Below, one piece after another: positions 1-64,000 of a stretch of 64,000 nucleotides of DNA. Positions within the stretch are counted from its first letter, which is position 1. Each line of letters starts with the position of its first letter. The stretch covers positions 1-64,000 of the forward strand of contig NZ_AUNE01000052.1 of assembly GCF_000447755.1 (NCBI RefSeq), written 5' to 3'. This DNA comes from Bacteriovorax sp. BSW11_IV. GTDB taxonomy: Bacteria; Bdellovibrionota; Bacteriovoracia; Bacteriovoracales; Bacteriovoracaceae. The position numbers were made by a program, and so were the translations under genes. The notes beneath the pieces are model-generated. The model saw only the letters and a program-made list of their open reading frames with translations. It was not told the DNA's origin and searched no databases.

Positions 1-341
1 CGAATATGATATTCATGATTGGGAATATAAGGGCTAAGAAATTCTCTCGCACCATGGGTAAGGGCACGCTTTGAGATATCTGGATTTTCTGCTGATGAGC
101 GGAAAATAATTGGACAGCCATTATAACAAGCAGAGCTTTCAATTAGATCGGCAAGGGCAAAACCATCAATCTTCGGCATGAGCACATCAAGAATAATAGC
201 ATCATATTTTTTACCGGCAATTCTCTTAAGGACTTCTGAAGATGAAGTCTCTGTTTCCACATTAAAGTGTTCTTCTAATAAAAGGCAAAAATCTTCTATT
301 TTAAGAATATTGTCGTCGACATATAAAACAGTTGGTTTCAA
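1..341 (-). CDS. Response-regulator receiver domain protein (3' end beyond window)
   Basis: Reading leftward from a TTG at 341, the frame stays open to the window edge and gives about 113 residues of a CheY-like receiver. Acidic residues D9 and D10 (motif YVDDN) and the phospho-acceptor D52 (ILDVLMP) are present. The position normally holding the conserved Lys-Pro reads LSPYIPN, so the usual lysine appears to be missing, which would be atypical for a receiver. No output domain is visible because the gene is cut by the window. The TTG start is the only reasonable one and has a weak upstream TGGGA. Family is clear; the partner kinase is unknown. Confidence 0.8.
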   Translation of the reverse strand, partial: MKPTVLYVDDNILKIEDFCLLLEEHFNVETETSSSEVLKRIAGKKYDAIILDVLMPKIDGFALADLIESSACYNGCPIIFRSSAENPDISKRALTHGAREFLSPYIPNHEYHI

Positions 342-403
342 ATAAAAATCCCAAGTAAATTGTTTCACAATAATTTTCGACTAATTTCAAGGAATTGTAA
401 ATG

Positions 404-424
404 AAAAAGGCCCAAAGATGGGCC
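404..424 (-). terminator. Rho-independent terminator after queC
   Basis: On the minus strand GGCCC-atctt-TGGGCC is followed by a run of five T. It lies just past the queC stop and would end the pgm-queC transcript. Confidence 0.75.
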
Positions 425-428
425 GTAA

Positions 429-1133
429 CTATTTTAAATAATTAGGTTTTACTAAGTATTCAATAGGGTCTTCAATACCGGCTTTTTGAAAGCCACGAAG
501 GCGTAGAGCGCAGCTGTCACAAACGCCACAGGCCTTGTCTCCGCGAGCGTAGCATGAATATGATGATTTTAATGGAGCACCAAGTTCAACGGCCATTTTA
601 ACGATTTGTTCTTTTTTCAGGTCAATAACTGGAGTAACGATAGAAATATCGCCTTCTTTAGTTCCGACTTTGATAAGATTGTTATAGGCCTCGTAATATG
701 TTTTACGACAGTCTGGGTAACCAGAAGAATCTTCTTCAACAGCTCCGATATAGATTTTTTTCCCACCAATGACTTCTGACCAACTTACGGCCATGGCAAT
801 GATGTGTGTATTTCTAAAAGGAACATAGCTATCAGGAATTTCTTCTGAGTCCCCTTGGTATTCTTTAACATCGATGGCCGAATCAGTAAGAGAAGAACCA
901 CCAATTTGGCTTAAAAAGCTAACATCGATGATTTTTCTGTGTTCAGGTTTTACATTGTAGAAATCAGCGATTTCAGTAAAACATTTCAGCTCTCTTTCTT
1001 CTGTTTTTTGACCATAGTTTAAATGCAAAAAGGCCAGCTCTTCGTGCTTTTCATTCGCAAGAGCTGCAGTGACTAAAGAGTCCATTCCACCGCTAACTAA
1101 TACAACTGCTAATTCTTTGGATTTTTGTGTCAC
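429..1133 (-). CDS. queC: 7-cyano-7-deazaguanine synthase QueC
   Basis: Makes preQ0 from 7-carboxy-7-deazaguanine, ATP and ammonia in the queuosine pathway. The N-terminal PP-loop ATPase motif SGGMDS is followed by the YGQ region. Near the C-terminus four cysteines in CYARGDKACGVCDSC match the zinc site of the family. I place the start at a GTG at 1133, preceded by AAGGAC, which gives the normal family N-terminus. A longer frame to an ATG at 1178 would overlap the upstream mutase gene by 35 bases. The gene follows the phosphohexomutase closely and is probably co-transcribed with it. queG lies 14 kb away. Confidence 0.93.
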   Translation of the reverse strand: MTQKSKELAVVLVSGGMDSLVTAALANEKHEELAFLHLNYGQKTEERELKCFTEIADFYNVKPEHRKIIDVSFLSQIGGSSLTDSAIDVKEYQGDSEEIPDSYVPFRNTHIIAMAVSWSEVIGGKKIYIGAVEEDSSGYPDCRKTYYEAYNNLIKVGTKEGDISIVTPVIDLKKEQIVKMAVELGAPLKSSYSCYARGDKACGVCDSCALRLRGFQKAGIEDPIEYLVKPNYLK

Positions 1134-1143
1134 TGCTTTGTCC

Positions 1144-2913
1144 TTATGCTTTATTTGCCATGTCTTTAATGAAGGCAAGAATCTTATCTGTCTTTTCTTG
1201 GGCCTTCGCTTTCTTTTGTTCTAGTGATCCTTCATTTTCTTGGATCATGATATAGAATTTTATCTTAGGCTCAGTACCCGATGGGCGTAGATATATTTTA
1301 TCACCATCTACTAGGTTGAAACCTAAAACATTACTGCTAGGCAGGTCAAGTTTCCATGACTCATTCTTTGTAAAACTTACTACGTTTGAAACCTGATAAT
1401 CTTCAAGATAATCAACAGATAGGCCTGCAAATTGGCCATCATTCATCTTTCTAAATGATTCCATGATACGAGAAATTTTCTCAGAGCCTTCTTTACCTTC
1501 GTAAACAAGATTTAGGAGAGATTCATGTGAGAAGCCATATTCTTCATAAATCTTATCGAGGGCCTCCATCAAATTTAGGCCTTTCGTTTTATAGTAAAGT
1601 GCCATCTCTGCCATAAGTGTCACAGAGTGCACACCGTCTTTATCGCGAACGTAATTATTTGGTAGGTAACCAAATGATTCTTCAGTAGCAAAAATGAAAT
1701 TCTTTTCAGGATTTGTTTTTTCAAGTTTATTCATCAAACCACAAATCCACTTGAATCCTGTCAAAGTATTAAATGTCTCTACACCAAAAGAAGTTGCAAT
1801 CTTGTCTTGAAGTGGAGTTGTCACAATTGTTTTTACAAAATATGGATTAGATGGAAGGCGATTAGTCTCTTTTAAATTCTTTGCTACGTAGTGAAGCATA
1901 AGAATTCCGATTTGATTTCCATTGATATAATGAATTTCACCGTTGTGCTTTAAGGCAACTCCTAATCTATCTGTATCAGGGTCTGAACCCATAACGATAT
2001 CAGCATTTGTTTTTTCCATAAGATCAACGGCCATTTTAAGTGCCGATGGGTTTTCTGGATTAGGTGAAGAAACTGTTGGAAAGTTGCTATCAGGTTTTGC
2101 CTGTTCTTCGACAACTTCAATATTTGTCATCCCCATATCAGTGAGGGCACGAGTACAAGGAATTAAACCAGTTCCATGAATCGGAGTGTAGACGATCTTT
2201 AATTTACTTCCTTCTTTTTGGCAAAGTTCAGGAAGAATAACTTTATCGTGAATTGCCTTGTAGTAAGCATTCTCAACATCTTCTCCAACCCAGTGGATAA
2301 GATTCTTTGCAAGACCAGCTTCAAAGTCCAAGAACTGAATTGTAGAGAAATCATTGATGGCATAGTAGTTGTTGATAATATTCTTATCATTTGGCGGAGT
2401 AACTTGGGCCCCGTCATTCCAGTAAACTTTGAAGCCGTTATACTCTGGAGGATTGTGTGATGCCGTTACCATTACACCAGCACAAGCATTGTGATGACGT
2501 ACGCTAAATGAAAGAAGGGCAACAGGATTTAATCTTTTATAAATATAAGCGTGAATACCATTGCCTGCAAAAACGCTGGCCGCTTCTTGAGCAAATTCGA
2601 AAGACATGCGACGAGAGTCATATGAAAGAGCAATTTTAAATTCTGTTTTACCGGCCTCTTTTCCTGCTCGAAGAACTTCGTTGGCAAGGGCCTGTGAAGC
2701 TTTACGAATAGTATATTTGTTAATGCGGTTAAGACCTTGTCCTAAAATGGAGCGCATTCCGCCAGTTCCGAATTCAAGATCTTTATAAAAGCGCTCTGTT
2801 AATTCTTTTTCATCACCTTTATTAATTAGCTCTTGAATTTCATGGCGAGATTGTTCATCAAAGTAAGGGTTGCTTGCCCAGGCCTGGGCCTTATCTAGAA
2901 TAGTTAATTCCAT
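1144..2913 (-). CDS. Phosphoglucomutase/phosphomannomutase (alpha-D-phosphohexomutase)
   Basis: Interconverts hexose 1- and 6-phosphates via a phosphoserine intermediate. At 589 residues it has the length of the PgcA-like bacterial group. The active-site serine motif TASHNPPEYNG, the metal-binding loop GSDPDTDRLG and the C-terminal phosphate-binding loop RPSGTEPK are all present. The ATG at 2913 is used because it gives the standard family N-terminus. Cytosolic; precise sugar specificity cannot be told from sequence. Upstream lies about 200 bases without a gene, up to the divergent ferredoxin. Confidence 0.92.
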   Translation of the reverse strand: MELTILDKAQAWASNPYFDEQSRHEIQELINKGDEKELTERFYKDLEFGTGGMRSILGQGLNRINKYTIRKASQALANEVLRAGKEAGKTEFKIALSYDSRRMSFEFAQEAASVFAGNGIHAYIYKRLNPVALLSFSVRHHNACAGVMVTASHNPPEYNGFKVYWNDGAQVTPPNDKNIINNYYAINDFSTIQFLDFEAGLAKNLIHWVGEDVENAYYKAIHDKVILPELCQKEGSKLKIVYTPIHGTGLIPCTRALTDMGMTNIEVVEEQAKPDSNFPTVSSPNPENPSALKMAVDLMEKTNADIVMGSDPDTDRLGVALKHNGEIHYINGNQIGILMLHYVAKNLKETNRLPSNPYFVKTIVTTPLQDKIATSFGVETFNTLTGFKWICGLMNKLEKTNPEKNFIFATEESFGYLPNNYVRDKDGVHSVTLMAEMALYYKTKGLNLMEALDKIYEEYGFSHESLLNLVYEGKEGSEKISRIMESFRKMNDGQFAGLSVDYLEDYQVSNVVSFTKNESWKLDLPSSNVLGFNLVDGDKIYLRPSGTEPKIKFYIMIQENEGSLEQKKAKAQEKTDKILAFIKDMANKA

Positions 2914-3122
2914 AGAGATTTAGTCCTTTAATATTGTTCTCCAAAATGTGTGGGGCATTGTCGCAAAGGGCCTGCCATTTGTCTATTTTGACACTCGATG
3001 TAATGTCGAATTGACCCGAGGTAATTTATGACTATTGCGTCTTAACTGATCGGAAATTATGGTATAAATAAGCTAAGCGAAAATTGATAGAAAAGTTGAT
3101 ATTAAAGTTAAAAGGGGAAGTT

Positions 3123-3371
3123 ATGGCAAATAAGAACATGAAACATCCTAAAAATGTCCCAGGAGCTTGGTACACTACAGATCCTGACGATGACAATGGA
3201 GAAGGATGCATTGCCTGTAACGTTTGTTACACAGGTGCACCAGAGTTTTTTGCTGAAGATGAAGATGGGAATGCTTACGTTGTAAAGCAACCAACAACAC
3301 CAGAAGAAAATGAGCTATGTGAAGAGCAAATGGATGCTTGTCCAGTTGCATCAATCGGTAACGATGGCTAA
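3123..3371 (+). CDS. Small single-cluster ferredoxin
   Basis: An 82-residue acidic protein with CIACNVC near the middle and a distal DACPVASI cysteine. This is the C-x2-C-x2-C ... CP pattern of single [4Fe-4S] (or [3Fe-4S]) ferredoxins. It is an electron carrier; no partner enzyme is adjacent. The start is the ATG at 3123, which has AGGGGAAG just upstream. The reading frame extends 13 codons further upstream but without a ribosome site. It is monocistronic, with its own terminator right after it. Confidence 0.88.
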   Translation: MANKNMKHPKNVPGAWYTTDPDDDNGEGCIACNVCYTGAPEFFAEDEDGNAYVVKQPTTPEENELCEEQMDACPVASIGNDG

Positions 3372-3391
3372 AAGATTCTTAATGGAAAAAT

Positions 3392-3417
3392 AAGGCACCA
3401 AGAAAGGTGCCTTTTTT
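3392..3417 (+). terminator. Rho-independent terminator after ferredoxin gene
   Basis: AAGGCACC-aagaaa-GGTGCC followed by six T. Confidence 0.85.
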
Positions 3418-3501
3418 AATTGGTCAAGTTATTGGAATTTGCTAAAATTGTATTAATTATTTTTTATCAAGTTGATATTAACATTAAACGAGAGGTTTAA
3501 G

Positions 3502-4833
3502 ATGGAGTTTAATCCAACCCAGGTACAGCTCGTGGGAACAGTACTGTTTGCTTTAGCAGTAATTCACACGTTCATGGTATCAAAGTTTCAGCATCTAGCG
3601 CACAAGTATCCAGTGGGCTCAATTCAAGAAAATCTTTTTCACTTTCTAGGTGAAGTTGAAGCCGTTTTCGGAATTTGGGCAGGTCTTTTCATTATCTATC
3701 TTGGGGCAACTCAAGGTTTGATGGTTGTAGACCATGGTACTCACAAAGTTGTAGGGGGAGCAGTTCAATATCTTGAATCTCTTAACTACACAGAACCGGC
3801 ATTTGTATTTGTTATTATGTGTATGGCCGGTACAAGACCTGTAATTGTCTTTGCTGAAAAAATCATCAAAGCAATTTCTAAAGTAATTCCTCTTCCAGGG
3901 AAGATGGGATTTTATGTATCAACTCTAGTTGTTGGTCCAATTCTAGGTTCATTTATTACTGAACCAGCTGCAATGACTGTTACAGCGCTAATTCTTCTAG
4001 ACTATTTCTACTCAGGAACGATGTCTCAGAAATTTAAGTATGCAACTATCGGTCTTCTTTTTGTAAACGTTTCAATTGGTGGAACTCTAACTCACTTTGC
4101 TGCTCCTCCAGTTTTAATGGTTGCCGGTAAATGGCACTGGGATATGGCATTTATGTTCCAACACTTTGGATATAAGTCTGTTGTGGCCATTATCATTTCA
4201 ACTCTAATTGTTGCCTTTGCGTTCAAAAAAGAACTTACAGGTAAACTTGAAATGAAGCAAAAGCATGACAACTGGCTAGAGCCAACTTGGTGGATTACTC
4301 TGACTCACTTAGTATTCATGGGACTAGTGGTTTTCACTGCTCACCACATGGTATTTTTCATGGGTCTATTCCTATTCTTCCTAGGTTTCACGGCCGTTAC
4401 AACTGAATACCAAGATCAAATTAAACTTAAAGAATCACTACTTGTAGGTTTCTTCCTTGGTGGTCTTGTTACTCTTGGTGCTCAACAAGCTTGGTGGTTA
4501 CAACCAATCCTGACTCAGCTTGGTGACTTCCAATTATTCTTCGGAGCAACAGCTCTTACAGCTATTACTGATAATGCTGCACTTACATACCTAGGTTCAC
4601 TAGTTGATCTTTCTGCTAGTGCTAAGTACAACCTAGTTGCTGGTGCTGTTGCGGGTGGTGGTTTAACTGTTATTGCCAACGCTCCAAACCCTGCTGGTTT
4701 TGGTATTCTTAAAGATTCATTCGGTGAAGAAGGATTCAATCCACTAGGACTATTAGCAGCTGCTATCGGGCCAACGATCATTGCGATGATTATGCTTGAA
4801 TTATTACCAAATTTTGGTTCAGCTCTACACTAA
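3502..4833 (+). CDS. Putative Na+/H+ antiporter family membrane protein
   Basis: A 443-residue polytopic inner-membrane protein with about ten or more hydrophobic segments. The N-terminal HTFMVSKFQHLAHKYP region, the LFHFLGEVEAVFGIWA segment and the TEPAFVFVIM segment resemble the putative Na+/H+ antiporter family related to NhaD/ArsB-type transporters. GPILGSFITEPAAMT and AITDNAALTYLGS look like the two re-entrant, ion-site hairpins of this fold. The start is the ATG at 3502 with AGAGG upstream. It probably exchanges Na+ for protons; substrate is inferred from family only. Confidence 0.8.
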   Translation: MEFNPTQVQLVGTVLFALAVIHTFMVSKFQHLAHKYPVGSIQENLFHFLGEVEAVFGIWAGLFIIYLGATQGLMVVDHGTHKVVGGAVQYLESLNYTEPAFVFVIMCMAGTRPVIVFAEKIIKAISKVIPLPGKMGFYVSTLVVGPILGSFITEPAAMTVTALILLDYFYSGTMSQKFKYATIGLLFVNVSIGGTLTHFAAPPVLMVAGKWHWDMAFMFQHFGYKSVVAIIISTLIVAFAFKKELTGKLEMKQKHDNWLEPTWWITLTHLVFMGLVVFTAHHMVFFMGLFLFFLGFTAVTTEYQDQIKLKESLLVGFFLGGLVTLGAQQAWWLQPILTQLGDFQLFFGATALTAITDNAALTYLGSLVDLSASAKYNLVAGAVAGGGLTVIANAPNPAGFGILKDSFGEEGFNPLGLLAAAIGPTIIAMIMLELLPNFGSALH

Positions 4834-4844
4834 GATCTAAAAAT

Positions 4845-4873
4845 AAAGGCCTCCGTTTGGAGGCCTTTTTTTT
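4845..4873. terminator. Bidirectional terminator between convergent genes
   Basis: AAAGGCCTCC-gttt-GGAGGCCTTTTTTTT. A-rich on one side and T-rich on the other, it can serve the antiporter gene and the convergent lipoprotein gene. Confidence 0.85.
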
Positions 4874-5168
4874 ATTCGTTACAGATAAATGCAGTTGCTA
4901 AAACTCTTCTTCTTTTTCCCTGCTCAATAGTGTCATCAATATAAAGTGTATCGGCGTCTTCTTTTCCAGCAAGATTTCTTGCATGAACAATGGCAAGATC
5001 CTCACTGCCATCGTTATTAAGTCCTTCTACTTTTCCAACAGGCTGGCAGTTTTTAGGTCTTTTATCGACAACTTTAACTTCCTTACCGTCACTTGTTAGT
5101 TTCGTCATTATTGATGAACAAGAGGCAAAGAGTGTTATTAGAATTAATGAAGTAAAAAGCTTGGTCAT
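4872..5168 (-). CDS. Small lipoprotein, DUF4156-like
   Basis: A 98-residue lipoprotein precursor: short signal peptide ending in the lipobox FASC (Cys about residue 17). The rest has a Cys-x-x-G (NCQPVGKV) in the middle, an ARNLAGKEDADTLYI segment and a terminal cysteine (FICNE). This two-cysteine layout and the A-x-x-x-A-(D/N)-x-(L) segment resemble DUF4156/RcsF-like periplasmic lipoproteins, which form a disulfide. Function unknown; family call is moderate. Confidence 0.65.
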   Translation of the reverse strand: MTKLFTSLILITLFASCSSIMTKLTSDGKEVKVVDKRPKNCQPVGKVEGLNNDGSEDLAIVHARNLAGKEDADTLYIDDTIEQGKRRRVLATAFICNE

Positions 5169-5268
5169 ATTCTATCCTTTGGTGAGTTGATGAATCTTAT
5201 TTAGGATATACAGTAATCCTTTCAATGCAAGGGGATTTATTTTATTCTATTAATATTAGAGGTATATC

Positions 5269-6312
5269 ATGAAATATTTTTTGCTATTTTCCATTCTGTT
5301 TCCTGCTGTCAATTTTGCTCAGGAATTTTCTTTGGCCTTCGAGTCAAAATCACAGAGTGTTAAATACTTTCAGTTAAGAAGTTATTTAAAAATTATTCGT
5401 GCAAAAAATATTTGTGAAGGAAGCTTCTATCCCCATATTATGCAAGATTGGAAGTGTCGAGAAGTCGCAAAGAATATGCAAAAGTGTGCAGCAGACTTTG
5501 TATGTCGGGCACCATTTACGAAAAATGCTTACGAGTTTGATGTTAGAAGCACTGTTGTTAAAATGAAGGAGCTGCCTACTCCTAATGAAAAAGTGAAAAC
5601 AATCGTCTCTAAGAAATCTTCTGAAAAATACCTACTCTCAGATACTCGTATTAAGTATCCTGAAGAAAAAATTGAGCATCCAGGCAGCTTTGCTCCCCAA
5701 GTTTTAAAAACAAGTAAAGTTGAAGTCGTGCAAACGAAAAAAGAAGAAAAAGAAGAGAATCTTTTCTATTTACCTGATCCAAATGAAGAACGAGATCCAG
5801 AATTAGTTAGCTTAAGAGAAGATGCTGTCGAAAAAAGAGAATTAATGAGGCAGGAAAAAGTTGAGGGAAGTTGGGATCAAAAATTTAACCTTAAAAACTT
5901 TTCTTTCTCCTATCTATCGGTATCAGATGATGATTCAAACTCATTTACTTCTTTCAATGGAGCTTGGACGCCTTATTACTGGCACACGAAAAATCTCGCC
6001 CTTCGTGGAGAGCTTGGATTGCATAGCTATCAATTTGAAACCTTGAATGGTGAGAAGGATTCATTTTGGGTGACAAGCTTTTTTGGTTATGGGCATTATC
6101 GCATAAATAATTTCTACGCAGAGCTTGGTCTAGGATTGGAAAAGTTTAATTCGGATGAAGGGGGAAGTTATTCAGTTTTAAGTATGGGTGGCGGTTATTA
6201 CTTCAAAAATAAACTACTTTCTTATATTGATCGCGTTTTTATCAATTACAATTCCATCTCAAGTGAGATACCTGCAAAAGAACTAAGAATTGGATTTGGG
6301 ATTGTATTTTAA
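5269..6312 (+). CDS. Secreted protein with probable beta-barrel C-terminus
   Basis: 347 residues with an N-terminal signal peptide (MKYFLLFSILFPAVNFAQ). The first third is cysteine-containing (four Cys within about 60 residues). The middle is charged and rich in Lys and Glu, and looks unstructured. The last 140 residues alternate aromatic and polar residues and end in GFGIVF, as in outer-membrane beta-barrels. No known family recognised. It is followed immediately by a convergent tRNA gene. Confidence 0.7.
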   Translation: MKYFLLFSILFPAVNFAQEFSLAFESKSQSVKYFQLRSYLKIIRAKNICEGSFYPHIMQDWKCREVAKNMQKCAADFVCRAPFTKNAYEFDVRSTVVKMKELPTPNEKVKTIVSKKSSEKYLLSDTRIKYPEEKIEHPGSFAPQVLKTSKVEVVQTKKEEKEENLFYLPDPNEERDPELVSLREDAVEKRELMRQEKVEGSWDQKFNLKNFSFSYLSVSDDDSNSFTSFNGAWTPYYWHTKNLALRGELGLHSYQFETLNGEKDSFWVTSFFGYGHYRINNFYAELGLGLEKFNSDEGGSYSVLSMGGGYYFKNKLLSYIDRVFINYNSISSEIPAKELRIGFGIVF

Positions 6313-6313
6313 A

Positions 6314-6388
6314 TGGTGCGACCTACAAGGATTGAACTTGTGACCTCTACCGTGTCAAGGTAGCGCTCTCCCACTGAGCTAAGATCGC
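6314..6388 (-). tRNA. tRNA-Val (anticodon GAC)
   Basis: On the minus strand a full cloverleaf can be drawn: acceptor GCGATCT pairing with AGGTCGC (one T-G pair), D-arm TAGCTCAGTGGGAGAGC, anticodon loop TTGACAC with GAC, T-arm GTTCAATCC, and an encoded CCA. Length 75 nt including CCA. Confidence 0.95.
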
Positions 6389-6523
6389 AAAAAATTGGTT
6401 CCTAAAATATAAGAAAAGGCCACATTGATGTCAATGAGATTTTTTAAGACTTGGTGCGTATAGAAAGTGTATTTTATCTTATAGTTGTTGGCCTATAGTC
6501 TCTAATAGTTGTAAACTTCCTCC

Positions 6524-8170
6524 ATGAAAATTAAATTAAATGTCAGTCTCACTAAGCTGATTGTCGATCAGTTTGTCACTTATTGGTATTACTATTTAGG
6601 CGCCTTTTTGTGTTTATTCTTCACTCACTATATTCAAAGTGATTTGCCTTTTTATGCAAAAGAATTGGCCGAAATTGTCACTAGCGGTGTGGATAAAATC
6701 GATACATCGAAGTTCTTTTTAATGGCCTTAGGGATTATTATTTTTAGAACGTCTTCTCGTCTTCTCTTTTTCTACCCAGCAAGAGTGATGCAAAAAAATA
6801 TGAGAGTAGAGTTACTTGCTAAACTTGAAAATGCTGAACCTTCTCGTTATGCCAAATACTCATCAGGACAGTTGTTTCAAATTCTAAGTAATGACATGGA
6901 ACAAATTAGAGCAATGATAGGTTTTGCATTATTACAGATTGGAAATATTGTTGTGGCCATGTCAGTACTTGTGCCAAAAGTTGTTGCCTTCAATTCTCAA
7001 ATTGTAGTGGCGCTCATCCCACTTGTTGTTTCTTTTTGTTTATTCACTTATATCGTTTCTCGCAATAAAGTTTACTATCGAAAAACGCAAGACCTACAAG
7101 GTGAAGTTCAAAACTTTATTATGGAATCTTACGCTGGTAAAAAGACAATTAAAAATTATCATTCCGAAAAATCGTTTATTGATCTATTTAAGTCCCATTC
7201 ATATAGTGAGCTTTGGAACTTCTACAAAGCTGGAACACGCGTCTCTGTGGCCATGCCTTTCGTCCCGCTAGGTGTCGGTATCTCACTTCTTTGGGGTGCC
7301 TATATAATTAAATTGCAGGATCTAGGTCCGTCTTCTTTGGTTCTCTTTTCTGGTTTCGTTTTTCTATTCTTAGAGCCTTTAATGTTTCTGTCGTGGATTG
7401 GAGTTGTATTCACGCGAAGTCATGGGGCATGGGCAAGGATAAGAGAGCTTGTAAATATTGTGGATATTCCTTCTGAAAAAGAAGAATTGATCGCCACAAT
7501 TGATTCGACAGAAAATACAATAACTCTTCCTTATTGGGATACTTTTTTAAATCTTCCTCTTAATAAAGGAAAGTGGAGTGTGCTAGTTGGAAGAACGGGT
7601 TCAGGTAAAACAGAGTTAATTAAAAAGATGGCCTTAGGCCTAAGAAAGCAGAATAAAAATATCAGTTATGTTGCTCAGGATCCTTATCTTTATAACGATT
7701 CTGTACTTAACAATATATTTCTAGGAAATGAAGCAACTGATGAAAAAAAGTCTCAGGCCAAAGTTCTTTTAGAACTCTTTGGACTTGATTATCTTGCAAG
7801 CTCAACAGAAGAACTTTTTGCAATGGAAGTAGGGGAGAATGGGAAACGTCTGTCTGGTGGCCAAGCTAAGCGTCTGTGTCTTGTTCGATCATTAATGAGT
7901 GAGGCCGATATCCTATTGTGGGATGACCCTTTCTCATCAGTCGATTTAATTTTAGAGAAACAAATTTTTTCAAAATTAAAGAATATGAATTTTATTAAAG
8001 AAAAAACGATTATCTTAACAAGCCATAGACTTTCAACAGTGCGCTTAAGTGATCAAGTTATGTATATTGATAAAGACCAAGGGATGGTTGAACAAGGTCC
8101 AGTGGCAGAAATCGTAAACGGACAAAGTAAAGGAGCAGTCGTTGAGTACTTCGAAAACCAAATGGTTTAG
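6524..8170 (+). CDS. ABC exporter half-transporter, degenerate-site subunit
   Basis: 548 residues: six-helix ABC exporter membrane domain (about 1-310) then a nucleotide-binding domain. Walker A is GRTGSGKTE and the signature is a canonical LSGGQ. Walker B reads ILLWDDP, with Asp where the catalytic Glu normally sits. The H-loop SHR is present. It overlaps the next gene, which encodes the partner half, by 29 bases. Together they look like a heterodimeric exporter in which this subunit supplies the inactive catalytic carboxylate. No Shine-Dalgarno is obvious at the ATG. Substrate unknown. Confidence 0.88.
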   Translation: MKIKLNVSLTKLIVDQFVTYWYYYLGAFLCLFFTHYIQSDLPFYAKELAEIVTSGVDKIDTSKFFLMALGIIIFRTSSRLLFFYPARVMQKNMRVELLAKLENAEPSRYAKYSSGQLFQILSNDMEQIRAMIGFALLQIGNIVVAMSVLVPKVVAFNSQIVVALIPLVVSFCLFTYIVSRNKVYYRKTQDLQGEVQNFIMESYAGKKTIKNYHSEKSFIDLFKSHSYSELWNFYKAGTRVSVAMPFVPLGVGISLLWGAYIIKLQDLGPSSLVLFSGFVFLFLEPLMFLSWIGVVFTRSHGAWARIRELVNIVDIPSEKEELIATIDSTENTITLPYWDTFLNLPLNKGKWSVLVGRTGSGKTELIKKMALGLRKQNKNISYVAQDPYLYNDSVLNNIFLGNEATDEKKSQAKVLLELFGLDYLASSTEELFAMEVGENGKRLSGGQAKRLCLVRSLMSEADILLWDDPFSSVDLILEKQIFSKLKNMNFIKEKTIILTSHRLSTVRLSDQVMYIDKDQGMVEQGPVAEIVNGQSKGAVVEYFENQMV

Positions 8171-9908
8171 TTTCTTTCTCTTTCCGGGAAGTATTAAGCA
8201 TATTGTAATTGTTCTTGTTTGCTTGCTAGGCTCTACTGTACTTGGGGCCTTGACTCCACGTTTTATGGCAGACCTCGCAAGAACATATAGTGAAAGTGAT
8301 TTGTTCTTTAATTCAATTCGTAATCTCTTTTATCTTTTTATTGCCGTATATGTGAATAGGGCGCTCTATCAATTATTTGTAAATCGTTATGTTAAAGATC
8401 TTGCTCAATACTCGCGAAGTGAATGTTTTGAAAAGTGGCTTTTAAATTACGATATTCAAACAGAAGATAATTCTGCAAGTGAGCGCTATCCACAAGGAGA
8501 AGTTCTCGCAAGAATCGTCAATGATACCGAGGCCCTGAGAGAACTTGTGACGTCGGGGACATTTGGCATTTTTATTGATTTATTTTTCGTCATTTCATGT
8601 TTGGCCAGTTTTGTTGGAATTAATCTCTATGCGGGTTCATTTTTAGCACTTTCAGAAGTAGCGGCAGCAGGGATACTTATTTGGGGAAGCAAGTATATGC
8701 GCTCAATCTTCTTGAGCGTTCGTCATGCCAATGGAAACCTCTCTCGTACTGTGGCCAATCTTGTGGATGGAGTGTCGGAGAGTTATTACAATAATCACGG
8801 AAACTATGCCTCAAAAAAAGGCGAAGTTGTTTTTGATGATTTTCTAGCTAAACAACTTCGTGCCAATGTTTGGGACGCTTCTTATTATTCAGTTGCTGAG
8901 TCATTGTACCCAATGCTCTTAGCTTTGGTTGTCTTTATTTTTCCTTACTCGAACATCACAGAAGCTGCCGTGATCTTTGCTGTTGTTGATCTTATTCAAA
9001 GATCAATTGGTCCTGTAAAAGATGTCGCTTCAAAAGTTGCCAATGTTCAACGTGCTGCTTCTGGAGTTATGAGAATTAGTGAATTCCTAGGGGATTTAAG
9101 TAAGGGCCATTCATCACCATTAATTCATAAAAGAGAGCCATTTAATTTTCATCACTTTTCAGTTGATATTAAAAGATATCAATATCCAAAGAGAGGGAAT
9201 GAGGAAAAGTCATTTGCTTTAAAGAATATTGCTTTTGAAGCATCTCCTGGTGAACTTGTTGGAATCGTCGGATTATCAGGTTGTGGTAAGTCTACACTTT
9301 TAAATATCTTGGCCGGAAATATTATTCCAGGTGATGCTGATATTGTTATTGACTGCGTCTCAGGTGCAGAGGTTCATTACCCAGGAAATGGTGAAAGTGA
9401 TGTTGTTCGCTATCGTGAAAATGTAGGGATAGTATCTCAAGATTCACACATATTTTCTGAGTCAGTTTATTTTAATATTTCCTTTCAATATGGTGAAACA
9501 TCTGAAGAATTTAAAAAATTTTGGTCTTGGATCGAAGAGCAAATTCCTTATTTCAAAAGATGGGGGATCACACCAGAATCGACTTTAAATATTAAAGATC
9601 TTTCTCTTGGACAAAAACAGTTGATCGCAGCAGTGCGATCTTGTTATTTGAAAAAATCAATTGTTCTTTTTGATGAAATTTCTTCTGCCCTCGATAGTGA
9701 TTTAGAACTGGCGCTAAGAAAGGTTGTTCTTCTCATTCAAAAGAATTCGCTTACTTTCATAGTGGCCCATAGAGTTGAGACAATTATCAATGCTGATAAG
9801 ATTTTAGTTATGGATTCTGGACTCGTAATGGCCGAGGGAAAACATCAGGAACTTATTCAAAATAATTCCATTTATAAGGAGTTCATTGCGGAATTATCGC
9901 ATTATTAA
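8142..9908 (+). CDS. ABC exporter half-transporter, catalytic-site subunit
   Basis: 588 residues with a six-helix membrane domain and a C-terminal ATPase domain. Walker A is GLSGCGKST, Walker B is VLFDEISSALD with the catalytic Glu, and the H-loop is AHR. The signature is LSLGQ instead of LSGGQ. Its consensus Walker motifs would face the canonical LSGGQ of the upstream subunit, while its weak signature would face that subunit's degenerate Walker B. The start is a TTG at 8142 inside the upstream gene, implying translational coupling. Probable efflux or lipid/peptide export; substrate not predictable. Confidence 0.87.
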   Translation: MSTSKTKWFSFFLFPGSIKHIVIVLVCLLGSTVLGALTPRFMADLARTYSESDLFFNSIRNLFYLFIAVYVNRALYQLFVNRYVKDLAQYSRSECFEKWLLNYDIQTEDNSASERYPQGEVLARIVNDTEALRELVTSGTFGIFIDLFFVISCLASFVGINLYAGSFLALSEVAAAGILIWGSKYMRSIFLSVRHANGNLSRTVANLVDGVSESYYNNHGNYASKKGEVVFDDFLAKQLRANVWDASYYSVAESLYPMLLALVVFIFPYSNITEAAVIFAVVDLIQRSIGPVKDVASKVANVQRAASGVMRISEFLGDLSKGHSSPLIHKREPFNFHHFSVDIKRYQYPKRGNEEKSFALKNIAFEASPGELVGIVGLSGCGKSTLLNILAGNIIPGDADIVIDCVSGAEVHYPGNGESDVVRYRENVGIVSQDSHIFSESVYFNISFQYGETSEEFKKFWSWIEEQIPYFKRWGITPESTLNIKDLSLGQKQLIAAVRSCYLKKSIVLFDEISSALDSDLELALRKVVLLIQKNSLTFIVAHRVETIINADKILVMDSGLVMAEGKHQELIQNNSIYKEFIAELSHY

Positions 9909-9928
9909 AAGTTTTAGGTTATTATTTT

Positions 9929-9960
9929 AGAGATTCATAATTATTGAAAGGAGAATCTCT
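9929..9960 (+). promoter_or_regulatory. Hairpin enclosing the ribosome-binding site of the DsbA-like gene
   Basis: A perfect 8-bp inverted repeat, AGAGATTC and GAATCTCT, flanks a 16-base loop that contains the AAAGGA ribosome site. The stem ends one base before the ATG at 9962. It could control translation of the gene; this is inference from the fold. Confidence 0.45.
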
Positions 9961-9961
9961 A

Positions 9962-11014
9962 ATGAAAAAGAATAACTTGGCCAGTGTACTTGGCCTAACA
10001 GTGTTTGCAACGGCATTGTTTTTTTCATGTACAAAAGAAGTAAAATCTGGACCTAATTTTATCTATAAGCCAGCTCCATCAAACGAAGTAGCGGCAAAAT
10101 ATAAAGGTCAAGACATCAAAGTAAACGAAGTTTTCAGAGGCGCTGAAACAGAAATCTTTGAAGCTGAAATGAAAGTTTACGAAATCAAAATGGCAAAACT
10201 TAAGGCCTGGTTGATTGAAAGAATGATTGATGCAGACCCAAATAAGAAAGGTCTTTCAAATGATGAATTCCTAAAGAAGTATATTGCTAAAGAAGTAACT
10301 ATTACTGAAAAAGAAATTCAAGCTTTCATCAAAGAAAGAAGTATTCCAGCTGAGCACATCAATGAGCAAATGAAGCAAAGAATCAGCCAATTCCTTACTA
10401 TGGAAGCTGAAAAAGGTGCTATTGAAGCTTGGTTTAATAAGCAAACACAAAACAACCCTGTAGAGATTTATATTGCAAGACCTAATCGTCCCGTTTTCAA
10501 TGTAAACGTTGGGGATGCTCCTTTTGCTGGTGGAGCTGATGCTAAAGTTACAATCGTAGAATTTTCTGACTTCCAGTGTCCATTCTGTCAAAAGGGTGCG
10601 AGCATTATGGAAGAAGTTAAGAAAAAATACGGAAACAAAGTTAAAATTGCTTTCAAAAACTATCCACTCCCATTTCACAACAATGCTAAGACAGCTGCTA
10701 ACGCAGGTCTTTGTGCAAACGAGCAAGGTGCTAACTTCTTCTGGAAAATGCACGATGAGATGTTCGCTAACCAAGCAAACCTAACAAATGATGGCCTACT
10801 AGGTATGGCGAAAAAAATTGGTCTTAAAGAAACTGATTTTAAAACATGTCTAGAGTCGAATAAATTTGCTGCTAAAGTTGAAGCAGACATGAAAGAAGGT
10901 CAAGATGTAGGGGTTAAGTCTACTCCAACATTCTTTGTTAACGGAAAAATGATTAGTGGAGCTGTTCCACTGGAACAATTTTCCGAGGTAATTGATCAAG
11001 AACTGTCTATGTAA
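9962..11014 (+). CDS. DsbA/thioredoxin-fold lipoprotein
   Basis: 350-residue precursor. A signal peptide ends at a lipobox-like FFSC (Cys about residue 23). Residues 50-170 are helical and resemble the chaperone-like N-terminus of some DsbA/DsbG-type proteins. The C-terminal DsbA domain has the redox motif CPFC in EFSDFQCPFC and the cis-Pro region STPTFFVNG. It is likely an envelope-anchored thiol-disulfide oxidoreductase. The start at 9962 has AAAGGAGA upstream and a hairpin around it. Followed by a strong terminator. Confidence 0.87.
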   Translation: MKKNNLASVLGLTVFATALFFSCTKEVKSGPNFIYKPAPSNEVAAKYKGQDIKVNEVFRGAETEIFEAEMKVYEIKMAKLKAWLIERMIDADPNKKGLSNDEFLKKYIAKEVTITEKEIQAFIKERSIPAEHINEQMKQRISQFLTMEAEKGAIEAWFNKQTQNNPVEIYIARPNRPVFNVNVGDAPFAGGADAKVTIVEFSDFQCPFCQKGASIMEEVKKKYGNKVKIAFKNYPLPFHNNAKTAANAGLCANEQGANFFWKMHDEMFANQANLTNDGLLGMAKKIGLKETDFKTCLESNKFAAKVEADMKEGQDVGVKSTPTFFVNGKMISGAVPLEQFSEVIDQELSM

Positions 11015-11036
11015 TTAAAATTGCATATCTTAAAAG

Positions 11037-11068
11037 AAGGCCTGGAAAAAAACTTCCAGGCCTTTTTT
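11037..11068 (+). terminator. Rho-independent terminator
   Basis: Perfect 11-bp stem AAGGCCTGGAA/TTCCAGGCCTT with a 6-base loop and a T run. Confidence 0.9.
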
Positions 11069-11129
11069 ATTTCTGCTAAAATACTAAAATGTATAAAGTC
11101 ATTCTAGGAAGGAATGAGGAATAAAGATT

Positions 11130-13079
11130 ATGGATATTTCTGACTACTCAAATCGTTTATCACAAATTAAGAAAGACTATTCTGATACGGCTGATAAACT
11201 TCGCGATAATTACAAAAAAGATCTGAAAGATCTTGAAAAAAATCATGAGGCCCGCGAGAAGAAGCAGGCCGAAAATTATCGTTCATCAAAAGAAGAGCTA
11301 GAGGCCAGAAACGAAGAGAACAATCGTCTCTATTCAAAAGTTACAAAAGATACAATCAATGAGCGTACAAAGGCCTTTAGAGAAGGGCTGGAAGATCAAC
11401 GCACAGATTTTGAGCAAGAAAGACAAGAGATTAAAAGAGGGTTTGATGATCGTTTGAACTCATTAAGAGATTCATATACAAGATCAAGCCGTGAGAAAGA
11501 TAAGTTCCAAGATTTTCAGTTAGATGGTGCTAAAGAGCGCTATGAAGATCGTTTGGGAAAATTAGAGTCAAGCTATAACGATAGCTTTTCTCGTTTAGAC
11601 AAAGAAACGGATAGAAAATTTAATCAATATCAATCAGAACAAGCAGCAGAGAAGAGAAACTTAATTGATCGCTATAGTAATGAAAAAGCAGAACTGGTTA
11701 AAAACGGTTCTTTAGAGAAAACAAAAGTAGCAGACCAACATCATAAAGATATTGAAAATCTTCGTAAGGCCCAAGGCACAGAGCTTGAGCAATTGAAAGA
11801 TTATCAAAAAAATCAACTTGAATCCGTACGCAATTTAAAAAATGATGAACACAAAGAACTTCAACAAAGTTTTAGAGCTTTAACTGAAGATATTGGCGAT
11901 AGAAATCAACGCCTGCGCCGTTCAGAAGTTCGTGCTCAAACAGAGAGTGCTGAGAAGTTAGAAGAAGAAAATGCGAAGAGGTTGTATCAACAGCGTCGTG
12001 AATTTGCTGCCAAGCTAAATGGTGGGAACGCTGATAATCACTATCAGCAAAAAGAAGCCAATATTCGTAGAAGTTATGACGATCGCATTAAAAATATTTA
12101 TGAAACAATGGATGATGAACGCTTCAAAAATTCTCAAGACAAAGAGAGAATGGCCTCTTTATTTATTGAATCAAATAGAGAGCTTAAAGAAAAACAATCT
12201 GAAAAGCTAATGGCAAAAGATAAAGAGTTTAAAGAGTTCAAAGAAACGACTCTTGCCGATGCTAGTGAAAAGAGTGAACAGGCCATTGATGCTTATAAGC
12301 GTGAACTTTATAAGACTCGTGTGGATAATGAAGAACAAACCATTAAAAATCGTACAGATTTTAAAAGTAATATTGCCAAAGAGCGCGCCTACTATGGCAA
12401 TGTCATTAATAAATTAAGTGACAAAAATAGAGAGGCCGTTGAAAATATTCAACAGCAACATGCAAAAGAAACTTCTGCTTTTATCGAAAAAACTAAGAAA
12501 GATCATGCACGTGATTTAAGTGATGTTAGAGAAGATGCCAAGCTGCAATTGTCTTTAAAAGAACAAAGTCTAACAGAGAGAAATCAACAGTTAAAAGAGA
12601 TCAATGACCGCTTAGTTGAACAATATGAAGTGAAGCTAGATAAATTAGCAAAAAAAGCTCACGATGAAATTGAGCGCCTGCAACAGATGAATGAAGATCA
12701 AAGAATGCAAGGTCAACTTGATTCTAAGTATGCTCTTGAAGCTCGTGATAGAGAAGTGAAGAAAGAAAAAATTGAAATGAAAAATCTTTACGAGCGTAGG
12801 ATCAATGAGGCCAAGTCTCATGCTGAAAAGCAAGTTTCACAGATCATCGAGCGTTATGAAGATATGATTGCCAGAGAGCGTGATGATATGAAGCGCAAAA
12901 TGGATGTTAAACTAAAAGAAGCTCAGGCCAATTACGATAAACTTTATCAATTGAGTGAACTTGAAAAGACGACAATGCAAACTCAATTTGATCAACGTCT
13001 AGAAGAAATGAGAACGGCCAATCAAGAGGCCCTTGCTGAAAAAGCGGCACAATATAAGTCAAACTTCCATAAGGCCTAA
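11130..13079 (+). CDS. Long coiled-coil protein (649 residues)
   Basis: Almost entirely charged heptad-like helix (Lys, Glu, Arg, Asp, Gln) with no signal peptide, membrane segment or Pro/Gly-rich break, so a very long cytoplasmic coiled coil is likely. No catalytic motif is visible. Its opening residues and a DRL-x-x-L-x-x-(S/T)Y-x-RS element recur in the partial coiled-coil gene at 62898, so the two may be paralogs. AGGAA lies upstream of the ATG. Possible scaffold or filament protein; that is a guess from architecture. Confidence 0.8.
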   Translation: MDISDYSNRLSQIKKDYSDTADKLRDNYKKDLKDLEKNHEAREKKQAENYRSSKEELEARNEENNRLYSKVTKDTINERTKAFREGLEDQRTDFEQERQEIKRGFDDRLNSLRDSYTRSSREKDKFQDFQLDGAKERYEDRLGKLESSYNDSFSRLDKETDRKFNQYQSEQAAEKRNLIDRYSNEKAELVKNGSLEKTKVADQHHKDIENLRKAQGTELEQLKDYQKNQLESVRNLKNDEHKELQQSFRALTEDIGDRNQRLRRSEVRAQTESAEKLEEENAKRLYQQRREFAAKLNGGNADNHYQQKEANIRRSYDDRIKNIYETMDDERFKNSQDKERMASLFIESNRELKEKQSEKLMAKDKEFKEFKETTLADASEKSEQAIDAYKRELYKTRVDNEEQTIKNRTDFKSNIAKERAYYGNVINKLSDKNREAVENIQQQHAKETSAFIEKTKKDHARDLSDVREDAKLQLSLKEQSLTERNQQLKEINDRLVEQYEVKLDKLAKKAHDEIERLQQMNEDQRMQGQLDSKYALEARDREVKKEKIEMKNLYERRINEAKSHAEKQVSQIIERYEDMIARERDDMKRKMDVKLKEAQANYDKLYQLSELEKTTMQTQFDQRLEEMRTANQEALAEKAAQYKSNFHKA

Positions 13080-13143
13080 AATTCCAAGTACAAGGCCTTT
13101 CGATTTGTGGTATCCTATAATCTAATACTGGAGGATACCACCT

Positions 13144-14823
13144 ATGAGAAAGGCCAAGATCGTTGGTACATTAGGCCCCGCGTCTAATAATCTCGAAACA
13201 ATTAAACAACTCATTAATGCCGGTTTAAATGTCGCACGTGTAAACATGTCACACGGCACACATGAAGGTCATGCTGAAGTTATTAAACTTATCCGTAAAG
13301 CATCTAAAGAAACACGTCGTGAAGTGGCGATACTCATTGACCTTCAAGGTCCAAAGATTCGTACAGATAAGTTAAAAGAAAATTTGATTCTTGAAAAAGG
13401 TCAAACTTGGGTTATTGGTCAAACAAAATTCAAAGATGATTATCCTGAGTATAAAGACTGCTACATTCCAACAATCTACGACAAACTTGTTGATGATTGC
13501 CATGATGGTGCACGTATACTTTTTGATGATGGTAAGATTATAGCAAAAGCACTTACAAGAGATCGCAACGTTTATAAAATCGAAGTTCTTGTCGGTGGTG
13601 AGCTAAAGTCAAATAAAGGAATTAACCTTCCTGATTGTGAAGTCTCAGCTCCAGCTTTTACTGATAAGGATAGAGAAGATTTGATGTTTGCTCTTAAACA
13701 AGACATTGATTATATCGCTCTATCATTTGTTAGAAAGAAAGAAGATATTATGCAAGTGAAGACTCTTCTTCATGCGCTCAAAGTAAATATTCCTATCATT
13801 TCTAAAATTGAAAAACCTCAGGCCATTGATAATCTTGACGAAATTCTAAGCGTGACTGATGTCATCATGGTGGCCAGAGGGGATATGGGTGTTGAAGTGG
13901 GGAACCACCTCGTACCTTCAATGCAAAAACTTATTATCAATAAATGTAATCAGGCCAAGATTCCTGTAATCACGGCCACTCAAATGCTTGAGAGTATGAC
14001 AGATGCTCCAACTCCAACTAGAGCTGAAGCTTCTGACGTTGCCAATGCTATTTGGGATGGTACTGATGCTGTAATGCTTTCGGGGGAAACGGCTTCTGGT
14101 CAATATCCTATTGAAGCTGTGCAGATGATGAATGATATTATCTGTGAAGCTGAGAAAACACCAAAAGAGAGACCTTATCTTCGTAACCTAGATTTAAAGA
14201 GTATCAACTCTGCCGTAATGGTTGCTGCTTCAATGATTGCTGAAAAAGTAGAGGCCAAAAGAATTATTGCCCTAACAGAAGGTGGAAATTCTTGTTTGAA
14301 GGCCTCTATGCATAGGCCACAAACTCCAGTTGCAGGTGTGACAACTTCATATCAAACAGCAAGAAGAATGTGTCTATACTGGGGTGTTTATCCTTTGATT
14401 TTAGAAGGAATTGATGAAGATAGTATCGAATATCAAAAACAAGTCGTATCAATCATCAGAGACCGTTTAAAGCTCTATAATGGTGATAAAGTTGTTATCA
14501 CGAGAGGGGACGGAAAGTTCTTTCAAAACGGACTTTCTAACTCTGTACAAGTTGAAGTGATTAAAAGTGATAACAATGTCCCAGGCTCTTCAGAAGGATT
14601 AGAAGAAGGTGCCGATGGAAAAAAGCGAATACTCCATGACTTAAGCGTATGTGCCATTTGTCAAAGTTGTGTGAGTATTTGCCCTCATGACATTTGGACA
14701 ACAAACGCTAAAACGAAAGAAGTCTTTATTAATAAAGATAATGTAAGTAAATGCTCTATGGATATGGAATGTGTTCGCGTATGCCCTACAGGGGCCATTG
14801 AAATTATCCCTAAACCAGAGTAA
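13144..14823 (+). CDS. pyk: Pyruvate kinase with C-terminal ferredoxin domain
   Basis: 559 residues. Residues 1 to about 475 are a complete pyruvate kinase (PEP + ADP to pyruvate + ATP): NMSHG, DLQGPKIR, the metal loop VARGDMGVE, ITATQMLESM and PTRAEASDVANA are all present. The usual protein ends near residue 475. Here an extra tail of about 60 residues carries CAICQSCVSICP and then CSMDMECVRVCP, a two-motif bacterial ferredoxin. In the second motif the central cysteine is Asp. GGAGG lies upstream of the ATG. It precedes queG by 11 bases. Confidence 0.93.
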   Translation: MRKAKIVGTLGPASNNLETIKQLINAGLNVARVNMSHGTHEGHAEVIKLIRKASKETRREVAILIDLQGPKIRTDKLKENLILEKGQTWVIGQTKFKDDYPEYKDCYIPTIYDKLVDDCHDGARILFDDGKIIAKALTRDRNVYKIEVLVGGELKSNKGINLPDCEVSAPAFTDKDREDLMFALKQDIDYIALSFVRKKEDIMQVKTLLHALKVNIPIISKIEKPQAIDNLDEILSVTDVIMVARGDMGVEVGNHLVPSMQKLIINKCNQAKIPVITATQMLESMTDAPTPTRAEASDVANAIWDGTDAVMLSGETASGQYPIEAVQMMNDIICEAEKTPKERPYLRNLDLKSINSAVMVAASMIAEKVEAKRIIALTEGGNSCLKASMHRPQTPVAGVTTSYQTARRMCLYWGVYPLILEGIDEDSIEYQKQVVSIIRDRLKLYNGDKVVITRGDGKFFQNGLSNSVQVEVIKSDNNVPGSSEGLEEGADGKKRILHDLSVCAICQSCVSICPHDIWTTNAKTKEVFINKDNVSKCSMDMECVRVCPTGAIEIIPKPE

Positions 14824-14834
14824 GTCTTACTCTT

Positions 14835-15860
14835 ATGAAAGAGCTTTCTGAATTTCTAACCCTAGAAAATTTAAAATCATATGGAATTGTGGACATGGGC
14901 CTAACAACGGCCCCTGTTCCCCATACTCTTTCCCATTACAACGATTGGGTTGCTCAAGGTAAACACGGCCCTCTAAGCTACTTAGAAGGGGACAGACAGG
15001 ATAAAAGACAAGATCTTCGCCATTACTTTTCTGAGTTTAAGTCATCGCTCGTGTTTCTTTTTTCTTATGCTGATACGAAATATGCATTGGATGAATTTTA
15101 TAAAAGTGAAGAAAGTAATGGTCATAAAATTGCTGGCTATGTTTTAGGCTTCAATGGAATAGACTATCATTTTGAAGTGAAATCTCGCCTTGAAGAAATT
15201 AAAGCAAAACTTATTTCACTGGACCCTGAACTTCCTGAACTTAAAGTAGAACTCTCTCTCGATATTCAGCCAGTTCTTGAAAGAGATCTGGCCTTAAGGG
15301 CCGGGCTTGGTTGGTTTGGAAAAAATTCCATGCTTATCAATAAAAGAGAAGGAAGTTTTCTAATTTTAGGATCACTTCTTTTAAGTAAGGACTACTCACA
15401 TATTGTTTCTGAAAAGAAAATGGAAACCGATCATTGTGGCCAATGCACTCGTTGCATTGACGCCTGTCCAACCATGGCCATTGAGCCAGAATCGAGAAGC
15501 CTGATTGCAAATAAATGCATTAGTACTTTTACAATTGAACTTTTTAAAGAGGCATCGGCACCTGCACAAATGGAGAGTGCTCATGGTGAAATTTTTGGTT
15601 GTGATATATGTCAAGATGTTTGCCCTTGGAATAAACGCATCTTTAGAAAAATGATTGAAGTTAAAAGTGATCTCCTACAGTCTCCAAAAAATAAATTTAT
15701 TATTGATTTCTTTTTAAATAGATCTGTGGATGAAATAATCAGTGAACTAAATTCTCTTTCGAATAGGGCCTATCAAAAATTATTTTTTGGAACCCCACTG
15801 CAAAGAACTGGGCGAGTGGGGCTTTTGAAGAATTTAATGTTTTGGAAAAATCTTAAATAA
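14835..15860 (+). CDS. queG: Epoxyqueuosine reductase QueG
   Basis: Reduces epoxyqueuosine to queuosine in tRNA, using cobalamin and two [4Fe-4S] clusters. 341 residues. The C-terminal half has the two-cluster motif CGQCTRCIDACP and the later CDICQDVCPWN, typical of QueG. ERDLALRAGLGWFGKNSML is the conserved cobalamin-domain segment. The ATG at 14835 is 11 bases after the pyruvate kinase stop, so it is likely co-transcribed. Its 3' end overlaps the convergent hydrolase gene by 8 bases. Confidence 0.94.
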   Translation: MKELSEFLTLENLKSYGIVDMGLTTAPVPHTLSHYNDWVAQGKHGPLSYLEGDRQDKRQDLRHYFSEFKSSLVFLFSYADTKYALDEFYKSEESNGHKIAGYVLGFNGIDYHFEVKSRLEEIKAKLISLDPELPELKVELSLDIQPVLERDLALRAGLGWFGKNSMLINKREGSFLILGSLLLSKDYSHIVSEKKMETDHCGQCTRCIDACPTMAIEPESRSLIANKCISTFTIELFKEASAPAQMESAHGEIFGCDICQDVCPWNKRIFRKMIEVKSDLLQSPKNKFIIDFFLNRSVDEIISELNSLSNRAYQKLFFGTPLQRTGRVGLLKNLMFWKNLK

Positions 15861-16629
15861 TTCCTTCACTCTTTAAATATTTTTTTACATAACCTGCGGC
15901 CATTTCTGGAAGATGATGTCCAAGCTTTGTTGGCTTTTCAACTGTGACTTGATTTCCGTGGCGCTCTAATATCTTTGCAAATCTCTCTGTACCATCTTTT
16001 CCAACAACTAAATCATCTTCACCTGTAATAAAGTGGATTCTGTGACCAGAAATATCCATATTTTCTTTTTCTTCTTTAATCCATGGAAAGACAATCTTTG
16101 GACCGAGTGCTTTTGAAACCAATTGCTCACGAATCACAAGAGTTGATTTGTAAAATGGAGTATCGAAAATATGTGTTACTCCCTCTGGTGGTAGCCCTAG
16201 ACCTACACAAACGGCTTTTGTATTTTTACTTTTGAAAAAGTCACTTTCCATTGCTTTAAGGCACAATAAACTGCCAAGGCTATGACCACCCAAAACAATA
16301 GGAGAGTTATCTGTTAAAGTGATATGTTCTTTCATGAGCTCATAGGCCTTTTGAAAAAGTTTTGGGGCCTCTGTTTTAAATAACTCAAAATCGTAGACTT
16401 CACTAAAGCCACCAAGAAAGTGTCCTGGTAGATCAAAAAGAATAGCTGGAAGGCCTTCTTCTACAAGACGTGTGGGCCAGTTGAGAATGCTTGCTTTATG
16501 AGAAGTGTAGCCATGGGTAAGAATCGCTAGGCCGTCTTTAGTTGGTTTAGCAGGATCAGGTAAAAAACCTATAGCATTTACCTTTTGGTCTAAATAAGGA
16601 ATTTCGATTTTCACTAGTTTCACAGACAT
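15853..16629 (-). CDS. Alpha/beta hydrolase
   Basis: 258 residues, cytosolic. The nucleophile elbow GGHSLGS is preceded by an oxyanion segment LTHGYTSHKAS. A late Asp (GEDDLVV) and His (KLGHHLPEM) complete a Ser-Asp-His triad. Similar proteins are called alpha/beta hydrolases or lysophospholipase-like; substrate unknown. Divergent from the secreted-protein gene at 16796. Confidence 0.82.
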   Translation of the reverse strand: MSVKLVKIEIPYLDQKVNAIGFLPDPAKPTKDGLAILTHGYTSHKASILNWPTRLVEEGLPAILFDLPGHFLGGFSEVYDFELFKTEAPKLFQKAYELMKEHITLTDNSPIVLGGHSLGSLLCLKAMESDFFKSKNTKAVCVGLGLPPEGVTHIFDTPFYKSTLVIREQLVSKALGPKIVFPWIKEEKENMDISGHRIHFITGEDDLVVGKDGTERFAKILERHGNQVTVEKPTKLGHHLPEMAAGYVKKYLKSEGII

Positions 16630-16680
16630 AATGCGTTCCTAAGTATGAAATAATTACACAGTTAACAGTATGAATAATTA

Positions 16681-16799
16681 ACACCTTACATGCTTTTCCC
16701 TAGGAGAAAGAAGGTGTAAGGTTTTTTATCATGACGAATTGTATTCGTCTTCATAGTTTAAGGCCACAACAACAACATATTTTTGGAGGTCGCACTTGA
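16681..16799 (+). promoter_or_regulatory. Structured leader with overlapping stems and a short upstream reading frame
   Basis: ACACCTT (16681) can pair with AAGGTGT (16711). Alternatively CCTTACA (16684) can pair with TGTAAGG (16715), which is directly followed by six T. The two stems exclude each other. A second hairpin GACGAAT-TGT-ATTCGTC follows at 16733-16749. A 22-codon frame starts at the ATG at 16731 and its TGA overlaps the TTG start of the downstream gene as TTGA. This looks like an attenuating or translationally coupled leader; no expression evidence. Confidence 0.4.
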
Positions 16800-17581
16800 A
16801 AGCAAATTATTATCTGAAAAGGTTAAGGCGCTATGCCCTTGTATCAACCCTTCTACTGCCTTCGATCTCTCACGCCGCTACTTCTCCTTCTCAAATTCCA
16901 TTCACTGTTGAAAATCAAGAAATCGCAACAACTCTAGATGGTGACAAAAATGAGATTACAGATGAGACTGCGCGCTACTTTACGATCCAAGAAGTTACTG
17001 TTCGCGAGCTAACAGAATCTGTATGGGAAAAAGAAGATAAGCCACTTGCGCAAACAACTAAAGAAGTTGGTGATGTGGTTATGCTTATTGATAAAATTAT
17101 CGCTGTTGGAAAGAAAATTTGGGATATCGTTTCAGCTGGACGTCCAGTTGTTCAAACGAATATGGATCTTGTGATCAGTGTTCTACCTCAAACGGCTAAA
17201 GAAGGTTCTGCTTTCTTTGATATGGAAGGTTGGGATGTTCCTGAATCAAAAGATTTTCTCGTTGAATTTAAAAACGGTTTTAACAGCACTGTAGTATCTT
17301 TTGTCTACACTGTTTTCTACCAAGGTGGGGGAACTTTTGAAGGCGCTGGTAAATATCTAACAGGTGTTAATATCACAGCTACAAATGTAAACGTGAGTTG
17401 GGGATTTGATTTCAATGCGAAGTCGGCCCTTGTTGCTATCAGTAACCACGGTTCAAAAGCAAATCCTGAAGCGGGTGCAACGCTACAAGTTCAGTACACT
17501 GTAAAGAACTGGATGAAGCACATCACGGCCACTGAAACAGTGCACGTTATGGGTCGAGGCGAGATTAAAAAGCTAAGATAA
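16796..17581 (+). CDS. Secreted protein of unknown function
   Basis: 261 residues with a Sec signal peptide (ends near SISHA-ATS). The mature part is mixed alpha/beta, has no cysteines and no family I recognise; the second half, with NITATNVNVSWGF and VQYTVKNW, looks beta-rich. The start is a TTG at 16796, preceded by GGAGGT at a good distance, so the non-ATG start is well supported. It has a long structured leader and its own terminator. Confidence 0.75.
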   Translation: MKANYYLKRLRRYALVSTLLLPSISHAATSPSQIPFTVENQEIATTLDGDKNEITDETARYFTIQEVTVRELTESVWEKEDKPLAQTTKEVGDVVMLIDKIIAVGKKIWDIVSAGRPVVQTNMDLVISVLPQTAKEGSAFFDMEGWDVPESKDFLVEFKNGFNSTVVSFVYTVFYQGGGTFEGAGKYLTGVNITATNVNVSWGFDFNAKSALVAISNHGSKANPEAGATLQVQYTVKNWMKHITATETVHVMGRGEIKKLR

Positions 17582-17591
17582 CTAAATAGAA

Positions 17592-17618
17592 AGGGCCTGA
17601 TTTATCAGGCCTTTTTTT
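17592..17618 (+). terminator. Rho-independent terminator
   Basis: AGGGCCTGA-ttta-TCAGGCCTTTTTTT. Confidence 0.85.
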
Positions 17619-17698
17619 AACGCATAACTCCCGAAAAAAACTTAAAAAAAACCTAAATTTCTAATTGACGTTTCCACTCCGATACCTTATTTTTAATC

Positions 17699-19378
17699 TC
17701 ACCTTACAAGGAATATATGCCCAGTTAGCTCAGTCGGTAGAGCAAAGGACTGAAAATCCTTGTGTCCGTGGTTCGATTCCGCGACTGGGCACCATTTTGA
17801 AAATGTATTAAAAAAGCTAGCCTGAGTGCTAGCTTTTTTTATGTCCGCAATTGCCGAAAGAGGCTCAATCAGTTCGTAGCCGACGTTTACATCACTAATG
17901 TTTTTAGCACATGAGTCTAAAGTCTGGTTCGAGAGTACAAGTTTTAAGAATTTTAGTCTTTCAGTGTCTGTTCCGGTATTCCACAATGATTCCGCATTCT
18001 TAGCCAGTTCGAGAATACGATCACTAGTTTCATAAAACTTAGTTGTAATTAACACCTGTCCTTCTTCTAAAAGGTCTTCATATTTACGCTTCTTCTCTCT
18101 TATAGAAGTTATTTGTCTTTGATAGGTTGATTCATCTATCACACCGCCAGAAAGATGCTCATAGGCTTTATCCTCTTGTATCTCTGCTTGTTTAACCATT
18201 GTTCTGTAGCCCTCCATGTTTCTTTTGTGAGCATCAATAGTCTTGTCATGTGCTTTTTTAAGGGCTTGAGATACAGCTTTGGCTAATTCCTCAGTTATTG
18301 AAATCTCAGATATAGGCTTAGTGAACATATCTAAAATTCTTTTTTGGGTAACATTTTTTTGTTTAACTCTATCTCTTTTGTGAACCCCTTTTCCGTCAGA
18401 GCAATGGTAGTAATGATAAATCTTTTTTTCACCAGTTGTTTTAAGAGTTTTAACTTTAGGATCATATATGATGCTACATTCACACTCAGGGTGAGAGCAT
18501 TTTAAAAAGCCACTTAATAGACCTGATGGTTTTCTTGTATAGTCAGAGGCTTTAATTGAATTAACTGCCTTAAAGTGTTCTGGTGGAATAATAAGTTCAT
18601 GCTTACCTTTATACTCAATACCATGCCAGTCAAAGTACCCACCATAAAACTTATTCTTTAGTATGCCCTCAATTCCTGATTTACTGATCGTTTTACCGGT
18701 AGGAATAAGGCACTCGTCTCGTAAAACTCTAAGTATGTTACTGTAGGACATATTTAGTGTAGCTCTTAATTCATAAATTCTTTGAACCATTGAAACCATT
18801 GTAATATCAGGATCAGGAAAAATGGCAATTTCATCGCGGTTTTTTGTCTTTTTGTATTTGGATCCAATGTTTTGATATCCATAAGGTGCTCTTTGAGGCA
18901 TCCAGCCTTGACTAGCTTTTTCAGTCATACCTTTTTCAGATTCACGTTTAAGATTATTTGAGTGATACTTTGAAACTGCAGTTTGAATGTCATCAGTGAA
19001 AATATCCGCAGCGCTGCAATTGCTATCAAATATCCTTTTATCCTTATAGTAATGTACATTAACCTTTCCAGTCATAACTAGAAGGTTTATTTTTTCTTTA
19101 CTGGTAAAATTACGACTCAAGCGATCTGGTTTTTCAACAACTAAGTTAATTATGTATTTATTACTTAGTGCAAGCTTAGTAAGTAGATCTAATACTTCTT
19201 CAAATTTCTTTCTTCTTGAAGACTTAGATGCAGTTTCAATAAAACTAAAAAGTTTATAAACTTCGAAGTTATTCTTTTTACAGTATGCAAGGCCATGCTT
19301 CTTTTGAGCATCCAAGCTGTATCCATCCTTTTGTGATAGATCAGATATTCTACATAATACAATTGCTATTTCTTTCAT
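17699..19378 (-). CDS. Large serine recombinase (integrase of the element)
   Basis: 559 residues. The N-terminal resolvase-type catalytic domain has the active Ser12 in VLCRISDLSQ. A recombinase domain follows, then a zinc beta-ribbon (CSHPECEC and a later YYHCSD) and a coiled coil, the layout of large serine integrases. AAGGA lies upstream of the ATG. The frame has no stop before the attachment site: its last 30 or so codons read antisense through tRNA-Phe and end 20 bases beyond it. The C-terminal tail thus depends on the integration junction. A terminator hairpin at 17811-17840 also lies inside the frame. It would integrate and excise this 17-kb element. Confidence 0.92.
   Translation of the reverse strand: MKEIAIVLCRISDLSQKDGYSLDAQKKHGLAYCKKNNFEVYKLFSFIETASKSSRRKKFEEVLDLLTKLALSNKYIINLVVEKPDRLSRNFTSKEKINLLVMTGKVNVHYYKDKRIFDSNCSAADIFTDDIQTAVSKYHSNNLKRESEKGMTEKASQGWMPQRAPYGYQNIGSKYKKTKNRDEIAIFPDPDITMVSMVQRIYELRATLNMSYSNILRVLRDECLIPTGKTISKSGIEGILKNKFYGGYFDWHGIEYKGKHELIIPPEHFKAVNSIKASDYTRKPSGLLSGFLKCSHPECECSIIYDPKVKTLKTTGEKKIYHYYHCSDGKGVHKRDRVKQKNVTQKRILDMFTKPISEISITEELAKAVSQALKKAHDKTIDAHKRNMEGYRTMVKQAEIQEDKAYEHLSGGVIDESTYQRQITSIREKKRKYEDLLEEGQVLITTKFYETSDRILELAKNAESLWNTGTDTERLKFLKLVLSNQTLDSCAKNISDVNVGYELIEPLSAIADIKKASTQASFFNTFSKWCPVAESNHGHKDFQSFALPTELTGHIFLVR
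17719..17794 (+). tRNA. tRNA-Phe (anticodon GAA), integration target
   Basis: GCCCAGT acceptor pairing with ACTGGGC, D-arm TAGCTCAGTCGGTAGAGC, anticodon loop CTGAAAA with GAA, T-arm GGTTCGATTCC, encoded CCA. 76 nt. The last bases (GGGCACCA plus T) are the left copy of the repeat that bounds the element, so the tRNA is kept intact by sequence supplied at the junction. Confidence 0.96.
17787..17795 (+). repeat. Left attachment repeat (attL core)
   Basis: GGGCACCAT at the tRNA-Phe 3' end, repeated exactly at 34783-34791. The 9-bp identity is the largest exact core I can see; the true crossover may be only 2 bp within it, as is usual for serine integrases. Confidence 0.7.
17811..17840. terminator. 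Terminator hairpin supplied by the element downstream of tRNA-Phe
   Basis: AAAAAGCTAGC-ctgagt-GCTAGCTTTTTTT, a perfect 6-bp core stem with A and T tracts. It can terminate the tRNA transcript. On the other strand it lies within the recombinase reading frame, about 110 bases before its stop. Confidence 0.8.
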
Positions 19379-19392
19379 GATATTTCCTTATT

Positions 19393-19791
19393 CTAATGTT
19401 TAGTTTGAGAGTGATTATTACTTTCAGTGTTTACTTCAAGTTGAAAAAGCATAAGGACAGCTTTTTTTATTCTAGTAAAATCACTCTGAGTTAAATTTAG
19501 AGATGTTGATTTGTTATAATCTTCGATAATAGAGCTGTCATCGCTCTTTAAAAAAATCTCATAATTGAGAAAAGACCCTTTATGAGTAGGCTCCTGAATC
19601 GAAGCTAGTTGTTTCTCCATAGACGCTTTAGTCTTTTTCTTTGCACGAAGTCTTTTAACACAAGAGGAACATTGCTTATTCTTATAAACTTTACCGTTAG
19701 CACGTGATTTTATGTGAAAGTGTTCAAGGAGCTGTGGAGTCCCTTGAAATTCACAATCTGGTATAGGACATATCTTAACTTGTGAGGTCAT
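19393..19791 (-). CDS. Small putative zinc-finger protein
   Basis: 132 residues. The N-terminal half has CPIPDC, a His-containing spacer (LLEHFHIKSR) and then CSSCVKRLRAKKK, a C-x4-C / C-x2-C arrangement followed by a basic patch, suggesting zinc-dependent nucleic-acid binding. The C-terminal half is acidic and helical. It sits between the ATPase gene (gap 3 bases) and the recombinase gene (gap 14 bases), so all three are one operon; it could assist replication or recombination. Not a family I recognise. Confidence 0.7.
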   Translation of the reverse strand: MTSQVKICPIPDCEFQGTPQLLEHFHIKSRANGKVYKNKQCSSCVKRLRAKKKTKASMEKQLASIQEPTHKGSFLNYEIFLKSDDSSIIEDYNKSTSLNLTQSDFTRIKKAVLMLFQLEVNTESNNHSQTKH

Positions 19792-19794
19792 TTC

Positions 19795-19821
19795 TTAAGC
19801 GTCATTAACGTCATTGTCGTC
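19795..19821 (-). repeat. Three 9-bp GACG iteron-like units (copy A)
   Basis: On the minus strand GACGACAAT, GACGTTAAT and GACGCTTAA follow each other at exact 9-base spacing, overlapping the last codons and stop of the ATPase gene (encoding the Asn/Asp-rich tail). Matching triple arrays lie at 23361 and 34612. Confidence 0.65.
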
Positions 19822-21288
19822 ATTATTAATAATAAATAACTTACAAAAGCGAACATTAGCATTTCTACCACGTCGTACACCAATACCAGATATCTCTAAC
19901 ATTGGTGCGAGCCTACTAATTGTATTTGATAACGCTGCAGGTGTAGTTGGTACTTCATTAATCCTTTTTAAATTTTCAGGTAAGTAAGCATCTAATTGAA
20001 CGAGTAAATCTGTCATCGTTCCTTCCCACAAATGTTCTGGAGCATTAAGTAGGAAATTCTTGATTGATATCGCTACAGGATCAAGCTCTAATGTCTTTTT
20101 ATTCGATTCGATAATGTTTTTATTGTAGGCCATCATGAAGTCTTCCTGGGTTATTCCTAGAGCTTCACTTACAGCACACCCAAATACTGCAAAGTCTGCC
20201 ATTCTAGGTTTGTCAGTTAGTTTTATTGAATCTATGTTTTTTAAAGCAATAGAAAGACAATCAAAAGCGCCACTTAGTATTTTGGGGAGATCTTCCTGAA
20301 AGGCATTAGTTAGTTCAAGGTCAGTCTTCCTTTCATTAGGTGGAATAACTGGTAACTCAATAAAGATTGCACGACTCATCAAATCGCCCCTGTTGGCAAA
20401 GTCAGTAATTCCATTAAGTATCATCGGGTTGGCTGTGTTAAAAACTGTTTGCTCTGAGTCTGTGTGAAGTCGCCTTAGCTCTAATCCTGCTCCTGTAGAG
20501 ATTCTGCATAGCAAATCTGAAACATGTGCATTGATACCTGAAATATTATCATACCCAAGTAAATGTCTACTTGAAGCACTGATGAAGACATCTTGCTCTT
20601 TCCTTGGTTTAGAGTTTAGTGGAGCAAGACATGGATCAACTACTTCAATTAAGTTTTTAGAGGATGAACTTTTCGCTGTGCCTTGTTGTCCGATAAAAAG
20701 TAAAACGACATAAGGCTTTCTATAACATGTTGAGAGTAACCAAGTGGCGATTAAATACCATTGTTCATTTGAGCTATAATTGATGTATTTTTTTAATAGA
20801 TTTAAATCTCCAGTTCCTTGAGGACTTGGATTTACATTAGAGAGCATATTTCTTGTTTTATGAAATTTAACATCAGAGTTTTGCTCTATAATCCACCCTG
20901 TACTGGATATTTTAACAATCTCAGCACTAGAGTTTGCTAAATTATAGTAGATATTTTCCCCGTCATAATGAGTTCTAAGATGAACAGGTAACTGAATGCC
21001 TGATATATAAGCTTTTGCACAAAGATAATCCTTGACCATCCTATAAGAGTCATCTCTTAATAATTTATTTAAATCATTGAATGAAATTGATTGAAGTGTT
21101 CTTTTTAAATCTGGAGAGTCAATATGATATGTTTTAGTAAAGCCATTTTCTAGCCAGTCAACGAATACCTCATTGTTTGAACTTACAAATGGCACAATAA
21201 GATCTTCAATTAAATTAATTACTTTTAAATACAATGGCCTATCTGTTTGTTCATTGTTATTGGTATTTTCAATATTTGCAGTGTCCAT
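19795..21288 (-). CDS. SF3/D5-like mobile-element ATPase (replication helicase type)
   Basis: 497 residues. A central P-loop LLFIGQQGTAKSSSS is followed by a Walker-B-like LLGYDNIS, the sensor-type region RISTGAGLELRRLHTD, NGITDFANRGDL and RAIFIELP. This series is typical of the D5/SF3-related ATPases found near primases in integrative elements and phages. It likely unwinds or loads DNA at the element's origin. No primase domain is visible in it. I start at the ATG at 21288, which has AAAGGATAATT before it, rather than 6 codons upstream. It ends in the Asn/Asp-rich tail encoded by the iteron-like repeat. Confidence 0.78.
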   Translation of the reverse strand: MDTANIENTNNNEQTDRPLYLKVINLIEDLIVPFVSSNNEVFVDWLENGFTKTYHIDSPDLKRTLQSISFNDLNKLLRDDSYRMVKDYLCAKAYISGIQLPVHLRTHYDGENIYYNLANSSAEIVKISSTGWIIEQNSDVKFHKTRNMLSNVNPSPQGTGDLNLLKKYINYSSNEQWYLIATWLLSTCYRKPYVVLLFIGQQGTAKSSSSKNLIEVVDPCLAPLNSKPRKEQDVFISASSRHLLGYDNISGINAHVSDLLCRISTGAGLELRRLHTDSEQTVFNTANPMILNGITDFANRGDLMSRAIFIELPVIPPNERKTDLELTNAFQEDLPKILSGAFDCLSIALKNIDSIKLTDKPRMADFAVFGCAVSEALGITQEDFMMAYNKNIIESNKKTLELDPVAISIKNFLLNAPEHLWEGTMTDLLVQLDAYLPENLKRINEVPTTPAALSNTISRLAPMLEISGIGVRRGRNANVRFCKLFIINNDDNDVNDA

Positions 21289-21347
21289 AATTATCCTTTT
21301 TTTCATTAAATAGGCGAGCTTAGCCCGCCATGAATTTTAAATACTAT

Positions 21348-21722
21348 TTAGATATCTAATAGTGAGATAGCTTCTTCTGTAGTAGCATCTAAATAAAGGT
21401 TCTTAACAACTTCTGTTGATAGAAAATCATCATGCTCGACTTCTAAAGAAAAAGTGCGTCCAGAGTTTTTGAATGTTGATAGATCACCTTTTTGAGCTTT
21501 AATTAGAAACTCTTTACTTAGGTTGCTCTCTGGTGCAATCTCTTTGATTACTTTTTGAAGTCTTTTTTTATCAATCTCGCTATTAATTCTAAAGTAGGCA
21601 GGAATTAGTTTGTTTGTGTCACTTTCTTTAATTCTAATTGAAAGACTTACTGATGTACCTTGGTTTGAAACTCTAATTTCATGCAATGTACCAGTTGTTT
21701 TACGTGATTGTGATTTTGACAT
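21348..21722 (-). CDS. Unknown small protein of the replication arm
   Basis: 124 residues, starts with AGGAG before the ATG. The N-terminal half is beta-rich and basic (SRKTTGTLHEIRVSNQGTS, then LSIRIKESDTNK); the C-terminal half is acidic. No family recognised. Its position directly before the ATPase gene suggests a role in element replication, for example DNA binding. Confidence 0.6.
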   Translation of the reverse strand: MSKSQSRKTTGTLHEIRVSNQGTSVSLSIRIKESDTNKLIPAYFRINSEIDKKRLQKVIKEIAPESNLSKEFLIKAQKGDLSTFKNSGRTFSLEVEHDDFLSTEVVKNLYLDATTEEAISLLDI

Positions 21723-21838
21723 AATTTTCTCCTGTCATAGTTAATTCTCTAACTTGTTTTAGAGATCTAACTAGTTACGATAGGAGAAAAGGTTTTTCAG
21801 AATTTTAGTTGTGGAGCCTGTTGACCTCCACGAGGTCT

Positions 21839-23284
21839 TTAACTATTTGATAAGTCGTAGAGATCAACTTTTTTGACCAATGAGATATCTTTCTTTAGAG
21901 AAGCTATTAGTTGATTTTGTAGTGTTATTAAAAGGTTTTCATTTCCCTTGAGTCGTTCAAATGATGATATAACGATATTGTTGAGATGTTGGTATCGGTG
22001 TGAATCGTTAAAATAATCTTCAAATAAATCATATAAATCTTGAGGGTAAAATGAGAAATGAGATGCGTTTACTTCAAAAATTACCATTGATAGAAGTTCT
22101 GCTTTTGCTTCTCGATCGAGAGGATATCTTAAGTTTTTTTCATATAAATTTGTAAGTTCTGTAGTTAGGTCTTGTATCGTTTGTGGTGAAATTGTGCTTA
22201 TTTCTAATATGACAGGAGCAATAATGTTGAATATTGTTTTTAATGCACATTGATGAGATGCGCTTGATGATGAGTAATTGAAGTAGAATGAAACTTGCAC
22301 TTTATCAAATAGTGATTTGCTAATTATATTTGTCATCTTATTAAGCGCTTGGTCTATTGTTGATTTCCAAACTGAAACTCTTTCATCACTTGGTTCTTGT
22401 TGTCTATTTTTATGAAGATGTTCTAAGATTTTATTTCTGATAAAAGAAGATAGTTTATGCTGAAGCTCATGAAATTTTGATTCATTTTTAAGCTCTAAGA
22501 ATAGTCTTGTTCTTTTGTTATCGTTCCATATTCCATCAATAATGCCACTTAATTCGAAGAAAGATGTATAAGAGTCAATGGAAAATGTACTAGTTTCTGT
22601 TATGTTGAGCCAAAGATCAATGTAGTTTTTCGTTCTAGTTTTTAGAATATTTAGATAAAAAGGAGAAACGCACACACCCTGAATGATTGAGTTTGTTGAA
22701 ATAACTTGATCATCGTGCATCTCTTGAATAAAGCTTTCAATTAGTTCTCTCTCTTGCTTGTTAATATTAAGTAGTTCTAATAATCCCTCATGATCCTCAA
22801 ATTGATCTGAAACGACTGGGCTTTGGCTAGCTTGTCCAATAAGATTAATTTTACTTATATAGTTATACTTTGAGTCTAGATCGAAATGTTTGATAAGCTG
22901 AAATTGATTTGAGAGGCGTAAATTTAAAACTTCTATTAGTTTATTTAAGGGGACTTTCTTTAATAAAGATATTGCGTACAAGAGATACAGGGCATCAAGA
23001 TAGCCTGGAAAGGGAACCTTTGTGTTTTTTAAGAAGTCTGCTTGAGAAATACGAAACTTTTTGTTGTCCATGAAGTTTGCAAACCAGTCGGGTTTACTTT
23101 CAAGCTCACGATCTTTTAATTCTATATGTCTAACAATAGTCTGAATTTCATTTTTGTAATGTCTTGATGTTAACAATTGCTTAAGTAGAAGACAGAACTC
23201 ACCTGCCGGATTTGTTTCTCGCTGATTATCGACTCTGCGTAAAGCATTTTTTAGATTAGTTCTCAGTTCTTTAACTGTCTTCAT
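21839..23284 (-). CDS. Unknown 481-residue helical protein, first gene of the left arm
   Basis: Helical, hydrophilic, no signal peptide or membrane segment and no motif I can name. GAGGT precedes the ATG. It begins the leftward arm from the divergent promoter region at 23.3-23.5 kb. About 116 bases separate it from the next gene. Could be a replication initiator by position, but the sequence gives no positive support. Confidence 0.6.
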   Translation of the reverse strand: MKTVKELRTNLKNALRRVDNQRETNPAGEFCLLLKQLLTSRHYKNEIQTIVRHIELKDRELESKPDWFANFMDNKKFRISQADFLKNTKVPFPGYLDALYLLYAISLLKKVPLNKLIEVLNLRLSNQFQLIKHFDLDSKYNYISKINLIGQASQSPVVSDQFEDHEGLLELLNINKQERELIESFIQEMHDDQVISTNSIIQGVCVSPFYLNILKTRTKNYIDLWLNITETSTFSIDSYTSFFELSGIIDGIWNDNKRTRLFLELKNESKFHELQHKLSSFIRNKILEHLHKNRQQEPSDERVSVWKSTIDQALNKMTNIISKSLFDKVQVSFYFNYSSSSASHQCALKTIFNIIAPVILEISTISPQTIQDLTTELTNLYEKNLRYPLDREAKAELLSMVIFEVNASHFSFYPQDLYDLFEDYFNDSHRYQHLNNIVISSFERLKGNENLLITLQNQLIASLKKDISLVKKVDLYDLSNS

Positions 23285-23544
23285 TATAACCTCTGTGAGT
23301 TGTAAAGATCATTTTATTTTTACCAAATAGGAAAAAAATAGGCAAGAGAGCAAGAGGCAAGACGTTAATGACGATTGTGACGACAGATACTAATCATTTT
23401 ATGAGAGATGAAAAATTTCAAAAATAAATTTCAGATTTCGAAAAATCCGACTCTTCGCACCTAGATTGGTGTCATTTGAAAACATACCCAGGAAGTCTTC
23501 TTTGTTTCGAGGTACCGGGGTCGTTTATCTAAAAGGAGGATTTT
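23285..23544. promoter_or_regulatory. Divergent control region of the element
   Basis: A 260-base gap between the two arms of the element. It holds the second GACG triple array (23361-23387), an inverted repeat CACC-tagatt-GGTG near 23459-23472, and the AAAGGAGG ribosome site of the rightward gene. Promoters for both arms must lie here; I cannot assign them confidently. It is also the best candidate for a replication origin. Confidence 0.5.
23361..23387 (+). repeat. Three 9-bp GACG iteron-like units (copy B)
   Basis: GACGTTAAT, GACGATTGT, GACGACAGA at exact 9-base spacing. The first unit is identical to the middle unit of copy A. Confidence 0.65.
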
Positions 23545-24816
23545 ATGACTTCATCTATTAAACCAGTAAAAGAAATTCAAATTAACTTAAGCGAGGAGGA
23601 AACTATGCTTAGTAATGAACTAGAAGAGATTTTATGTGAGTTTTTTTATGTTTTACCGGAAGAAGGAACACAAGATTTCCTTGATGAGAGGTTTATTTAT
23701 GACCTTGCAGATGAAAAAGAGATTGAAAGAAGGATTAAGCAAGATCAGGATTGGCTTTCACAGGGTGAACCTGAAGTAGAGGAATTGGCAAAGTTAGAGG
23801 AGTTAGCAACAAGCTACTTTGAATCACCGACTAAGGTTTCTTACCCGAAGGAAGAGGTTCAAGAGTATGTAACTGGTTATGTACAATTTTTATCTGGAGT
23901 TGAGTTTACTAAAAATGGAGATGCTGTTGAAAAGTGGAAAGCAATTGGAAGTAAGGTTCAAGTAGGTACGAGCAAGATTTTAGACCCAGAGGGCTTAACC
24001 GTTTATCTGAAATTAAAAGGAATCGAACTATGTAAAACAACACGCATTGTTTTTTATGGGTTGCCTTTAAGTGAAATTGTTGGCTCTAGAATCTACAGAA
24101 AAGGAGAGCGTAAAAAGTTAACTCCTTTATCCAGTGATTATCAGAATATCTTACTTGCTATACCGGATTATGAAGCTTGTTCAGGAATGGAGAAGAGTAT
24201 TTATGACTCAATTGATAGCTTAATCAAAGAAGAGGTTTTGTATGGAACTGACTTGATGATAGATAGAGTAGCTCTGGGCCACTGGGAGATGACTAAGGCA
24301 AGATTAGAAGAGCTAAAAGCTGAAGAAGAAGAGAATCGTAACATTCATAAAATCCAGAGAATAGAAAAGAAAGTAACTCAGACAAAAAATGAATTTGATG
24401 AAAAGTTTAAAGAGGCAAGAGGGTTCATTGATAAACTTAATAAGAAGGAAGCGTCTTTTAATGACATTGAGAAGGAAAGTATTGAGTTGATTAAACAGGT
24501 TCTTTGGTTAGCAGAGAAGAAGGGGGAAAGAATTGAGGATAAGATTACATACTTCAAGTTGAAATCTCTTTACAGGAAATTAAAGTCAGATGAGCTTTTG
24601 AGTAATGGTGGAGTTAATGCATTAAAGTTCATTCAAAATGTTAATGATGGTGATCTCGTTGAAGTTCATTTACTTAGCTTAGATGAATTACAACAAATTA
24701 TGGATGTATTATGGAGTGGATGTCTTAGAATTAATCCAATGTATAAACAGACTTACTTCTCATTAAAAGAGAGATATCAGCACTTAAAAAGGGTTGAGGA
24801 ATTAAAGGCTGCATAA
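23545..24816 (+). CDS. Unknown acidic protein, first gene of the right arm
   Basis: 423 residues behind a strong AAAAGGAGG site. Rich in Glu and Lys; residues about 255-330 are a probable coiled coil (long charged helix). No signal peptide, membrane segment or known motif. It leads the rightward arm opposite the replication arm, so it may be an element control or partner protein; function unknown. Confidence 0.65.
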   Translation: MTSSIKPVKEIQINLSEEETMLSNELEEILCEFFYVLPEEGTQDFLDERFIYDLADEKEIERRIKQDQDWLSQGEPEVEELAKLEELATSYFESPTKVSYPKEEVQEYVTGYVQFLSGVEFTKNGDAVEKWKAIGSKVQVGTSKILDPEGLTVYLKLKGIELCKTTRIVFYGLPLSEIVGSRIYRKGERKKLTPLSSDYQNILLAIPDYEACSGMEKSIYDSIDSLIKEEVLYGTDLMIDRVALGHWEMTKARLEELKAEEEENRNIHKIQRIEKKVTQTKNEFDEKFKEARGFIDKLNKKEASFNDIEKESIELIKQVLWLAEKKGERIEDKITYFKLKSLYRKLKSDELLSNGGVNALKFIQNVNDGDLVEVHLLSLDELQQIMDVLWSGCLRINPMYKQTYFSLKERYQHLKRVEELKAA

Positions 24817-24866
24817 GCTCCGCTACCGCTCCGCATTTCGCTAACGCTCAATGAATTCTCAGGCTA

Positions 24867-24957
24867 TCGCCATTCGAATATAACAGCACAGCTGTGTCAA
24901 ACAATCGCCATAAGGCGAATCATAAAACATTAATTTATGAATAATTGGCTTCGCCAT
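24867..24957 (+). repeat. Three TCGCCAT repeats and hairpins upstream of ssb
   Basis: TCGCCAT occurs at 24867, 24905 and 24951. The middle copy forms a hairpin TCGCC-ataa-GGCGA (24905-24918), and ACAGC/GCTGT form another nearby. This is locally GC-rich compared with the element. Could be a leader, operator or nicking/transfer site; undecided. Confidence 0.4.
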
Positions 24958-24996
24958 TTAGGGCAAAGCTATATCAACAAACGTATGGAGGTATGT

Positions 24997-25329
24997 ATGT
25001 TTAGTAATACTATTTTAGTTGGACGATTAGGAAGTGATCCTGAATTGAAAAGAACTCAAAAGGGTGACTTTATTTGTAGTTTCTCTGTGGCCACGAATGG
25101 GAAATGGTTGAGCAATAATGGTCAAGAAGAGGAGAAGGTTACATGGCATAAAGTTGTTTGTTGGAATAAGCTAGCTGAACTTTGTTCTAGTTATCTGGCA
25201 AAAGGAAGACTAGTTCTTGTTGATTGTGAGATTGTTAAAAACTCATGGGAAGACAAGGATGGTAATAAACATGAGTCATGTGAGGTTAGAGCAAAAAGAG
25301 TTCTATTTTTAGATTCTAAAGATAAATAA
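24997..25329 (+). CDS. ssb: Single-stranded DNA-binding protein
   Basis: 110 residues, one OB-fold: MFSNTILVGRLGSDPELKRT, then the WHKVVCWNKLAE and LVDCEI strands typical of SSB. It lacks the long Gly-rich tail and the acidic DDDIPF-type C-terminus of chromosomal SSBs, ending instead in LDSKDK. The start at 24997 follows GGAGGT with only four bases between. A longer frame begins 20 codons upstream but adds nothing SSB-like. Supports element replication together with the ATPase. Confidence 0.9.
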   Translation: MFSNTILVGRLGSDPELKRTQKGDFICSFSVATNGKWLSNNGQEEEKVTWHKVVCWNKLAELCSSYLAKGRLVLVDCEIVKNSWEDKDGNKHESCEVRAKRVLFLDSKDK

Positions 25330-25373
25330 CTGAGGTCTATTCTTTAGCATAGGAGGTGTTATGGGAATAAAGA

Positions 25374-25556
25374 GTGAAGCAAAGTAATGAGCTATGTATG
25401 GAACTGTTGATCTATAGAGCAGTTCCATATCTTACTGTTCAAGTTGTACGTAGATATCCACTTGTTGGAATTGGATTAATTGTTACTGGAGCAATTATTG
25501 AAATTAATCGAATTAGGAAGAAGAAAAATAGCTTGTTAGTGAGATTCATACAGTAA
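25374..25556 (+). CDS. Possible small single-pass membrane protein
   Basis: 60 codons from a GTG, with one hydrophobic helix (YPLVGIGLIVTGAIIEI) followed by basic residues. The nearest strong ribosome site, AGGAGG at 25351, actually serves an 8-codon frame starting at the ATG at 25361 that ends TAATGA at 25385, so expression could be by re-initiation. Weakly supported. Confidence 0.35.
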   Translation: MKQSNELCMELLIYRAVPYLTVQVVRRYPLVGIGLIVTGAIIEINRIRKKKNSLLVRFIQ

Positions 25557-25575
25557 TTAGAATAGATTTCAGTTT

Positions 25576-25599
25576 CCCCTAGTTCCGACTAGGGGTTTT
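25576..25599 (+). terminator. Terminator-like hairpin before the zinc-ribbon gene
   Basis: CCCCTAG-ttccga-CTAGGGG followed by TTTT; the short T run makes it weak. Confidence 0.55.
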
Positions 25600-25610
25600 A
25601 TGGAGAGATT

Positions 25611-26054
25611 ATGAACGAAGAATTTCTAGAGAAATTGAATGAGATTGCTTTTCAGAAAAGTGAACCGTTCTGTTATGGATGCTATGTCATTTGTCCTTCC
25701 GGTAGATGTAGTAAATGTGGCAGTGATGACTTAATGAGACATCTAGATGGTGTCGGTGTTGAATGGGGAACGGACTGGATAATTAAAGAGCTTCTTTTAG
25801 ATATAGATGAAGTTGATCAAGAAGAAAGTTTTGATGAATATTTAGAGTCAGCTTATGAACAAGAATGTTCTGTAGCCTGGTTAAAGGTAGAGACATTGAG
25901 GATATTAAAAGAGCTTTGTGAATGTGATTACAGGATTGCACTTAATGATTGGATATCCTCTGAGGAAGAAGATGGTGAGATTGTAAGTTTTAATAATGGT
26001 GTAACTTATTACAAAGTTTCAGCAGTGAAAGAATATATTAAAGAAAACAGTTAG
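25611..26054 (+). CDS. Zinc-ribbon protein typical of mobile elements
   Basis: 147 residues. Near the N-terminus CYGCYVICPSGRCSKCGSDD gives two C-x2-C pairs, a zinc ribbon. The remainder is acidic, with GVGVEWGTDW and a late ISSEEEDGEIVSFNNGVTYY. From memory, proteins of this layout are common small hypothetical genes on plasmids and integrative elements of proteobacteria; their function is unknown to me. GGAGA precedes the ATG. A CCCGC-gaa-GCGGG hairpin follows the stop. Confidence 0.75.
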   Translation: MNEEFLEKLNEIAFQKSEPFCYGCYVICPSGRCSKCGSDDLMRHLDGVGVEWGTDWIIKELLLDIDEVDQEESFDEYLESAYEQECSVAWLKVETLRILKELCECDYRIALNDWISSEEEDGEIVSFNNGVTYYKVSAVKEYIKENS

Positions 26055-26079
26055 CCCCCCGCGAAGCGGGAAGGAGTTA

Positions 26080-26691
26080 ATGATGGAAAAGATAATTGCA
26101 ATTTACTGTAGGACCTCGACTAGTTTACAGGAAAACGGTTTACAGTCGCAGAGAAGGGCTCTGATTGAATACTGTAAAAGTCGAGGACATAAGAACTATG
26201 TTGTTTATGAAGACTTTGGAATATCTGGTGCAATAAAATCACGCCCAGCCTTGAATGAAATGATGGATAGAGTTGATAAGGGAGAAGTGGATATTGTTAT
26301 AGTTTATAGTTTTTCAAGATTTGCTAGATCAATGAAGCATCTTCTTGAGGCGCTAGATGTATTTAAGGAAAAAGGAACTGAGTTTATCAGTATAAGTGAG
26401 AATATTGATACAACATCAGCAGTAGGGAGTTTGATATTTCGAATACTGGCAAGCTTAAGTGAGTTCGAGCGGCAGTTAATATCTGAAAGAGTAAAAAATG
26501 GAATGATTAATGCAAAAGCTAAAGGGAAGCAAATTGGAAGGAGGAAAGAGAGACCAACAGATTCAATTCTGGAGTTGCGAAGAAAAGGGTTCACTTATAA
26601 GCAGATAAGTAAGTTATTAAATGTCTCTGAGGGAACAGTATGCAATGCTGTTAGGGATGGATTACTCAAGAATAAAAATAAAAAACCTTAG
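26080..26691 (+). CDS. Small serine resolvase/invertase
   Basis: 203 residues. Catalytic Ser13 in YCRTSTSLQENG, then the YEDFGISG, SFSRFARS and ASLSEFERQLISERVKNG segments of the resolvase/invertase family. A C-terminal helix-turn-helix follows (ILELRRKGFTYKQISKLL). AAGGAG precedes the ATG. It is distinct from the large integrase at the left end. It may resolve dimers or invert or stabilise the element; no inverted pair of target sites was recognised. Confidence 0.92.
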   Translation: MMEKIIAIYCRTSTSLQENGLQSQRRALIEYCKSRGHKNYVVYEDFGISGAIKSRPALNEMMDRVDKGEVDIVIVYSFSRFARSMKHLLEALDVFKEKGTEFISISENIDTTSAVGSLIFRILASLSEFERQLISERVKNGMINAKAKGKQIGRRKERPTDSILELRRKGFTYKQISKLLNVSEGTVCNAVRDGLLKNKNKKP

Positions 26692-26888
26692 TGAGTAAAA
26701 GCTTTAACTCATTAAGGAAATGGTAATTGAGTACCAAATTCGATGCTACACCAGGAATAAAAAGAACATTTTAAAAATAATAACAGAAAGGTAAGTACTT
26801 TAAACTTAGAGAGAAAATAGACTTTATCATCTAGATTGTACAGTAATTCACGAAACGTGGATATTTTAGGTACAAAAAGGAGAAAAAA

Positions 26889-27245
26889 ATGAAAAATAAT
26901 TTTACCGATATTACGTATTATTCAATTGGAGCTTTAGGAGTAGGTGCTGTGATACTTGGAGGAACTGTCGCCAATGGCATATTTGTTGGTGGGATGAGTA
27001 CTCTAGGAGTCGCTCTTTTATTAATTAAGCTAAAGGATAGCAACCCAAGAATATTCTACTGGATTTTAAAACATAATATTATGTCTGACCTAATTTTATC
27101 AGTTCTTCTTGTTATGCTTATGGGGACAAGTACAGTTACAGCAATAATAAGTGGAGCATCAGCAGCATTATTTTGTTCTGCTGGATTAACATATCTAAGT
27201 AAGCTTTTTGTTAAGAATTCAGAATCTAGTCAAATAGTGTCATGA
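26889..27245 (+). CDS. Small membrane protein
   Basis: 118 residues with three or four hydrophobic segments (YYSIGALGVGAVILGGTV, GGMSTLGVALLLI, LILSVLLVMLMG, ASAALFCSAGLTYL). AAAAGGAGAAAAAA precedes the ATG. No family recognised. It precedes the XRE regulator and may belong to the same module. Confidence 0.6.
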   Translation: MKNNFTDITYYSIGALGVGAVILGGTVANGIFVGGMSTLGVALLLIKLKDSNPRIFYWILKHNIMSDLILSVLLVMLMGTSTVTAIISGASAALFCSAGLTYLSKLFVKNSESSQIVS

Positions 27246-27324
27246 TTAGAGAAATAAGTGTCCAGATATGGGATAAATCTAATTAAATCTTGAACAGTTA
27301 GTAAAATATTCTTTGAGGTTCATT

Positions 27325-27627
27325 ATGGAGTTTAAAGAAAGACTAGCATTTCTTATTGAAGAAAAAGGGACAAATATGTCTGCCGTTTCAAAGGCGACTG
27401 GTATCCCTCGCTCTTCACTTCATAATTATCTACTCGGTACCGAAGTCGGATTGAGTAAATTAATCATACTTGCAGACTTTTTTAGTTGTAGTTTGGACTT
27501 CTTGGTATTTGGAGCTTCTGAAGGAACTCTGGATGATGAATTAGAAGTTGTTCAAGCTGAAATTAAATCTCAAGGACTATATGAAATTGTTTTAAGGAAG
27601 AAAAAGATTAAAAAGGAGTCGGAGTAA
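27325..27627 (+). CDS. XRE-family transcription regulator
   Basis: 100 residues. An N-terminal Cro/C1-type helix-turn-helix (MSAVSKATGIPRSSLHNYLLG) is followed by a short charged tail. The ATG at 27325 has TGAGG at the right distance. The stop overlaps the next ATG by one base (TAATG), so it is translationally coupled to the downstream membrane protein. Likely represses the element's own lipoprotein/membrane module. Confidence 0.82.
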   Translation: MEFKERLAFLIEEKGTNMSAVSKATGIPRSSLHNYLLGTEVGLSKLIILADFFSCSLDFLVFGASEGTLDDELEVVQAEIKSQGLYEIVLRKKKIKKESE

Positions 27628-28082
27628 TGAGTATTAAAAATGGAGTCGGAAGGAAGGGGTACATATTATCTATATTCCCTGGTTTGCTAATAACTTTAGC
27701 ATTGAGTGCTGTTACGTTCTACATGCATGCTAAAGATGTCATGGAGATAATTCACCGCGATCGACTAGAAGATATCATAAATTGGTTGTTGTATTTTGGG
27801 CCGAGAGATGGTCACCCATTGGCAACTCATTTCTGGGGAATAATAGGTATCACCGTTGCTGTATTTTTTATACTTTTCATCGGTATGTCTTACTTAAGAA
27901 TGAAGGATATGGCAGGAGAATCATTCCAGATAAAGAACTTTGGATTAATTATATTTGCCTTGGTCGTAAATTTCTTTTTTAGTAAGAAATTATTTATTGT
28001 TTTATTCCTGGTAATTATAGCTGTTCTATCAATCGTTGCAAAAAAGAAAGGCTTATCTCAAACAGCAAAGCAAGAATCATAA
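27627..28082 (+). CDS. Multi-pass membrane protein
   Basis: 151 residues with about four hydrophobic helices (ILSIFPGLLITLALSAVTFYM, GIIGITVAVFFILFIGMSYL, NFGLIIFALVVNFFF, FIVLFLVIIAVLSIVA). Coupled to the XRE gene by TAATG. No family recognised. Confidence 0.65.
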   Translation: MSIKNGVGRKGYILSIFPGLLITLALSAVTFYMHAKDVMEIIHRDRLEDIINWLLYFGPRDGHPLATHFWGIIGITVAVFFILFIGMSYLRMKDMAGESFQIKNFGLIIFALVVNFFFSKKLFIVLFLVIIAVLSIVAKKKGLSQTAKQES

Positions 28083-28099
28083 AAATATTGGAGGACAGT

Positions 28100-28690
28100 A
28101 TGAAATTATTGATTAGTATGATGATCTTAGGTGTATTTACATCTTGTGCAAGTAGACCATTTAAAGCGGAAAGCGAAGAGAACGATAAAATGATGTCTCA
28201 CCTAAGCCAAGGCGTGAAGTATTCTAATGGAGAGTTTCCGGACAGGTTCAATGATAATGGAATTCGCGATGGTTACGTATGGGGAGTTGGTAAATCAATC
28301 TATCCTATTGAAAAAGGAGTGCAGGTTGCTGAAGAGGCTGCGAAGTCCAATGCAAAGTTTGACTTAATTAATATGGCACCAACAATGATGGAGAGCCTAG
28401 TTAAAAAAATTATTTCAAGTGAGAGTGGAGAGTTTCAAGATTTCTCAAAGGAAGATATTTCAATCACTAAAATTAAAAACTTAACAGGAATTCAAGTCTC
28501 TGCAAAAGATACAATGTGTAAAACGAGAACAGAACCAGTAACTGGACCAGAGAAATATAAGATTTCTAGAGAGTGCAGAAGTGTAGCGAAAGTACGACTA
28601 AGTGACATGCGAGCAGCATTTGATTTTACACTTTCAGATAGATTATTAGCGAAGGTTGATAAGAAGAAAATACTTAGATCTATGGAATAA
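28100..28690 (+). CDS. Lipoprotein, LPP20-like
   Basis: 196 residues. Short signal peptide with lipobox GVFTSC. Then DGYVWGVGKSIYP and VAEEAAKSNAKFDL, which resemble the GVG and AxxxAxxxAxxxL elements of LPP20-type lipoproteins. GGAGG lies before the ATG at 28100. First of three successive lipoprotein genes in the element. Confidence 0.7.
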   Translation: MKLLISMMILGVFTSCASRPFKAESEENDKMMSHLSQGVKYSNGEFPDRFNDNGIRDGYVWGVGKSIYPIEKGVQVAEEAAKSNAKFDLINMAPTMMESLVKKIISSESGEFQDFSKEDISITKIKNLTGIQVSAKDTMCKTRTEPVTGPEKYKISRECRSVAKVRLSDMRAAFDFTLSDRLLAKVDKKKILRSME

Positions 28691-28707
28691 GAACAAAAGG
28701 TGCACTC

Positions 28708-29643
28708 ATGAGATTACTTATGTTGTTTTACATATTTGTTATTTCAGGGTGCTCTATGCTTAAACCATGGAAGCAACCGGAGCTACCACTTGTTCCTGGA
28801 AATAATACGTCATTAATAAATATTATAGAGAAAGGATTATCGGAAAAGAAGCTTGAAAAGATAGCTGAAAGTAAAGACATAAATAAAGATGTTGGTGGTG
28901 GTTGTGTGAGTTCTGATACTGGTTTTAACTTTGTAGGACTTAATCATTATGAAGTAGGTTATTATAGGCATTTAATATTTGGTTCAGAGAATACTAGTAT
29001 GATGCAAGTGAATAAAAGAGTTTCTAATTCAAAAGTTCAAAGCACAAAAAATAATATTAATCAGATTAATATGGAGATAAAGAGTGTTCCTTGTTTTATG
29101 AAACGAGACGGAAAGTATGTTTTTGTTAGAACAGAGTTATACCTTAACGAAAAAATATCCACGATACACGATAAGGTTTTGAGCAAAGATGCAGGAAAAT
29201 ATTTTGTGTTCTCTGGATTTAGATATAGATATTTACCAAAAAATCACTATATGTACCGATATGGGGATAGGAAAAAAGATGCGAGCCTTATTCCTGTTGA
29301 GGAGTATATGGAGGAGGCTGCTCATATGGTAGAAGTTGGTCAGATTAATAAAGATAAAAGTTATTCATGCATTAACTCTGATAAAACAGTGAATTATTTG
29401 GATATTGTTGAGGACTATACTGATTATTTTGATTATTTCTTCATTCCATCTGGTGAGATTATAACTTCTCAAATTAGGGAGCAAATCATAAGCGAGAAGT
29501 ATAATTCATATTATTATGAGTCTACACAAGTGCGTAGAGAAGGGATTAGACATGTTTGTTATAAGTGCTTACAAGAAGATCATGAAAAAGGTGTATGCAT
29601 TATTAAAAGAAGAGTTGTTTCAGTGTACCATCCTAATTTCTAA
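28708..29643 (+). CDS. Lipoprotein, paralog of the next gene
   Basis: 311 residues with signal peptide and lipobox VISGC. Contains a C-terminal half with VEEYMEEAAHMVEVGQINKD followed by a Ser-Cys; the downstream lipoprotein has the same QINKD-x3-SC element. Eight or so cysteines suggest disulfides in the envelope. No known family. Its 3' end overlaps the next gene by 62 bases. Confidence 0.7.
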   Translation: MRLLMLFYIFVISGCSMLKPWKQPELPLVPGNNTSLINIIEKGLSEKKLEKIAESKDINKDVGGGCVSSDTGFNFVGLNHYEVGYYRHLIFGSENTSMMQVNKRVSNSKVQSTKNNINQINMEIKSVPCFMKRDGKYVFVRTELYLNEKISTIHDKVLSKDAGKYFVFSGFRYRYLPKNHYMYRYGDRKKDASLIPVEEYMEEAAHMVEVGQINKDKSYSCINSDKTVNYLDIVEDYTDYFDYFFIPSGEIITSQIREQIISEKYNSYYYESTQVRREGIRHVCYKCLQEDHEKGVCIIKRRVVSVYHPNF

Positions 29644-30136
29644 TCTTATATTTCTTTCTTCATGCAGCAACTATAAAACATATGAGGTTCCACCATATAA
29701 CATACCTACATCTAACGAAGAGCTAGATATGTGCAGTATCGGAACTGGATACCGTATAAAAGAAAAAAGAACATTTATTGCAGATGAGTTGAGAAGGCCA
29801 ACTCAAAAAGAATTTGAAGAAGGCTTGGAGTTTCTTATAGCGACCAATCAGATAAATAAGGATCCACTGCTATCATGTTTTGACTCATTGTTTAGTATCA
29901 ACATTACTGGCTGTATTTTCGATTATGAGTCTGTATATTTGAAATATTTAATAGAAAATAGATTCGTGAAGCACCTAACAGCAGATGAAGTAAATGATAT
30001 GTTAGTTGCAAACCTAACAAAGCCTATTAATGCGTATAGCAGAATCCGTGATAATGAAAAAATTGTAGGGCGTTCATGTTGGAAAGTAATAAATGGAGCA
30101 AGGCATATATTTAATTCTTACCTAATTCGAAAGTAA
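29582..30136 (+). CDS. Lipoprotein, shares a motif with the preceding one
   Basis: 184 residues from the ATG at 29582, which has AAGAAG nearby. An unusually long signal sequence ends in the lipobox FLSSC. EEGLEFLIATNQINKD then SC matches the upstream lipoprotein's QINKD-x3-SC segment. Unknown family. The 62-base overlap with the preceding gene suggests coupled translation, though a longer frame from an ATG at 29516 is possible. Confidence 0.6.
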   Translation: MKKVYALLKEELFQCTILISNLIFLSSCSNYKTYEVPPYNIPTSNEELDMCSIGTGYRIKEKRTFIADELRRPTQKEFEEGLEFLIATNQINKDPLLSCFDSLFSINITGCIFDYESVYLKYLIENRFVKHLTADEVNDMLVANLTKPINAYSRIRDNEKIVGRSCWKVINGARHIFNSYLIRK

Positions 30137-30151
30137 AAAAGGAGGTAGGTT

Positions 30152-30436
30152 ATGGATGTTACTTTGATGAGGCTTGCTCTGTGCATAGATAAAGAGATAT
30201 CCAGTATTGATCTTGAAAAAGAGACGATTAGTGAAGTTTGTGTGGAATCAGCTCTAATGTTATTTGATAAACTTAATAAGAGGGATGAGAAGTTGGTTAA
30301 GCTTGCCAATAAACTTCATTTGAGGTGTAGTGAGGCGAAGAGGGTTTTTAATCGAAATCCTACGGAAATCACTGAACATAATTACAATTCTTTAATCCTA
30401 ATAGGTTTAACATTAGAGATGACATTTTTGCTTTAA
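30152..30436 (+). CDS. Small unknown protein
   Basis: 94 residues behind AAAAAAGGAGGTAGG, a very strong ribosome site. Helical and charged in the first two thirds, hydrophobic at the C-terminus (SLILIGLTLEMTFLL). Last gene of the lipoprotein run. The following 195 bases hold no gene I can support and probably carry the promoter of the restriction-modification block. Confidence 0.6.
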   Translation: MDVTLMRLALCIDKEISSIDLEKETISEVCVESALMLFDKLNKRDEKLVKLANKLHLRCSEAKRVFNRNPTEITEHNYNSLILIGLTLEMTFLL

Positions 30437-30631
30437 TAAAATGTGTGTATTTACTGGTGTTGAAGTATTTGAAGAATAAAAGGGAAACAATATTTTTTAT
30501 CATGATGAGCGGCGTTAAGGTGGCAGCTGTTTCTAGAAAGTGTTTTTTTAATGCGTCACGTTGCTGTTGTAGGGCTTAAAGTAGTGGTATTTTCGGTATT
30601 ACAGCTTCGTAATTATTTAGTTAATTACTAG

Positions 30632-31120
30632 ATGCAGCATGACATTCCTTACCTGGTATCATACTATTTTGGTATGGGACAACAATTATCAAAAGTAAAT
30701 TTAGCAAACTGCTTAGAGAGCTTAGATGCTCTATATGACTACCTTAATTCATGGAGTGAAATAAAAAACTCATTCAGAATTGATGGGGTTGAAAATATTA
30801 GCCCAGCAAACCCATCTCAATGGATATTTTTCAAAATTGAAAATTTTGAAAAAGTGTCTTTTGACGGCGTTGAGAAGTCTGGGGTTTCATGCGATGGTAC
30901 AAGCTGGAATGGCACCTACTATCTTTCAGGGGGAACTCGTTCTAAATCATTGTTAGAATTTTTAAATTTATATGAAAAGTATGATGGTAACCCAAATAAG
31001 ATTTTTAATCTGGCTTACACTAGTGGAAAAGAGGGTTTTCCAAACAAGAGAAGAATTGAGTTAAATGATTACAAGGAACCTGGTTGGAATTGTCTAAAAT
31101 ATAGAGCAAATAACTATTAA
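30632..31120 (+). CDS. Unknown protein upstream of the methyltransferase
   Basis: 162 residues. The ATG at 30632 directly follows an in-frame TAG and lacks a clear ribosome site, so the true start may be the Met 14 codons on. Soluble, with several Trp and aromatic residues and a Gly-Thr-rich centre (GTSWNGTYYLSGGT). No family recognised. Only 8 bases separate it from the cytosine methyltransferase, so it is presumably part of the restriction-modification operon. Confidence 0.65.
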   Translation: MQHDIPYLVSYYFGMGQQLSKVNLANCLESLDALYDYLNSWSEIKNSFRIDGVENISPANPSQWIFFKIENFEKVSFDGVEKSGVSCDGTSWNGTYYLSGGTRSKSLLEFLNLYEKYDGNPNKIFNLAYTSGKEGFPNKRRIELNDYKEPGWNCLKYRANNY

Positions 31121-31128
31121 GGGGATGC

Positions 31129-32256
31129 ATGGAAACTGCTATAAATAAAATTTTAAAATCGAAGAAGTCAAAAGAATTAACTCTAAGGTATGGAGAGTTT
31201 TTTAGTGGACCAGGTGGGCTAGGTTTAGGAGCATCTAAGGCATCTCTAGAGGTTGATGGGATTAAAGTGTCATTTGCTCATGAGTGGGTTAATGATATCG
31301 ATTTAGACTCATGCCATACATATTATAAAAATGTAATGAAAGATCATGGAAAAACTTTTCATGGTGACATTAGGGAGTTCGACTTTAATAAATTGACTCC
31401 GGTAGATGCATTTGCTTATGGCTTTCCATGCAATGACTTCAGCATCGTTGGAGAACATAAGGGTTTTAATGGTGAATATGGACCACTTTATACTTATGGC
31501 ATTAAAGTATTGAATAAATTTAATCCAGTGTTTTTTTTAGCGGAAAATGTTGGAGGTCTTGCTAGTGCAAACCAAGGAAAAGCTTTTAAAGCAATCTTGT
31601 CTGATTTATCTCAGGCTGGTAAGCACGGTTACGACATTGTACCTCACTTATACAAGTTTGAAGAGTATGGTGTTCCTCAAGCTAGGCATAGAATAATTAT
31701 GATTGGCATTAGGAGGGACTTAGGTGTTAGGTTTAAGGTGCCTAGACCAACGCATAATTCAACAAACTTTGTTACTTCGTTGGACGCAATAAATAAGCCT
31801 CGAATAAAGAAAGATGCCCATAATAATGAATTAACAAAACAATCAGCTCAAGTTATAGAGCGACTTAAGTATATAAAACCAGGGAAAAATGTTTGGGACT
31901 GCGAAGATGATATGCCTGAACATTTAAGGATCAATAGTAAGAAAACACGATTAAGCCAAATATATAAAAGGTTAGACCCGAATAAGCCATCTTATACAAT
32001 TACTGGTAGTGGCGGAGGTGGTACTCATGGCTATCACTGGGATGAAGATAGGGCTTTAACTAATAGGGAAAGAGCTAGGCTACAAACTTTTCCAGATGAT
32101 TTTGTTTTTGAGGGCAGTAAAGAGAGTGTTAGGAAACAAATAGGTATGGCTGTTTCTCCTAAAATGGCAGAGATTCTATTTAACTCTGTTTTAAAGTGTC
32201 TTGCAGGAGTTGAATATCCATCAATAAATGCTAGGTGGGAAGATTGGGATCAATAA
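31129..32256 (+). CDS. DNA (cytosine-5) methyltransferase
   Basis: 375 residues with the ordered C5-methylase motifs: motif I FFSGPGGLGLG (AdoMet), motif IV AYGFPCNDFS with catalytic Cys101, motif VI ENV (139-141), motif VIII QARHRIIMIG, a target-recognition stretch, and motifs IX/X RERARLQTFPDDF. AdoMet-dependent methylation of cytosine in a specific site. It lies in an element with an AlwI-family endonuclease and should protect that enzyme's site. The recognition sequence cannot be read from the protein. Confidence 0.93.
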   Translation: METAINKILKSKKSKELTLRYGEFFSGPGGLGLGASKASLEVDGIKVSFAHEWVNDIDLDSCHTYYKNVMKDHGKTFHGDIREFDFNKLTPVDAFAYGFPCNDFSIVGEHKGFNGEYGPLYTYGIKVLNKFNPVFFLAENVGGLASANQGKAFKAILSDLSQAGKHGYDIVPHLYKFEEYGVPQARHRIIMIGIRRDLGVRFKVPRPTHNSTNFVTSLDAINKPRIKKDAHNNELTKQSAQVIERLKYIKPGKNVWDCEDDMPEHLRINSKKTRLSQIYKRLDPNKPSYTITGSGGGGTHGYHWDEDRALTNRERARLQTFPDDFVFEGSKESVRKQIGMAVSPKMAEILFNSVLKCLAGVEYPSINARWEDWDQ

Positions 32257-32257
32257 G

Positions 32258-32860
32258 CTATTCTAGTTGTTTAGAGTAGTAGGAGTGTAGGAGGTGTATC
32301 CTCTTTTTGTTTTCCCCTGCTTTGAATTTGATTCCATCAAGTTTTTTCTTGTAGTTGATTTTGATATTTTTACTTTTTAGTAAATTTCTCATTTGGACTT
32401 GAGTTGGAGCCAGTTTGTTAGGGATCTTACACCTAAAGATTTTCCATTTGTCTTTAAATGGTTCCAGCAGGTTTAATGAGATATTATCTCTTTTTACGGC
32501 TTGAATAAAACTTGAGGGAACAACATAGGTTGAATTCGTATTAAATGAATAAACAATAACAACATCACAATCCTTTCTGGTTATGAGTTGAGGTTTAACC
32601 TTATCTTTTTGAATTTGTTGACCACTCCTTGTACCAGTTGTTACATTGACAGAGGATGTTGAAGTTGTTTTTACAGAGCATCTAAATAGGGTGCCATCGT
32701 GATCAAGAATTAGATCATATTTAGAGTCTCGCCAGGCTTGTATGTATATCATGTAGCCAGCATACATTGCTAATCCACTAATAATGGACTCACCAGCATA
32801 GCCTTTTAGGCTTCTGAAGCTTCCGTCTGGAAGCTTTGTAAGGTTTTGAAATTTCTTCAC
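32258..32860 (-). CDS. PD-(D/E)XK-like putative nuclease
   Basis: 200 residues. YAGESIISG (Glu24), YDLILD (Asp49) and CSVKTTS (Lys64) are spaced like small PD-(D/E)XK nucleases of the kind ending in V-K-T, although the residue two before Lys is Ser rather than Glu or Gln. The rest is basic with a C-terminal Lys-rich segment. It is transcribed against the methyltransferase (1-base gap) and divergently from the AlwI-type gene (68-base gap). Could be a second nuclease subunit, a nicking enzyme or an inactive control protein. Confidence 0.6.
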   Translation of the reverse strand: MKKFQNLTKLPDGSFRSLKGYAGESIISGLAMYAGYMIYIQAWRDSKYDLILDHDGTLFRCSVKTTSTSSVNVTTGTRSGQQIQKDKVKPQLITRKDCDVVIVYSFNTNSTYVVPSSFIQAVKRDNISLNLLEPFKDKWKIFRCKIPNKLAPTQVQMRNLLKSKNIKINYKKKLDGIKFKAGENKKRIHLLHSYYSKQLE

Positions 32861-32928
32861 TGTTACTCAACTTTTTTTTTTGTTTACCGATTAGATCGTC
32901 ATAATATTTAATTAACTTTAGGGATGTT

Positions 32929-34557
32929 ATGGCGGTTCATATAGATGGTTGTAGACGTTTGTGGATGTTTCCGAGAAATATTCGAAAAATTCATCCATGG
33001 AAGATATCTCAATTAGTCTCTATATTTAATGAATTAAATAGAAACTCTGAGTATGAGTGGCATGGAAAACAAGATATTCAGGATCGATTTTGCAAGCTAC
33101 TGGAAGAGACAGGCTTAAAAAGAGTAGGCGATCAATATGATCCAAAAAGTGGTGGACCGAGAACCTATTACAAGCAACTGGAACTGTTAGGTTTAGTTTT
33201 TACAAAGCCAGATAAAACAATTCATTTAACGATTGCTGGAGAAAAAATACTTAATGGAGAGCCTCCTGTTTCAATTCTTCAAAGAATGCTTCTGAGGCTT
33301 CAATACCCCTCTGTTTATAGTAAGAGTATGAATGTTAAGATAAATCCTGATATTAAAGTTAGGCCTTTCGAATTTGTGTTAAAACTTTTAAGAGATCCAA
33401 GGATAGAGTATTTAAAAAGCGATGATTTTTCTATACCAGTAATATGGGGACATAGTGATTCAGATTTAGAATTATGTATTCAGAAAGTTTTAAAGATTAG
33501 GAGTGGTAAACTGGAAATATCAGACCTGATTGATGATAAAGACTTATTATACACTCATAAAACAGTTGGTAGAACAATAGAGAATGCATTAGTTGATGTG
33601 AAAGATATTGGGAATACGTGCAAAAACTATTTGCAGTCATGTGGGCTTATTGCAGAATTTGATAAAAGCATTTTTGCGACAAATGTAAAAGTTTATTGTG
33701 CTACAGAATACTCATTAAATCTTTTAAAAGAGATAGAGGGAACTGGCTATATAGATAGCAATGTCTCAGATGAAGCATTTCAAAGAGAGTTTGGAAAACT
33801 AAATAATAAAAGGGATACAAGGGTATTGCTTGGCAGGAGTGTTGAGGTTGCAAAGAAGGACCCTGAGTATCTTCAAATTAAAAGGTCATTATTAAAAATT
33901 ATTTCTGAGACAGGTGCTGAATTTGATAAATCACAATTTATATCATTAATGAAGAATGAATATGGTTTTGCTGACACAAAGATTGAAAAAGTTTTAGATG
34001 ATTATTTTAAAGATTCACGTTCTAGTTATGAGGAGAGGTTGATTGAGGTCTCTACCGGAGGGATAAAGACAGCAAATGAGTTTGAAAAAATTGTCACTTC
34101 GATCTTTGGTGGTATCTTAGACTTTAAAGCCTCCCATATCGGTCAAAAGCATCGTAGTGCGGGAACAGGTGCTTATACAGATATAATTGTAGATATATCA
34201 GGTGAAGAAATCGTGCTAATTGATACTAAAGCGTCGCCATCTTATTCTTTGGGCTCTAATGATTTCGCCAAAATAAGCTCAAACTATATTAAAAATTATA
34301 AAGAATTACGACCGTCATCTTCTTTGAATTCATTTGGAGTTGTTGCAGGGGGGTTTAAAGGAAATGTTGAAAGTCGGTTGAGAGAAATTAAAGAGTTAAC
34401 AGGAGTACCTGCGTTTGCTATTACAGCTTCAGCTCTTGTTCGGTTGTCGAGCTATATTGAAAATAAGACTTTTGGAAAGGCAGATATTTTGAGATTGTTT
34501 TCTTCTTGTAGTGTCATAACAATATTAACTCTTGCTGAAGAGTTTGGTGATGTTTGA
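32929..34557 (+). CDS. AlwI-family type IIS restriction endonuclease
   Basis: 542 residues. The N-terminal 150 residues follow the AlwI/MlyI/Nt.BspD6I DNA-recognition layout: an RRLWMFPRNIRKIHPW opening, a GLVF and LTIAGEKILNGEPP stretch, and a ...QYPS... and PFEFVLKLL segment. The C-terminal nuclease has a PD-(D/E)XK core: Asp418 (TDIIV), then Asp432-Thr-Lys434 (LIDTKAS). Members cut a few bases from an asymmetric site, or nick it. Partner of the C5 methyltransferase. AGGGA lies upstream of the ATG. Sequence specificity unknown. Confidence 0.87.
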   Translation: MAVHIDGCRRLWMFPRNIRKIHPWKISQLVSIFNELNRNSEYEWHGKQDIQDRFCKLLEETGLKRVGDQYDPKSGGPRTYYKQLELLGLVFTKPDKTIHLTIAGEKILNGEPPVSILQRMLLRLQYPSVYSKSMNVKINPDIKVRPFEFVLKLLRDPRIEYLKSDDFSIPVIWGHSDSDLELCIQKVLKIRSGKLEISDLIDDKDLLYTHKTVGRTIENALVDVKDIGNTCKNYLQSCGLIAEFDKSIFATNVKVYCATEYSLNLLKEIEGTGYIDSNVSDEAFQREFGKLNNKRDTRVLLGRSVEVAKKDPEYLQIKRSLLKIISETGAEFDKSQFISLMKNEYGFADTKIEKVLDDYFKDSRSSYEERLIEVSTGGIKTANEFEKIVTSIFGGILDFKASHIGQKHRSAGTGAYTDIIVDISGEEIVLIDTKASPSYSLGSNDFAKISSNYIKNYKELRPSSSLNSFGVVAGGFKGNVESRLREIKELTGVPAFAITASALVRLSSYIENKTFGKADILRLFSSCSVITILTLAEEFGDV

Positions 34558-34611
34558 TAAATACGGCCAATAATTCCTTATGAAAGTTACACGCTAGGAA
34601 GTGGTAAGGGT

Positions 34612-34638
34612 GACGGTAATGACGGTAATGACGATCTT
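34612..34638 (+). repeat. Three 9-bp GACG iteron-like units (copy C)
   Basis: GACGGTAAT, GACGGTAAT, GACGATCTT at exact 9-base spacing, 145 bases inside the right end of the element. Confidence 0.65.
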
Positions 34639-34760
34639 TTATTCTTAACAAAGGCTTATATTTAATAATTAGGGATTCTCAATAACTTTGGGGATAATAG
34701 TTCTTTTTCAATAAGTATTTAAAATTATGAAAGTTGTGCAGTCTGATACCTAAGAATTGT

Positions 34761-34790
34761 AGTTCGATAAACTTCTACGTCGGGGCACCA
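34761..34790 (+). repeat. 30-bp tRNA-3'-end-like repeat, copy 1 (contains attR core)
   Basis: AGTTCGATAA, ten variable bases, then CGGGGCACCA. Same layout and length as copies at 35861 and 36571, and similar to the T-arm and 3' end of tRNA-Phe (GTTCGAT ... GGGCACCA). Confidence 0.65.
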
Positions 34791-34791
34791 T
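34783..34791 (+). repeat. Right attachment repeat (attR core)
   Basis: GGGCACCAT, exact copy of the tRNA-Phe 3' end sequence at 17787-17795; marks the right boundary of the element. Confidence 0.7.
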
Positions 34792-34829
34792 AAAAAACCA
34801 GATGTTTAACCCACATCTGGTTTTTTTTT
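34792..34829 (+). terminator. Probable original terminator of tRNA-Phe, now at the element's right edge
   Basis: AAAAAACCAGATGT-ttaaccc-ACATCTGG followed by nine T. It follows the attR core directly, so before insertion it would have lain just after the tRNA. Confidence 0.8.
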
Positions 34830-34902
34830 GCCTTTTTTTGAAATTGTGCAGAAAAAACACCTTTAGGTGGGAGCAACCTCGAAGCTCTGTGTAAAATCTT
34901 TT

Positions 34903-34938
34903 TACAGTTAGTATAAAAAGTATCATTCGCTAACTGTA
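34903..34938 (+). promoter_or_regulatory. Perfect 9-bp inverted repeat upstream of the metalloprotease-like gene
   Basis: TACAGTTAG and CTAACTGTA separated by 18 bases, ending 27 bases before the ATG at 34966. Fits an operator or leader stem. Confidence 0.4.
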
Positions 34939-34965
34939 TCTTCTAGTTGCATCTATTATACTGAG

Positions 34966-35853
34966 ATGAAATTACTCAAACTATGTTTAATCATAGGTAC
35001 ATTTATCTTTAGTCCATTAAGGTTCGCTTCTTATTTACAAGATAATGGTCGAATTGCATTGCAGTGGAGTAGCTACGATGAAGCTGATCTCATAAGTAAA
35101 GTGAAGTCGCTAGAGAGTGAAGTGGAAGATGAAGTCTTTTCCAAGTATTATCAGGATCTTCTTTCTAAATATAAGCATACTCCTTTTTATAAAAAGCTAT
35201 ATTTCTCTACTGTAGGTAAGGGGCTTCTTTCTCAAATCAATGAACTTATGCCTAAGACAATTGTATGTAAGGATTCTGTTGAAGAGTGCTTTAAAAAGGC
35301 CCTTATGTTTCATCGTGAAGATATTCTGTTAAGACTTATTTACATGCAGTCTAAATATCAAATTAATATGAGTAAGTTTTTGATGAGAAAGAATTGTGAT
35401 TACTGTGAGAATAAACAGATCGATTTTGAAAAAGAAGAACTAGATGCTTTTATTCTTGCGATGAAAATCATGCCTAAAAGATTTCATACTTATTTGATTG
35501 GTCGACCAATTACAATGATCAACGCTGATAATGGGCTCTATGGTAATGGGAAGTGGACTTTTTTCATCCAATGGCGATACTTAAATTTTATAGAAAAGAT
35601 TGGCCTAGCAATTCATGAGTTTTCCCATATCGTTGGAACCAAAAGTGATTTAGATTTTTCAAAAAAATGGCTTGAGCTATTTAGGCAATCAAGAGTGGCG
35701 GGCCCTTATGATGGTTTTATATCAGATTATGCGTACACAAACTTTGCCGAGGACTTTGCGGAGTCACTAACTTGCTTCATAGTCAGTCCTAAGCTTTTAA
35801 AAAAGCATTTACCTTCTAAATACGAATTTTTCAAAAACAGCTTCAAGTTTTAG
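34966..35853 (+). CDS. Secreted HExxH putative metalloprotease
   Basis: 295 residues with an N-terminal signal sequence (LCLIIGTFIFSPLRFAS). The zinc-binding motif HEFSH lies in AIHEFSHIVG near residue 218, with downstream acidic residues (FAEDFAESL) that could supply the third ligand. A CDYC pair precedes it. Probably an envelope or secreted peptidase of no named family. It lies just outside the element, between two copies of the tRNA-like repeat, and shares its terminator type. Confidence 0.72.
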   Translation: MKLLKLCLIIGTFIFSPLRFASYLQDNGRIALQWSSYDEADLISKVKSLESEVEDEVFSKYYQDLLSKYKHTPFYKKLYFSTVGKGLLSQINELMPKTIVCKDSVEECFKKALMFHREDILLRLIYMQSKYQINMSKFLMRKNCDYCENKQIDFEKEELDAFILAMKIMPKRFHTYLIGRPITMINADNGLYGNGKWTFFIQWRYLNFIEKIGLAIHEFSHIVGTKSDLDFSKKWLELFRQSRVAGPYDGFISDYAYTNFAEDFAESLTCFIVSPKLLKKHLPSKYEFFKNSFKF

Positions 35854-35860
35854 TATCGCA

Positions 35861-35890
35861 ATTCGATAAGTGCCCACATCAGGGCACTAA
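35861..35890 (+). repeat. 30-bp tRNA-3'-end-like repeat, copy 2
   Basis: ATTCGATAAG, then TGCCCACATC and AGGGCACTAA. Aligned from 35861 it matches copy 1 at the TTCGATAA and GGGCAC-A positions with identical spacing. Confidence 0.55.
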
Positions 35891-35891
35891 G

Positions 35892-35925
35892 AAAAAACCA
35901 GATGTTAATCCACATCTGGCTTTTT
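35892..35925. terminator. Terminator almost identical to the one at 34792
   Basis: AAAAAACCAGATGT-taatcc-ACATCTGG-CTTTTT. The stem is the same as that at 34798-34820. It serves the upstream gene and, on the other strand, the convergent gene ending at 35928. Confidence 0.8.
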
Positions 35926-35927
35926 AT

Positions 35928-36374
35928 CTAAACTTCAAATTTTTCAAACTTTATACTTTCTCTGTTCTCAATTCTTTTTAAAATTCGTTCAAAAGCTTCT
36001 TGATCTTTTGGAGAAGTCCAGTCATTACCAATTTTTATTAAATCAGGGTCATTAGAGTTTATTCCCAAGGCATTAATGTAATCAGTAGTGCAAATAAAAA
36101 AATGCTTTCGATAGGGTAAGAGAAAATGATCTTCCTTTAAATGCTTTATGGCATCAGTTTTACTTGAAAACCACGCTTTCCAGATTGCACTCCATCTAGG
36201 GGGATTTAAAAGATCAGAGATCACAATCATATCTTTCATCTCTTTCCAATTTGAGTATCCGGCGGCCTTTGCAATACTTGCGTATGCATCTTTTAAAGCA
36301 TAGTTTGGAGAGTTTTTTTTCTTTTGTAGAAGTTTGGCCTTAATTTTAATGGAGGCCAGGCTAGAATTATTCAT
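35928..36374 (-). CDS. Small protein with a glyoxalase-family-associated N-terminal motif
   Basis: 148 residues. The first 50 (SLASIKIKAKLLQKK ... ASIAKAAGYSNWKEMK) resemble the short helical domain that precedes some glyoxalase-superfamily proteins and occurs alone in small proteins. The rest is unremarkable, with several Trp. No enzymatic residues seen. Lies between repeat copies 2 and 3. Confidence 0.55.
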   Translation of the reverse strand: MNNSSLASIKIKAKLLQKKKNSPNYALKDAYASIAKAAGYSNWKEMKDMIVISDLLNPPRWSAIWKAWFSSKTDAIKHLKEDHFLLPYRKHFFICTTDYINALGINSNDPDLIKIGNDWTSPKDQEAFERILKRIENRESIKFEKFEV

Positions 36375-36570
36375 AACAAATCCTCTGATACCTACCGCCG
36401 ATTGTATCTTATGAATAATAATAAATTTTTTAGTGATACGGAGTGAGGTACTCTTTTGGCGGACAGGCTTCTCCGTGAAACCTTTTATATTATGTCATTA
36501 AATTAAAAATAAATGAAGATTTTTTTTCGCAACAAAAATTTAATAGGTTATGGCATCACTATTCACAGAC

Positions 36571-36600
36571 AGTTGGATAATTGGCCACGTCAGGGCACTA
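36571..36600 (+). repeat. 30-bp tRNA-3'-end-like repeat, copy 3
   Basis: AGTTGGATAA, TTGGCCACGT, CAGGGCACTA: same length and layout as copies 1 and 2, and overlapping by 3 bases the stop of the WYL regulator gene. Confidence 0.55.
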
Positions 36601-37332
36601 AATTTTTTGAAAGAATTCACCAGCGCCTTCAATCATTTTTCCCTTATTTCTTAACTTAAAATGTATATTAGTTCTTTTTGTTGTTAAGATGCGATCAATT
36701 CGAAAGAGGCGCTCTGCTTTTCTTAAATCATCCCAGCATAAAAAATACCATATAGGATAAATAAGACATAGCATTTGGGGTTCAATAAGGCGCTCAGTGA
36801 TTTCGCCTGCCGCTGATTTATAAGTTATTTGAATTTTGGTGAAGTTGAAAAAGCTATCGGTCAAATCTTTTAAGACATCTTTTTTTGGTGTCTGGTAATT
36901 TTCAAGCACATCATGTGTTGCATGATCACCAATAAGAATTCGTTTTCTTATTTTCGCAATGACTTGTTGTTGCTCTATGGGAAAAGCGGATGAAATTCTT
37001 TTTTTTATTGAATTTATATTATCTGTGAAAAGGGGAGAGTTGAGTGATTCTGTTATGGCCAATGAAGTTAAAAGAGTTATGACTTCAGAGTTACTAAGTT
37101 GCAAATTATTTAGACCCCATCTTCCCACAATCGAAATACCACCACCGCGTCCTTTATCGGAGATGATAGGAACTCCGGCCTCTTTGAGTTCGGCAAGATC
37201 TCTCATGAGTGTTCGATAGCTAATTTCAAGTTCATCACATAAACGAGCACTCGTCCAAAAACTCTCTGATCTTAGGCAAGCAACGATTTGTTCTTGTCTG
37301 TCTTTCTTTTCTTTTAATGATCCTTTTCCCAT
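36598..37332 (-). CDS. YafY/PafC-type WYL-domain transcription regulator
   Basis: 244 residues. N-terminal helix-turn-helix of the DeoR/HTH_11 kind (WTSARLCDELEISYRTLMRDL) and the wing VPIISDKGRGGGIS, then a C-terminal WYL domain (YPIWYFLCWDDLRKAERLFRIDRI). Divergent from the epoxide-hydrolase-like gene with 71 bases between, so it probably regulates that gene and itself in response to a small ligand. Confidence 0.88.
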   Translation of the reverse strand: MGKGSLKEKKDRQEQIVACLRSESFWTSARLCDELEISYRTLMRDLAELKEAGVPIISDKGRGGGISIVGRWGLNNLQLSNSEVITLLTSLAITESLNSPLFTDNINSIKKRISSAFPIEQQQVIAKIRKRILIGDHATHDVLENYQTPKKDVLKDLTDSFFNFTKIQITYKSAAGEITERLIEPQMLCLIYPIWYFLCWDDLRKAERLFRIDRILTTKRTNIHFKLRNKGKMIEGAGEFFQKI

Positions 37333-37403
37333 GTGATGAGCTTAGCATTAAATGTGCCATATGATGACACAATTTTTTATATGATAAGAAAAAGGAGAGA
37401 GAG

Positions 37404-38342
37404 ATGATAAAAAAAGTAAATTTTCCAGAACCTAAAATTATTGCTGTTAATAATATTGAACTCGAAGTATTCGAGGCCGGTGAAGAAAATAGGGAAAGAC
37501 CTATTGTTCTATGCCACGGATGGCCTGAGCATGCCTATTCGTGGAGGTCGCAAATACCTGCCTTAGTTGCAGCTGGTTATCATGTGATTGTGCCCAATCA
37601 AAGAGGTTTTGGGAATTCCTCATGCCCAAGTGATACCTTGGCCTATGACATCGACAATCTGACCAAAGATTTATTAGGAATCCTAGATCATTATGGTTAT
37701 GAGAAATCTATTTTTATGGGGCATGACTGGGGCTCTGCTGTGGTATGGGCAATGGGTCTTTTACATCCTGAGCGAGTAGTGGCGCAAATCAATTTAGCTC
37801 TTCCTTATCAGGAGAGGGGAGAACTTCCTTGGGTCCAAATGATGGAAAAATTCTTTGGTGATGAGTATTACTTTGTTCACTTCAATAAAAGGCCAGGAGT
37901 TGCGGATAAAATTCTAAATGAAAATGTAGAACAGTTTTTCACAAATCTTTTTCGAAAGAATGCACCTTCTCCATCTCTTGATACAAATATGATGATTGAC
38001 TTGGCAACATCTAATAAAGCGCAAGGAGAGGCCATCTTGAGTGCTGAGGAACTTAATATTTTTATTTCAGCTTTTGAAAAAACGGGATTTACTCCAAGTA
38101 TAAATTGGTATCGAAATCTAGATCGGAATTGGCATATCTTAGGAAAAGTTGATTCTATTATTAAGCATCCCGTTTTGATGATCTATGGACAAAAAGATTT
38201 AATTCCTAAATTTGAAAGAATCTCACAATATGTACCCAACATTAGTGAAACAACTATTGAGAGTGGTCACTGGATACAACAAGAGTGTCCTGATAAGACA
38301 AATAAAGTCATATTAGAATGGTTGGAAATGAATTCGAGATGA
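37404..38342 (+). CDS. Alpha/beta hydrolase, epoxide-hydrolase-like
   Basis: 312 residues. HGWPEHAYSWR (HGxP oxyanion motif), the nucleophile elbow GHDWGS with Asp as nucleophile, and a late DLIPK and SGHWIQQE supplying acid and His, as in soluble epoxide hydrolases and haloalkane dehalogenases. The HGWP motif favours epoxide hydrolase. AAAAGGAGAGAG precedes the ATG. Divergent WYL regulator upstream. Confidence 0.87.
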   Translation: MIKKVNFPEPKIIAVNNIELEVFEAGEENRERPIVLCHGWPEHAYSWRSQIPALVAAGYHVIVPNQRGFGNSSCPSDTLAYDIDNLTKDLLGILDHYGYEKSIFMGHDWGSAVVWAMGLLHPERVVAQINLALPYQERGELPWVQMMEKFFGDEYYFVHFNKRPGVADKILNENVEQFFTNLFRKNAPSPSLDTNMMIDLATSNKAQGEAILSAEELNIFISAFEKTGFTPSINWYRNLDRNWHILGKVDSIIKHPVLMIYGQKDLIPKFERISQYVPNISETTIESGHWIQQECPDKTNKVILEWLEMNSR

Positions 38343-38468
38343 ATTTTATAATTCTATAGTTTGTAAATTTTTATTTGATAAATAATAACTTGGAAGAGAA
38401 GTTAGTGGAATGTTCAAGTCGTTAGCACTACTATAGATACAAAAATCAACATAAAGAGATAAAACGTA

Positions 38469-38999
38469 ATGAGTAAAATAATCTTAAGACATTTGACCCT
38501 AGATGATAAAGTTCTCTTAGAAAAGGCCATGGCCGAAAATTGGGAAAGTAATTTTGACTTCGTTCATTATTGGGATTCTCTCGCTAAGGGAAATTTTGAA
38601 CGATTTATTGAAGTTATTCCTGAAATCAGTCGTGGTCTACATCTTCCAAAAGGACATATCCCTTGTACCTTTCTTTTTGCCTTCAATGAGAATAATGAAA
38701 TTGTTGGGAGAACCTCTATTCGTCATACTCTCACAGATTACCTGTTAAAGGCCGGAGGTCATATTGGCTATGGTGTTTGTCCAAGCTTTAGAAGGCAAGG
38801 ATATGCCACCGCCATTTTGAAAGAGAGTTTATCCTGGGTAAAGATTAACTTACCGCATTTAACTCAAGTATTAGTCACTTGCGATGAAGGAAATATGGGT
38901 TCGCAAAAGACGATTGAAAATAATGGCGGAGTTTTAGAAGATATCATTGATGTGGGTGGACAGTCGCGCAAAATGCGATTTTGGGTTCCTGTAAAATAA
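38469..38999 (+). CDS. GNAT-family N-acetyltransferase
   Basis: 176 residues. Acetyl-CoA binding segment GGHIGYGVCPSFRRQGYATAIL (shown as the pattern V-x-P-x-x-RRQGYA) and the late CDEGNMGSQKTIENNGG are standard GNAT motifs. Substrate unknown. Confidence 0.85.
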   Translation: MSKIILRHLTLDDKVLLEKAMAENWESNFDFVHYWDSLAKGNFERFIEVIPEISRGLHLPKGHIPCTFLFAFNENNEIVGRTSIRHTLTDYLLKAGGHIGYGVCPSFRRQGYATAILKESLSWVKINLPHLTQVLVTCDEGNMGSQKTIENNGGVLEDIIDVGGQSRKMRFWVPVK

Positions 39000-39084
39000 A
39001 ATTAAAAATACAAACACTTTCTTGTGCAATCTATCTCACAGTTTTAGAGTATAGTAACAATACTCTAAAATATGTGAGGTCATC

Positions 39085-39435
39085 ATGAAATACCTTGGTA
39101 GCTGTCATTGCGGCACTATTCGATTTGAGGTGGATTTAGATATTAAAGAAGCCTACTCTTGTAATTGTTCAATCTGCACCAAAAGGGGCCATCTTCTGGC
39201 CTTTACGACTGAGAGTAATTTTAAACTCCTTTCTGGTGAAGAATCTCTAAGTGATTACCAATTCAATAAGAAAATTGTTCACCATCTATTTTGTAAAAAC
39301 TGTGGAGTAGGTCCTTTTGGACAGGCCAATCCTCCGGGTGCAGATGAACCAAAAAGGGCGATAAATCTTCGTTGCTTAGATGATTTTGATTTTGAATCTG
39401 TACCTGTCCATAAAATCGATGGTAGAAGTCGCTAA
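39085..39435 (+). CDS. GFA/CENP-V-type zinc protein
   Basis: 116 residues. GSCHCGTIRFEV, CNCSICTKRGH and FCKNCGV give the Cys pattern of the glutathione-dependent formaldehyde-activating (GFA) family, which binds two zinc ions. Overlaps the next start by one base (TAATG). Real substrate unknown; most members are not formaldehyde enzymes. Confidence 0.87.
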   Translation: MKYLGSCHCGTIRFEVDLDIKEAYSCNCSICTKRGHLLAFTTESNFKLLSGEESLSDYQFNKKIVHHLFCKNCGVGPFGQANPPGADEPKRAINLRCLDDFDFESVPVHKIDGRSR

Positions 39436-39944
39436 TGGGCCATAAAAGAATTATTGCACTAAACGGTAGTCTGAGAGTTGGGTCTTCTAATGGACAGTTT
39501 TTAAACGCCCTAGAAGACTTTTTTTCTCCGTTTGAATTTATCATTTATCCTTCACTGGGTGATCTTCCGCATTTTACTCCTGATGGTCATTTTCCAGAAG
39601 TGGTTCTTCAATTTAAAGAATTAGTTAGTCGCGCAGATTATATCGTCATCGTCACACCTGAATATGCTCATGGTGTTCCAGGTGTGCTTAAAAATGCTCT
39701 CGATTGGCTTGTTTCAGATGAACGGATGCCTGGTAAGGAAGTTTTCCTTTTTGTATGTTCTGCTGGGGATGGATTTCATGCCATGGAATCTCTTAAAGAA
39801 GTTTTGCGCACTATGTCTTTGGTTGTTAAAGAAGAAAGATGTCTTAGTGTCAGCTCAATTCGCTCGCAGTTCATAGAGGGAAGACTTAAAAATGAATCCC
39901 TTATAGATAAAATTTCTTCTATGGCAAGTTCTTTGATATATTGA
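39435..39944 (+). CDS. NADPH-dependent FMN reductase family protein
   Basis: 169 residues, flavodoxin-like. The phosphate-binding loop NGSLRVGSSNGQFL and the TPEYAHGVPGVLKNALDWL segment are the family signatures. Reduces FMN or quinones with NAD(P)H. Coupled to the GFA gene and ends just inside the ars promoter; ArsH belongs to the same superfamily but is longer, so I do not call it arsH. Confidence 0.87.
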   Translation: MGHKRIIALNGSLRVGSSNGQFLNALEDFFSPFEFIIYPSLGDLPHFTPDGHFPEVVLQFKELVSRADYIVIVTPEYAHGVPGVLKNALDWLVSDERMPGKEVFLFVCSAGDGFHAMESLKEVLRTMSLVVKEERCLSVSSIRSQFIEGRLKNESLIDKISSMASSLIY

Positions 39945-39971
39945 CTCCGTACTATACTACGGAGTTTATAT
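39941..39971 (+). promoter_or_regulatory. MerR-type promoter/operator of the arsenic operon
   Basis: TTGACT (-35) and TTATAT (-10) are separated by 19 bases, the overlong spacer that MerR activators correct. The spacer contains the palindrome ACTCCGTA-ctatac-TACGGAGT, and its left half TTGACTCCGTAC matches the classical mer operator. The regulator's ATG is 8 bases after the -10, so the transcript is probably leaderless. Confidence 0.85.
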
Positions 39972-39978
39972 TATCACT

Positions 39979-40374
39979 ATGAATAAATCATTAACAATTG
40001 GTAAACTCGCCACTGCTTCAGGTGTTGGTGTAGAGACCATCCGCTTTTATGAAAATAAAGAGCTTATTAAACAACCCTTAAAAAATGGTGGTTTTCGCCA
40101 TTACCCCCACGACTATGTGGCCCGTATTCAATTTATAAAAAGAGCACAGGAATTGGGGTTTACTTTGTCCGAAGTGAAAGAACTTTTAAATCTTCGTGTT
40201 CAAAAACAATCGAAATGTAGCGATGTCTTAAATAAAACAGAATCAAAGATCATCGAGATAGATGAAAAAATAAAAGACTTAAAGCGAATGAAAAAATCTT
40301 TACAGGCCCTTGCAAGCTGTTGTGAAGATAAAAGCGCATCATTGAGTGAATGCCCTATCTTGGAGCATTTTTAA
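39979..40374 (+). CDS. MerR-family metal-responsive regulator
   Basis: 131 residues. N-terminal winged helix LTIGKLATASGVGVETIRFYE, a coiled dimerisation helix and cysteines C80, C114, C115 and C125 ending in CPIL. The spacing of C80, C115 and C125 is close to the Hg(II)-binding triad of MerR (82, 117, 126). It is the first gene of an operon with arsC and ACR3 behind a mer-type promoter, and would activate it. The inducer is uncertain: mercury-like site, arsenic cargo. Confidence 0.9.
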   Translation: MNKSLTIGKLATASGVGVETIRFYENKELIKQPLKNGGFRHYPHDYVARIQFIKRAQELGFTLSEVKELLNLRVQKQSKCSDVLNKTESKIIEIDEKIKDLKRMKKSLQALASCCEDKSASLSECPILEHF

Positions 40375-40381
40375 GGATTGT

Positions 40382-40828
40382 ATGAAAAACATTTTATTCT
40401 TATGTACAGGAAACTCTTGTCGCTCCCAAATGGCCGAAGCATGGGCGAAGAATTTAAAAGGGGACAAGTTTTGTTTCTACTCTGCAGGGACTAAAAAACA
40501 TGGCATGAATCAAAGGGCCATTACAGTTATGAATGAGCTAGGAATTAATATGTCAGAGCACTATTCTAAAATAACAGAAGAGCTGCCCAATATTCATATG
40601 GATTATGTCATTACCGTTTGTTCTGATGCTAATGAAAACTGCCCGTTTTTCGCAGGAGGAAAAATTATTCATCTTGGTTTTGATGATCCACCAAGGCTAA
40701 CTGCAAATATGAACGATGAAGAATCGATACTAGAAGTCTATCGTCGAGTTAGAGATGAAATAAAAGAGATGATTATAAATTTAGAAAGTTATTTAGAAGA
40801 TAATTCTAATATTAGTGAAGAGGAATAG
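40382..40828 (+). CDS. arsC: Arsenate reductase, thioredoxin-coupled (LMW-phosphatase type)
   Basis: 148 residues from the ATG at 40382 (AAGGA upstream). The P-loop LCTGNSCRSQ has catalytic Cys8 and Cys13. The redox pair Cys80 and Cys87 lies in VCSDANENCP, as in the pI258/Bacillus ArsC class. It reduces arsenate to arsenite, with electrons from thioredoxin. Seven bases after the regulator gene and three before ACR3, so one operon. Confidence 0.94.
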   Translation: MKNILFLCTGNSCRSQMAEAWAKNLKGDKFCFYSAGTKKHGMNQRAITVMNELGINMSEHYSKITEELPNIHMDYVITVCSDANENCPFFAGGKIIHLGFDDPPRLTANMNDEESILEVYRRVRDEIKEMIINLESYLEDNSNISEEE

Positions 40829-40831
40829 AGA

Positions 40832-41863
40832 ATGAGTTCAGAAGCATCAAAAATGGGGTTTTTTGAAAGATATTTAAGTCTATGGGTTGCTGGTTGTATC
40901 GTCTTTGGCATCGTGATTGGAAAGATGGCAGGTTCAACAATTTCTTTGTTGAGTGATTTTAATATTGCTTCGGTTAATATTCCTGTTGCGATTCTTGTTT
41001 GGCTAATGATTTTTCCTATGATGGTGCAAATTGATTTTGGCTCTATCAAAGACGTTGGAAAAAATCCAAAAGGACTTGCTTTAACTTTAATAATTAACTG
41101 GCTTATTAAACCATTTACGATGGCCTTTTTTGCATGGCTTTTTTTTTCTAAGTTTTTTCAATCCTACTTAGGTCCTGAAGTGGCCAACGAATATATTGCA
41201 GGGGCAATTTTGCTTGGAGCAGCTCCTTGTACGGCAATGGTTTTCGTTTGGTCTTATCTTACTAAAGGAGACCCTGAATATACACTTGTTCAAGTGGCGA
41301 TCAATGACCTTGTTCTACTTGTGGCATTCATTCCCATCGTAAAATTTCTCTTGGGAGTTACAAATGTTGTCATCCCTTTTGATACGTTGTTTTCTTCTGT
41401 TGTCATTTTTGTCATCATCCCCCTTATTGCAGGTTTTTTGACAAATAAATTTCTTATCGCAAAAAATGGATCCAAATGGTTTAAAGAAATATTTCTAGCA
41501 AAATTAAAACCAGTATCAATTGTGGCCTTACTTACAACTCTTATTCTTCTTTTTGCCTTTCAGGGCGAAAAGATTTTAGCTAATCCAATTCATATCTTTT
41601 TAATTGCTGTCCCATTAACTTTACAGACGTACTTTATCTTTTTTGTAGCGTGGGGGTTAGGAAGAAAAATGAATATTTCTCACTGTATCCTTAGTCCTGG
41701 GGCAATGATTGGTGCTAGTAATTTTTTTGAACTCGCTGTTGCTGTGGCCATCGCTCTTTTTGGATTAAATTCAGGGGCCGCTCTTGCAACAGTGGTTGGT
41801 GTTTTGATCGAAGTGCCAGTCATGTTAAGTTTAGTTAAAATTTCAAATCGCTGGAGATATTAA
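40832..41863 (+). CDS. acr3: ACR3-family arsenite efflux transporter
   Basis: 343 residues, ten hydrophobic helices. Signature segments WLMIFPMMVQIDF, the broken helix GAAPCTAMVFVWS with the functional cysteine, and PGAMIGASNFFELAVA are typical of ACR3 (BASS superfamily). Exports arsenite produced by the ArsC encoded just upstream. Inner membrane. Confidence 0.95.
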   Translation: MSSEASKMGFFERYLSLWVAGCIVFGIVIGKMAGSTISLLSDFNIASVNIPVAILVWLMIFPMMVQIDFGSIKDVGKNPKGLALTLIINWLIKPFTMAFFAWLFFSKFFQSYLGPEVANEYIAGAILLGAAPCTAMVFVWSYLTKGDPEYTLVQVAINDLVLLVAFIPIVKFLLGVTNVVIPFDTLFSSVVIFVIIPLIAGFLTNKFLIAKNGSKWFKEIFLAKLKPVSIVALLTTLILLFAFQGEKILANPIHIFLIAVPLTLQTYFIFFVAWGLGRKMNISHCILSPGAMIGASNFFELAVAVAIALFGLNSGAALATVVGVLIEVPVMLSLVKISNRWRY

Positions 41864-41866
41864 TCT

Positions 41867-42499
41867 TTGAAAATTATGGAAAAAATAGAGTTACTAAAAA
41901 ATACTGTACGTCCCAAATATACTAGTCTTGATCCAAGTCATGACTTTGCCCATATTGAAAGAGTTGTTCAAATCGCGAAGAAGTTAGCAGAGATTGAAAA
42001 GGCCGATGTTGAAATCGTTATGGCCGCGGCCTATTTGCACGACATCGTTAATCTTCCAAAAGATCACCCCCAAAGATCAAGGGCAAGTGAATTGGCCGCG
42101 GCGTCGGCCCAAAGGATCTTAGTTGAAATTGAGTTTGATCCAAAAAAAATTGAAAATGTATGCAATGCTGTTCTCGAACATAGTTTTTCAAGAGGGTTTA
42201 GGCCATCATCTTTGGAATCGGCCATAGTTCAAGATGCGGATCGTCTAGATGCCTTAGGAGCGATTGGAATAATGAGAACTGTAACTTGTGGCGCTTTGAT
42301 GAAGGCAAGTTACTACAACGTAGATGATCCAATGGCGAAGGAACGCTCATATGATGATAAAAATTTTACATTAGATCATTTTTACGTAAAGCTATATAAG
42401 TTAAAAGATTTAATGAATACAAGTGCTGCAAAAGAAGAGGCAGATCATCGAATCTCTTTTATGAAATCTTTTGTTGCTCAGCTTATGAAAGAGATTTAA
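41867..42499 (+). CDS. HD-domain phosphohydrolase
   Basis: 210 residues. His in HDFAH, then AAYLHD for the HD pair, and a later QDADRLD Asp complete the metal site of YedJ-like HD hydrolases. Probably acts on a nucleotide. GGAGA is well placed for a TTG start at 41867; the ATG 9 bases on is an alternative. It follows ACR3 by 3 bases and may be carried in the ars transcript. Confidence 0.82.
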   Translation: MKIMEKIELLKNTVRPKYTSLDPSHDFAHIERVVQIAKKLAEIEKADVEIVMAAAYLHDIVNLPKDHPQRSRASELAAASAQRILVEIEFDPKKIENVCNAVLEHSFSRGFRPSSLESAIVQDADRLDALGAIGIMRTVTCGALMKASYYNVDDPMAKERSYDDKNFTLDHFYVKLYKLKDLMNTSAAKEEADHRISFMKSFVAQLMKEI

Positions 42500-42517
42500 A
42501 CGTTTAAAAGGAATCTT

Positions 42518-42922
42518 ATGAGTCAAAGTTATTTTGGATCTTGTTTATGTGGTACAAATAAATTTGAAGTTATAGGGGACTTTAATAGTTTTTACCTTTG
42601 TCATTGTTCTTATTGTCAAAAAGACACTGGCTCTTTCCATGGGGCCAACTTATTTTCAATGGATGCTCAATTGAAATGGCACAGTGCTTTTGATTGTGTA
42701 AAGATTTTTAATCTTCCCGATACAAGGCATACGAAAGCATTTTGTACTGAGTGTGGCAGCGCACTTCCATACACTATGAATGAGACAGTTGTCGTAACTC
42801 CTGCTGGTGCGCTCGATTCAAAATTTGATATGAAACCAAATGCTCATCTTTTTTGTAAAAGTAGAAATCAATGGGATAACAATTTAGAGCTTCTTCCTAA
42901 GTTTGATACATTTCCAGAATAG
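42518..42922 (+). CDS. GFA/CENP-V-type zinc protein
   Basis: 134 residues. GSCLCGTNKFEV, CHCSYCQKDTGS and CTECGS form the zinc-binding cysteines of the GFA family. AAAAGGAATC lies upstream. Second GFA-type gene within 4 kb; it is not closely similar to the first outside the Cys motifs. Confidence 0.87.
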   Translation: MSQSYFGSCLCGTNKFEVIGDFNSFYLCHCSYCQKDTGSFHGANLFSMDAQLKWHSAFDCVKIFNLPDTRHTKAFCTECGSALPYTMNETVVVTPAGALDSKFDMKPNAHLFCKSRNQWDNNLELLPKFDTFPE

Positions 42923-42995
42923 GTAGATTAAGGAATCTTAACTCAATGTTTTTTATTCTCTGGCGAGAAGGGTGCATACTTTTCGTGGAGGAAAT

Positions 42996-43436
42996 ATGAA
43001 AAAGATTTTAATGTTGTTAATCCTTAGTGTTTTATTTTGTTCAACGGCCTTTGCTGGTTATGTGGAAGACATTTCAGAAGTTAATCAAAAAATTAGTCAG
43101 GCCGTCTCAGATCAGGATTTAAATGAAGTCATGTCTCATTATACAAAAGAGACGACATTCCTTGCTCCTGGTGCTCCTGTTATCGTTGGTCGAGAAGGTG
43201 TGGGAGCTTTCTATCAAGCGGCAATGGCACAAGGTGCGATCGGACTTGAGCTTTCTACAATTGAATTAAAAAGAATTTCACCAAAAAGAGTCGTCGAAGT
43301 TGGACAAAACAAGATTCACTTTTTTGACCCATCATCTAATCAAACATTTACTCAAGAGAATAAATATCTCGTAATCTGGAAAAAAACTAAGAACGGTTGG
43401 AAAGTAGATTATGACGCATATAATGCACTTCCTTAA
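42996..43436 (+). CDS. Secreted NTF2-fold (SnoaL/DUF4440-like) protein
   Basis: 146 residues. Signal peptide (LMLLILSVLFCSTAFA), then a cone-fold domain with YTKETTFLAPGAPVIVGREGV and a C-terminal WKVDYDAYNAL, typical of SnoaL/DUF4440 proteins. Start at the ATG 42996 with GGAGG before it. Role unknown. Followed by its own terminator. Confidence 0.8.
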   Translation: MKKILMLLILSVLFCSTAFAGYVEDISEVNQKISQAVSDQDLNEVMSHYTKETTFLAPGAPVIVGREGVGAFYQAAMAQGAIGLELSTIELKRISPKRVVEVGQNKIHFFDPSSNQTFTQENKYLVIWKKTKNGWKVDYDAYNALP

Positions 43437-43464
43437 TTAACCCAATATTTATCGAGACTTACAT

Positions 43465-43491
43465 GGCCCTTTTAAAAGGGCCTTTTTTTTT
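43465..43491 (+). terminator. Rho-independent terminator
   Basis: GGCCCTTTTAAAAGGGCC with nine T after it. Confidence 0.85.
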
Positions 43492-43523
43492 GCGGAAAAC
43501 TTAATATGGTTGTATAATGCAAC
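43490..43523 (+). promoter_or_regulatory. Promoter and palindromic operator of the MarR-family gene
   Basis: TTGCGG and TATAAT are 17 bases apart. The -10 lies inside a 15-bp near-palindrome GTTGTATAATGCAAC (43509-43523), a MarR-sized operator, suggesting autorepression. The ATG follows the -10 by only 8 bases, so the transcript is probably leaderless. Confidence 0.6.
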
Positions 43524-43526
43524 TAT

Positions 43527-43979
43527 ATGATCATGAACAAATCGGGTTTCTATTTAAATAGAACAACAATTACATTAAGAACTGTATTGCAAAACTTTTT
43601 TAATAAAAGAGATATTGACCTAACGCCAGAACAGTGGGCCATTATGGGGCTTGTTTGGAATTTTCAAGATGAGCTCAAATCAAAAACTCTAAGTGAACAT
43701 TTTTTTAGAGATAAATCGACTGTTTCACGAAACTTGAAAAAGTTAGAAGATAAAGAATTGATTCAATTTAATCCTTCTCTAGAAGATTCAAGAGAGAAGA
43801 TTATTAAAGCAACGACAAAATCAAAAAGTATTCAAAAAAAAGTTTATAAGACCATCAATGATGTATTGGAAATAGCAGAAGAAGGAATTTCAGATAAGGA
43901 TTTAGAGATAACACTAAAAACGTTAGCGAAGATGGATGATAATTTATCTTCTTATTTGAAAAGAGGTTCAAATGTATAA
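43527..43979 (+). CDS. MarR-family transcription regulator
   Basis: 150 residues. Winged helix with LTPEQWAIMGLVW, then LSEHFFRDKSTVSRNLKKLEDKEL and the wing DSREKIIKAT. Two in-frame ATGs (43527 and 43533) are possible starts. Its end overlaps the deiodinase-like gene by 8 bases, so regulator, redoxin and transporter form one operon. Confidence 0.87.
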   Translation: MIMNKSGFYLNRTTITLRTVLQNFFNKRDIDLTPEQWAIMGLVWNFQDELKSKTLSEHFFRDKSTVSRNLKKLEDKELIQFNPSLEDSREKIIKATTKSKSIQKKVYKTINDVLEIAEEGISDKDLEITLKTLAKMDDNLSSYLKRGSNV

Positions 43980-44661
43980 TTACGATCGTTTTTCTACTAA
44001 GTTTTTTGATTTTTCAAAATTTACAGGCCCAAAAAGAGGTCAGTCTGTATCTGATTTTTTATTAACGACAATTGATGGGCGTGAAGTAAAACTTTCTGAT
44101 TATAAAGGAAGAAAAATTATTCTTGAGACAGGAAGTACGACTTGTCCTATGTATGTTAAAAATATTAATCCTATGAACGAACTTGCAAAAAAATTTCCTG
44201 AAGTGAAGTTCGTTGTCCTCTATGTCAGAGAGGCCCATCCTGGGGGAAAAATTAAAGGACATAGAAATTATGATGAAAAACTAAAGTGTGCCACTGATCT
44301 TATCATTGCCGAAAACGAGCATCGCGAAATTTTGATTGATAATTTAGAGGGGATGCTTCATAGTGAACTTGGTTTATTGCCCGATATGCTCTATGTTCTT
44401 GATGAAGAGGGCAGGGTCGTTTTTAGAAGCTCATGGAACGAACCTAAGCTTGTTCAAGATTTTTTGCACCAAAAATTAGACCCTAAAGAATTGGAAGTTG
44501 ATATTAGAGAGCCGAGTAAGCCTAATCCTCTTCAAATTATTAGGACAACTGCGAGAGGTGGGTTTATTTCATTCTGGGATTTAATTCTCTCTCTACCAAA
44601 GTTGATTCTTATGCACAGAGAAGTACAAAAGAAATTAAAAAATGAGAAACATCTTAACTAA
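43972..44661 (+). CDS. Iodothyronine-deiodinase-like thioredoxin-fold protein
   Basis: 229 residues. ETGSTTCPMY with Cys58 and LYVREAHPGG (residues 84-92) match the active-site loop and the EAHP element of deiodinases, with Cys in place of selenocysteine. The fold is peroxiredoxin-like. Bacterial members are called redoxins and their substrates are not known to me. It overlaps the MarR gene by 8 bases and the transporter gene by 20 bases. Confidence 0.75.
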   Translation: MYNYDRFSTKFFDFSKFTGPKRGQSVSDFLLTTIDGREVKLSDYKGRKIILETGSTTCPMYVKNINPMNELAKKFPEVKFVVLYVREAHPGGKIKGHRNYDEKLKCATDLIIAENEHREILIDNLEGMLHSELGLLPDMLYVLDEEGRVVFRSSWNEPKLVQDFLHQKLDPKELEVDIREPSKPNPLQIIRTTARGGFISFWDLILSLPKLILMHREVQKKLKNEKHLN

Positions 44662-45586
44662 CAAAATAATCTATCTTCTGTTGATGATTTTCATGCTGAC
44701 TCCATGGGGATCATCTTCATTGGCCTTATTAACGGGTTTTGTTGCTGCAACACTGCTTTCGAATCCGTTTGAAGAATGGATGAAAAACAATACTCGACAT
44801 CTCCTTTCATGGTCTATTGTAGGTCTTGGTGCTGGCTTAAATATTTTGACAGTTTTTGAATTCGGGGCAAAAGGCCTAGTGCAAACTTTTTTTACAATTA
44901 CATTAGCAATTACTATTGGCCTTATGCTTGGGAAAATTTTCAAAAATTCAAGAAGTATGAGTGCTCTTATCTCTGTTGGGACGGCCATTTGTGGAGGGAG
45001 TGCTATTGCTGCTGTTGCCCCAGCGATTAATGCAAAGAATGATGACGTCGCAGTTTCTCTAGGAGTCGTCTTTTTTCTAAATGCACTTGCTCTATTTTTA
45101 TTCCCGGCCATCGGTCATTATTATAATTTGGATCAATTTCAGTTTGGAACGTGGAGTGCACTTGCTATTCATGATACCAGCTCTGTTGTTGGTGCTTCAT
45201 TAACATATGGAGAAGAGGCCTTAAAAGTTGGCGCTACATTAAAGTTAACACGTTCTCTGTGGATTATTCCGATTACATTTATCTTTGCAAAATTTTACAA
45301 AGGTGATGAACAGGCCCATAGCGATGTTAAAGTTAAAGTCCCATGGTTTATTTTTGGATTTCTCGCAAATTCAATATTGTTTACCTATGTTACTCCTATT
45401 CAGTTTATAGGGGGATACTTTGTTTTTCTCGCCAAGAAAATGATGATTATGACTTTGTTTTTTATCGGGTGTTCACTTAGTTTAAAGAAAATTAAAGAAG
45501 TGGGGTTAAGGCCATTATTTCAAGGAGTGATCTTATGGTTGATTGTCGCTTCTTCTTCTTTGGTATTGGTTCTTCAAACAACTTGA
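44642..45586 (+). CDS. YeiH-type putative sulfate exporter family membrane protein
   Basis: 314 residues, about nine or ten hydrophobic helices. VGLGAGLNI, VGTAICGGSAIAAVAPAI and AIHDTSSVVGAS are hallmark segments of the UPF0324/YeiH family. Start at 44642, inside the upstream gene. Exported substrate not established for the family. Confidence 0.88.
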   Translation: MRNILTNKIIYLLLMIFMLTPWGSSSLALLTGFVAATLLSNPFEEWMKNNTRHLLSWSIVGLGAGLNILTVFEFGAKGLVQTFFTITLAITIGLMLGKIFKNSRSMSALISVGTAICGGSAIAAVAPAINAKNDDVAVSLGVVFFLNALALFLFPAIGHYYNLDQFQFGTWSALAIHDTSSVVGASLTYGEEALKVGATLKLTRSLWIIPITFIFAKFYKGDEQAHSDVKVKVPWFIFGFLANSILFTYVTPIQFIGGYFVFLAKKMMIMTLFFIGCSLSLKKIKEVGLRPLFQGVILWLIVASSSLVLVLQTT

Positions 45587-45597
45587 GAATTTTTAGT

Positions 45598-46380
45598 TTA
45601 ATCAGAGTCAACAAACCAGCATGATGGTCTAGACCACTGTGACTGTTCACATTCTTTTGTGTTTTCTTCGTTACAAAGAGTTCCCCTAACAAAGGTTTCA
45701 AAACGACAATCAAGCGTTGGATATTCGCCAACATAATTTAATGTTCTTTCGGCCGAATTATTATTTAAAATACCTTGAAATCTTTCGTGCACATCTAATG
45801 CTCTCATAAGATCTTGATAGACAAGAGTTGTTTCGTAAGAAATATGAAGCATATTTTCGCAAATTTTAGGATCTCTGTTTTTTTGACATTCATCATTTAA
45901 TGAAAAGAGATTGGGAAATATCTGATGGTCATTAAATAGCTCTGGAGCATTCGCTATTAAATCTTTTAGACAACTAGTGGCCGCATAGTAATCTGCTTGT
46001 CCTTCACAAGACATCTCTTTCGGTGCACGAGAGCGTACTGCTGGTGTTAGTTGGCGCCCCTGCACATAGGGTTTATCTCCCATAAAGTGTCCGACTTCAT
46101 GGCACAGAATCATGGCCAAGGAGCTTGAAGAGATATTATTTAAAGTGAGTAGAGAGTCGTGTACGGTTATTTCCCAGACGTCTTTGCCATTTTTTTTAGC
46201 GAAGGCATTAGGCAATTCGTTCACTTTTGTTGTGAACTTTAGCTCTATTTTATTGTCGATTTTATCACTTATTGTACTTTTTATTAGATTCGTAATTTTC
46301 TGATACGTATTTTCATCAACAACAGCATGTGAAGTTGTGGCAAAGAGTGTAATTGCTAACAGTAATAAATATTTAATCAT
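45598..46380 (-). CDS. Secreted HEVGH metalloprotease-like protein
   Basis: 260 residues with a signal peptide (LLLLAITLFATTSHA). MILCHEVGHFMG carries the zinc motif HExxH and CEGQADYYA a likely third ligand (E-x-x-AD), the arrangement of M48-type or related peptidases. Several cysteines in the C-terminal half suggest disulfides. Convergent with the YeiH-type gene. Confidence 0.78.
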   Translation of the reverse strand: MIKYLLLLAITLFATTSHAVVDENTYQKITNLIKSTISDKIDNKIELKFTTKVNELPNAFAKKNGKDVWEITVHDSLLTLNNISSSSLAMILCHEVGHFMGDKPYVQGRQLTPAVRSRAPKEMSCEGQADYYAATSCLKDLIANAPELFNDHQIFPNLFSLNDECQKNRDPKICENMLHISYETTLVYQDLMRALDVHERFQGILNNNSAERTLNYVGEYPTLDCRFETFVRGTLCNEENTKECEQSQWSRPSCWFVDSD

Positions 46381-46498
46381 GAAGTTTTTATAGCATGACC
46401 TGCGTTATTTACTAGAAAGCGTGAAAAAATGTAACGATGTTGGAAAATGTCAGAACTGACATTTAGATTTTTCCACCGATTTCATTGATAGTGGCGGA

Positions 46499-48652
46499 AT
46501 GAAAAATAAGTCATTATCCCACATTGTTAAGTTTTCCCTTGTATCAACCCTATTTTGTGTTGCAAGCACGTCTTATGCAATACAGTGTTTTGATAAACTA
46601 AATGTTTTTACAAAACAATCAACAGCTAAGCTTATTGCTGGAGAGAAGGGGAAAGTTCTAAAGAAATTTAGTGCTGAACTAAAAGATATGGCCAAGCGCT
46701 TAGGTCGCGACATTATGGATAGTGATATTCTTGTTGCTCGTGATCTTGATACAAATACTTCATTCTATGTGGTCGTAAGTGAAAAAGATCTTTTCTTTCT
46801 TACAAACACTCCTGAAAAACTTGGTGTTAATGCTAATTGGGGACTTATTTCAAACCAAACAATTGGTTTTAATCCAACAGGTTTCACTCCAAAAAGAGTT
46901 CAACTTGGTGAAGATAAAGTCGCAATTAATCAAGGAAATCGCTGGAAGATCCTAAGAAAAGAATTGGTTGATACGGCCAATCTTGCTACTTGGATTCAAT
47001 CAAGCGATGAAGCTGTAAGTGTATCTCATAAAGAGTGGGAAAGTGAACTTTCTTCTCTCATTGGTCGCCCACTTAAGAGTGGTGCACATTCATATGAAAT
47101 TTTGACTGTTAATGATGTTAAGGCCGCTCAATTTCTTAACTCTGAGGATGGTGTAACGACTTTTGCTGTTATAAAAGGAAATCTTTTTTACCTCAGAAAA
47201 GACGCCATCAAAGATGATTTAACGAACGGAGCTAAAGTTGGTCTTGTTCCAACATCTGGTCCAGGTTTTGGTATCATTAATAAAGATGTTGTTAAGCTAG
47301 AGCAGGGGCTTGCCCTTGTCATTGGTAGTGATGGTTTCCAAATCCTACCTCAATATGAGCTCGCTTCACTTTTAGACTTAAAATTGATTGATCTTGATTC
47401 TATCGAAGGTCTTGATAGTTCAGTTCTTTCTTTTATGAAAGAAAATCAAGATGCTCTTCCTTCAAAGATGCAAGAGCTTGGTCTTACATTTTCAGAAGTT
47501 GCATCTTCAAAAGTATTGAATAACTTAAATTCAGATGATGCTGGAAAGCTTTGGCTTAGTAATGCGGGTGTTTATCTTGTTAAAGATAATAAGTTTTCAA
47601 AGCTTGATATGGATGCCATGGGCATTTATAGAGGGGAAAACCTACAGATTCGTATTGAAGAAGATAAAGTTCTTATTTTTGAAAAAGGTAAGAGAGTTAT
47701 TTCTAAGCAATTCAAAGCTGGTGATGCTGATTATGCTCTCGAAGTACAAATTTCAGATGCTGATGCTCTTAAGGCCTTTGCTGAGTTCCATGGAATCAAT
47801 AGCGAAGAGTTTAAAAAATCAGTTATGCTTTATAATGGTAAAACTTTTGATATCGAACAAGAAGCGACACTTGCTGAATACAATGGAACACTTTACATCC
47901 TAGATGAAGGCGAGTTCAAAAAATATACGCCAAATATGGGTATCGGTTTCCATGCAAATGTTGAGCGTGAGTTTAATGTTGGTGACAATATGATCGTTGC
48001 TTTCACAAAAATGGGAATGGTAAAATACCCAATTTTAAAAGAAGGAAATGAAGCTCAAATTGCAAACTTATACCTTTCTACTCAAAATACTGTATTTAAC
48101 AGTGGTCTGATGAATCAGGTGGGTTTAAGTGTTGTTTCTCACTTACTGAGCTCAAAACTTGTATCATCAAAGGATCTATTTGCCTCGACTCTTCATATGG
48201 CCTTTACAAAATCAGGAGCAAGCTACTTTGTTCTAAAGTCTGTTGATGAGTCATTTGTTATTTCTATGACGAGCACTCCTGGAAAAGTAACGGTACAAAA
48301 AGTTTCTGAACTTTCTGAAGAACTTCTTCTTGAGAACTACTCAAAAGTTACTGGTGGACAAAAACTAGGATTCTTAGGTGGTAAGAAAGTTAAAGAAGAC
48401 ACTCTTCTACCAAATGAAATCGGAGGAGTACTTGCTCTTAAGGCAAACCACGTTCTTGGCAGAGAAATTTCGGACCAAGAATTTGCTGTAATTCAAAATG
48501 CTTTCCAATTTCACCACATGGTTTATGGCGGAGTTGTGTACCAGTCACAAAGAACGCAGGAAACTGTAAATAAGGTTGTGGCCTACCTTGGATCTCAAAA
48601 TCTATTTAGCGCCGAAGATATTAAAGCAATGGTATCTTCAGGTCTCTTATAA
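46499..48652 (+). CDS. Large secreted protein with degenerate internal repeats
   Basis: 717 residues. Signal peptide (VSTLFCVASTSYA). The mature part shows five or six weak repeats of about 90-100 residues, each with an F/Y-x-V-x-x-x-x-LF-x-L strand pair and a following G-x-G or I-x-F element, e.g. SFYVVVSEKDLFFLTN, TTFAVIKGNLFYLRK, AGVYLVKDNKFSKL, ATLAEYNGTLYILDE. No known family. Probably periplasmic or surface-exposed. Confidence 0.72.
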   Translation: MKNKSLSHIVKFSLVSTLFCVASTSYAIQCFDKLNVFTKQSTAKLIAGEKGKVLKKFSAELKDMAKRLGRDIMDSDILVARDLDTNTSFYVVVSEKDLFFLTNTPEKLGVNANWGLISNQTIGFNPTGFTPKRVQLGEDKVAINQGNRWKILRKELVDTANLATWIQSSDEAVSVSHKEWESELSSLIGRPLKSGAHSYEILTVNDVKAAQFLNSEDGVTTFAVIKGNLFYLRKDAIKDDLTNGAKVGLVPTSGPGFGIINKDVVKLEQGLALVIGSDGFQILPQYELASLLDLKLIDLDSIEGLDSSVLSFMKENQDALPSKMQELGLTFSEVASSKVLNNLNSDDAGKLWLSNAGVYLVKDNKFSKLDMDAMGIYRGENLQIRIEEDKVLIFEKGKRVISKQFKAGDADYALEVQISDADALKAFAEFHGINSEEFKKSVMLYNGKTFDIEQEATLAEYNGTLYILDEGEFKKYTPNMGIGFHANVEREFNVGDNMIVAFTKMGMVKYPILKEGNEAQIANLYLSTQNTVFNSGLMNQVGLSVVSHLLSSKLVSSKDLFASTLHMAFTKSGASYFVLKSVDESFVISMTSTPGKVTVQKVSELSEELLLENYSKVTGGQKLGFLGGKKVKEDTLLPNEIGGVLALKANHVLGREISDQEFAVIQNAFQFHHMVYGGVVYQSQRTQETVNKVVAYLGSQNLFSAEDIKAMVSSGLL

Positions 48653-48664
48653 TTTCCATTACTT

Positions 48665-48716
48665 GGGGCCGTTCAATCTCCGAGCGGCCCCCTGTAATTT
48701 TCACAGGGTTGGCCCC
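48665..48716 (+). promoter_or_regulatory. Overlapping GC-rich hairpins between two secreted-protein genes
   Basis: GGGGCCG (48665) can pair with CGGCCCC (48685) or, as GGGGCC, with GGCCCC (48711). CCCTGT (48690) can pair with ACAGGG (48703). The options exclude each other. No T run follows, so not a standard terminator. Confidence 0.4.
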
Positions 48717-48747
48717 CTCTTAAGGCCTTTGTGGGACAATCTATCCC

Positions 48748-49980
48748 ATGAAAAACACAACACTATTCCTACTGCTACTTCTTAGTTCTAAGCTTGCTTT
48801 TGCCATTGATCCTGATGCTGTGAAGGCCGCTTATAAAAAATTAAATCTTGAAATTACGGCTGATCAAAGTGCAATTGAAGCTCAATATCGCAAAATGATT
48901 TCAGTTGATGGTGTGGCCTTTTCAAAAGAGGGTCAATCTATCAAAGCGGCCAAAGAGCTCATCATAACTTTCATTAGAGAGTATGATGTCGATATTCTCA
49001 CTGATAGCAATAAGTCCTATGTCTTCAAGAAAGAATACTTTGCAAAGCATGCAAGCTTGAAAGAGAAATTCATGAGGCTTGTTGAAGACAATGCCAATAG
49101 GCTCAAATTTGCTTTTACAGCTCCTTATTCAGGTGATGATTGGGGTAGCTTTGATGATAGTCCACGCAGACCGGTAAGAGCGCGAGAAACGATCTATCCT
49201 GCTTATTATGAGATCAATTCATATTACCGTTCATTTTTTGATCAAACGCTCTCTGAGACTGATCTAAAAGTTATGAGTGCGGCCCTTGATTTTCAAATCA
49301 ATTCTAAAATCTCTATCGTAAAAGAACTTAAAGACAATTATTTTAACCTGTCTTCGGAAAGTAAAGAGCTGTATTCAATATTAATGTCTATCCTTGCAGA
49401 TGAAGGAACAAGGCTTGATATTCATGATAATAAAAGAACAGAGCATTTTCTTGATAGAATTAAGAGCATTAATGAATCTGTTAATTCGCTAAATCAATCA
49501 AAACTTGCAAAGCTAAAAGGTCTCTTCCAAAAAATGAACCTAGAAGGTGGCATTATTGATGGTGCTTTTGCTCCTTATTATTTCGATACTATCGTCCTTT
49601 TAAATAAAGACCTCAACTCCAATATTCTGGCAATGGCCCCTAGAGAGATTAATGAAAAGTTTTTCTTATTTCATGGCACCCTTGCTCCTTTTATTTCTTT
49701 AAATTTAAACGAAGAAGGGCAGAGTGCTCTTAATCGATTGGCCTTTCAGTTAGCAGCGAACTTGAAAAAGGATCTTGGTGATAGCGAATTTGCCACAGTA
49801 AATGCATTTGATTTGGAAAAGAAGAGAATCGCTCTTGTTTTGGAAATCACAGGCATGGTAGATGAAGCAGTGAGTCCATCAGTTTTTAATATGTCTGTAG
49901 AAGAACTTGAAAGCTTAAGAGCAACATATATTCGAGATGGAAAAGTTTCATGTATGGATCTAATTAATTTGTTTCATTAA
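48748..49980 (+). CDS. Secreted protein of unknown function
   Basis: 410 residues with a signal peptide (FLLLLLSSKLAFA). Mostly helical, with two short segments near residue 130-145 rich in Asp, Ser and Arg. One Cys near the end. No family recognised. 12 bases before the next small secreted-protein gene, so co-transcribed. Confidence 0.65.
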   Translation: MKNTTLFLLLLLSSKLAFAIDPDAVKAAYKKLNLEITADQSAIEAQYRKMISVDGVAFSKEGQSIKAAKELIITFIREYDVDILTDSNKSYVFKKEYFAKHASLKEKFMRLVEDNANRLKFAFTAPYSGDDWGSFDDSPRRPVRARETIYPAYYEINSYYRSFFDQTLSETDLKVMSAALDFQINSKISIVKELKDNYFNLSSESKELYSILMSILADEGTRLDIHDNKRTEHFLDRIKSINESVNSLNQSKLAKLKGLFQKMNLEGGIIDGAFAPYYFDTIVLLNKDLNSNILAMAPREINEKFFLFHGTLAPFISLNLNEEGQSALNRLAFQLAANLKKDLGDSEFATVNAFDLEKKRIALVLEITGMVDEAVSPSVFNMSVEELESLRATYIRDGKVSCMDLINLFH

Positions 49981-49992
49981 GAGGAGATTTTT

Positions 49993-50373
49993 ATGAAGAT
50001 GTTTAAGATTTTAGTGATTCTATCAGTTCTCTTGGGTATCACTTCTATGGCCCAAGCAAAAGGCTACTCTGAAAAGAAATTGGCCCAAGTCATAGATAAA
50101 ATTAACGAAGATCTTGGAACTCTAGATGAGGCCCAATTAGATAAGAAATATACAAGTCTTATTAGTGATACGCTTAAAAAAGCACCAAAACTCGCTAAAG
50201 AATTAGAGCTTTCAAAAGATAAATCGACTAGAGAAAACCTACAAAGTATCGTAGAGAATGAATATAAATTAGATAAAAGAGATGATAGCGATCTTTCTTT
50301 TTGGGAAAAAATAGCTGAAAAGATTTATGAAGTAGCTTTTTTTATTGTCTTATTTTTCACTAATATTTGCTAA
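49993..50373 (+). CDS. Small exported protein with C-terminal hydrophobic segment
   Basis: 126 residues. Signal peptide (ILVILSVLLGITSMAQA), a charged helical middle, and a C-terminal hydrophobic stretch (VAFFIVLFFTNIC) that could anchor it. AAGAGGAGA precedes the ATG. Unknown family. Confidence 0.6.
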   Translation: MKMFKILVILSVLLGITSMAQAKGYSEKKLAQVIDKINEDLGTLDEAQLDKKYTSLISDTLKKAPKLAKELELSKDKSTRENLQSIVENEYKLDKRDDSDLSFWEKIAEKIYEVAFFIVLFFTNIC

Positions 50374-50383
50374 ATCTTGATAT

Positions 50384-50415
50384 AAAAAAAGCCCCATTTG
50401 ATGGGGCTTTTTTTT
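50384..50415. terminator. Bidirectional terminator
   Basis: AAAAAAAGCCCCAT-ttg-ATGGGGCTTTTTTTT between convergent genes. Confidence 0.85.
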
Positions 50416-50929
50416 ATTTACAATTGATGTTCTTTACAACACTCGCCGAAAAAATCTGACAATTAGCTTTTGTCTGACTTAATTCACAGATTCTCTTCTT
50501 TGCAATCTCATCAGAATCGCCAAAGATCTGTTTAGACTTTTTCACAAGGGCCTCGTAGGCGTTGTCTGCTGAAGTTGAGCTTGCGGCCGCTCTAATCAGT
50601 GAGTTTACATTTTTAAATGCAACTTCTGAGAAGTTTTCATAACAAGTTAGGATGCCTGCTCCCACTAGGTCTTCACCGCTGTTTGCTTTGAAAGACTTTG
50701 TGGCCCCTAAAAGATCTGAAGCTTCAGACTCAGTGATCTCGAATGTCTTTACTCTATCATCTAGAGCTTCAGCAATTTTCTCGTAAAGCTTAGCAGAGTT
50801 CTTACTTGTAATATAGGCATCAAGGGCCTTTGGGTTTGAAAGAGCGCTTACAAGCTCAAAACATCCCATGCTGGCCATCGAATTTAAACTTAAAAGAGAC
50901 AATGTCATTCCAACTAATAGTGCTCTCAT
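50414..50929 (-). CDS. Small secreted cysteine-containing protein
   Basis: 171 residues. Signal peptide (LVGMTLSLLSLNSMAS), mature helical protein with about five cysteines (MGCFELV, LTCYENF, RICELSQTKANC, final NINCK). AAGGAGAAGACA before the ATG. Ten bases after the 1305-residue protein gene, so same operon and possibly a partner. Unknown family. Confidence 0.65.
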   Translation of the reverse strand: MRALLVGMTLSLLSLNSMASMGCFELVSALSNPKALDAYITSKNSAKLYEKIAEALDDRVKTFEITESEASDLLGATKSFKANSGEDLVGAGILTCYENFSEVAFKNVNSLIRAAASSTSADNAYEALVKKSKQIFGDSDEIAKKRICELSQTKANCQIFSASVVKNINCK

Positions 50930-50939
50930 TGTCTTCTCC

Positions 50940-53900
50940 TTATTCTTTCACTCTTGGAGATACTTTGCTCCAGTCTGTGTAGTTGTTCGTTAATAGGTCT
51001 TCACACTTGTTTGTAATGAAGTCTACTCCTGGAATGAATCCAAAGATTTCATTCGTTTTTCTTAGTCCTAGGGCCGCTAATTCTGTTGGCGTATATCCAA
51101 AGAAAATGAGTCTTAGGAATGATCTTGAACCGTATTCTTTAGTACTCATAAGTTCAAAGATTTCCATCATGTGACCAATTACGATCTCATAAGTTTGGTG
51201 GAAGATATTAAACTGGAATTTCTTCTTTTGAATCTCCATGTTGATATATTCCTGTGCCTTGGCCGAAGCTCTATACTTCTTAGGAATTTTACTACTTACC
51301 CAGCTACTTGCAAGCTCAAATGCTTGTTCAATTTTCGTATTGATACCCGACATTGGAGTCGTGAAGTAGAGGATATAACTTGATAAGAAAATCCCGATAT
51401 CAAAACGATTTAGCGTCGTAAATTGAGTGATCGCAAATGTGATTAAAGCTGCTGGCATATTTGCCCAAACAAGCTTCATCATCATTGACTGGTTTGCCCA
51501 CCAACCGTTATTTGGGTTTGAAAGGTTTTTAAAGTAGTATCTCCAAAATCCTCTGGCCTGGTCAAGTTTAGATGGAACAGAGTCAAAGCCACCGCTTGAG
51601 TCAATTCTATTGTCTACTTGAATCTTGTACCAAGTATCGGCCATAATTGAAATAATAGTACCGGCAACAAATCCGTTATAGAAAAGCTGGCGGCTCATAT
51701 AGAAGATCGAGTTTGGTCCAAACATTTCTTCTTGAAGAGGCATTAGTACCCCTTCTGTTACCCCTGCAAACATCGCAAAGATACCTAGAAGTTGAAGTGG
51801 TTTACTTACAAGAAGACTTGCAATCTCACTTCTTACTGCTCTCGCTACAGCTTTAGGGTCCTTTAGTTTTTCTCTTACAACTAGGAACCTGTTAAGTTGA
51901 GCGTTCTTAGGAGTAATCGATTTAAAAAGCTTATGTCTGTAATTGATCTTACCTTTGTTAAAGGCCTGACCTAGTTCAGTTGCAATAGATTCAGAAGTTT
52001 TAATTAGTTCTTCTTGGTCTAGTGATTCATATACTTTTTCTACTTCCTTTCTGATTTCTGACTGTGATCTCTTCGCAACTTCTTCCATGGCCTCTGTCGC
52101 TGAAAGAGTTTCATTTTTAAAGTTAGAAAGATCAAGCTGAAGTCCTTCAAGATCCTTAAGCTCTTTGCCTTGAAGTGTTGTAATGTATTTTGACATTACA
52201 GAGTCAAATGCATTTGTGAAGTATGCTCTAAAGAACGCCTTGTCTTGTCCTTTTAGTTCTTGAAGTTTTGGATCATCTAGACCTGATAGACCAATTGATC
52301 CACTTATACTGTCAAAGAAGCTGTTTAGACGTTTTACATCTGTTGTTCTCTTAATTAGGGCCATTAGTGCCTTTTGAGTCGCTAATTCTTGAACAACTTT
52401 CTCAATTTCAATGGCCGCAGTTTCGTATCTCTTAATAAGATCTAGTCTATCTTTTGAAACAGTCTTATTTTTAAGAACATCAATAATTGAGTCTGTCCCA
52501 CCATTGAAATCACTTGGATAGTGAACGTTACTCTTGATATCACGAGTGGCGATTTTCAAGTAGTTTGGATAAATAAATGGAAGAACCCAAGTTGATGGCT
52601 TCCAGATAAATGATCTAGAGATATAGAAGTAGTTCCATACAGTCGCTAGGAATGTATAAGTTTGTGTTAGGGCAGGGTAGCTGAACATGAAGTTCATCAT
52701 GGCCTTTCCAAATGTTTTCACTTCTCTTGAAGATTCTGCAGCTGTTTCAACGGCCTTGTTGTTTTTCTTAACTTTTCTTTTAACGTCACCAATGATCTTG
52801 TTGAGTTCGGCCTCTTCGTCTTTAGAAAGTTCTACTTTTGCACCAGTCTTTGCACTTTCTGCAGAACTGATTGCATCATCGTAGTTCTTTTTAAGATTGT
52901 TCATGTGAGTGATAAATGCATCTTTTAAGAATGTCATTTTCCCACTTGTCGTCTCTCTTAGGCCTCTCCAGTTCTCAATAAGTACTTTCTTAAGTGCCAA
53001 TGTCATGTTTGTTAAAACGTGAGGGATAGCGAAAGTAATGAATGGTAGTGTAATTACCGAAGAAAGACCGATAAGGAATTTTGGTAGTTTGTCAGCTGCA
53101 AAATAAGCGTCTGGAACACTCATTGGACCTGATACTGCCACGTCCTTAGCTTTATTTAAAAGGTCTAGGAAATTTAGCCCATACCCAGTGTGTTGGAAGT
53201 ATCCATGTACACTTGAGGCAATATTTTTACCAATCTCCAGTCCATCTAACATTACGTTATGGATTTCTGTAGGAAGGTTGTGACCAACGATGGCAGCAGC
53301 TGTTGCAACTGTTCCGTATTTTACGAATTTTACTAGTTTTGAACTTGCAATCACTCCTCTTGCTGCAGCTCTTTGATCAGCATCTTTTGATGCTAGCTTA
53401 GCAAGTGATGAAAGAAGGATTTTTACACCTTGAAGGCGAGGCATTGAAATCTCGGCCATTAGAAGGTGAACTCTTGTTAAGAATTTTCTTGATGTCGCGT
53501 GGGCCGTTTTTGTCATCATCATGGCCTGACCGCTATTTTTAAGTGTTTCAACATAAGGATGTGTTCCACCCATATCTTCGATTTCTTTTACAAGGGCAAT
53601 AATGTCTGATTGGTCCTTAAGAGCTGAAACTTGCTCATTTCTAAGACCTTCTTTTGGATTTAGATTCTCATCATTGTCTAAAACAGCTTCGAATGAGTTC
53701 TCAAATACTTTACCTTGCTCTTTAATCGCTTGATCAAAGAAATTACTTGCTTCCTCTAGAATTTGCTTAGAGCGTGTGTAAGTATTTGGGTCAAGAAGAC
53801 CAACTGAAATATTGAACGTTACTTGATGAATTTTTGAAAGAGAGTTAAATCCATTTAGTGTGATCTTTGCCTTATCGTTAAGAACAAGAGCACCATTTTT

Positions 53901-54857
53901 AATCATCGCACTTTCAAGTGGTCCATTAATATGAACTGGGAACTTGAAAATTGGTAGTGAAGAGTTTCCAATATTTGTTTTGAATGTTTTAAGATCGATA
54001 TAGTGTACATCCATGACACCATCAGCTTTTTGTGCTTCTGATTGTTTTACAAATACAAGGTAATCCCCAAAAAATTGAGCGAATGATACTTTCATCTTCA
54101 TATCATGAAGAGCTTCACCATTTTTATTAGCAAGTTGAAAGTCTAAATCTCTATTAATAGTGATTTCTTGTTCAAATTGTAGTTGGTCTGCTGAAAGAAA
54201 ATCTGTCTGATTAAGAATATCTTCTTCATCTGTAAACTTAAGTTTAAGATTTGAACGATAATTCTTGTTTGCCTTAGCTCCAGCGATGAAATCTTCAAAT
54301 TCTTCAATATAGTCGTCTTGATTGAACTCTTTTAGTGCTTCACTAAATGGAGCTGTTTCAATTTTATCAAGCCCAGATGCAAGATTAGCAATCTCAGATT
54401 TGTCGGCCTTGTATTTTTTTGAAAAGAAATAACCGGCATTTTTAATCATTTCTTCATCATCTAATGTTGAAAGAGCATTTTCTTTAACAAATTTAATCGC
54501 CGTCGCTATACGTGTAAGCGTTGAGTACTCAGTGGCATCAATTCTCTTTTCCAACTCTTCAATGATAGTTAGAAAGTCGTTAATACTCTTTTCCTTGGCC
54601 TTAAGTCCATCTACTTTGACTTCATTGTGATCTGTAACAACCTGATCAAGTAGATGAAAATAATCTAGTGGGTGTGTTGCACCTTCTGGATGTTCGAATT
54701 TTTCAGACAACGTCCTTACTAATTCGTGACTATCATCTGGTGTGATTGATTCTGTACTGCTGGCCTTTAGGTTGCTGCTTGGAAGAACTACTGTCGAAAG
54801 CAGGATGGCCATACATGATAGGGCGCTAATTGAGCGGCGAAACTTTAACATTCTCAT
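50940..54857 (-). CDS. Very large membrane protein (1305 residues), unknown family
   Basis: Signal peptide (SALSCMAILLSTVVLPSS). Residues about 30-480 are a soluble extracytoplasmic region, helical at first and then beta-rich. From about 510 onward come several hydrophobic segments, separated by long charged helical stretches (about 640-740 and 830-990) and ending with a hydrophobic cluster near 1010-1170. No motif recognised. GGAGT lies before the ATG. The scale and layout suggest a cell-envelope machine or polymer-handling protein; no function can be assigned. Confidence 0.7.
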   Translation of the reverse strand: MRMLKFRRSISALSCMAILLSTVVLPSSNLKASSTESITPDDSHELVRTLSEKFEHPEGATHPLDYFHLLDQVVTDHNEVKVDGLKAKEKSINDFLTIIEELEKRIDATEYSTLTRIATAIKFVKENALSTLDDEEMIKNAGYFFSKKYKADKSEIANLASGLDKIETAPFSEALKEFNQDDYIEEFEDFIAGAKANKNYRSNLKLKFTDEEDILNQTDFLSADQLQFEQEITINRDLDFQLANKNGEALHDMKMKVSFAQFFGDYLVFVKQSEAQKADGVMDVHYIDLKTFKTNIGNSSLPIFKFPVHINGPLESAMIKNGALVLNDKAKITLNGFNSLSKIHQVTFNISVGLLDPNTYTRSKQILEEASNFFDQAIKEQGKVFENSFEAVLDNDENLNPKEGLRNEQVSALKDQSDIIALVKEIEDMGGTHPYVETLKNSGQAMMMTKTAHATSRKFLTRVHLLMAEISMPRLQGVKILLSSLAKLASKDADQRAAARGVIASSKLVKFVKYGTVATAAAIVGHNLPTEIHNVMLDGLEIGKNIASSVHGYFQHTGYGLNFLDLLNKAKDVAVSGPMSVPDAYFAADKLPKFLIGLSSVITLPFITFAIPHVLTNMTLALKKVLIENWRGLRETTSGKMTFLKDAFITHMNNLKKNYDDAISSAESAKTGAKVELSKDEEAELNKIIGDVKRKVKKNNKAVETAAESSREVKTFGKAMMNFMFSYPALTQTYTFLATVWNYFYISRSFIWKPSTWVLPFIYPNYLKIATRDIKSNVHYPSDFNGGTDSIIDVLKNKTVSKDRLDLIKRYETAAIEIEKVVQELATQKALMALIKRTTDVKRLNSFFDSISGSIGLSGLDDPKLQELKGQDKAFFRAYFTNAFDSVMSKYITTLQGKELKDLEGLQLDLSNFKNETLSATEAMEEVAKRSQSEIRKEVEKVYESLDQEELIKTSESIATELGQAFNKGKINYRHKLFKSITPKNAQLNRFLVVREKLKDPKAVARAVRSEIASLLVSKPLQLLGIFAMFAGVTEGVLMPLQEEMFGPNSIFYMSRQLFYNGFVAGTIISIMADTWYKIQVDNRIDSSGGFDSVPSKLDQARGFWRYYFKNLSNPNNGWWANQSMMMKLVWANMPAALITFAITQFTTLNRFDIGIFLSSYILYFTTPMSGINTKIEQAFELASSWVSSKIPKKYRASAKAQEYINMEIQKKKFQFNIFHQTYEIVIGHMMEIFELMSTKEYGSRSFLRLIFFGYTPTELAALGLRKTNEIFGFIPGVDFITNKCEDLLTNNYTDWSKVSPRVKE

Positions 54858-55065
54858 TACAACTCCAATTTGAATGTTATCTTTTACTCCTTTAATTAAA
54901 TGAGATCAGTAGGTTACATATTTTTTACAGGGGGCCGTCGATAATTTTGTCATATTTAGTGATGTAAAAACAACATCTTGGCCATCTTCTTTGTATTTTG
55001 TTTATATCTAGTCAAACTTAGGGAGATCGTAGATACTCCAAATTCTATAATTGGGAGGATCGAAT

Positions 55066-55773
55066 ATGGCACATCAGCATTGCGACCATGATCATGACTG
55101 CGACCATGACCATGAAATTGAAATAACAGGGTCTCTAGAGCTTTATATCGCGGATAAATCACTCTCTTCTTGGGGGATGAGGGCATGGCTCGTGGCCATA
55201 GCTTCTGGGATTCCTTTCAAAGAGAAAGAAATTAAGCTTTATCGTAAAGATACTCGTGAAAAAATACTTAAACATTCACCATCGGGTCGTTTACCTGCCC
55301 TTAAGCACGGTGATCTTATTATTTGGGATTCTCTTGCCATTGCAGAGTATCTGAATGAACTCTCTCCTTACGCTGGATTATGGCCAAAAGACATGGGTAT
55401 GAGAGCGATGGCAAGAAGCTACGTTAGTGAAATGCACTCGGGATTTACATCATTAAGACAAGAACTCCCAATGGATCTAAACGTAAAAACGGTTAAGACG
55501 ATCCTTACTCCTGGTGTTATTTCTGATATTGAGAGAATTCTCACTCTTTGGAAAGAGGCCTTAAAACTTAGTAAAGGACCTTATTTATTTGGAGAGTTTG
55601 GAATTGTTGATGCCTTTTTTGCACCAGTAGTTTTCCGTTTTTTAAGCTACGGGGTGGAAATAAAAAATAAGGCGATTCTTCAGTATATGGATAATATTCA
55701 AAACCACGCTGGTGTTGAGTTTTGGTTGGAAGAAGTTAAAAAAGAAAAAATTAAACTTACGACTTTCAAATAA
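55066..55773 (+). CDS. Glutathione S-transferase-like protein with His/Asp-rich metal-binding N-terminus
   Basis: 235 residues. The first 17 are packed with His, Asp and Cys (HQHCDHDHDCDHDHE), a probable metal-binding segment. Then a thioredoxin-fold GST N-domain (SLSSWGMRAWL, SPSGRLPALKHG, WDSLAIAEYL) and a helical C-domain. GGGAGGA supports the ATG at 55066. Might be a metal-linked or detoxifying transferase; the fusion is uncommon in my experience. Confidence 0.83.
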   Translation: MAHQHCDHDHDCDHDHEIEITGSLELYIADKSLSSWGMRAWLVAIASGIPFKEKEIKLYRKDTREKILKHSPSGRLPALKHGDLIIWDSLAIAEYLNELSPYAGLWPKDMGMRAMARSYVSEMHSGFTSLRQELPMDLNVKTVKTILTPGVISDIERILTLWKEALKLSKGPYLFGEFGIVDAFFAPVVFRFLSYGVEIKNKAILQYMDNIQNHAGVEFWLEEVKKEKIKLTTFK

Positions 55774-55776
55774 TAG

Positions 55777-55803
55777 AAGGGCCTTATGGGGCCCTTTTTT
55801 TTA
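55777..55803. terminator. Bidirectional terminator
   Basis: AAGGGCC-ttatgg-GGCCCTT followed by T tract, between convergent GST-like and mscL genes. Confidence 0.8.
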
Positions 55804-56202
55804 TTTTTTTAATAGATCTCTAATTTCGGCCAATAAAATTTCTTCTTTAGAAGGCGCCGGTTCAGCTATAGGTGCGACTTCTTCTTTTTTCTCAAAGGAT
55901 TTTACAAATTTAATCAGGCAGAAGATCGCAAAGGCCATAAGGATAAAGTTAATAGAGGCCTGGAGAAACTGTCCGTAATTTAACGTTAAAAGAGCTTGGC
56001 CATCTTCTTTTGTGGCCAACTTCAATGTTAATGAATCGAGCTTTATACCGCCAATAATAAGGCCAAGAATTGGTGATAGGATGTGGTCAACAAGTGATTT
56101 TACAATCCCTGTAAAGGCCGCACCTATGATCATACCGACTGCTAGGTCAAGAACATTGCCCCTCATGGCAAACGTTTTGAATTCTTTTATAAATCCCATC
56201 AT
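55801..56202 (-). CDS. mscL: Large-conductance mechanosensitive channel MscL
   Basis: 133 residues. FAMRGNVLDLAVGMIIGAAF is the pore-lining first helix; a second helix (INFILMAFAIFCLIKFV) and a charged C-terminal bundle (EEILLAEIRDLLKK) follow. Releases solutes on hypo-osmotic shock. AAGGATAAAAT precedes the ATG. Confidence 0.96.
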   Translation of the reverse strand: MMGFIKEFKTFAMRGNVLDLAVGMIIGAAFTGIVKSLVDHILSPILGLIIGGIKLDSLTLKLATKEDGQALLTLNYGQFLQASINFILMAFAIFCLIKFVKSFEKKEEVAPIAEPAPSKEEILLAEIRDLLKK

Positions 56203-56315
56203 ATTTTATCCTTAGTAAAAATTATTCTATTATTTTTAACTAACTTTTATAGACAGTAAATGGCCATGTGAAATTCTTTGTTGTAGCTTCGAAAAAAACA
56301 CAACTGGAACGAACT

Positions 56316-57422
56316 ATGACATTCTTAATCTCTTTAATGAGCTTCATGTTTGGAAGTTCATTTGCCTTAGATGTGCCTTTCCCAGCGCTCTCTGGTCAAT
56401 TTGCAGTTACCTCACAGACAATTGTTTTGAAAGATCATTCTCGCACAGATGTTATGTCAAAATATGGAGACAAATCACCGGAATGCAGTGCAAATGAAAA
56501 CTTTCGTCGCATTCCTTTAACAATCTATGCTCCAACAAACACTCATGATCATCGCCCAAATAAATATTTGCCAAAAGTTTTGACTCAATTTATGGGTCTA
56601 CCAGAAAATATGGCCAGTATTGAAAAAAGATCATTCGAAATGAATGAGTTTACAGTTTTAGAAAAACCCAAGGCAGTAATTTTCTTCTCTCCGGGGCTTG
56701 GGATTTCGAGTTTGTTTTATACCGCATTATTAGAAGAGGTTGCCTCCCACGGTTATCTTATTTTCGCATTTTCTCATCCTTATATGTCTGGCAACGTCTA
56801 TGATGCAACTAAGAATTGTATTGTCCCCATGATTGATCTTCCTATTGAAAGAAATCCACTTGTAAAACTCTTAGGGGAGATGATTGAAGAAAACATAAAA
56901 GACTTCTCTTTTGTCAGAAATTTTTTAAGTAAATATAAAATTGATATGAAAAAGTTTTTTATGATGGGACATTCGGGTGGGGGAATGAGTGCAACGTACT
57001 ATTGTGATAAGTTTGATTCTAATTGTACCGGTGTCATTAATTTAGATGGTGGAGATATTAATGGAATTGGGATTGAAGTTGATGGTGCATGGCCAGTGGA
57101 TAAAAAACTTTCATTTCTAAAAATTCATTCAGCAAGTTTTCCAAACTTAGATCGCATTCAAGATCGAGATTTTGGTGAGGATCAATATTTAGTCGATATA
57201 AAAAGAATTGATCATCAAACATTTTCAGACAAGGCCTTCTTTCCAGGAATGGTTGGCCATGAAGGAGACGATCTTCTTGCTCCGTTCCTTTCGCAGTTGT
57301 TAATTAATGAACACGTTTTATCTTTCTTAAAAGCACGTTCATCTTCAAAGCAGAGGCCCATAGAATGGCCATCATTTGATAATGAAATCAATAAGCTTTT
57401 TACTAAAAGACATTTAAAATAA
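56316..57422 (+). CDS. Secreted lipase/platelet-activating-factor-acetylhydrolase-like esterase
   Basis: 368 residues from the ATG at 56316, which gives a clean signal peptide (FLISLMSFMFGSSFA); a GTG at 56268 is possible but adds a charged stretch. Nucleophile elbow MGHSGGGM, oxyanion region FFSPGLGISS, and later Asp (INLDGGD) and His (GHEGDD) residues. Similar to PAF-AH and bacterial dienelactone-hydrolase-like lipases. Probably periplasmic or secreted. Confidence 0.8.
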   Translation: MTFLISLMSFMFGSSFALDVPFPALSGQFAVTSQTIVLKDHSRTDVMSKYGDKSPECSANENFRRIPLTIYAPTNTHDHRPNKYLPKVLTQFMGLPENMASIEKRSFEMNEFTVLEKPKAVIFFSPGLGISSLFYTALLEEVASHGYLIFAFSHPYMSGNVYDATKNCIVPMIDLPIERNPLVKLLGEMIEENIKDFSFVRNFLSKYKIDMKKFFMMGHSGGGMSATYYCDKFDSNCTGVINLDGGDINGIGIEVDGAWPVDKKLSFLKIHSASFPNLDRIQDRDFGEDQYLVDIKRIDHQTFSDKAFFPGMVGHEGDDLLAPFLSQLLINEHVLSFLKARSSSKQRPIEWPSFDNEINKLFTKRHLK

Positions 57423-57597
57423 ATTATTTGGCCACAACATCACATAATAAAGAAGTTGTGGCGTTCTTCTTTGGCCCACATTAAAGACATTATTTGTTAA
57501 TACTCACTAAGTAGGCAGTGCGTGTTAAGAATTCTTGATTTAGGTGGAAGTTCTGGCCCTTTTTTTCATCTGAAAAGAATCCGTTTAAAATAATTTA

Positions 57598-58281
57598 ATG
57601 GAAACAGAAAATAAATCACATCAAACATTGAATTGCGTAAACGATTTTTCTCTTTGCTTGGATTATATCTTGCGCTTTAAAGAAATGCCCATGGTTTGGG
57701 TTGTTCGTGGAGAGAAGAGAGTTGTCTTCAAAGGAAAGATCAAATTAGATGTTCCTTCACATCGTATATTTGAGTTTGTAAATGAATCGAAAGAAGTTTC
57801 GTTACAAGCAAATGATATAGTTTATTTTAAATTTAAATTTCGCGATCTTCTTTTTAGAGCAAAAATTATTGGGATAAAAAATGGGCGCATTCTTATGAGT
57901 TATCCTCGCGAGTATAGAATTGAAGAAAATCGTGATACCAAGAGAAAGGCCACGACACAGAATCAATACAATGTTGTTATTGATAAAAAAGATGATGAGA
58001 TTATCGGAAAAACGAGTTTTTCTCTTAAACTTCTCGATATGAGCGAAAGAGGATTAGGTCTGCATGTTAGTGTTACGAAAAAAGATTGTTTTAGAAAAGG
58101 TGATGTTCTACTTTTGAAATCAATCGGCAAAGTGAACTTTGAGAAGCCACTCTTATGTACAATTTGTCATGTTACTCCTTTGTATGAATCAGTCATGACG
58201 GTCAAAGATTATAAGATGGGACTATCAATGGAGGAGCCTTTCGAAGAGAGTATCGTAAAATTTTTGTTACCAAGCTTTTAA
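57598..58281 (+). CDS. PilZ-domain (c-di-GMP-binding) protein
   Basis: 227 residues. An N-terminal YcgR-like beta domain (about 1-110) is followed by a PilZ domain with the RDTKR arginine motif and DMSERGLG (D-x-S-x-x-G), the two c-di-GMP contacts. Cytosolic; likely regulates motility or surface behaviour. No ribosome site is visible at the ATG, so the transcript may have a short or unusual leader. Confidence 0.85.
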   Translation: METENKSHQTLNCVNDFSLCLDYILRFKEMPMVWVVRGEKRVVFKGKIKLDVPSHRIFEFVNESKEVSLQANDIVYFKFKFRDLLFRAKIIGIKNGRILMSYPREYRIEENRDTKRKATTQNQYNVVIDKKDDEIIGKTSFSLKLLDMSERGLGLHVSVTKKDCFRKGDVLLLKSIGKVNFEKPLLCTICHVTPLYESVMTVKDYKMGLSMEEPFEESIVKFLLPSF

Positions 58282-58310
58282 ATCAAAATAAAATCCACTA
58301 ATCTAGAAGA

Positions 58311-59267
58311 GTGAATACTAAAATCTTCTATTTCATATTTTGTATGCTTTTTGGTTCGTTGTCAGCTTTTGGCCAGGAAAGTTCATTTAGTAAAGTTCAA
58401 AATTATTTTGGCAATAAACTTGATGCTGCCCAAGAGTTTGCTTCGGATAATATTTTCTATGCAACCAATAAAATGGATTCATTTTTTGGCGATGTAAAAT
58501 CTCTTGAATATGATAATGGCTCACGGCTAAGGGTTTATTCTATCTTTGAAAAAAGAGAAGGAAACAAGATTACACCTGAGCTCAATTATCGATTTAGAAT
58601 AAGATTGCCTGCCTTACAAGAGAAGCTCCATCTCGAGCTTTTTCGAAATGATGCTAGTGCTGAGAAGAATACACCGACGGATGAAAGTGTTTTGTCTACA
58701 GATCAGACTCGTGCGACGACATCTCCTTTACTCGGGCTTGGTTATGGCCTTGATCTTTTGAAAGGTTTTGAAACGAGAATTGGTACAGGGGTAAAACTTA
58801 GTCTTCCGCCAGATTTTTATATTTACTTTCGTAGTAAAAAAGATATTTCGATGGGGGATTTTCTTCTGACGATTTCGCCCAACTGGATATATTCACTAAA
58901 AGATAATCTGACGACGAATATCTTTGTTGATCTTGATCGAAATCTTTCAGATGCTGTACTTGCTCGTTTTTCAAATAGCTATTCAAGAAATGAAAACACC
59001 AGAATTATCTATACCTCTCATGGGCCATCTTTGTTCCACAAGCTTAGTGACAGAAGAACAATTTCTTATAATTTTCGCGCCAATTTCTCCGATGCTAATA
59101 AATATTCAATAGTGAATTATATTTTTCAAATCGATTTAAGGCAAAAAATCTACAAAAATTGGGTTTTTTACGACTTGATTCCGTATATTGATTGGCCCAA
59201 GGAGAGTGGCTTCAATAGGGAGCATGGGATCATTTTTAAGCTGGAATTTATCTTTGGTGAACGCTAG
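58311..59267 (+). CDS. Outer-membrane beta-barrel-like protein
   Basis: 318 residues from a GTG. Signal peptide (FYFIFCMLFGSLSAFG). The mature part is a succession of short amphipathic strands with conserved turns and ends in an aromatic strand (FKLEFIFGER). No family recognised. 29 bases after the PilZ gene, so probably co-transcribed. Confidence 0.7.
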   Translation: MNTKIFYFIFCMLFGSLSAFGQESSFSKVQNYFGNKLDAAQEFASDNIFYATNKMDSFFGDVKSLEYDNGSRLRVYSIFEKREGNKITPELNYRFRIRLPALQEKLHLELFRNDASAEKNTPTDESVLSTDQTRATTSPLLGLGYGLDLLKGFETRIGTGVKLSLPPDFYIYFRSKKDISMGDFLLTISPNWIYSLKDNLTTNIFVDLDRNLSDAVLARFSNSYSRNENTRIIYTSHGPSLFHKLSDRRTISYNFRANFSDANKYSIVNYIFQIDLRQKIYKNWVFYDLIPYIDWPKESGFNREHGIIFKLEFIFGER

Positions 59268-59435
59268 TTGAAGAAATCTTTATTTTGGCACCATAATATT
59301 TGTTTTTTAATATCATTTTTAACTTAAGGCGTAAGTTTTTCTTTGTTTCCTTAAGTTTTTCTATGGTACCTCTATTATTAGGAATGTTTTTTTAGGGAGA
59401 AAGCATTCTCAGTAGGGAATCACAGGAGAGTAGGG

Positions 59436-60011
59436 ATGAACGCAACGGATAAAATGTCTGTCGTGATTGTGGATGATGAAGAGGATGTGAGATCACTTTA
59501 TCTTACTGTAGTAGAAGAGTTATTGCCTGATGCTGAGATATTCGAAGCAAACGATGGCCTAGAGGCCTTAAATCTAATCATGGCCGTTCAACCAGATATC
59601 GTTATAAGCGATATTAAAATGCCAAATATGGATGGTCGCAGACTTTTAAAAGTTGCTCGCGAGTTCAGAAATAGTTGCCAATTTATTTTCATTTCAGGTT
59701 TTGGAAAAGATTATCTGTACGAGTTTCTTCGTTATGGGGCCTTTGATGTACTTGAAAAGCCACTTAATATTGATGAACTTGAAGAGACTATTAGTCGAGC
59801 TCTTTATTGCATCAATCATCAGAAGAAAACTCGCGATAAAATTGGCAGCCTACTCAAAGAAAATGGCGTAAGTGAAGAAGTTAAAGCGCAAATTTTTGAT
59901 CTTCAAGATAAGCTTTTAAAAGAGCGCTATACCAATAATATGCAAGAAGACATTGATTCTGAAGAAGAAGACGATGATGACTTTTTTCCAAATGGTGGCG
60001 GCTACATGTAG
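59436..60011 (+). CDS. Stand-alone response regulator
   Basis: 191 residues. Receiver domain with Asp13/Asp14, phospho-acceptor Asp59 (VISDIKMP), the ISG switch and the conserved Lys in LEKP. After residue 135 there is only a helical segment and a strongly acidic tail (DSEEEDDDDFF), no output domain. AGGAGAG lies upstream of the ATG. Likely a CheY/Spo0F-like relay protein. Confidence 0.9.
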   Translation: MNATDKMSVVIVDDEEDVRSLYLTVVEELLPDAEIFEANDGLEALNLIMAVQPDIVISDIKMPNMDGRRLLKVAREFRNSCQFIFISGFGKDYLYEFLRYGAFDVLEKPLNIDELEETISRALYCINHQKKTRDKIGSLLKENGVSEEVKAQIFDLQDKLLKERYTNNMQEDIDSEEEDDDDFFPNGGGYM

Positions 60012-60136
60012 TCTTATGACCTTCTTGAGAATGGACTTCATAAGAAACGAAATTATTTTCATTTCGGATATTTTATAAATCATCCCTTGTTTAAGCGTTA
60101 CAATAGAGTTGTGAAGACTTTTACAAGGGATCTTTT

Positions 60137-60343
60137 ATGCCAGAGAGAACATACAAAAAAATTGAAATTGTTGGCTCATCTAGTAAATCTATCGAAGATG
60201 CAGTCAATAATGCCTATAAGAAGGCATCTGAATCTATTCACAATCTAAGATGGTTTGAAGTTAAGGAAATCCGTGGAAATTTTGAGGGGGGAAAGCCATT
60301 GTTTCAAGTCACTATGATGGTAGGCTTCAGGTTAGATGAATAA
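60137..60343 (+). CDS. Dodecin family flavin-binding protein
   Basis: 68 residues. KKIEIVGSSSKSIEDAVNNA, the W at LRWFEVKEIRG and the C-terminal FQVTMMVGFRL match dodecin, a dodecameric flavin store. AAGGGA precedes the ATG. Confidence 0.93.
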   Translation: MPERTYKKIEIVGSSSKSIEDAVNNAYKKASESIHNLRWFEVKEIRGNFEGGKPLFQVTMMVGFRLDE

Positions 60344-60414
60344 ATTTTAACAATTCTCCATATTTTATAATTAGGTCTCCACTATACTGTATGTAGTTAG
60401 TTAAGGGGGAATCT

Positions 60415-60870
60415 ATGGTTAACTATACGCCAAACTTATCTCAGGTTGAATCTACAATTGACCAGCAAACAGGATTAACAGTCCAAAATATAATGAATCG
60501 TTCATGGGCCACTGTGACAACAGAAACTAATATTTTGGAGGCCTTAAATATCATTTGTGACAACGCTACAACGGGTTTAATCGTTGTCGATCGCGATATG
60601 AAAGTTTTAGGACTGATTTCAGAAAAAGATTGTTTGAAATACGCGCTCGATCTCAAATACTACAATCATGGGCAAGGCGTTGTAGGGGATTATATGGCAA
60701 AGTCATTGATAACTCTTAAACCAACCGATAGTCTGTTGTATGCTGTTGAACTTTTTATTAAGAACCATTTTCAACTTTATCCAGTAGTTGAAGATGGCAT
60801 TCTAAAAGGTGTTATAACCAGAAGAATGATTGTTAATGAACTTAGAAAAATGGGACAAACAAGTTGGTAA
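60415..60870 (+). CDS. CBS-domain-pair protein
   Basis: 151 residues: two CBS motifs, each ending in a G-x-I/L-x-x-x-D/R element (VLGLISEKD and LKGVITRRM). Probably senses adenine nucleotides; partner unknown. AGGGGG precedes the ATG. Confidence 0.88.
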   Translation: MVNYTPNLSQVESTIDQQTGLTVQNIMNRSWATVTTETNILEALNIICDNATTGLIVVDRDMKVLGLISEKDCLKYALDLKYYNHGQGVVGDYMAKSLITLKPTDSLLYAVELFIKNHFQLYPVVEDGILKGVITRRMIVNELRKMGQTSW

Positions 60871-60872
60871 AA

Positions 60873-60895
60873 AAGGCCCTATATTAGGGCCTTTT
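60873..60895. terminator. Bidirectional terminator
   Basis: AAGGCCCT-atatt-AGGGCCTT with A and T tracts, between convergent genes. Confidence 0.8.
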
Positions 60896-60898
60896 CTT

Positions 60899-61567
60899 TT
60901 AGTTGAATAGTTTTGGAAGAACTTCTTCGTTGTAATCAACAACACCAAGCTCAACAATTTTCACAGCTTCTTCTTTTCCATAAGTGTGAGTGATTTCACA
61001 TTTTGGAGTATATCCCTCATGTGGAATTTGCTTATAAGTTAGGAAGTAGTGCTTAACTTTATCAAGAACACCTGCAGGTACTTCTGATACATCATTCATT
61101 TTACCGAATGTAGAGTCGTCTTTTAGAACTGCGATGATTTTATCGTCAACTTCACCACCATCTAGCATTCTAAAACCACCGATGATTTTACAATCAACTA
61201 GTAGATCTCCATGTGTAATCGCTTCATCAGTCAAAACACAAACGTCAACTGGATCACCGTCACCGAATAGTCCATCTCTGCCTGTTGCTTTTCTTGCGAA
61301 TTCAGCAGTTTTCTCACCTGAGTATGTTTGTGGTAGAAGACCATAAAGACATGGAACAATATTTGAAAATTTTTGTGGTCTATCAACCATCAAAAATCCA
61401 GTTTTCTTATCAACTTCGTACTTAACACGGTCAGTTGGAACGATTTCAATATATGCTCTAACATCTTGCTTGTTGTCGCCAGTGTAAAGCTCTACTCCGT
61501 GCCATGGATTTGGACGAACCAATTTACCAAGGGCCTTAACTAAATCTTTAAGATCAGTAGTGTTCAT
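60899..61567 (-). CDS. ppa: Inorganic pyrophosphatase (family I)
   Basis: 222 residues from the ATG at 61567, which has AAAGGAATAAG upstream. YEVDKKTGFLMVDRP, YGLLPQTY and the catalytic DGDPVDVCVLTD are the family I signatures; KIIAVLKDD follows. Slightly longer than the E. coli type. Hydrolyses pyrophosphate to drive biosynthesis. Confidence 0.95.
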   Translation of the reverse strand: MNTTDLKDLVKALGKLVRPNPWHGVELYTGDNKQDVRAYIEIVPTDRVKYEVDKKTGFLMVDRPQKFSNIVPCLYGLLPQTYSGEKTAEFARKATGRDGLFGDGDPVDVCVLTDEAITHGDLLVDCKIIGGFRMLDGGEVDDKIIAVLKDDSTFGKMNDVSEVPAGVLDKVKHYFLTYKQIPHEGYTPKCEITHTYGKEEAVKIVELGVVDYNEEVLPKLFN

Positions 61568-61697
61568 TCTTATTCCTTTTTTGTCGAAAATTAACCCCTG
61601 CAACATAGCATAAAAGACTTAATTTTTTAAATCCCTTTTCACAAGTTTTCTTGTGTTGTATAGTCGGGCCTTAGTTTAATTTACGCTGGAGTGTGTC

Positions 61698-62225
61698 ATG
61701 GATATCAAATCCCTAGTTCGTACTGTTCCTCATTTTCCTCATGAGGGCATTATGTTTAGAGATGTAACAACCCTTTTTAAAGATTCTAAAGGTCTACAAG
61801 AAACAATGCGCCTATTTAAAGAGCGCTATGAAGCAATGGAGATCGATGTGATTGCTGGAGTTGAGTCTCGTGGTTTTATCACTGGTGCTGCTCTTGCGGT
61901 TATGCTTGGCGTAGGTTTTGTGCCAATCCGTAAAAAAGGTAAGCTTCCTGCGGAAACGATTTCTGTTGAGTATGAATTAGAATACGGTACTGATGTTCTT
62001 GAGATCCATACTGATGCCATCACAAAAGGACAGAAAGTTCTTGTAATGGACGATCTTCTTGCGACAGGTGGTACGGCCCTAGGGGCGATTGAGCTTGTAG
62101 AAAAACTTGGTGGAGAAGTTATTGAGTTTTCTGTAATCGTCGATCTTCCTGAACTAAAAGGAATCGATAAGCTTCAGTCAAAAGGATACAAAGTTCATAA
62201 ATTAATGGATTTTGAAGGACTATAG
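61698..62225 (+). CDS. apt: Adenine phosphoribosyltransferase
   Basis: 175 residues. FPHEGIMFRDVTTLFKD, the flexible loop VPIRKKGKLPAETISVEYELEYG (only key parts quoted) and the PRPP-binding VMDDLLATGGTA. Adenine + PRPP to AMP. GGAG precedes the ATG. Divergent from ppa. Confidence 0.95.
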   Translation: MDIKSLVRTVPHFPHEGIMFRDVTTLFKDSKGLQETMRLFKERYEAMEIDVIAGVESRGFITGAALAVMLGVGFVPIRKKGKLPAETISVEYELEYGTDVLEIHTDAITKGQKVLVMDDLLATGGTALGAIELVEKLGGEVIEFSVIVDLPELKGIDKLQSKGYKVHKLMDFEGL

Positions 62226-62233
62226 TTTAAAAG

Positions 62234-62689
62234 CTACAGCCTTTTTTCATAGTAATTGATTAGGGACTTGAATAGTCCCTTTCTTTTTTTCTTCTCTTCA
62301 AGTTGATGAAGCTCAATCTTCGCATTATGGGCCTCAAGGGATTTAAGAGTTCCCATCATGTCGATACTGTCTAATATTTTTTGTTCTAGTTTTTTTAGTG
62401 TTGATTCCTCGATAGTTACTAGGCCATCTTTTCTAAACAGGATGTGTGCAAAATGTAACAAAGACGCGCGATCTTTGGCATCGTGAATATGGGGGAGAAG
62501 ATCGTCCAAGCGAATTGGTTTTTCCATATCGCAAATGAGAATGTCCCACTGGCATTCGCTAAAAGGGATTTTTGCAAGATGAGAACGTATCCAAGCTGTT
62601 TCCTCGGAACTTACTTCGCCATCCACATGAATAAGGGCCACCGCCGCACGCCACATATAGAACTTGCTTTCAGTCATCGGGTAATTCAC
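62234..62689 (-). CDS. TerB-like domain protein
   Basis: 151 residues, helical. ALIHVDGEVSSEETAWI and the second LFRKDGLVTIEES resemble the acidic helix-loop elements of TerB/DjlA-type domains. GTG start at 62689 supported by AAGGAG six bases away. Cytosolic; role unknown. Confidence 0.7.
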   Translation of the reverse strand: MNYPMTESKFYMWRAAVALIHVDGEVSSEETAWIRSHLAKIPFSECQWDILICDMEKPIRLDDLLPHIHDAKDRASLLHFAHILFRKDGLVTIEESTLKKLEQKILDSIDMMGTLKSLEAHNAKIELHQLEEKKKRKGLFKSLINYYEKRL

Positions 62690-62897
62690 TCGCTTCTCCT
62701 TTTGTATTTGATAAAACTTGTCGGATAATGCTTGTCCTGACCTTAGTAAAAAGGTGAGTATTTTTATTGGAATATTCGTTAAGTATCCATAATTTCTAAG
62801 TCGGTTATTTTTTCCTCTTCAGCCAGGCAAAGGCGATTGACGCTATTTAGGGTATAATTTTTAGAAGGGCAGTCTGCGCCCATGGGAATTCGCGAAT

Positions 62898-64000
62898 ATG
62901 GATGTTGCTAGTACTTTATCTCAAAAACTTTCTGATCTTCGAAAGAAAAATAGAGAAACTGTCTCTAAGATGAAAGAAGAGTATGAAAAGAGTCTGCAAA
63001 ATGTTGAGCAGACTGCGCAAAAGCGTCTTGTGCAAAAAGATAAAGTCCAAAAAAATGAGCGTGAAAGACTCGTAAATGATGCTAATGATCGTGTTGACCT
63101 TCTAAGTCGTAAAGCTGAAGAGCAATTTTCCAAAAGAAGAGAAGACTATCTGTCAAAACTCCAAGAAATTCGTGATGATTCAAAAGTTGCAACTGATGAA
63201 AATCGTCAAAGCTTCAATGATCGGCTTGAAGATTTAAAAAGTACGTATGATCGCTCTGTAAAGCAATTGAATATTGAGCATGATAAAGAATTAAAGAATA
63301 AAGAAGATAATTTCAATAATCGCATCGTTACAGAAAATAAACATGCAGATGAGAAAATTAAAAATATTAGTAATTTTAGTGAAAGGTCCATTGCCTCACT
63401 AAAAAGTGATGCTGATAAAGAAAGAAAAACACTGACCAATACATTTAAAGAGCGCGAGTCACAATTGAATACTGATTTCTCAAAAGAGCGCCTAATGGAC
63501 AAAGAGAAGTTTGATGGGCATTTGAATAGAGTTATTGATTCTAAAGATGCTCAGATTGCTGGTCTCGAAAATCGTATTCAAGAGACTGCCACAAGACACT
63601 CTAACGAAAATAAGTCAGGACAAGAAGGACTTCGAGATCAATTCCAGCGTTCAATTTCAACTCTTGAAAATTCAGCGGAGCGCAGTATTCGTCATAATCA
63701 AGAAATTAGTGAAAGAGAGATGGCGGCCAAAGATGTCGATTATAAAAAATCGATGGCCGAAAAGGATCGTAAAATTCAAAAGATCATTGAGAACTCTCTA
63801 TCCGAGCAAGATCTTATTGCTTATGGAGACCGTATCAAAGGTGATTATGAATTTAAATTGCAAGGTCTGAAAAATATGATGGAAGACCAAGGTATAGATT
63901 ATAAAAATAAGTTAGATGAAATCAAAATTGCGAGTGAAAAAAATCTTAATTCTCAGACTGGAGAGTTAAGAGATAATTTCATTAAGCAAGATCAAATGCG
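62898..64000 (+). CDS. Long coiled-coil protein (cut at window end)
   Basis: Starts at the ATG at 62898 and stays open to the window edge, 367 codons. Sequence is almost pure charged helix. Its opening and a short element with F-x-DRL-x-x-L-x-x-(S/T)Y-x-RS recall the 649-residue coiled-coil protein at 11130. The best-read ATG is 62898; an earlier ATG at 62882 stops after nine codons. No ribosome site is obvious. Confidence 0.82.
   Translation, partial: MDVASTLSQKLSDLRKKNRETVSKMKEEYEKSLQNVEQTAQKRLVQKDKVQKNERERLVNDANDRVDLLSRKAEEQFSKRREDYLSKLQEIRDDSKVATDENRQSFNDRLEDLKSTYDRSVKQLNIEHDKELKNKEDNFNNRIVTENKHADEKIKNISNFSERSIASLKSDADKERKTLTNTFKERESQLNTDFSKERLMDKEKFDGHLNRVIDSKDAQIAGLENRIQETATRHSNENKSGQEGLRDQFQRSISTLENSAERSIRHNQEISEREMAAKDVDYKKSMAEKDRKIQKIIENSLSEQDLIAYGDRIKGDYEFKLQGLKNMMEDQGIDYKNKLDEIKIASEKNLNSQTGELRDNFIKQDQM

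What the first reader, a model, noticed from the sequence alone, without database searches (positions are those of the whole stretch)
32258..34557. Restriction block pairing an AlwI-type endonuclease, a C5-methylase and a second PD-(D/E)XK-like protein
In 3.5 kb lie an unknown 162-residue protein, a C5-cytosine methylase, a convergent small PD-(D/E)XK-like protein and an AlwI-family endonuclease. From established knowledge, Nt.BspD6I of the AlwI family is the large subunit of a heterodimer whose small subunit is a separate nuclease of about 186 residues. The 200-residue protein here could play a comparable role, although it does not look like that small subunit in sequence. A single C5-methylase serving an asymmetric site would protect only one strand unless helped.
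Basis: partly seen in the sequence, partly recalled or inferred. Interest (0 to 1): 0.7.

Follow-up and report, generated by a model that had tools for sequence, protein, structure and literature searches.

The report
One-methylase restriction system with spare nuclease
This is a DNA-defence (restriction-modification) gene pair of a known general kind, in which one methylase probably protects both DNA strands because it reads a nearly symmetric site; the small extra nuclease beside it is not the missing half of the cutting enzyme but a relative of a homing endonuclease that repeatedly turns up beside methylases of the same apparent specificity.

Summary
The genes are as described: P0002 (30632-31120+), a C5-methylase (31129-32256+), a convergent PD-(D/E)XK protein P0001 (32258-32860-) and a Type IIS-like endonuclease P0004 (32929-34557+). 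P0004 joins an N.BspD6I-like recognition region to a FokI-like cleavage domain. The methylase belongs to a widespread family (54-61% identity over many phyla). By its neighbours (NgoFVII-type PLD nuclease plus Z1 ATPase = CglI/NgoAVII architecture) it reads GCNGC-type sites (GCSGC, GCWGC). Such quasi-symmetric sites let one methylase protect both strands, as described for BbvI (GCAGC/GCWGC), so the strand puzzle disappears. The methylase-AlwI pair recurs in 27 loci without P0001, and 24 of 24 genomes checked (22 with this pair) lack a P0001 relative. P0001 is therefore not an obligate small subunit. Its closest solved relative is the homing endonuclease I-Ssp6803I. Its ten nearest sequence relatives all lie beside another C5-methylase with the target-recognition segment of Bsp6I (GCNGC) methylases. 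Best reading: a BbvI-like Type IIS system plus an accessory, possibly second, GCNGC-type nuclease sharing the methylase. P0001 has Ser where its family has Gln in the active site, so it may be inactive. Site and activity are untested.

The parts
30632..31120 (+). P0002, 162-aa protein of unknown function, 8 bp upstream of the methylase and probably co-transcribed
   Evidence: ORF and better codon score in frame than shifted; no family match above cut-off; one weak relative inside a 458-aa protein of a related genome
31129..32256 (+). P0003, C5-cytosine methylase of the GCNGC-type family
   Evidence: DNA_methylase 7.7e-67; 54-61% identical to methylases of 80 genome loci, many beside RE_NgoFVII and Z1 genes
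32258..32860 (-). P0001, 200-aa PD-(D/E)XK protein (GTG start), PDDEXK_5 family, I-Ssp6803I-like fold
   Evidence: PF11645 5.5e-12; profile hit to 2ost 3.5e-5; fold match to 2ost Z 14.1, 118 residues, rmsd 2.8
32789..32791 (-). P0001 E24, first acidic active-site position
   Evidence: aligned with E/Q of relatives
32714..32716 (-). P0001 D49, invariant active-site Asp
   Evidence: invariant in A6
32675..32677 (-). P0001 S62, where the subfamily has Gln (QxK)
32669..32671 (-). P0001 K64, invariant active-site Lys
   Evidence: invariant in A6
32929..34557 (+). P0004, 542-aa endonuclease: BspD6I-like recognition region plus FokI-like cleavage domain
   Evidence: A7 profile: N.BspD6I 9e-27, FokI 6e-11; predicted structure (mean pLDDT 79) matches N.BspD6I 3e-13 and FokI 3e-11
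34180..34230 (+). P0004 catalytic motif D418 ... D432-T-K434
   Evidence: D432 and K434 invariant, D418 nearly so, in 22 relatives

Best explanation
The methylase P0003 and endonuclease P0004 form a complete Type IIS-like restriction-modification system. P0003 methylates a quasi-palindromic GCNGC-type site (GCWGC, GCSGC or GCNGC; which one is not determined), so one enzyme marks both strands (inferred from family). P0004 reads an asymmetric form of that site with its BspD6I/AlwI-like N-terminal region and cuts outside it by pairing two FokI-like cleavage domains (fold shown by prediction, action inferred). P0001 is not needed for this. It belongs to a subfamily of I-Ssp6803I-fold nucleases found beside C5-methylases of the GCNGC type, and is most likely an accessory or second restriction nuclease that shares the methylase's protection. 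It may be weakened or inactive, because one metal-binding position is Ser instead of Gln.
For: Methylase-AlwI-type pair in 27 of 84 loci, five of them found through the endonuclease. The same methylase family pairs with RE_NgoFVII PLD nuclease plus Z1 in 16 loci, the CglI/NgoAVII/BceSIV architecture whose methylases read GCSGC or GCWGC (PMC4267653, PMC10734518). One methylase for an asymmetric site is described for BbvI and MlyI (PMC4081073). P0004 profile and fold match N.BspD6I and FokI; catalytic D432/K434 invariant. P0001: nearest solved structure I-Ssp6803I; ten of ten nearest relatives lie within 1 kb of a C5-methylase; those methylases share the PTLTANMGTGGHNVP segment with methylases paired to Bsp6I endonucleases, and a Bsp6I-type methylase protects GCNGC (PMC9465063).
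Against: No specificity was measured. P0003 has a long branch and no firm place in its family tree. P0001 is only 24-34% identical to its relatives, lacks their ~150-residue N-terminal part and has Q62S. P0001 is the only member found beside this methylase lineage. GCNGC is not depleted in the window, which neither supports nor refutes. The P0001 model is of low confidence overall (mean pLDDT 61, core about 84).
Confidence: 0.6

Rival explanations
1. One reading: P0001 is a second-strand subunit of P0004, as the 186-residue subunit is for Nt.BspD6I.
For: P0004 has a BspD6I-like N-terminal region; P0001 is adjacent, of similar size and has a nuclease fold.
Against: No P0001 homolog in any other methylase-AlwI locus, and none in 24 of 24 related genomes. 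P0004 has a FokI-like cleavage domain that can in principle dimerise. Closest structure of P0001 is I-Ssp6803I. P0001 is transcribed in the opposite direction.
Confidence: 0.07
2. P0001 is a free-standing homing endonuclease (selfish gene) that landed between methylase and endonuclease.
For: Best fold and profile match is the homing endonuclease I-Ssp6803I; it sits in reverse orientation between two genes that elsewhere are adjacent; it occurs in a mobile-looking stretch.
Against: Its nearest relatives form compact cassettes with C5-methylases rather than random insertions; no intron was found here (Rfam, only tRNAs).
Confidence: 0.2
3. P0001 is a decayed restriction nuclease left from an earlier GCNGC system.
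For: Missing N-terminal part and Q62S; a frame-shifted short form beside a Bsp6I-type methylase in the same phylum.
Against: Frame is intact over 200 codons, E24, D49 and K64 are kept, codon score favours the frame.
Confidence: 0.2
4. P0001 replaces Vsr and repairs T:G mismatches made by 5mC deamination.
For: Vsr lies near the methylase in 36 of 84 relatives but is absent from this genome; P0001 sits where Vsr often sits and its kin follow C5-methylases.
Against: Vsr and the P0001-like protein occur together in L098 and L117.
Confidence: 0.08

Closest known systems
BbvI-type one-methylase Type IIS systems (BbvI GCAGC 8/12 with M.BbvI GCWGC; MlyI GAGTC with GASTC)
   Same: One methylase for an asymmetric-cutting endonuclease; GCNGC-type methylase family; a FokI-like cleavage domain would fit distant cutting
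AlwI/BspD6I endonucleases
   Same: N-terminal region and whole fold match N.BspD6I
   Different: Cleavage domain is closer to FokI; no small subunit; C5- instead of adenine methylases
CglI/NgoAVII/BceSIV systems
   Same: Same methylase family
   Different: Those use a PLD nuclease and a Z1 ATPase; here an AlwI/FokI-type endonuclease
I-Ssp6803I homing endonuclease (PDDEXK_5)
   Same: Fold and E-D-x-K positions of P0001
   Different: Not in an intron; beside a methylase; Ser at the Gln position; 60-residue C-terminal extension
Bsp6I (GCNGC) systems
   Same: P0001's relatives lie beside Bsp6I-type methylases, twice with a Bsp6I endonuclease as well
   Different: P0001 itself lies beside another methylase lineage (about 30% identity); four plasmid Bsp6I systems have no such gene

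Membership tests
AlwI/BspD6I family (P0004) | Sequence similarity over the recognition region | tested here: met
   A7 profile to N.BspD6I 9e-27; but RE_AlwI PF09491 matches only 6 of 22 relatives and not P0004 itself
AlwI/BspD6I family (P0004) | PD...(D/E)XK catalytic motif | tested here: met
   D418...D432xK434
BspD6I heterodimer | Separate small nuclease subunit needed for the second strand | tested here: inconclusive
   No homolog beside any related pair or in 24 genomes; not assayed
FokI-type cleavage | FokI_cleav_dom | tested here: met
   7.1e-7, above cut-off; 19 of 22 relatives match
GCNGC-type C5-methylase (P0003) | C5-methylase domain | tested here: met
   7.7e-67
GCNGC-type C5-methylase (P0003) | Methylates GCNGC, GCWGC or GCSGC | not testable with these tools
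   Inferred from neighbours and papers
BbvI-like Type IIS system | Asymmetric recognition and shifted cleavage | not testable with these tools
   Needs purified enzyme
PDDEXK_5 / I-Ssp6803I (P0001) | Family profile match over the curated cut-off | tested here: met
   46.3 bits against 26.1
PDDEXK_5 / I-Ssp6803I (P0001) | E-D-Q-x-K active site | tested here: not met
   Gln replaced by Ser62; E24, D49, K64 kept
PDDEXK_5 / I-Ssp6803I (P0001) | Intron-borne homing | tested here: inconclusive
   No intron family found; homing not testable
Vsr | Vsr profile match | tested here: not met
   No Vsr match for P0001 among Pfam hits; none in the genome

The most novel reading that the evidence does not exclude
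P0001 belongs to an undescribed family of restriction nucleases derived from the I-Ssp6803I homing-endonuclease fold, specific for GCNGC-type sites; here it serves as a second restriction enzyme of unrelated fold that shares one methylase with a Type IIS endonuclease.
Probability: 0.3. Interest if true: 0.6.

Novelty: new variant of a known kind. Interest (0 to 1): 0.38.

Why it matters
It removes an apparent paradox (one C5-methylase, asymmetric-cutting endonuclease) by tying the system to the GCNGC-type methylase family. It also shows that one conserved methylase family exchanges at least three unrelated endonuclease types: AlwI/FokI-like, PLD with or without Z1, and an unnamed 279-320-residue nuclease. 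And it points to a small methylase-linked nuclease family that would connect homing endonucleases with restriction enzymes, which can be tested with a few clonings.

Tried and rejected
Looked for P0001 relatives in plasmids and viral contigs with P0001 alone or with one relative: nothing; they appeared only with a relative's sequence or profile. Looked for P0002 relatives in viral contigs: none; its function stays open. The TRA-1 match of P0002 (0.0043, below cut-off) is taken as chance. A second methylase next to P0003 in relatives (first seen as 'MT2') proved mostly to be RE_NgoFVII PLD nucleases joined by clustering. GCNGC depletion in the window: none, uninformative. The empty site of the mobile stretch could not be read in the one genus mate. 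The BspD6I small subunit did not appear among fold matches of P0001; absence from such a list is not proof. NhoI/Eco15I (methylated GCNGC) matched P0001 at Z 8-9, no better than PvuII, so no weight was put on it.

Full report
Observation. The four ORFs are present as described: P0002 30632-31120+, methylase P0003 31129-32256+, P0001 32258-32860-, endonuclease P0004 32929-34557+. P0003 and P0001 converge with their stop codons one base apart; P0001 and P0004 diverge across 68 bases.

P0004. Pfam gives a FokI cleavage domain above cut-off (7.1e-7). Alone, its N-terminal half matches N.BspD6I only weakly (1e-3). With 21 relatives from genome and viral loci the profile matches N.BspD6I at 9e-27 (positions 4-276) and FokI at 6e-11 (positions 318-509). 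A predicted structure (mean pLDDT 79, pTM 0.74) has N.BspD6I and FokI as its best solved matches. D432 and K434 are invariant and D418 nearly so. P0004 thus looks like a BspD6I-type recognition region with a FokI-type nuclease. From established knowledge FokI cuts both strands by dimerising its cleavage domain, so no small subunit is required in principle.

P0003. It is 54-61% identical to methylases of 80 loci from many bacterial phyla and one archaeon. Of 84 loci classified, 27 carry an AlwI-type endonuclease related to P0004 within 4.5 kb (3 of them were also tagged as having a PLD nuclease; in L023 that tag is a second C5-methylase, so two, L060 and L078, hold). A further 16 have an NgoFVII-type PLD nuclease plus Z1 ATPase, 12 a PLD nuclease alone, 1 a Z1 gene alone, 15 an unnamed 279-320-residue nuclease (PADLOC PDLC03411) and 13 none of these. 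Five of the 84 (L004-L007, L090) were found through the endonuclease, so the proportion is not unbiased. The PLD-Z1 arrangement is that of CglI, NgoAVII and BceSIV, whose C5-methylases read GCSGC or GCWGC (PMC4267653; list of relatives in PMC10734518). P0003 is therefore inferred to read a GCNGC-type site. The middle base cannot be told: P0003 has a long, unplaced branch in the tree.

Strand protection. PMC4081073 states that a few Type IIS systems have one methylase because the endonuclease sees the site as asymmetric and the methylase as symmetric and ambiguous, naming BbvI (GCAGC; methylase GCWGC) and MlyI (GAGTC; methylase GASTC). A caution: a related-specificity enzyme, M.BatI, methylates GCSGC on one strand only (PMC8936443).

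P0001 is not a required partner. No homolog of P0001 or P0002 lies in any of the related methylase loci. A P0001-family profile finds nothing in 24 genomes, 22 of which carry the methylase-AlwI pair. Its best solved matches by profile, Foldseek and VIA-align are I-Ssp6803I (3.5e-5; 4e-5; Z 14.1 over 118 residues, rmsd 2.8). The model is of low overall confidence (pLDDT 61, core about 84).

What P0001's family does. In 291 genomes of the phylum only two other genomes have a P0001 match, and both matches follow a C5-methylase. Phage and viral-contig relatives (L097-L104) are also within 1 kb of a C5-methylase: ten of ten in all. PDDEXK_5 proteins of another subfamily in the same phylum (L093, L094) have no methylase in the short stretch held. 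The methylases beside P0001's relatives are 41-63% identical to those paired with Bsp6I endonucleases on plasmids, with the segment PTLTANMGTGGHNVP mostly identical. In L008 and L098 a Bsp6I-type endonuclease is present as well. A Bsp6I-type methylase gives GCNGC protection (PMC9465063). So P0001 sits beside a GCNGC-type methylase, and its relatives sit beside a different lineage of GCNGC-type methylases. Shared specificity is the simplest reason, and a second nuclease covered by the same methylase is the best guess. L060 and L078 show that one methylase of this family can lie with two endonucleases.

Doubts. P0001 lacks the ~150-residue N-terminal part of most relatives (a short form, frame-shifted, exists in G277) and has Ser62 where relatives have Gln. 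It could be inactive, or a homing enzyme. P0002 remains unexplained. No activity or specificity was measured; all mechanism statements are inferences from family, fold and neighbourhood.

Noticed in passing
window 34760-34811, 35859-35911, 36570-36601: Three imperfect copies of a 32-52-nt repeat, two followed by a hairpin and T-run, flanking the two genes downstream of the restriction block.
   Followed up: no
window 17699-34800: Mobile-looking stretch: serine recombinase ORF running antisense through tRNA-Phe, single-strand binding protein at 24937-25329, second resolvase at 26080-26691, restriction block at its right end; tRNA-Phe and its terminator are conserved in a genus mate but what follows is not.
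   Followed up: partly
L010, L012, L022, L024, L026, L029, L031 and others: Unnamed 279-320-residue nuclease (PADLOC PDLC03411) paired with the same methylase family, mainly in candidate phyla.
   Followed up: partly
L036, L050, L055, L056, L057, L073, L078: Free-standing 121-139-residue proteins; one (L073) weakly resembles the NgoFVII B3-like DNA-binding domain; they lie beside AlwI-type or PLD-Z1 systems.
   Followed up: partly
L097 2920-5878: Methylase plus P0001-like nuclease cassette lying between two copies of the start of a terminase small-subunit gene in a prophage, as if inserted with target duplication.
   Followed up: no
L004-L007: 158-175-residue proteins, HTH-like by eye, overlapping or just before the AlwI-type gene start; possible controller proteins, absent in the window.
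   Followed up: no
L118 around 3443-3860 (G277): Short P0001-like gene without the N-terminal part, frame-shifted, directly after a Bsp6I-type methylase.
   Followed up: partly
G000:C27:83439-84464: A second C5-methylase elsewhere in the host genome, with no obvious endonuclease in the 4 kb read.
   Followed up: no
L092 547-1923: C-terminal part of a 458-residue protein resembles P0002 residues 30-118 (31% identity, 1.6e-6), the only relative found.
   Followed up: no

Follow-up and report, generated by a model that had tools for sequence, protein, structure and literature searches.

The region downstream of the tRNA-Phe gene of Bacteriovorax sp. BSW11_IV contains three similar short repeats, which raises the question as to whether they are copies of the tRNA 3' end left by successive insertions, or sites of a different kind. 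In the window (the whole 64,000-nt stretch of DNA that was analysed), the 30-bp repeats of equal length that an earlier note had placed at 34761, 35861 and 36571 are real, and correspond to three ungapped 28-nt sequences, all on the + strand, at 34763-34790, 35862-35889 and 36573-36600 (start-to-start distances 1099 and 711; pairwise identities 20/28, 20/28 and 24/28). The first combines an arm (TTCGATAAACTTCTACGTCG) with the core GGGCACCA; the second, located by a pattern search of window and genome, also has length 28 and one mismatch in the core, and the third is the most degenerate. Repeats this short, two of them degenerate, could reflect chance or a genome-wide family without any tie to insertion, but the pattern has exactly three matches in the window vs. 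none in 100 shuffles, only the same three occur across the 3.65-Mb genome with up to 3 mismatches allowed (reversed control: none), so that the repeat is not widespread away from the tRNA, and the same motif recurs on the same strand and in the same place in 18 loci with tRNA-Phe. We therefore regard this explanation as exceedingly improbable.

Direct copying of the tRNA, as proposed in the earlier note, fares little better. The resemblance to the tRNA-Phe 3' end holds for TTCGA and GGGCACCA, the only parts that are shared, and breaks down in the spacing, which is off by 5 nt: counted from the initial T of TTCGA up to and including CCA, the length is 28 nt in the repeat and 23 nt in tRNA-Phe. 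Because of this length difference we reject the repeats as tRNA 3'-end copies. A related alternative is that they are true duplications of the tRNA-Phe 3' end, the usual signature of tRNA islands with tyrosine integrases, which have since degenerated. The shared TTCGA and core would be expected in that case, and in many relatives agreement with tRNA-Phe extends over the last 13 nt, CGTCGGGGCACCA. However, a duplication should match the tRNA exactly over the whole stretch between crossover and 3' end, whereas just 8 nt of the window repeat do; the 5-nt difference is constant across ~47 sites that have conserved non-tRNA positions, including TATnGCAG before TTCGA; and the window tRNA has an integrase of the serine class next to it. 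Moreover, among the PF00589 matches listed there is no tyrosine integrase near tRNA-Phe arrays, except in genome G089, where it lies beside a tRNA-Leu. Degenerate tRNA duplications are thus very unlikely.

A large serine recombinase beside tRNA-Phe

The tRNA-Phe (gaa) gene, identified with ARAGORN, occupies 17719-17794 on the + strand, and its T-loop-to-CCA end (17772-17794) is the proposed left half of attB. Convergent to it, at 17699-19378 on the - strand, is a gene for a protein of 559 aa in the integrated state, the frame of which ends inside the tRNA, so that the last ~30 aa are antisense tRNA-Phe. On the grounds of its sequence and fold this protein is a large serine recombinase (LSR), with predicted attP x attB recombination activity. 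It has Resolvase (PF00239, 1.8e-13) and Recombinase (PF07508, 2.7e-9) Pfam domains and matches PHROG integrases (phrog_95). In 16 aligned sequences S12, R10, R86 and R89, which we take to belong to the N-terminal resolvase catalytic domain, are invariant, as are C294, C299 and C326. The structural model (mean pLDDT 83.4; pTM 0.41, making domain placement uncertain) has long helices at 363-443 and matches full-length LSR complexes and the Listeria LSR-DNA C-terminal domain structure 4kis (E 2.6e-11), which, together with the invariant cysteines, indicates a C-terminal zinc ribbon with a coiled coil.

The LSR gene forms one end of a 16,996-bp unit (17795-34790) that ends with the first repeat, 17.0 kb from tRNA-Phe, and an element with the same layout is present in genome G141. 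We propose that this is the youngest inserted element, with the first repeat as its attR and the tRNA half plus a putative right arm, P', as its attL; P' would span 17795-17840 (+ strand, putative boundary) and includes a terminator-like stem. In the predicted attP, the P arm up to 34790 is followed by the sequence that starts at 17795. Within the element are a second, small serine recombinase of the invertase/resolvase type (26080-26691, + strand; Pfam and PHROGs) and a set of restriction-modification cargo at 31129-34557, comprising a C5 methyltransferase, a PD-(D/E)XK protein on the - strand and an endonuclease with a FokI-type cleavage domain. As a separate observation, the att core does not interrupt the LSR frame in either state (17699-19378 and 34590-34790): the tail is antisense tRNA when integrated, vs. 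a different tail of ~20 aa when joined to the P arm, and the same is seen in G141. The end of the protein would therefore change upon insertion.

To the right of this element, the two remaining repeats delimit two short units. Cassette 2 (34791-35889, + strand, 1099 bp) has a single + strand ORF at 34966-35853, and cassette 3 (35890-36600, + strand, 711 bp) a single - strand ORF at 35928-36374; neither ORF has a match in Pfam searches. The suggestion that the genes at 34966 and 35928 belong to older insertions is borne out, both being contents of integrase-less units. A scan to 42000 detected no further half-site right of 36600, and the segment 36601-39933, with a WYL regulator (- strand), an alpha/beta hydrolase, a GNAT acetyltransferase and a GFA-like ORF, is probably a decayed continuation of the array; the WYL-hydrolase pair abuts a half-site in G073 too. 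Similarity of the window to relatives resumes from 39934, which sets the variable region at ~17.8-39.9 kb.

Nearly identical terminator-like stems follow the first two repeats, as was noticed earlier, at 34798-34820 (CCAGATGT/ACATCTGG) and, by sequence inspection, at 35898-35919, both on the + strand. A genome-wide search for a second match to the stem at 34798-34820, with 3 mismatches allowed, returned none, and in genome G003 a homologous stem lies 3' of tRNA-Phe itself. Each insertion had been thought to leave a tRNA copy plus a terminator; the copy has to be dropped, and the terminators are best read as being carried at the left end of the inserted units.

Geometry of the proposed half-sites in independent elements

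What, then, are the repeats? The A118 integrase targets a protein gene, unlike the tRNA here. According to the part of the work of Rutherford and colleagues available to us, the zinc-domain motif of serine integrases is shifted by 5 bp towards the centre in attB relative to attP, and the attP of the A118 family has a 25-bp half-site with the zinc motif at positions 16-24 (PMC3783163). The 28-nt repeat and the 23-nt tRNA end differ by this same 5-bp offset, and the pair thus fits attP and attB half-sites as far as they are described there (PMC3783163). Very probably, therefore, the repeats represent attP-arm half-sites that an LSR with tRNA targets has left by repeated insertion at tRNA-Phe, with older elements shrunk to integrase-less cassettes.

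The half-site would be the element-side (P-arm) half joined to the 8-nt core in common with the tRNA. For the catalytic steps and the order of events we infer the following. The LSR would recognise the tRNA 3' end as attB via the T-loop sequence TTCGA, the putative zinc-domain motif, and its own attP via the same TTCGA 5 bp farther from the crossover, and would cut at some point within GGGCACCA. Insertion would then place the tRNA half plus P' at the tRNA, presumably bringing a terminator behind it, and the P arm plus core at the far end. If the attL-type site can serve again as a target, each new element would enter at this tRNA and displace its predecessors, so that P-arm half-sites build up 3' of the tRNA and on its strand; the displaced elements would lose the integrase and persist as short cassettes with a terminator at the start and a half-site at the end. 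To our knowledge, attL is not a target of textbook serine integrases, which do not recombine it with attP, and serial insertion would thus need relaxed recognition of the right half. The left half-site motif is clear in window-type elements. The sequence right of the core is poorly conserved, which suggests that the left half alone may set site identity. No matching inverted zinc motif was found in the right arm of window-type elements, this half being only T/A-rich.

The proposed geometry recurs in independent elements. For 23 oriented LSR elements with a recognised tRNA, we searched downstream for the last 8 nt of the tRNA with TTCRA 20-38 nt from the end. In six of the 23, a copy at the far end retains the complete 8-nt core and has TTCGA at length 28, i.e. 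in those of the window and G141 (tRNA-Phe), G122 (tRNA-Glu), G118 and G019 (tRNA-Arg) and G055 (tRNA-Ala), and these half-sites carry the last 8-13 nt of the cognate tRNA. By comparison, exact-core matches at the 18 other spacings number three in total (Poisson 2.6e-8). The remaining 17 elements lack an exact length-28 end, some of their contigs ending early; they include G016 and G062, scanned over 100 and 74.6 kb, respectively, which have LSRs of the same family as the window. Seven tRNA/half-site pairs have 28 vs. 23 nt, equivalent to a zinc-domain motif 5 bp farther out in attP, and the consensus of 41 aligned sites, chosen from 47, is TnnAGTATnGCAGTTCGATAATCGnCnACGTCGGGGCACCA. Single elements of the window layout are found in G141, G122 and G118. 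The LSR of G141, 63% identical to that of the window, has one half-site ~30.6 kb downstream, and in G036, which has an LSR at tRNA-Phe as well, the contig ends close behind the LSR.

LSR loci were collected with alignment-based searches, which gave 22 loci in genome contigs and 6 in viral contigs; single-protein scans of the genome contigs, and of the viral contigs for a phage source, returned nothing. An LSR ORF end lies within 200 bp of a convergent tRNA or tmRNA 3' end for 21 of 31 LSRs, vs. 9 of 572 control ORFs. Over all loci, serine integrases are located at tRNA-Phe, Leu, Arg, Glu, Ala, Val, Met, His, Asp, Asn, Ser and tmRNA. The other 10 of the 31 have no tRNA beside them. Of ten collected loci without an annotated tRNA at the LSR, L252-L254 have exact-length half-sites, L263 has none, L239, L243 and L260 are cut by contig ends, and the viral-contig loci L258, L259 and L262, in which the LSR adjoins just a weak TCGGA/TCCGA 28-mer, were not counted. 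In L253 and L254 the 28-nt half-site (TTCTA and TTCAA, respectively) is beside the LSR, where the tRNA would be. L252 is a tandem at tRNA-Ser: the LSR next to the tRNA is truncated, a second LSR directly adjoins a 28-nt half-site, and a third half-site comes after it; over the 15 nt compared, the right flank after the tRNA equals that after the internal half-site. This arrangement is the internal P-P' junction predicted by stacking.

A second group of tRNA-targeting LSRs is also apparent, in which an inverted CGAAC, read as a T-loop-like motif in the right arm, follows exactly 15 nt after CCA in 5 of 21 (L091, L096, L098, L106 and L254). Assuming the 5-bp offset, the crossover in this group would be 5 nt before the tRNA end, with T positions at 17/18 and 22/23; these fall within the A118 positions 17-19 and 22-24 given in the accessible text of PMC3783163.

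Arrays in related bacteria

A motif model was scanned against 129 genomes, which are the whole set for the order and for the class alike, and has matches in 29 of them (E<=1e-5); matches at E 0.001-0.01, which include tRNA-Phe genes themselves, were left uncounted, and the pattern read backwards gave one match in 129 genomes. The fetched loci, which were chosen for the motif and also supplied the sites on which the weight matrix was trained, contain 76 sites above the weight-matrix cut, with 39 on 18 loci with tRNA-Phe and 37 on loci without it, some of the latter adjoining tRNA-Leu. All 39 sites on the tRNA-Phe loci are downstream of tRNA-Phe and on its strand, which upholds the idea of repeated insertion at one tRNA-Phe gene; the possible objection that relatives have the order tRNA-repeat-repeat with no insertion fails on the same count. 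In several genome pairs, upstream synteny breaks off 1-10 bp beyond the 3' end of the tRNA (2 bp for G093/G094; 1 bp for G082/G083). Within one genus, tRNA-Gly is ~60 nt behind tRNA-Phe in G094 vs. 6 kb in G003, with a half-site in between (L179 9761-9974, L056); G094 has a degenerate site beyond tRNA-Gly and is thus not a clean empty site.

The motif is present in 7 of 8 genomes with an LSR or LSR remnant at tRNA-Phe vs. 22 of 121 others (p = 1e-4). Most array genomes are without an intact window-type LSR, and C-terminal LSR remnants are located beside tRNA-Phe in G076, G079, G092 and G027 and, in G148, within the array itself, pointing to decay. The 60 bounded intervals, from 26 genomes, have a median length of 1.4 kb, and 28 are at most 1.2 kb; since the closest tRNA upstream, whatever its type, was taken as the left edge, a few intervals (those at tRNA-Met in G110 and tRNA-Thr in G115) may be something other than true first cassettes. 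Single-ORF intervals of at most 1.2 kb number 23, with 19 read in the direction of the tRNA, and in single-ORF intervals the stop codon precedes the half-site by a median of 22 nt. Among the cargo are GFA, glyoxalase, GrpB, ORF6N, GNAT, DUF2283/DUF4258 pairs, PIN-domain proteins and, below the Pfam cut-off, a HigB-like protein; toxin-antitoxin-like pairs recur, and homologues of the cargo are found in other genomes beside different neighbours. Finally, 20 of 1622 alignment ends are within 10 bp of a site, vs. 0.3% by chance.

These short intervals mostly read with the tRNA, the recurrent cargo in different neighbourhoods and the alignment ends would also suit an integron-like addition to our explanation, with one-gene cassettes inserted and excised in trans by the LSR and the half-site acting as attC. 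On the other hand, neither a circular form nor a precise presence/absence pair was seen, half-sites diverge within arrays, and the LSR remnants point to decay, making this addition doubtful. Active, integron-like trans-mobilisation of the cassettes is nevertheless possible. More specifically, one might tentatively envisage a serine-class counterpart of the integron in Bacteriovoracales, in which tRNA-Phe would provide a constant attB behind which single-gene cassettes with an attP half-site at their end are captured and stacked, with the LSR working in trans. Under such a scheme an LSR family reading the near-universal T-loop TTCGA as its zinc-domain motif could give rise to related enzymes that switch among tRNA and tmRNA targets.

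Comparison with known systems

We return to the preferred reading, in which attP-arm half-sites accumulate by repeated insertion. The nearest match in the text available to us is provided by the ssrA-specific (tmRNA) islands of Dehalococcoides (PMC3146451). That text describes tandem islands only downstream of one tDNA, with a serine recombinase (DsiB, 540 aa) overlapping attL and, immediately before each direct repeat, a conserved motif; 15 islands that lack an integration module are interpreted there as cis-mobilizable elements and accretion (PMC3146451). Like these islands, the arrays reported here (window, L252) are tandem and lie between the tDNA and repeats of its end, the LSR being at the tDNA-proximal end. 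As far as the source describes them, the Dehalococcoides islands differ in target (tmRNA vs. tRNA-Phe and many other tRNAs here), in their 20-bp repeat with a 15-bp upstream motif (vs. an 8-13-nt core and a 28-nt half-site arising from the 5-bp shift), and in their six-gene module dsiB-dsiA-recF-parB-mom-polymerase, where the window has a second small serine recombinase at 26080, non-adjacent (PMC3146451). In the portion of the open-licence PMC literature available to us, this tmRNA case is the sole exception found, and here serine integrases stand at many tRNAs. Very small cassettes are also unlike the Dehalococcoides islands; together with the tRNA targets and the half-site explanation, they are what sets the present arrays apart from known tandem serine islands. 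As a side observation, LSRs of the same phylum also end against the tmRNA gene (L083, L095, L099, L100, L123 and L250), in parallel to Dehalococcoides.

SCC elements of staphylococci use Ccr serine recombinases at the rlmH 3' end and form composite arrays that include recombinase-less members. The present arrays are similar in having serine recombinases, the 3' end of a conserved gene and a composite structure, but differ in target and in having one LSR plus a tRNA gene rather than a recombinase pair. Integron gene cassettes are short, mostly one-gene, same-strand units that end in a recombination site and carry toxin-antitoxin-like cargo. The short one-gene units described here, ending in a putative recombination site and with similar cargo, resemble them; site and enzyme, however, are serine-class, and with the exception of G089 (at tRNA-Leu) the PF00589 matches listed include no IntI beside tRNA-Phe arrays. 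By membership the arrays are thus not an integron, yet they may work like one. CIMEs and ICE/IME accretion likewise involve units that lack a recombinase and are stacked, each between att sites, next to the 3' end of a tRNA, but the tandem tRNA cases in the accessible text of PMC5704250 use tyrosine integrases.

The 23 vs. 28 nt relation is a simple geometric rule that makes attachment sites findable from sequence, and opens up a class of islands that tools seeking tRNA-end copies could miss. The tRNA-directed serine integrases are candidates for testing as tools, and the tRNA-Phe locus suggests that a group known for its predators has a hotspot for the collection of genes. A further observation is that many of these genomes encode proteins of ~150-190 aa that match only the first half of the Recombinase domain (e.g. 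G007:C1 149278-161351; G017, with 10 matches; L059 7989-8447), some of them in rows, and that one such protein is inside a tRNA-Phe array.
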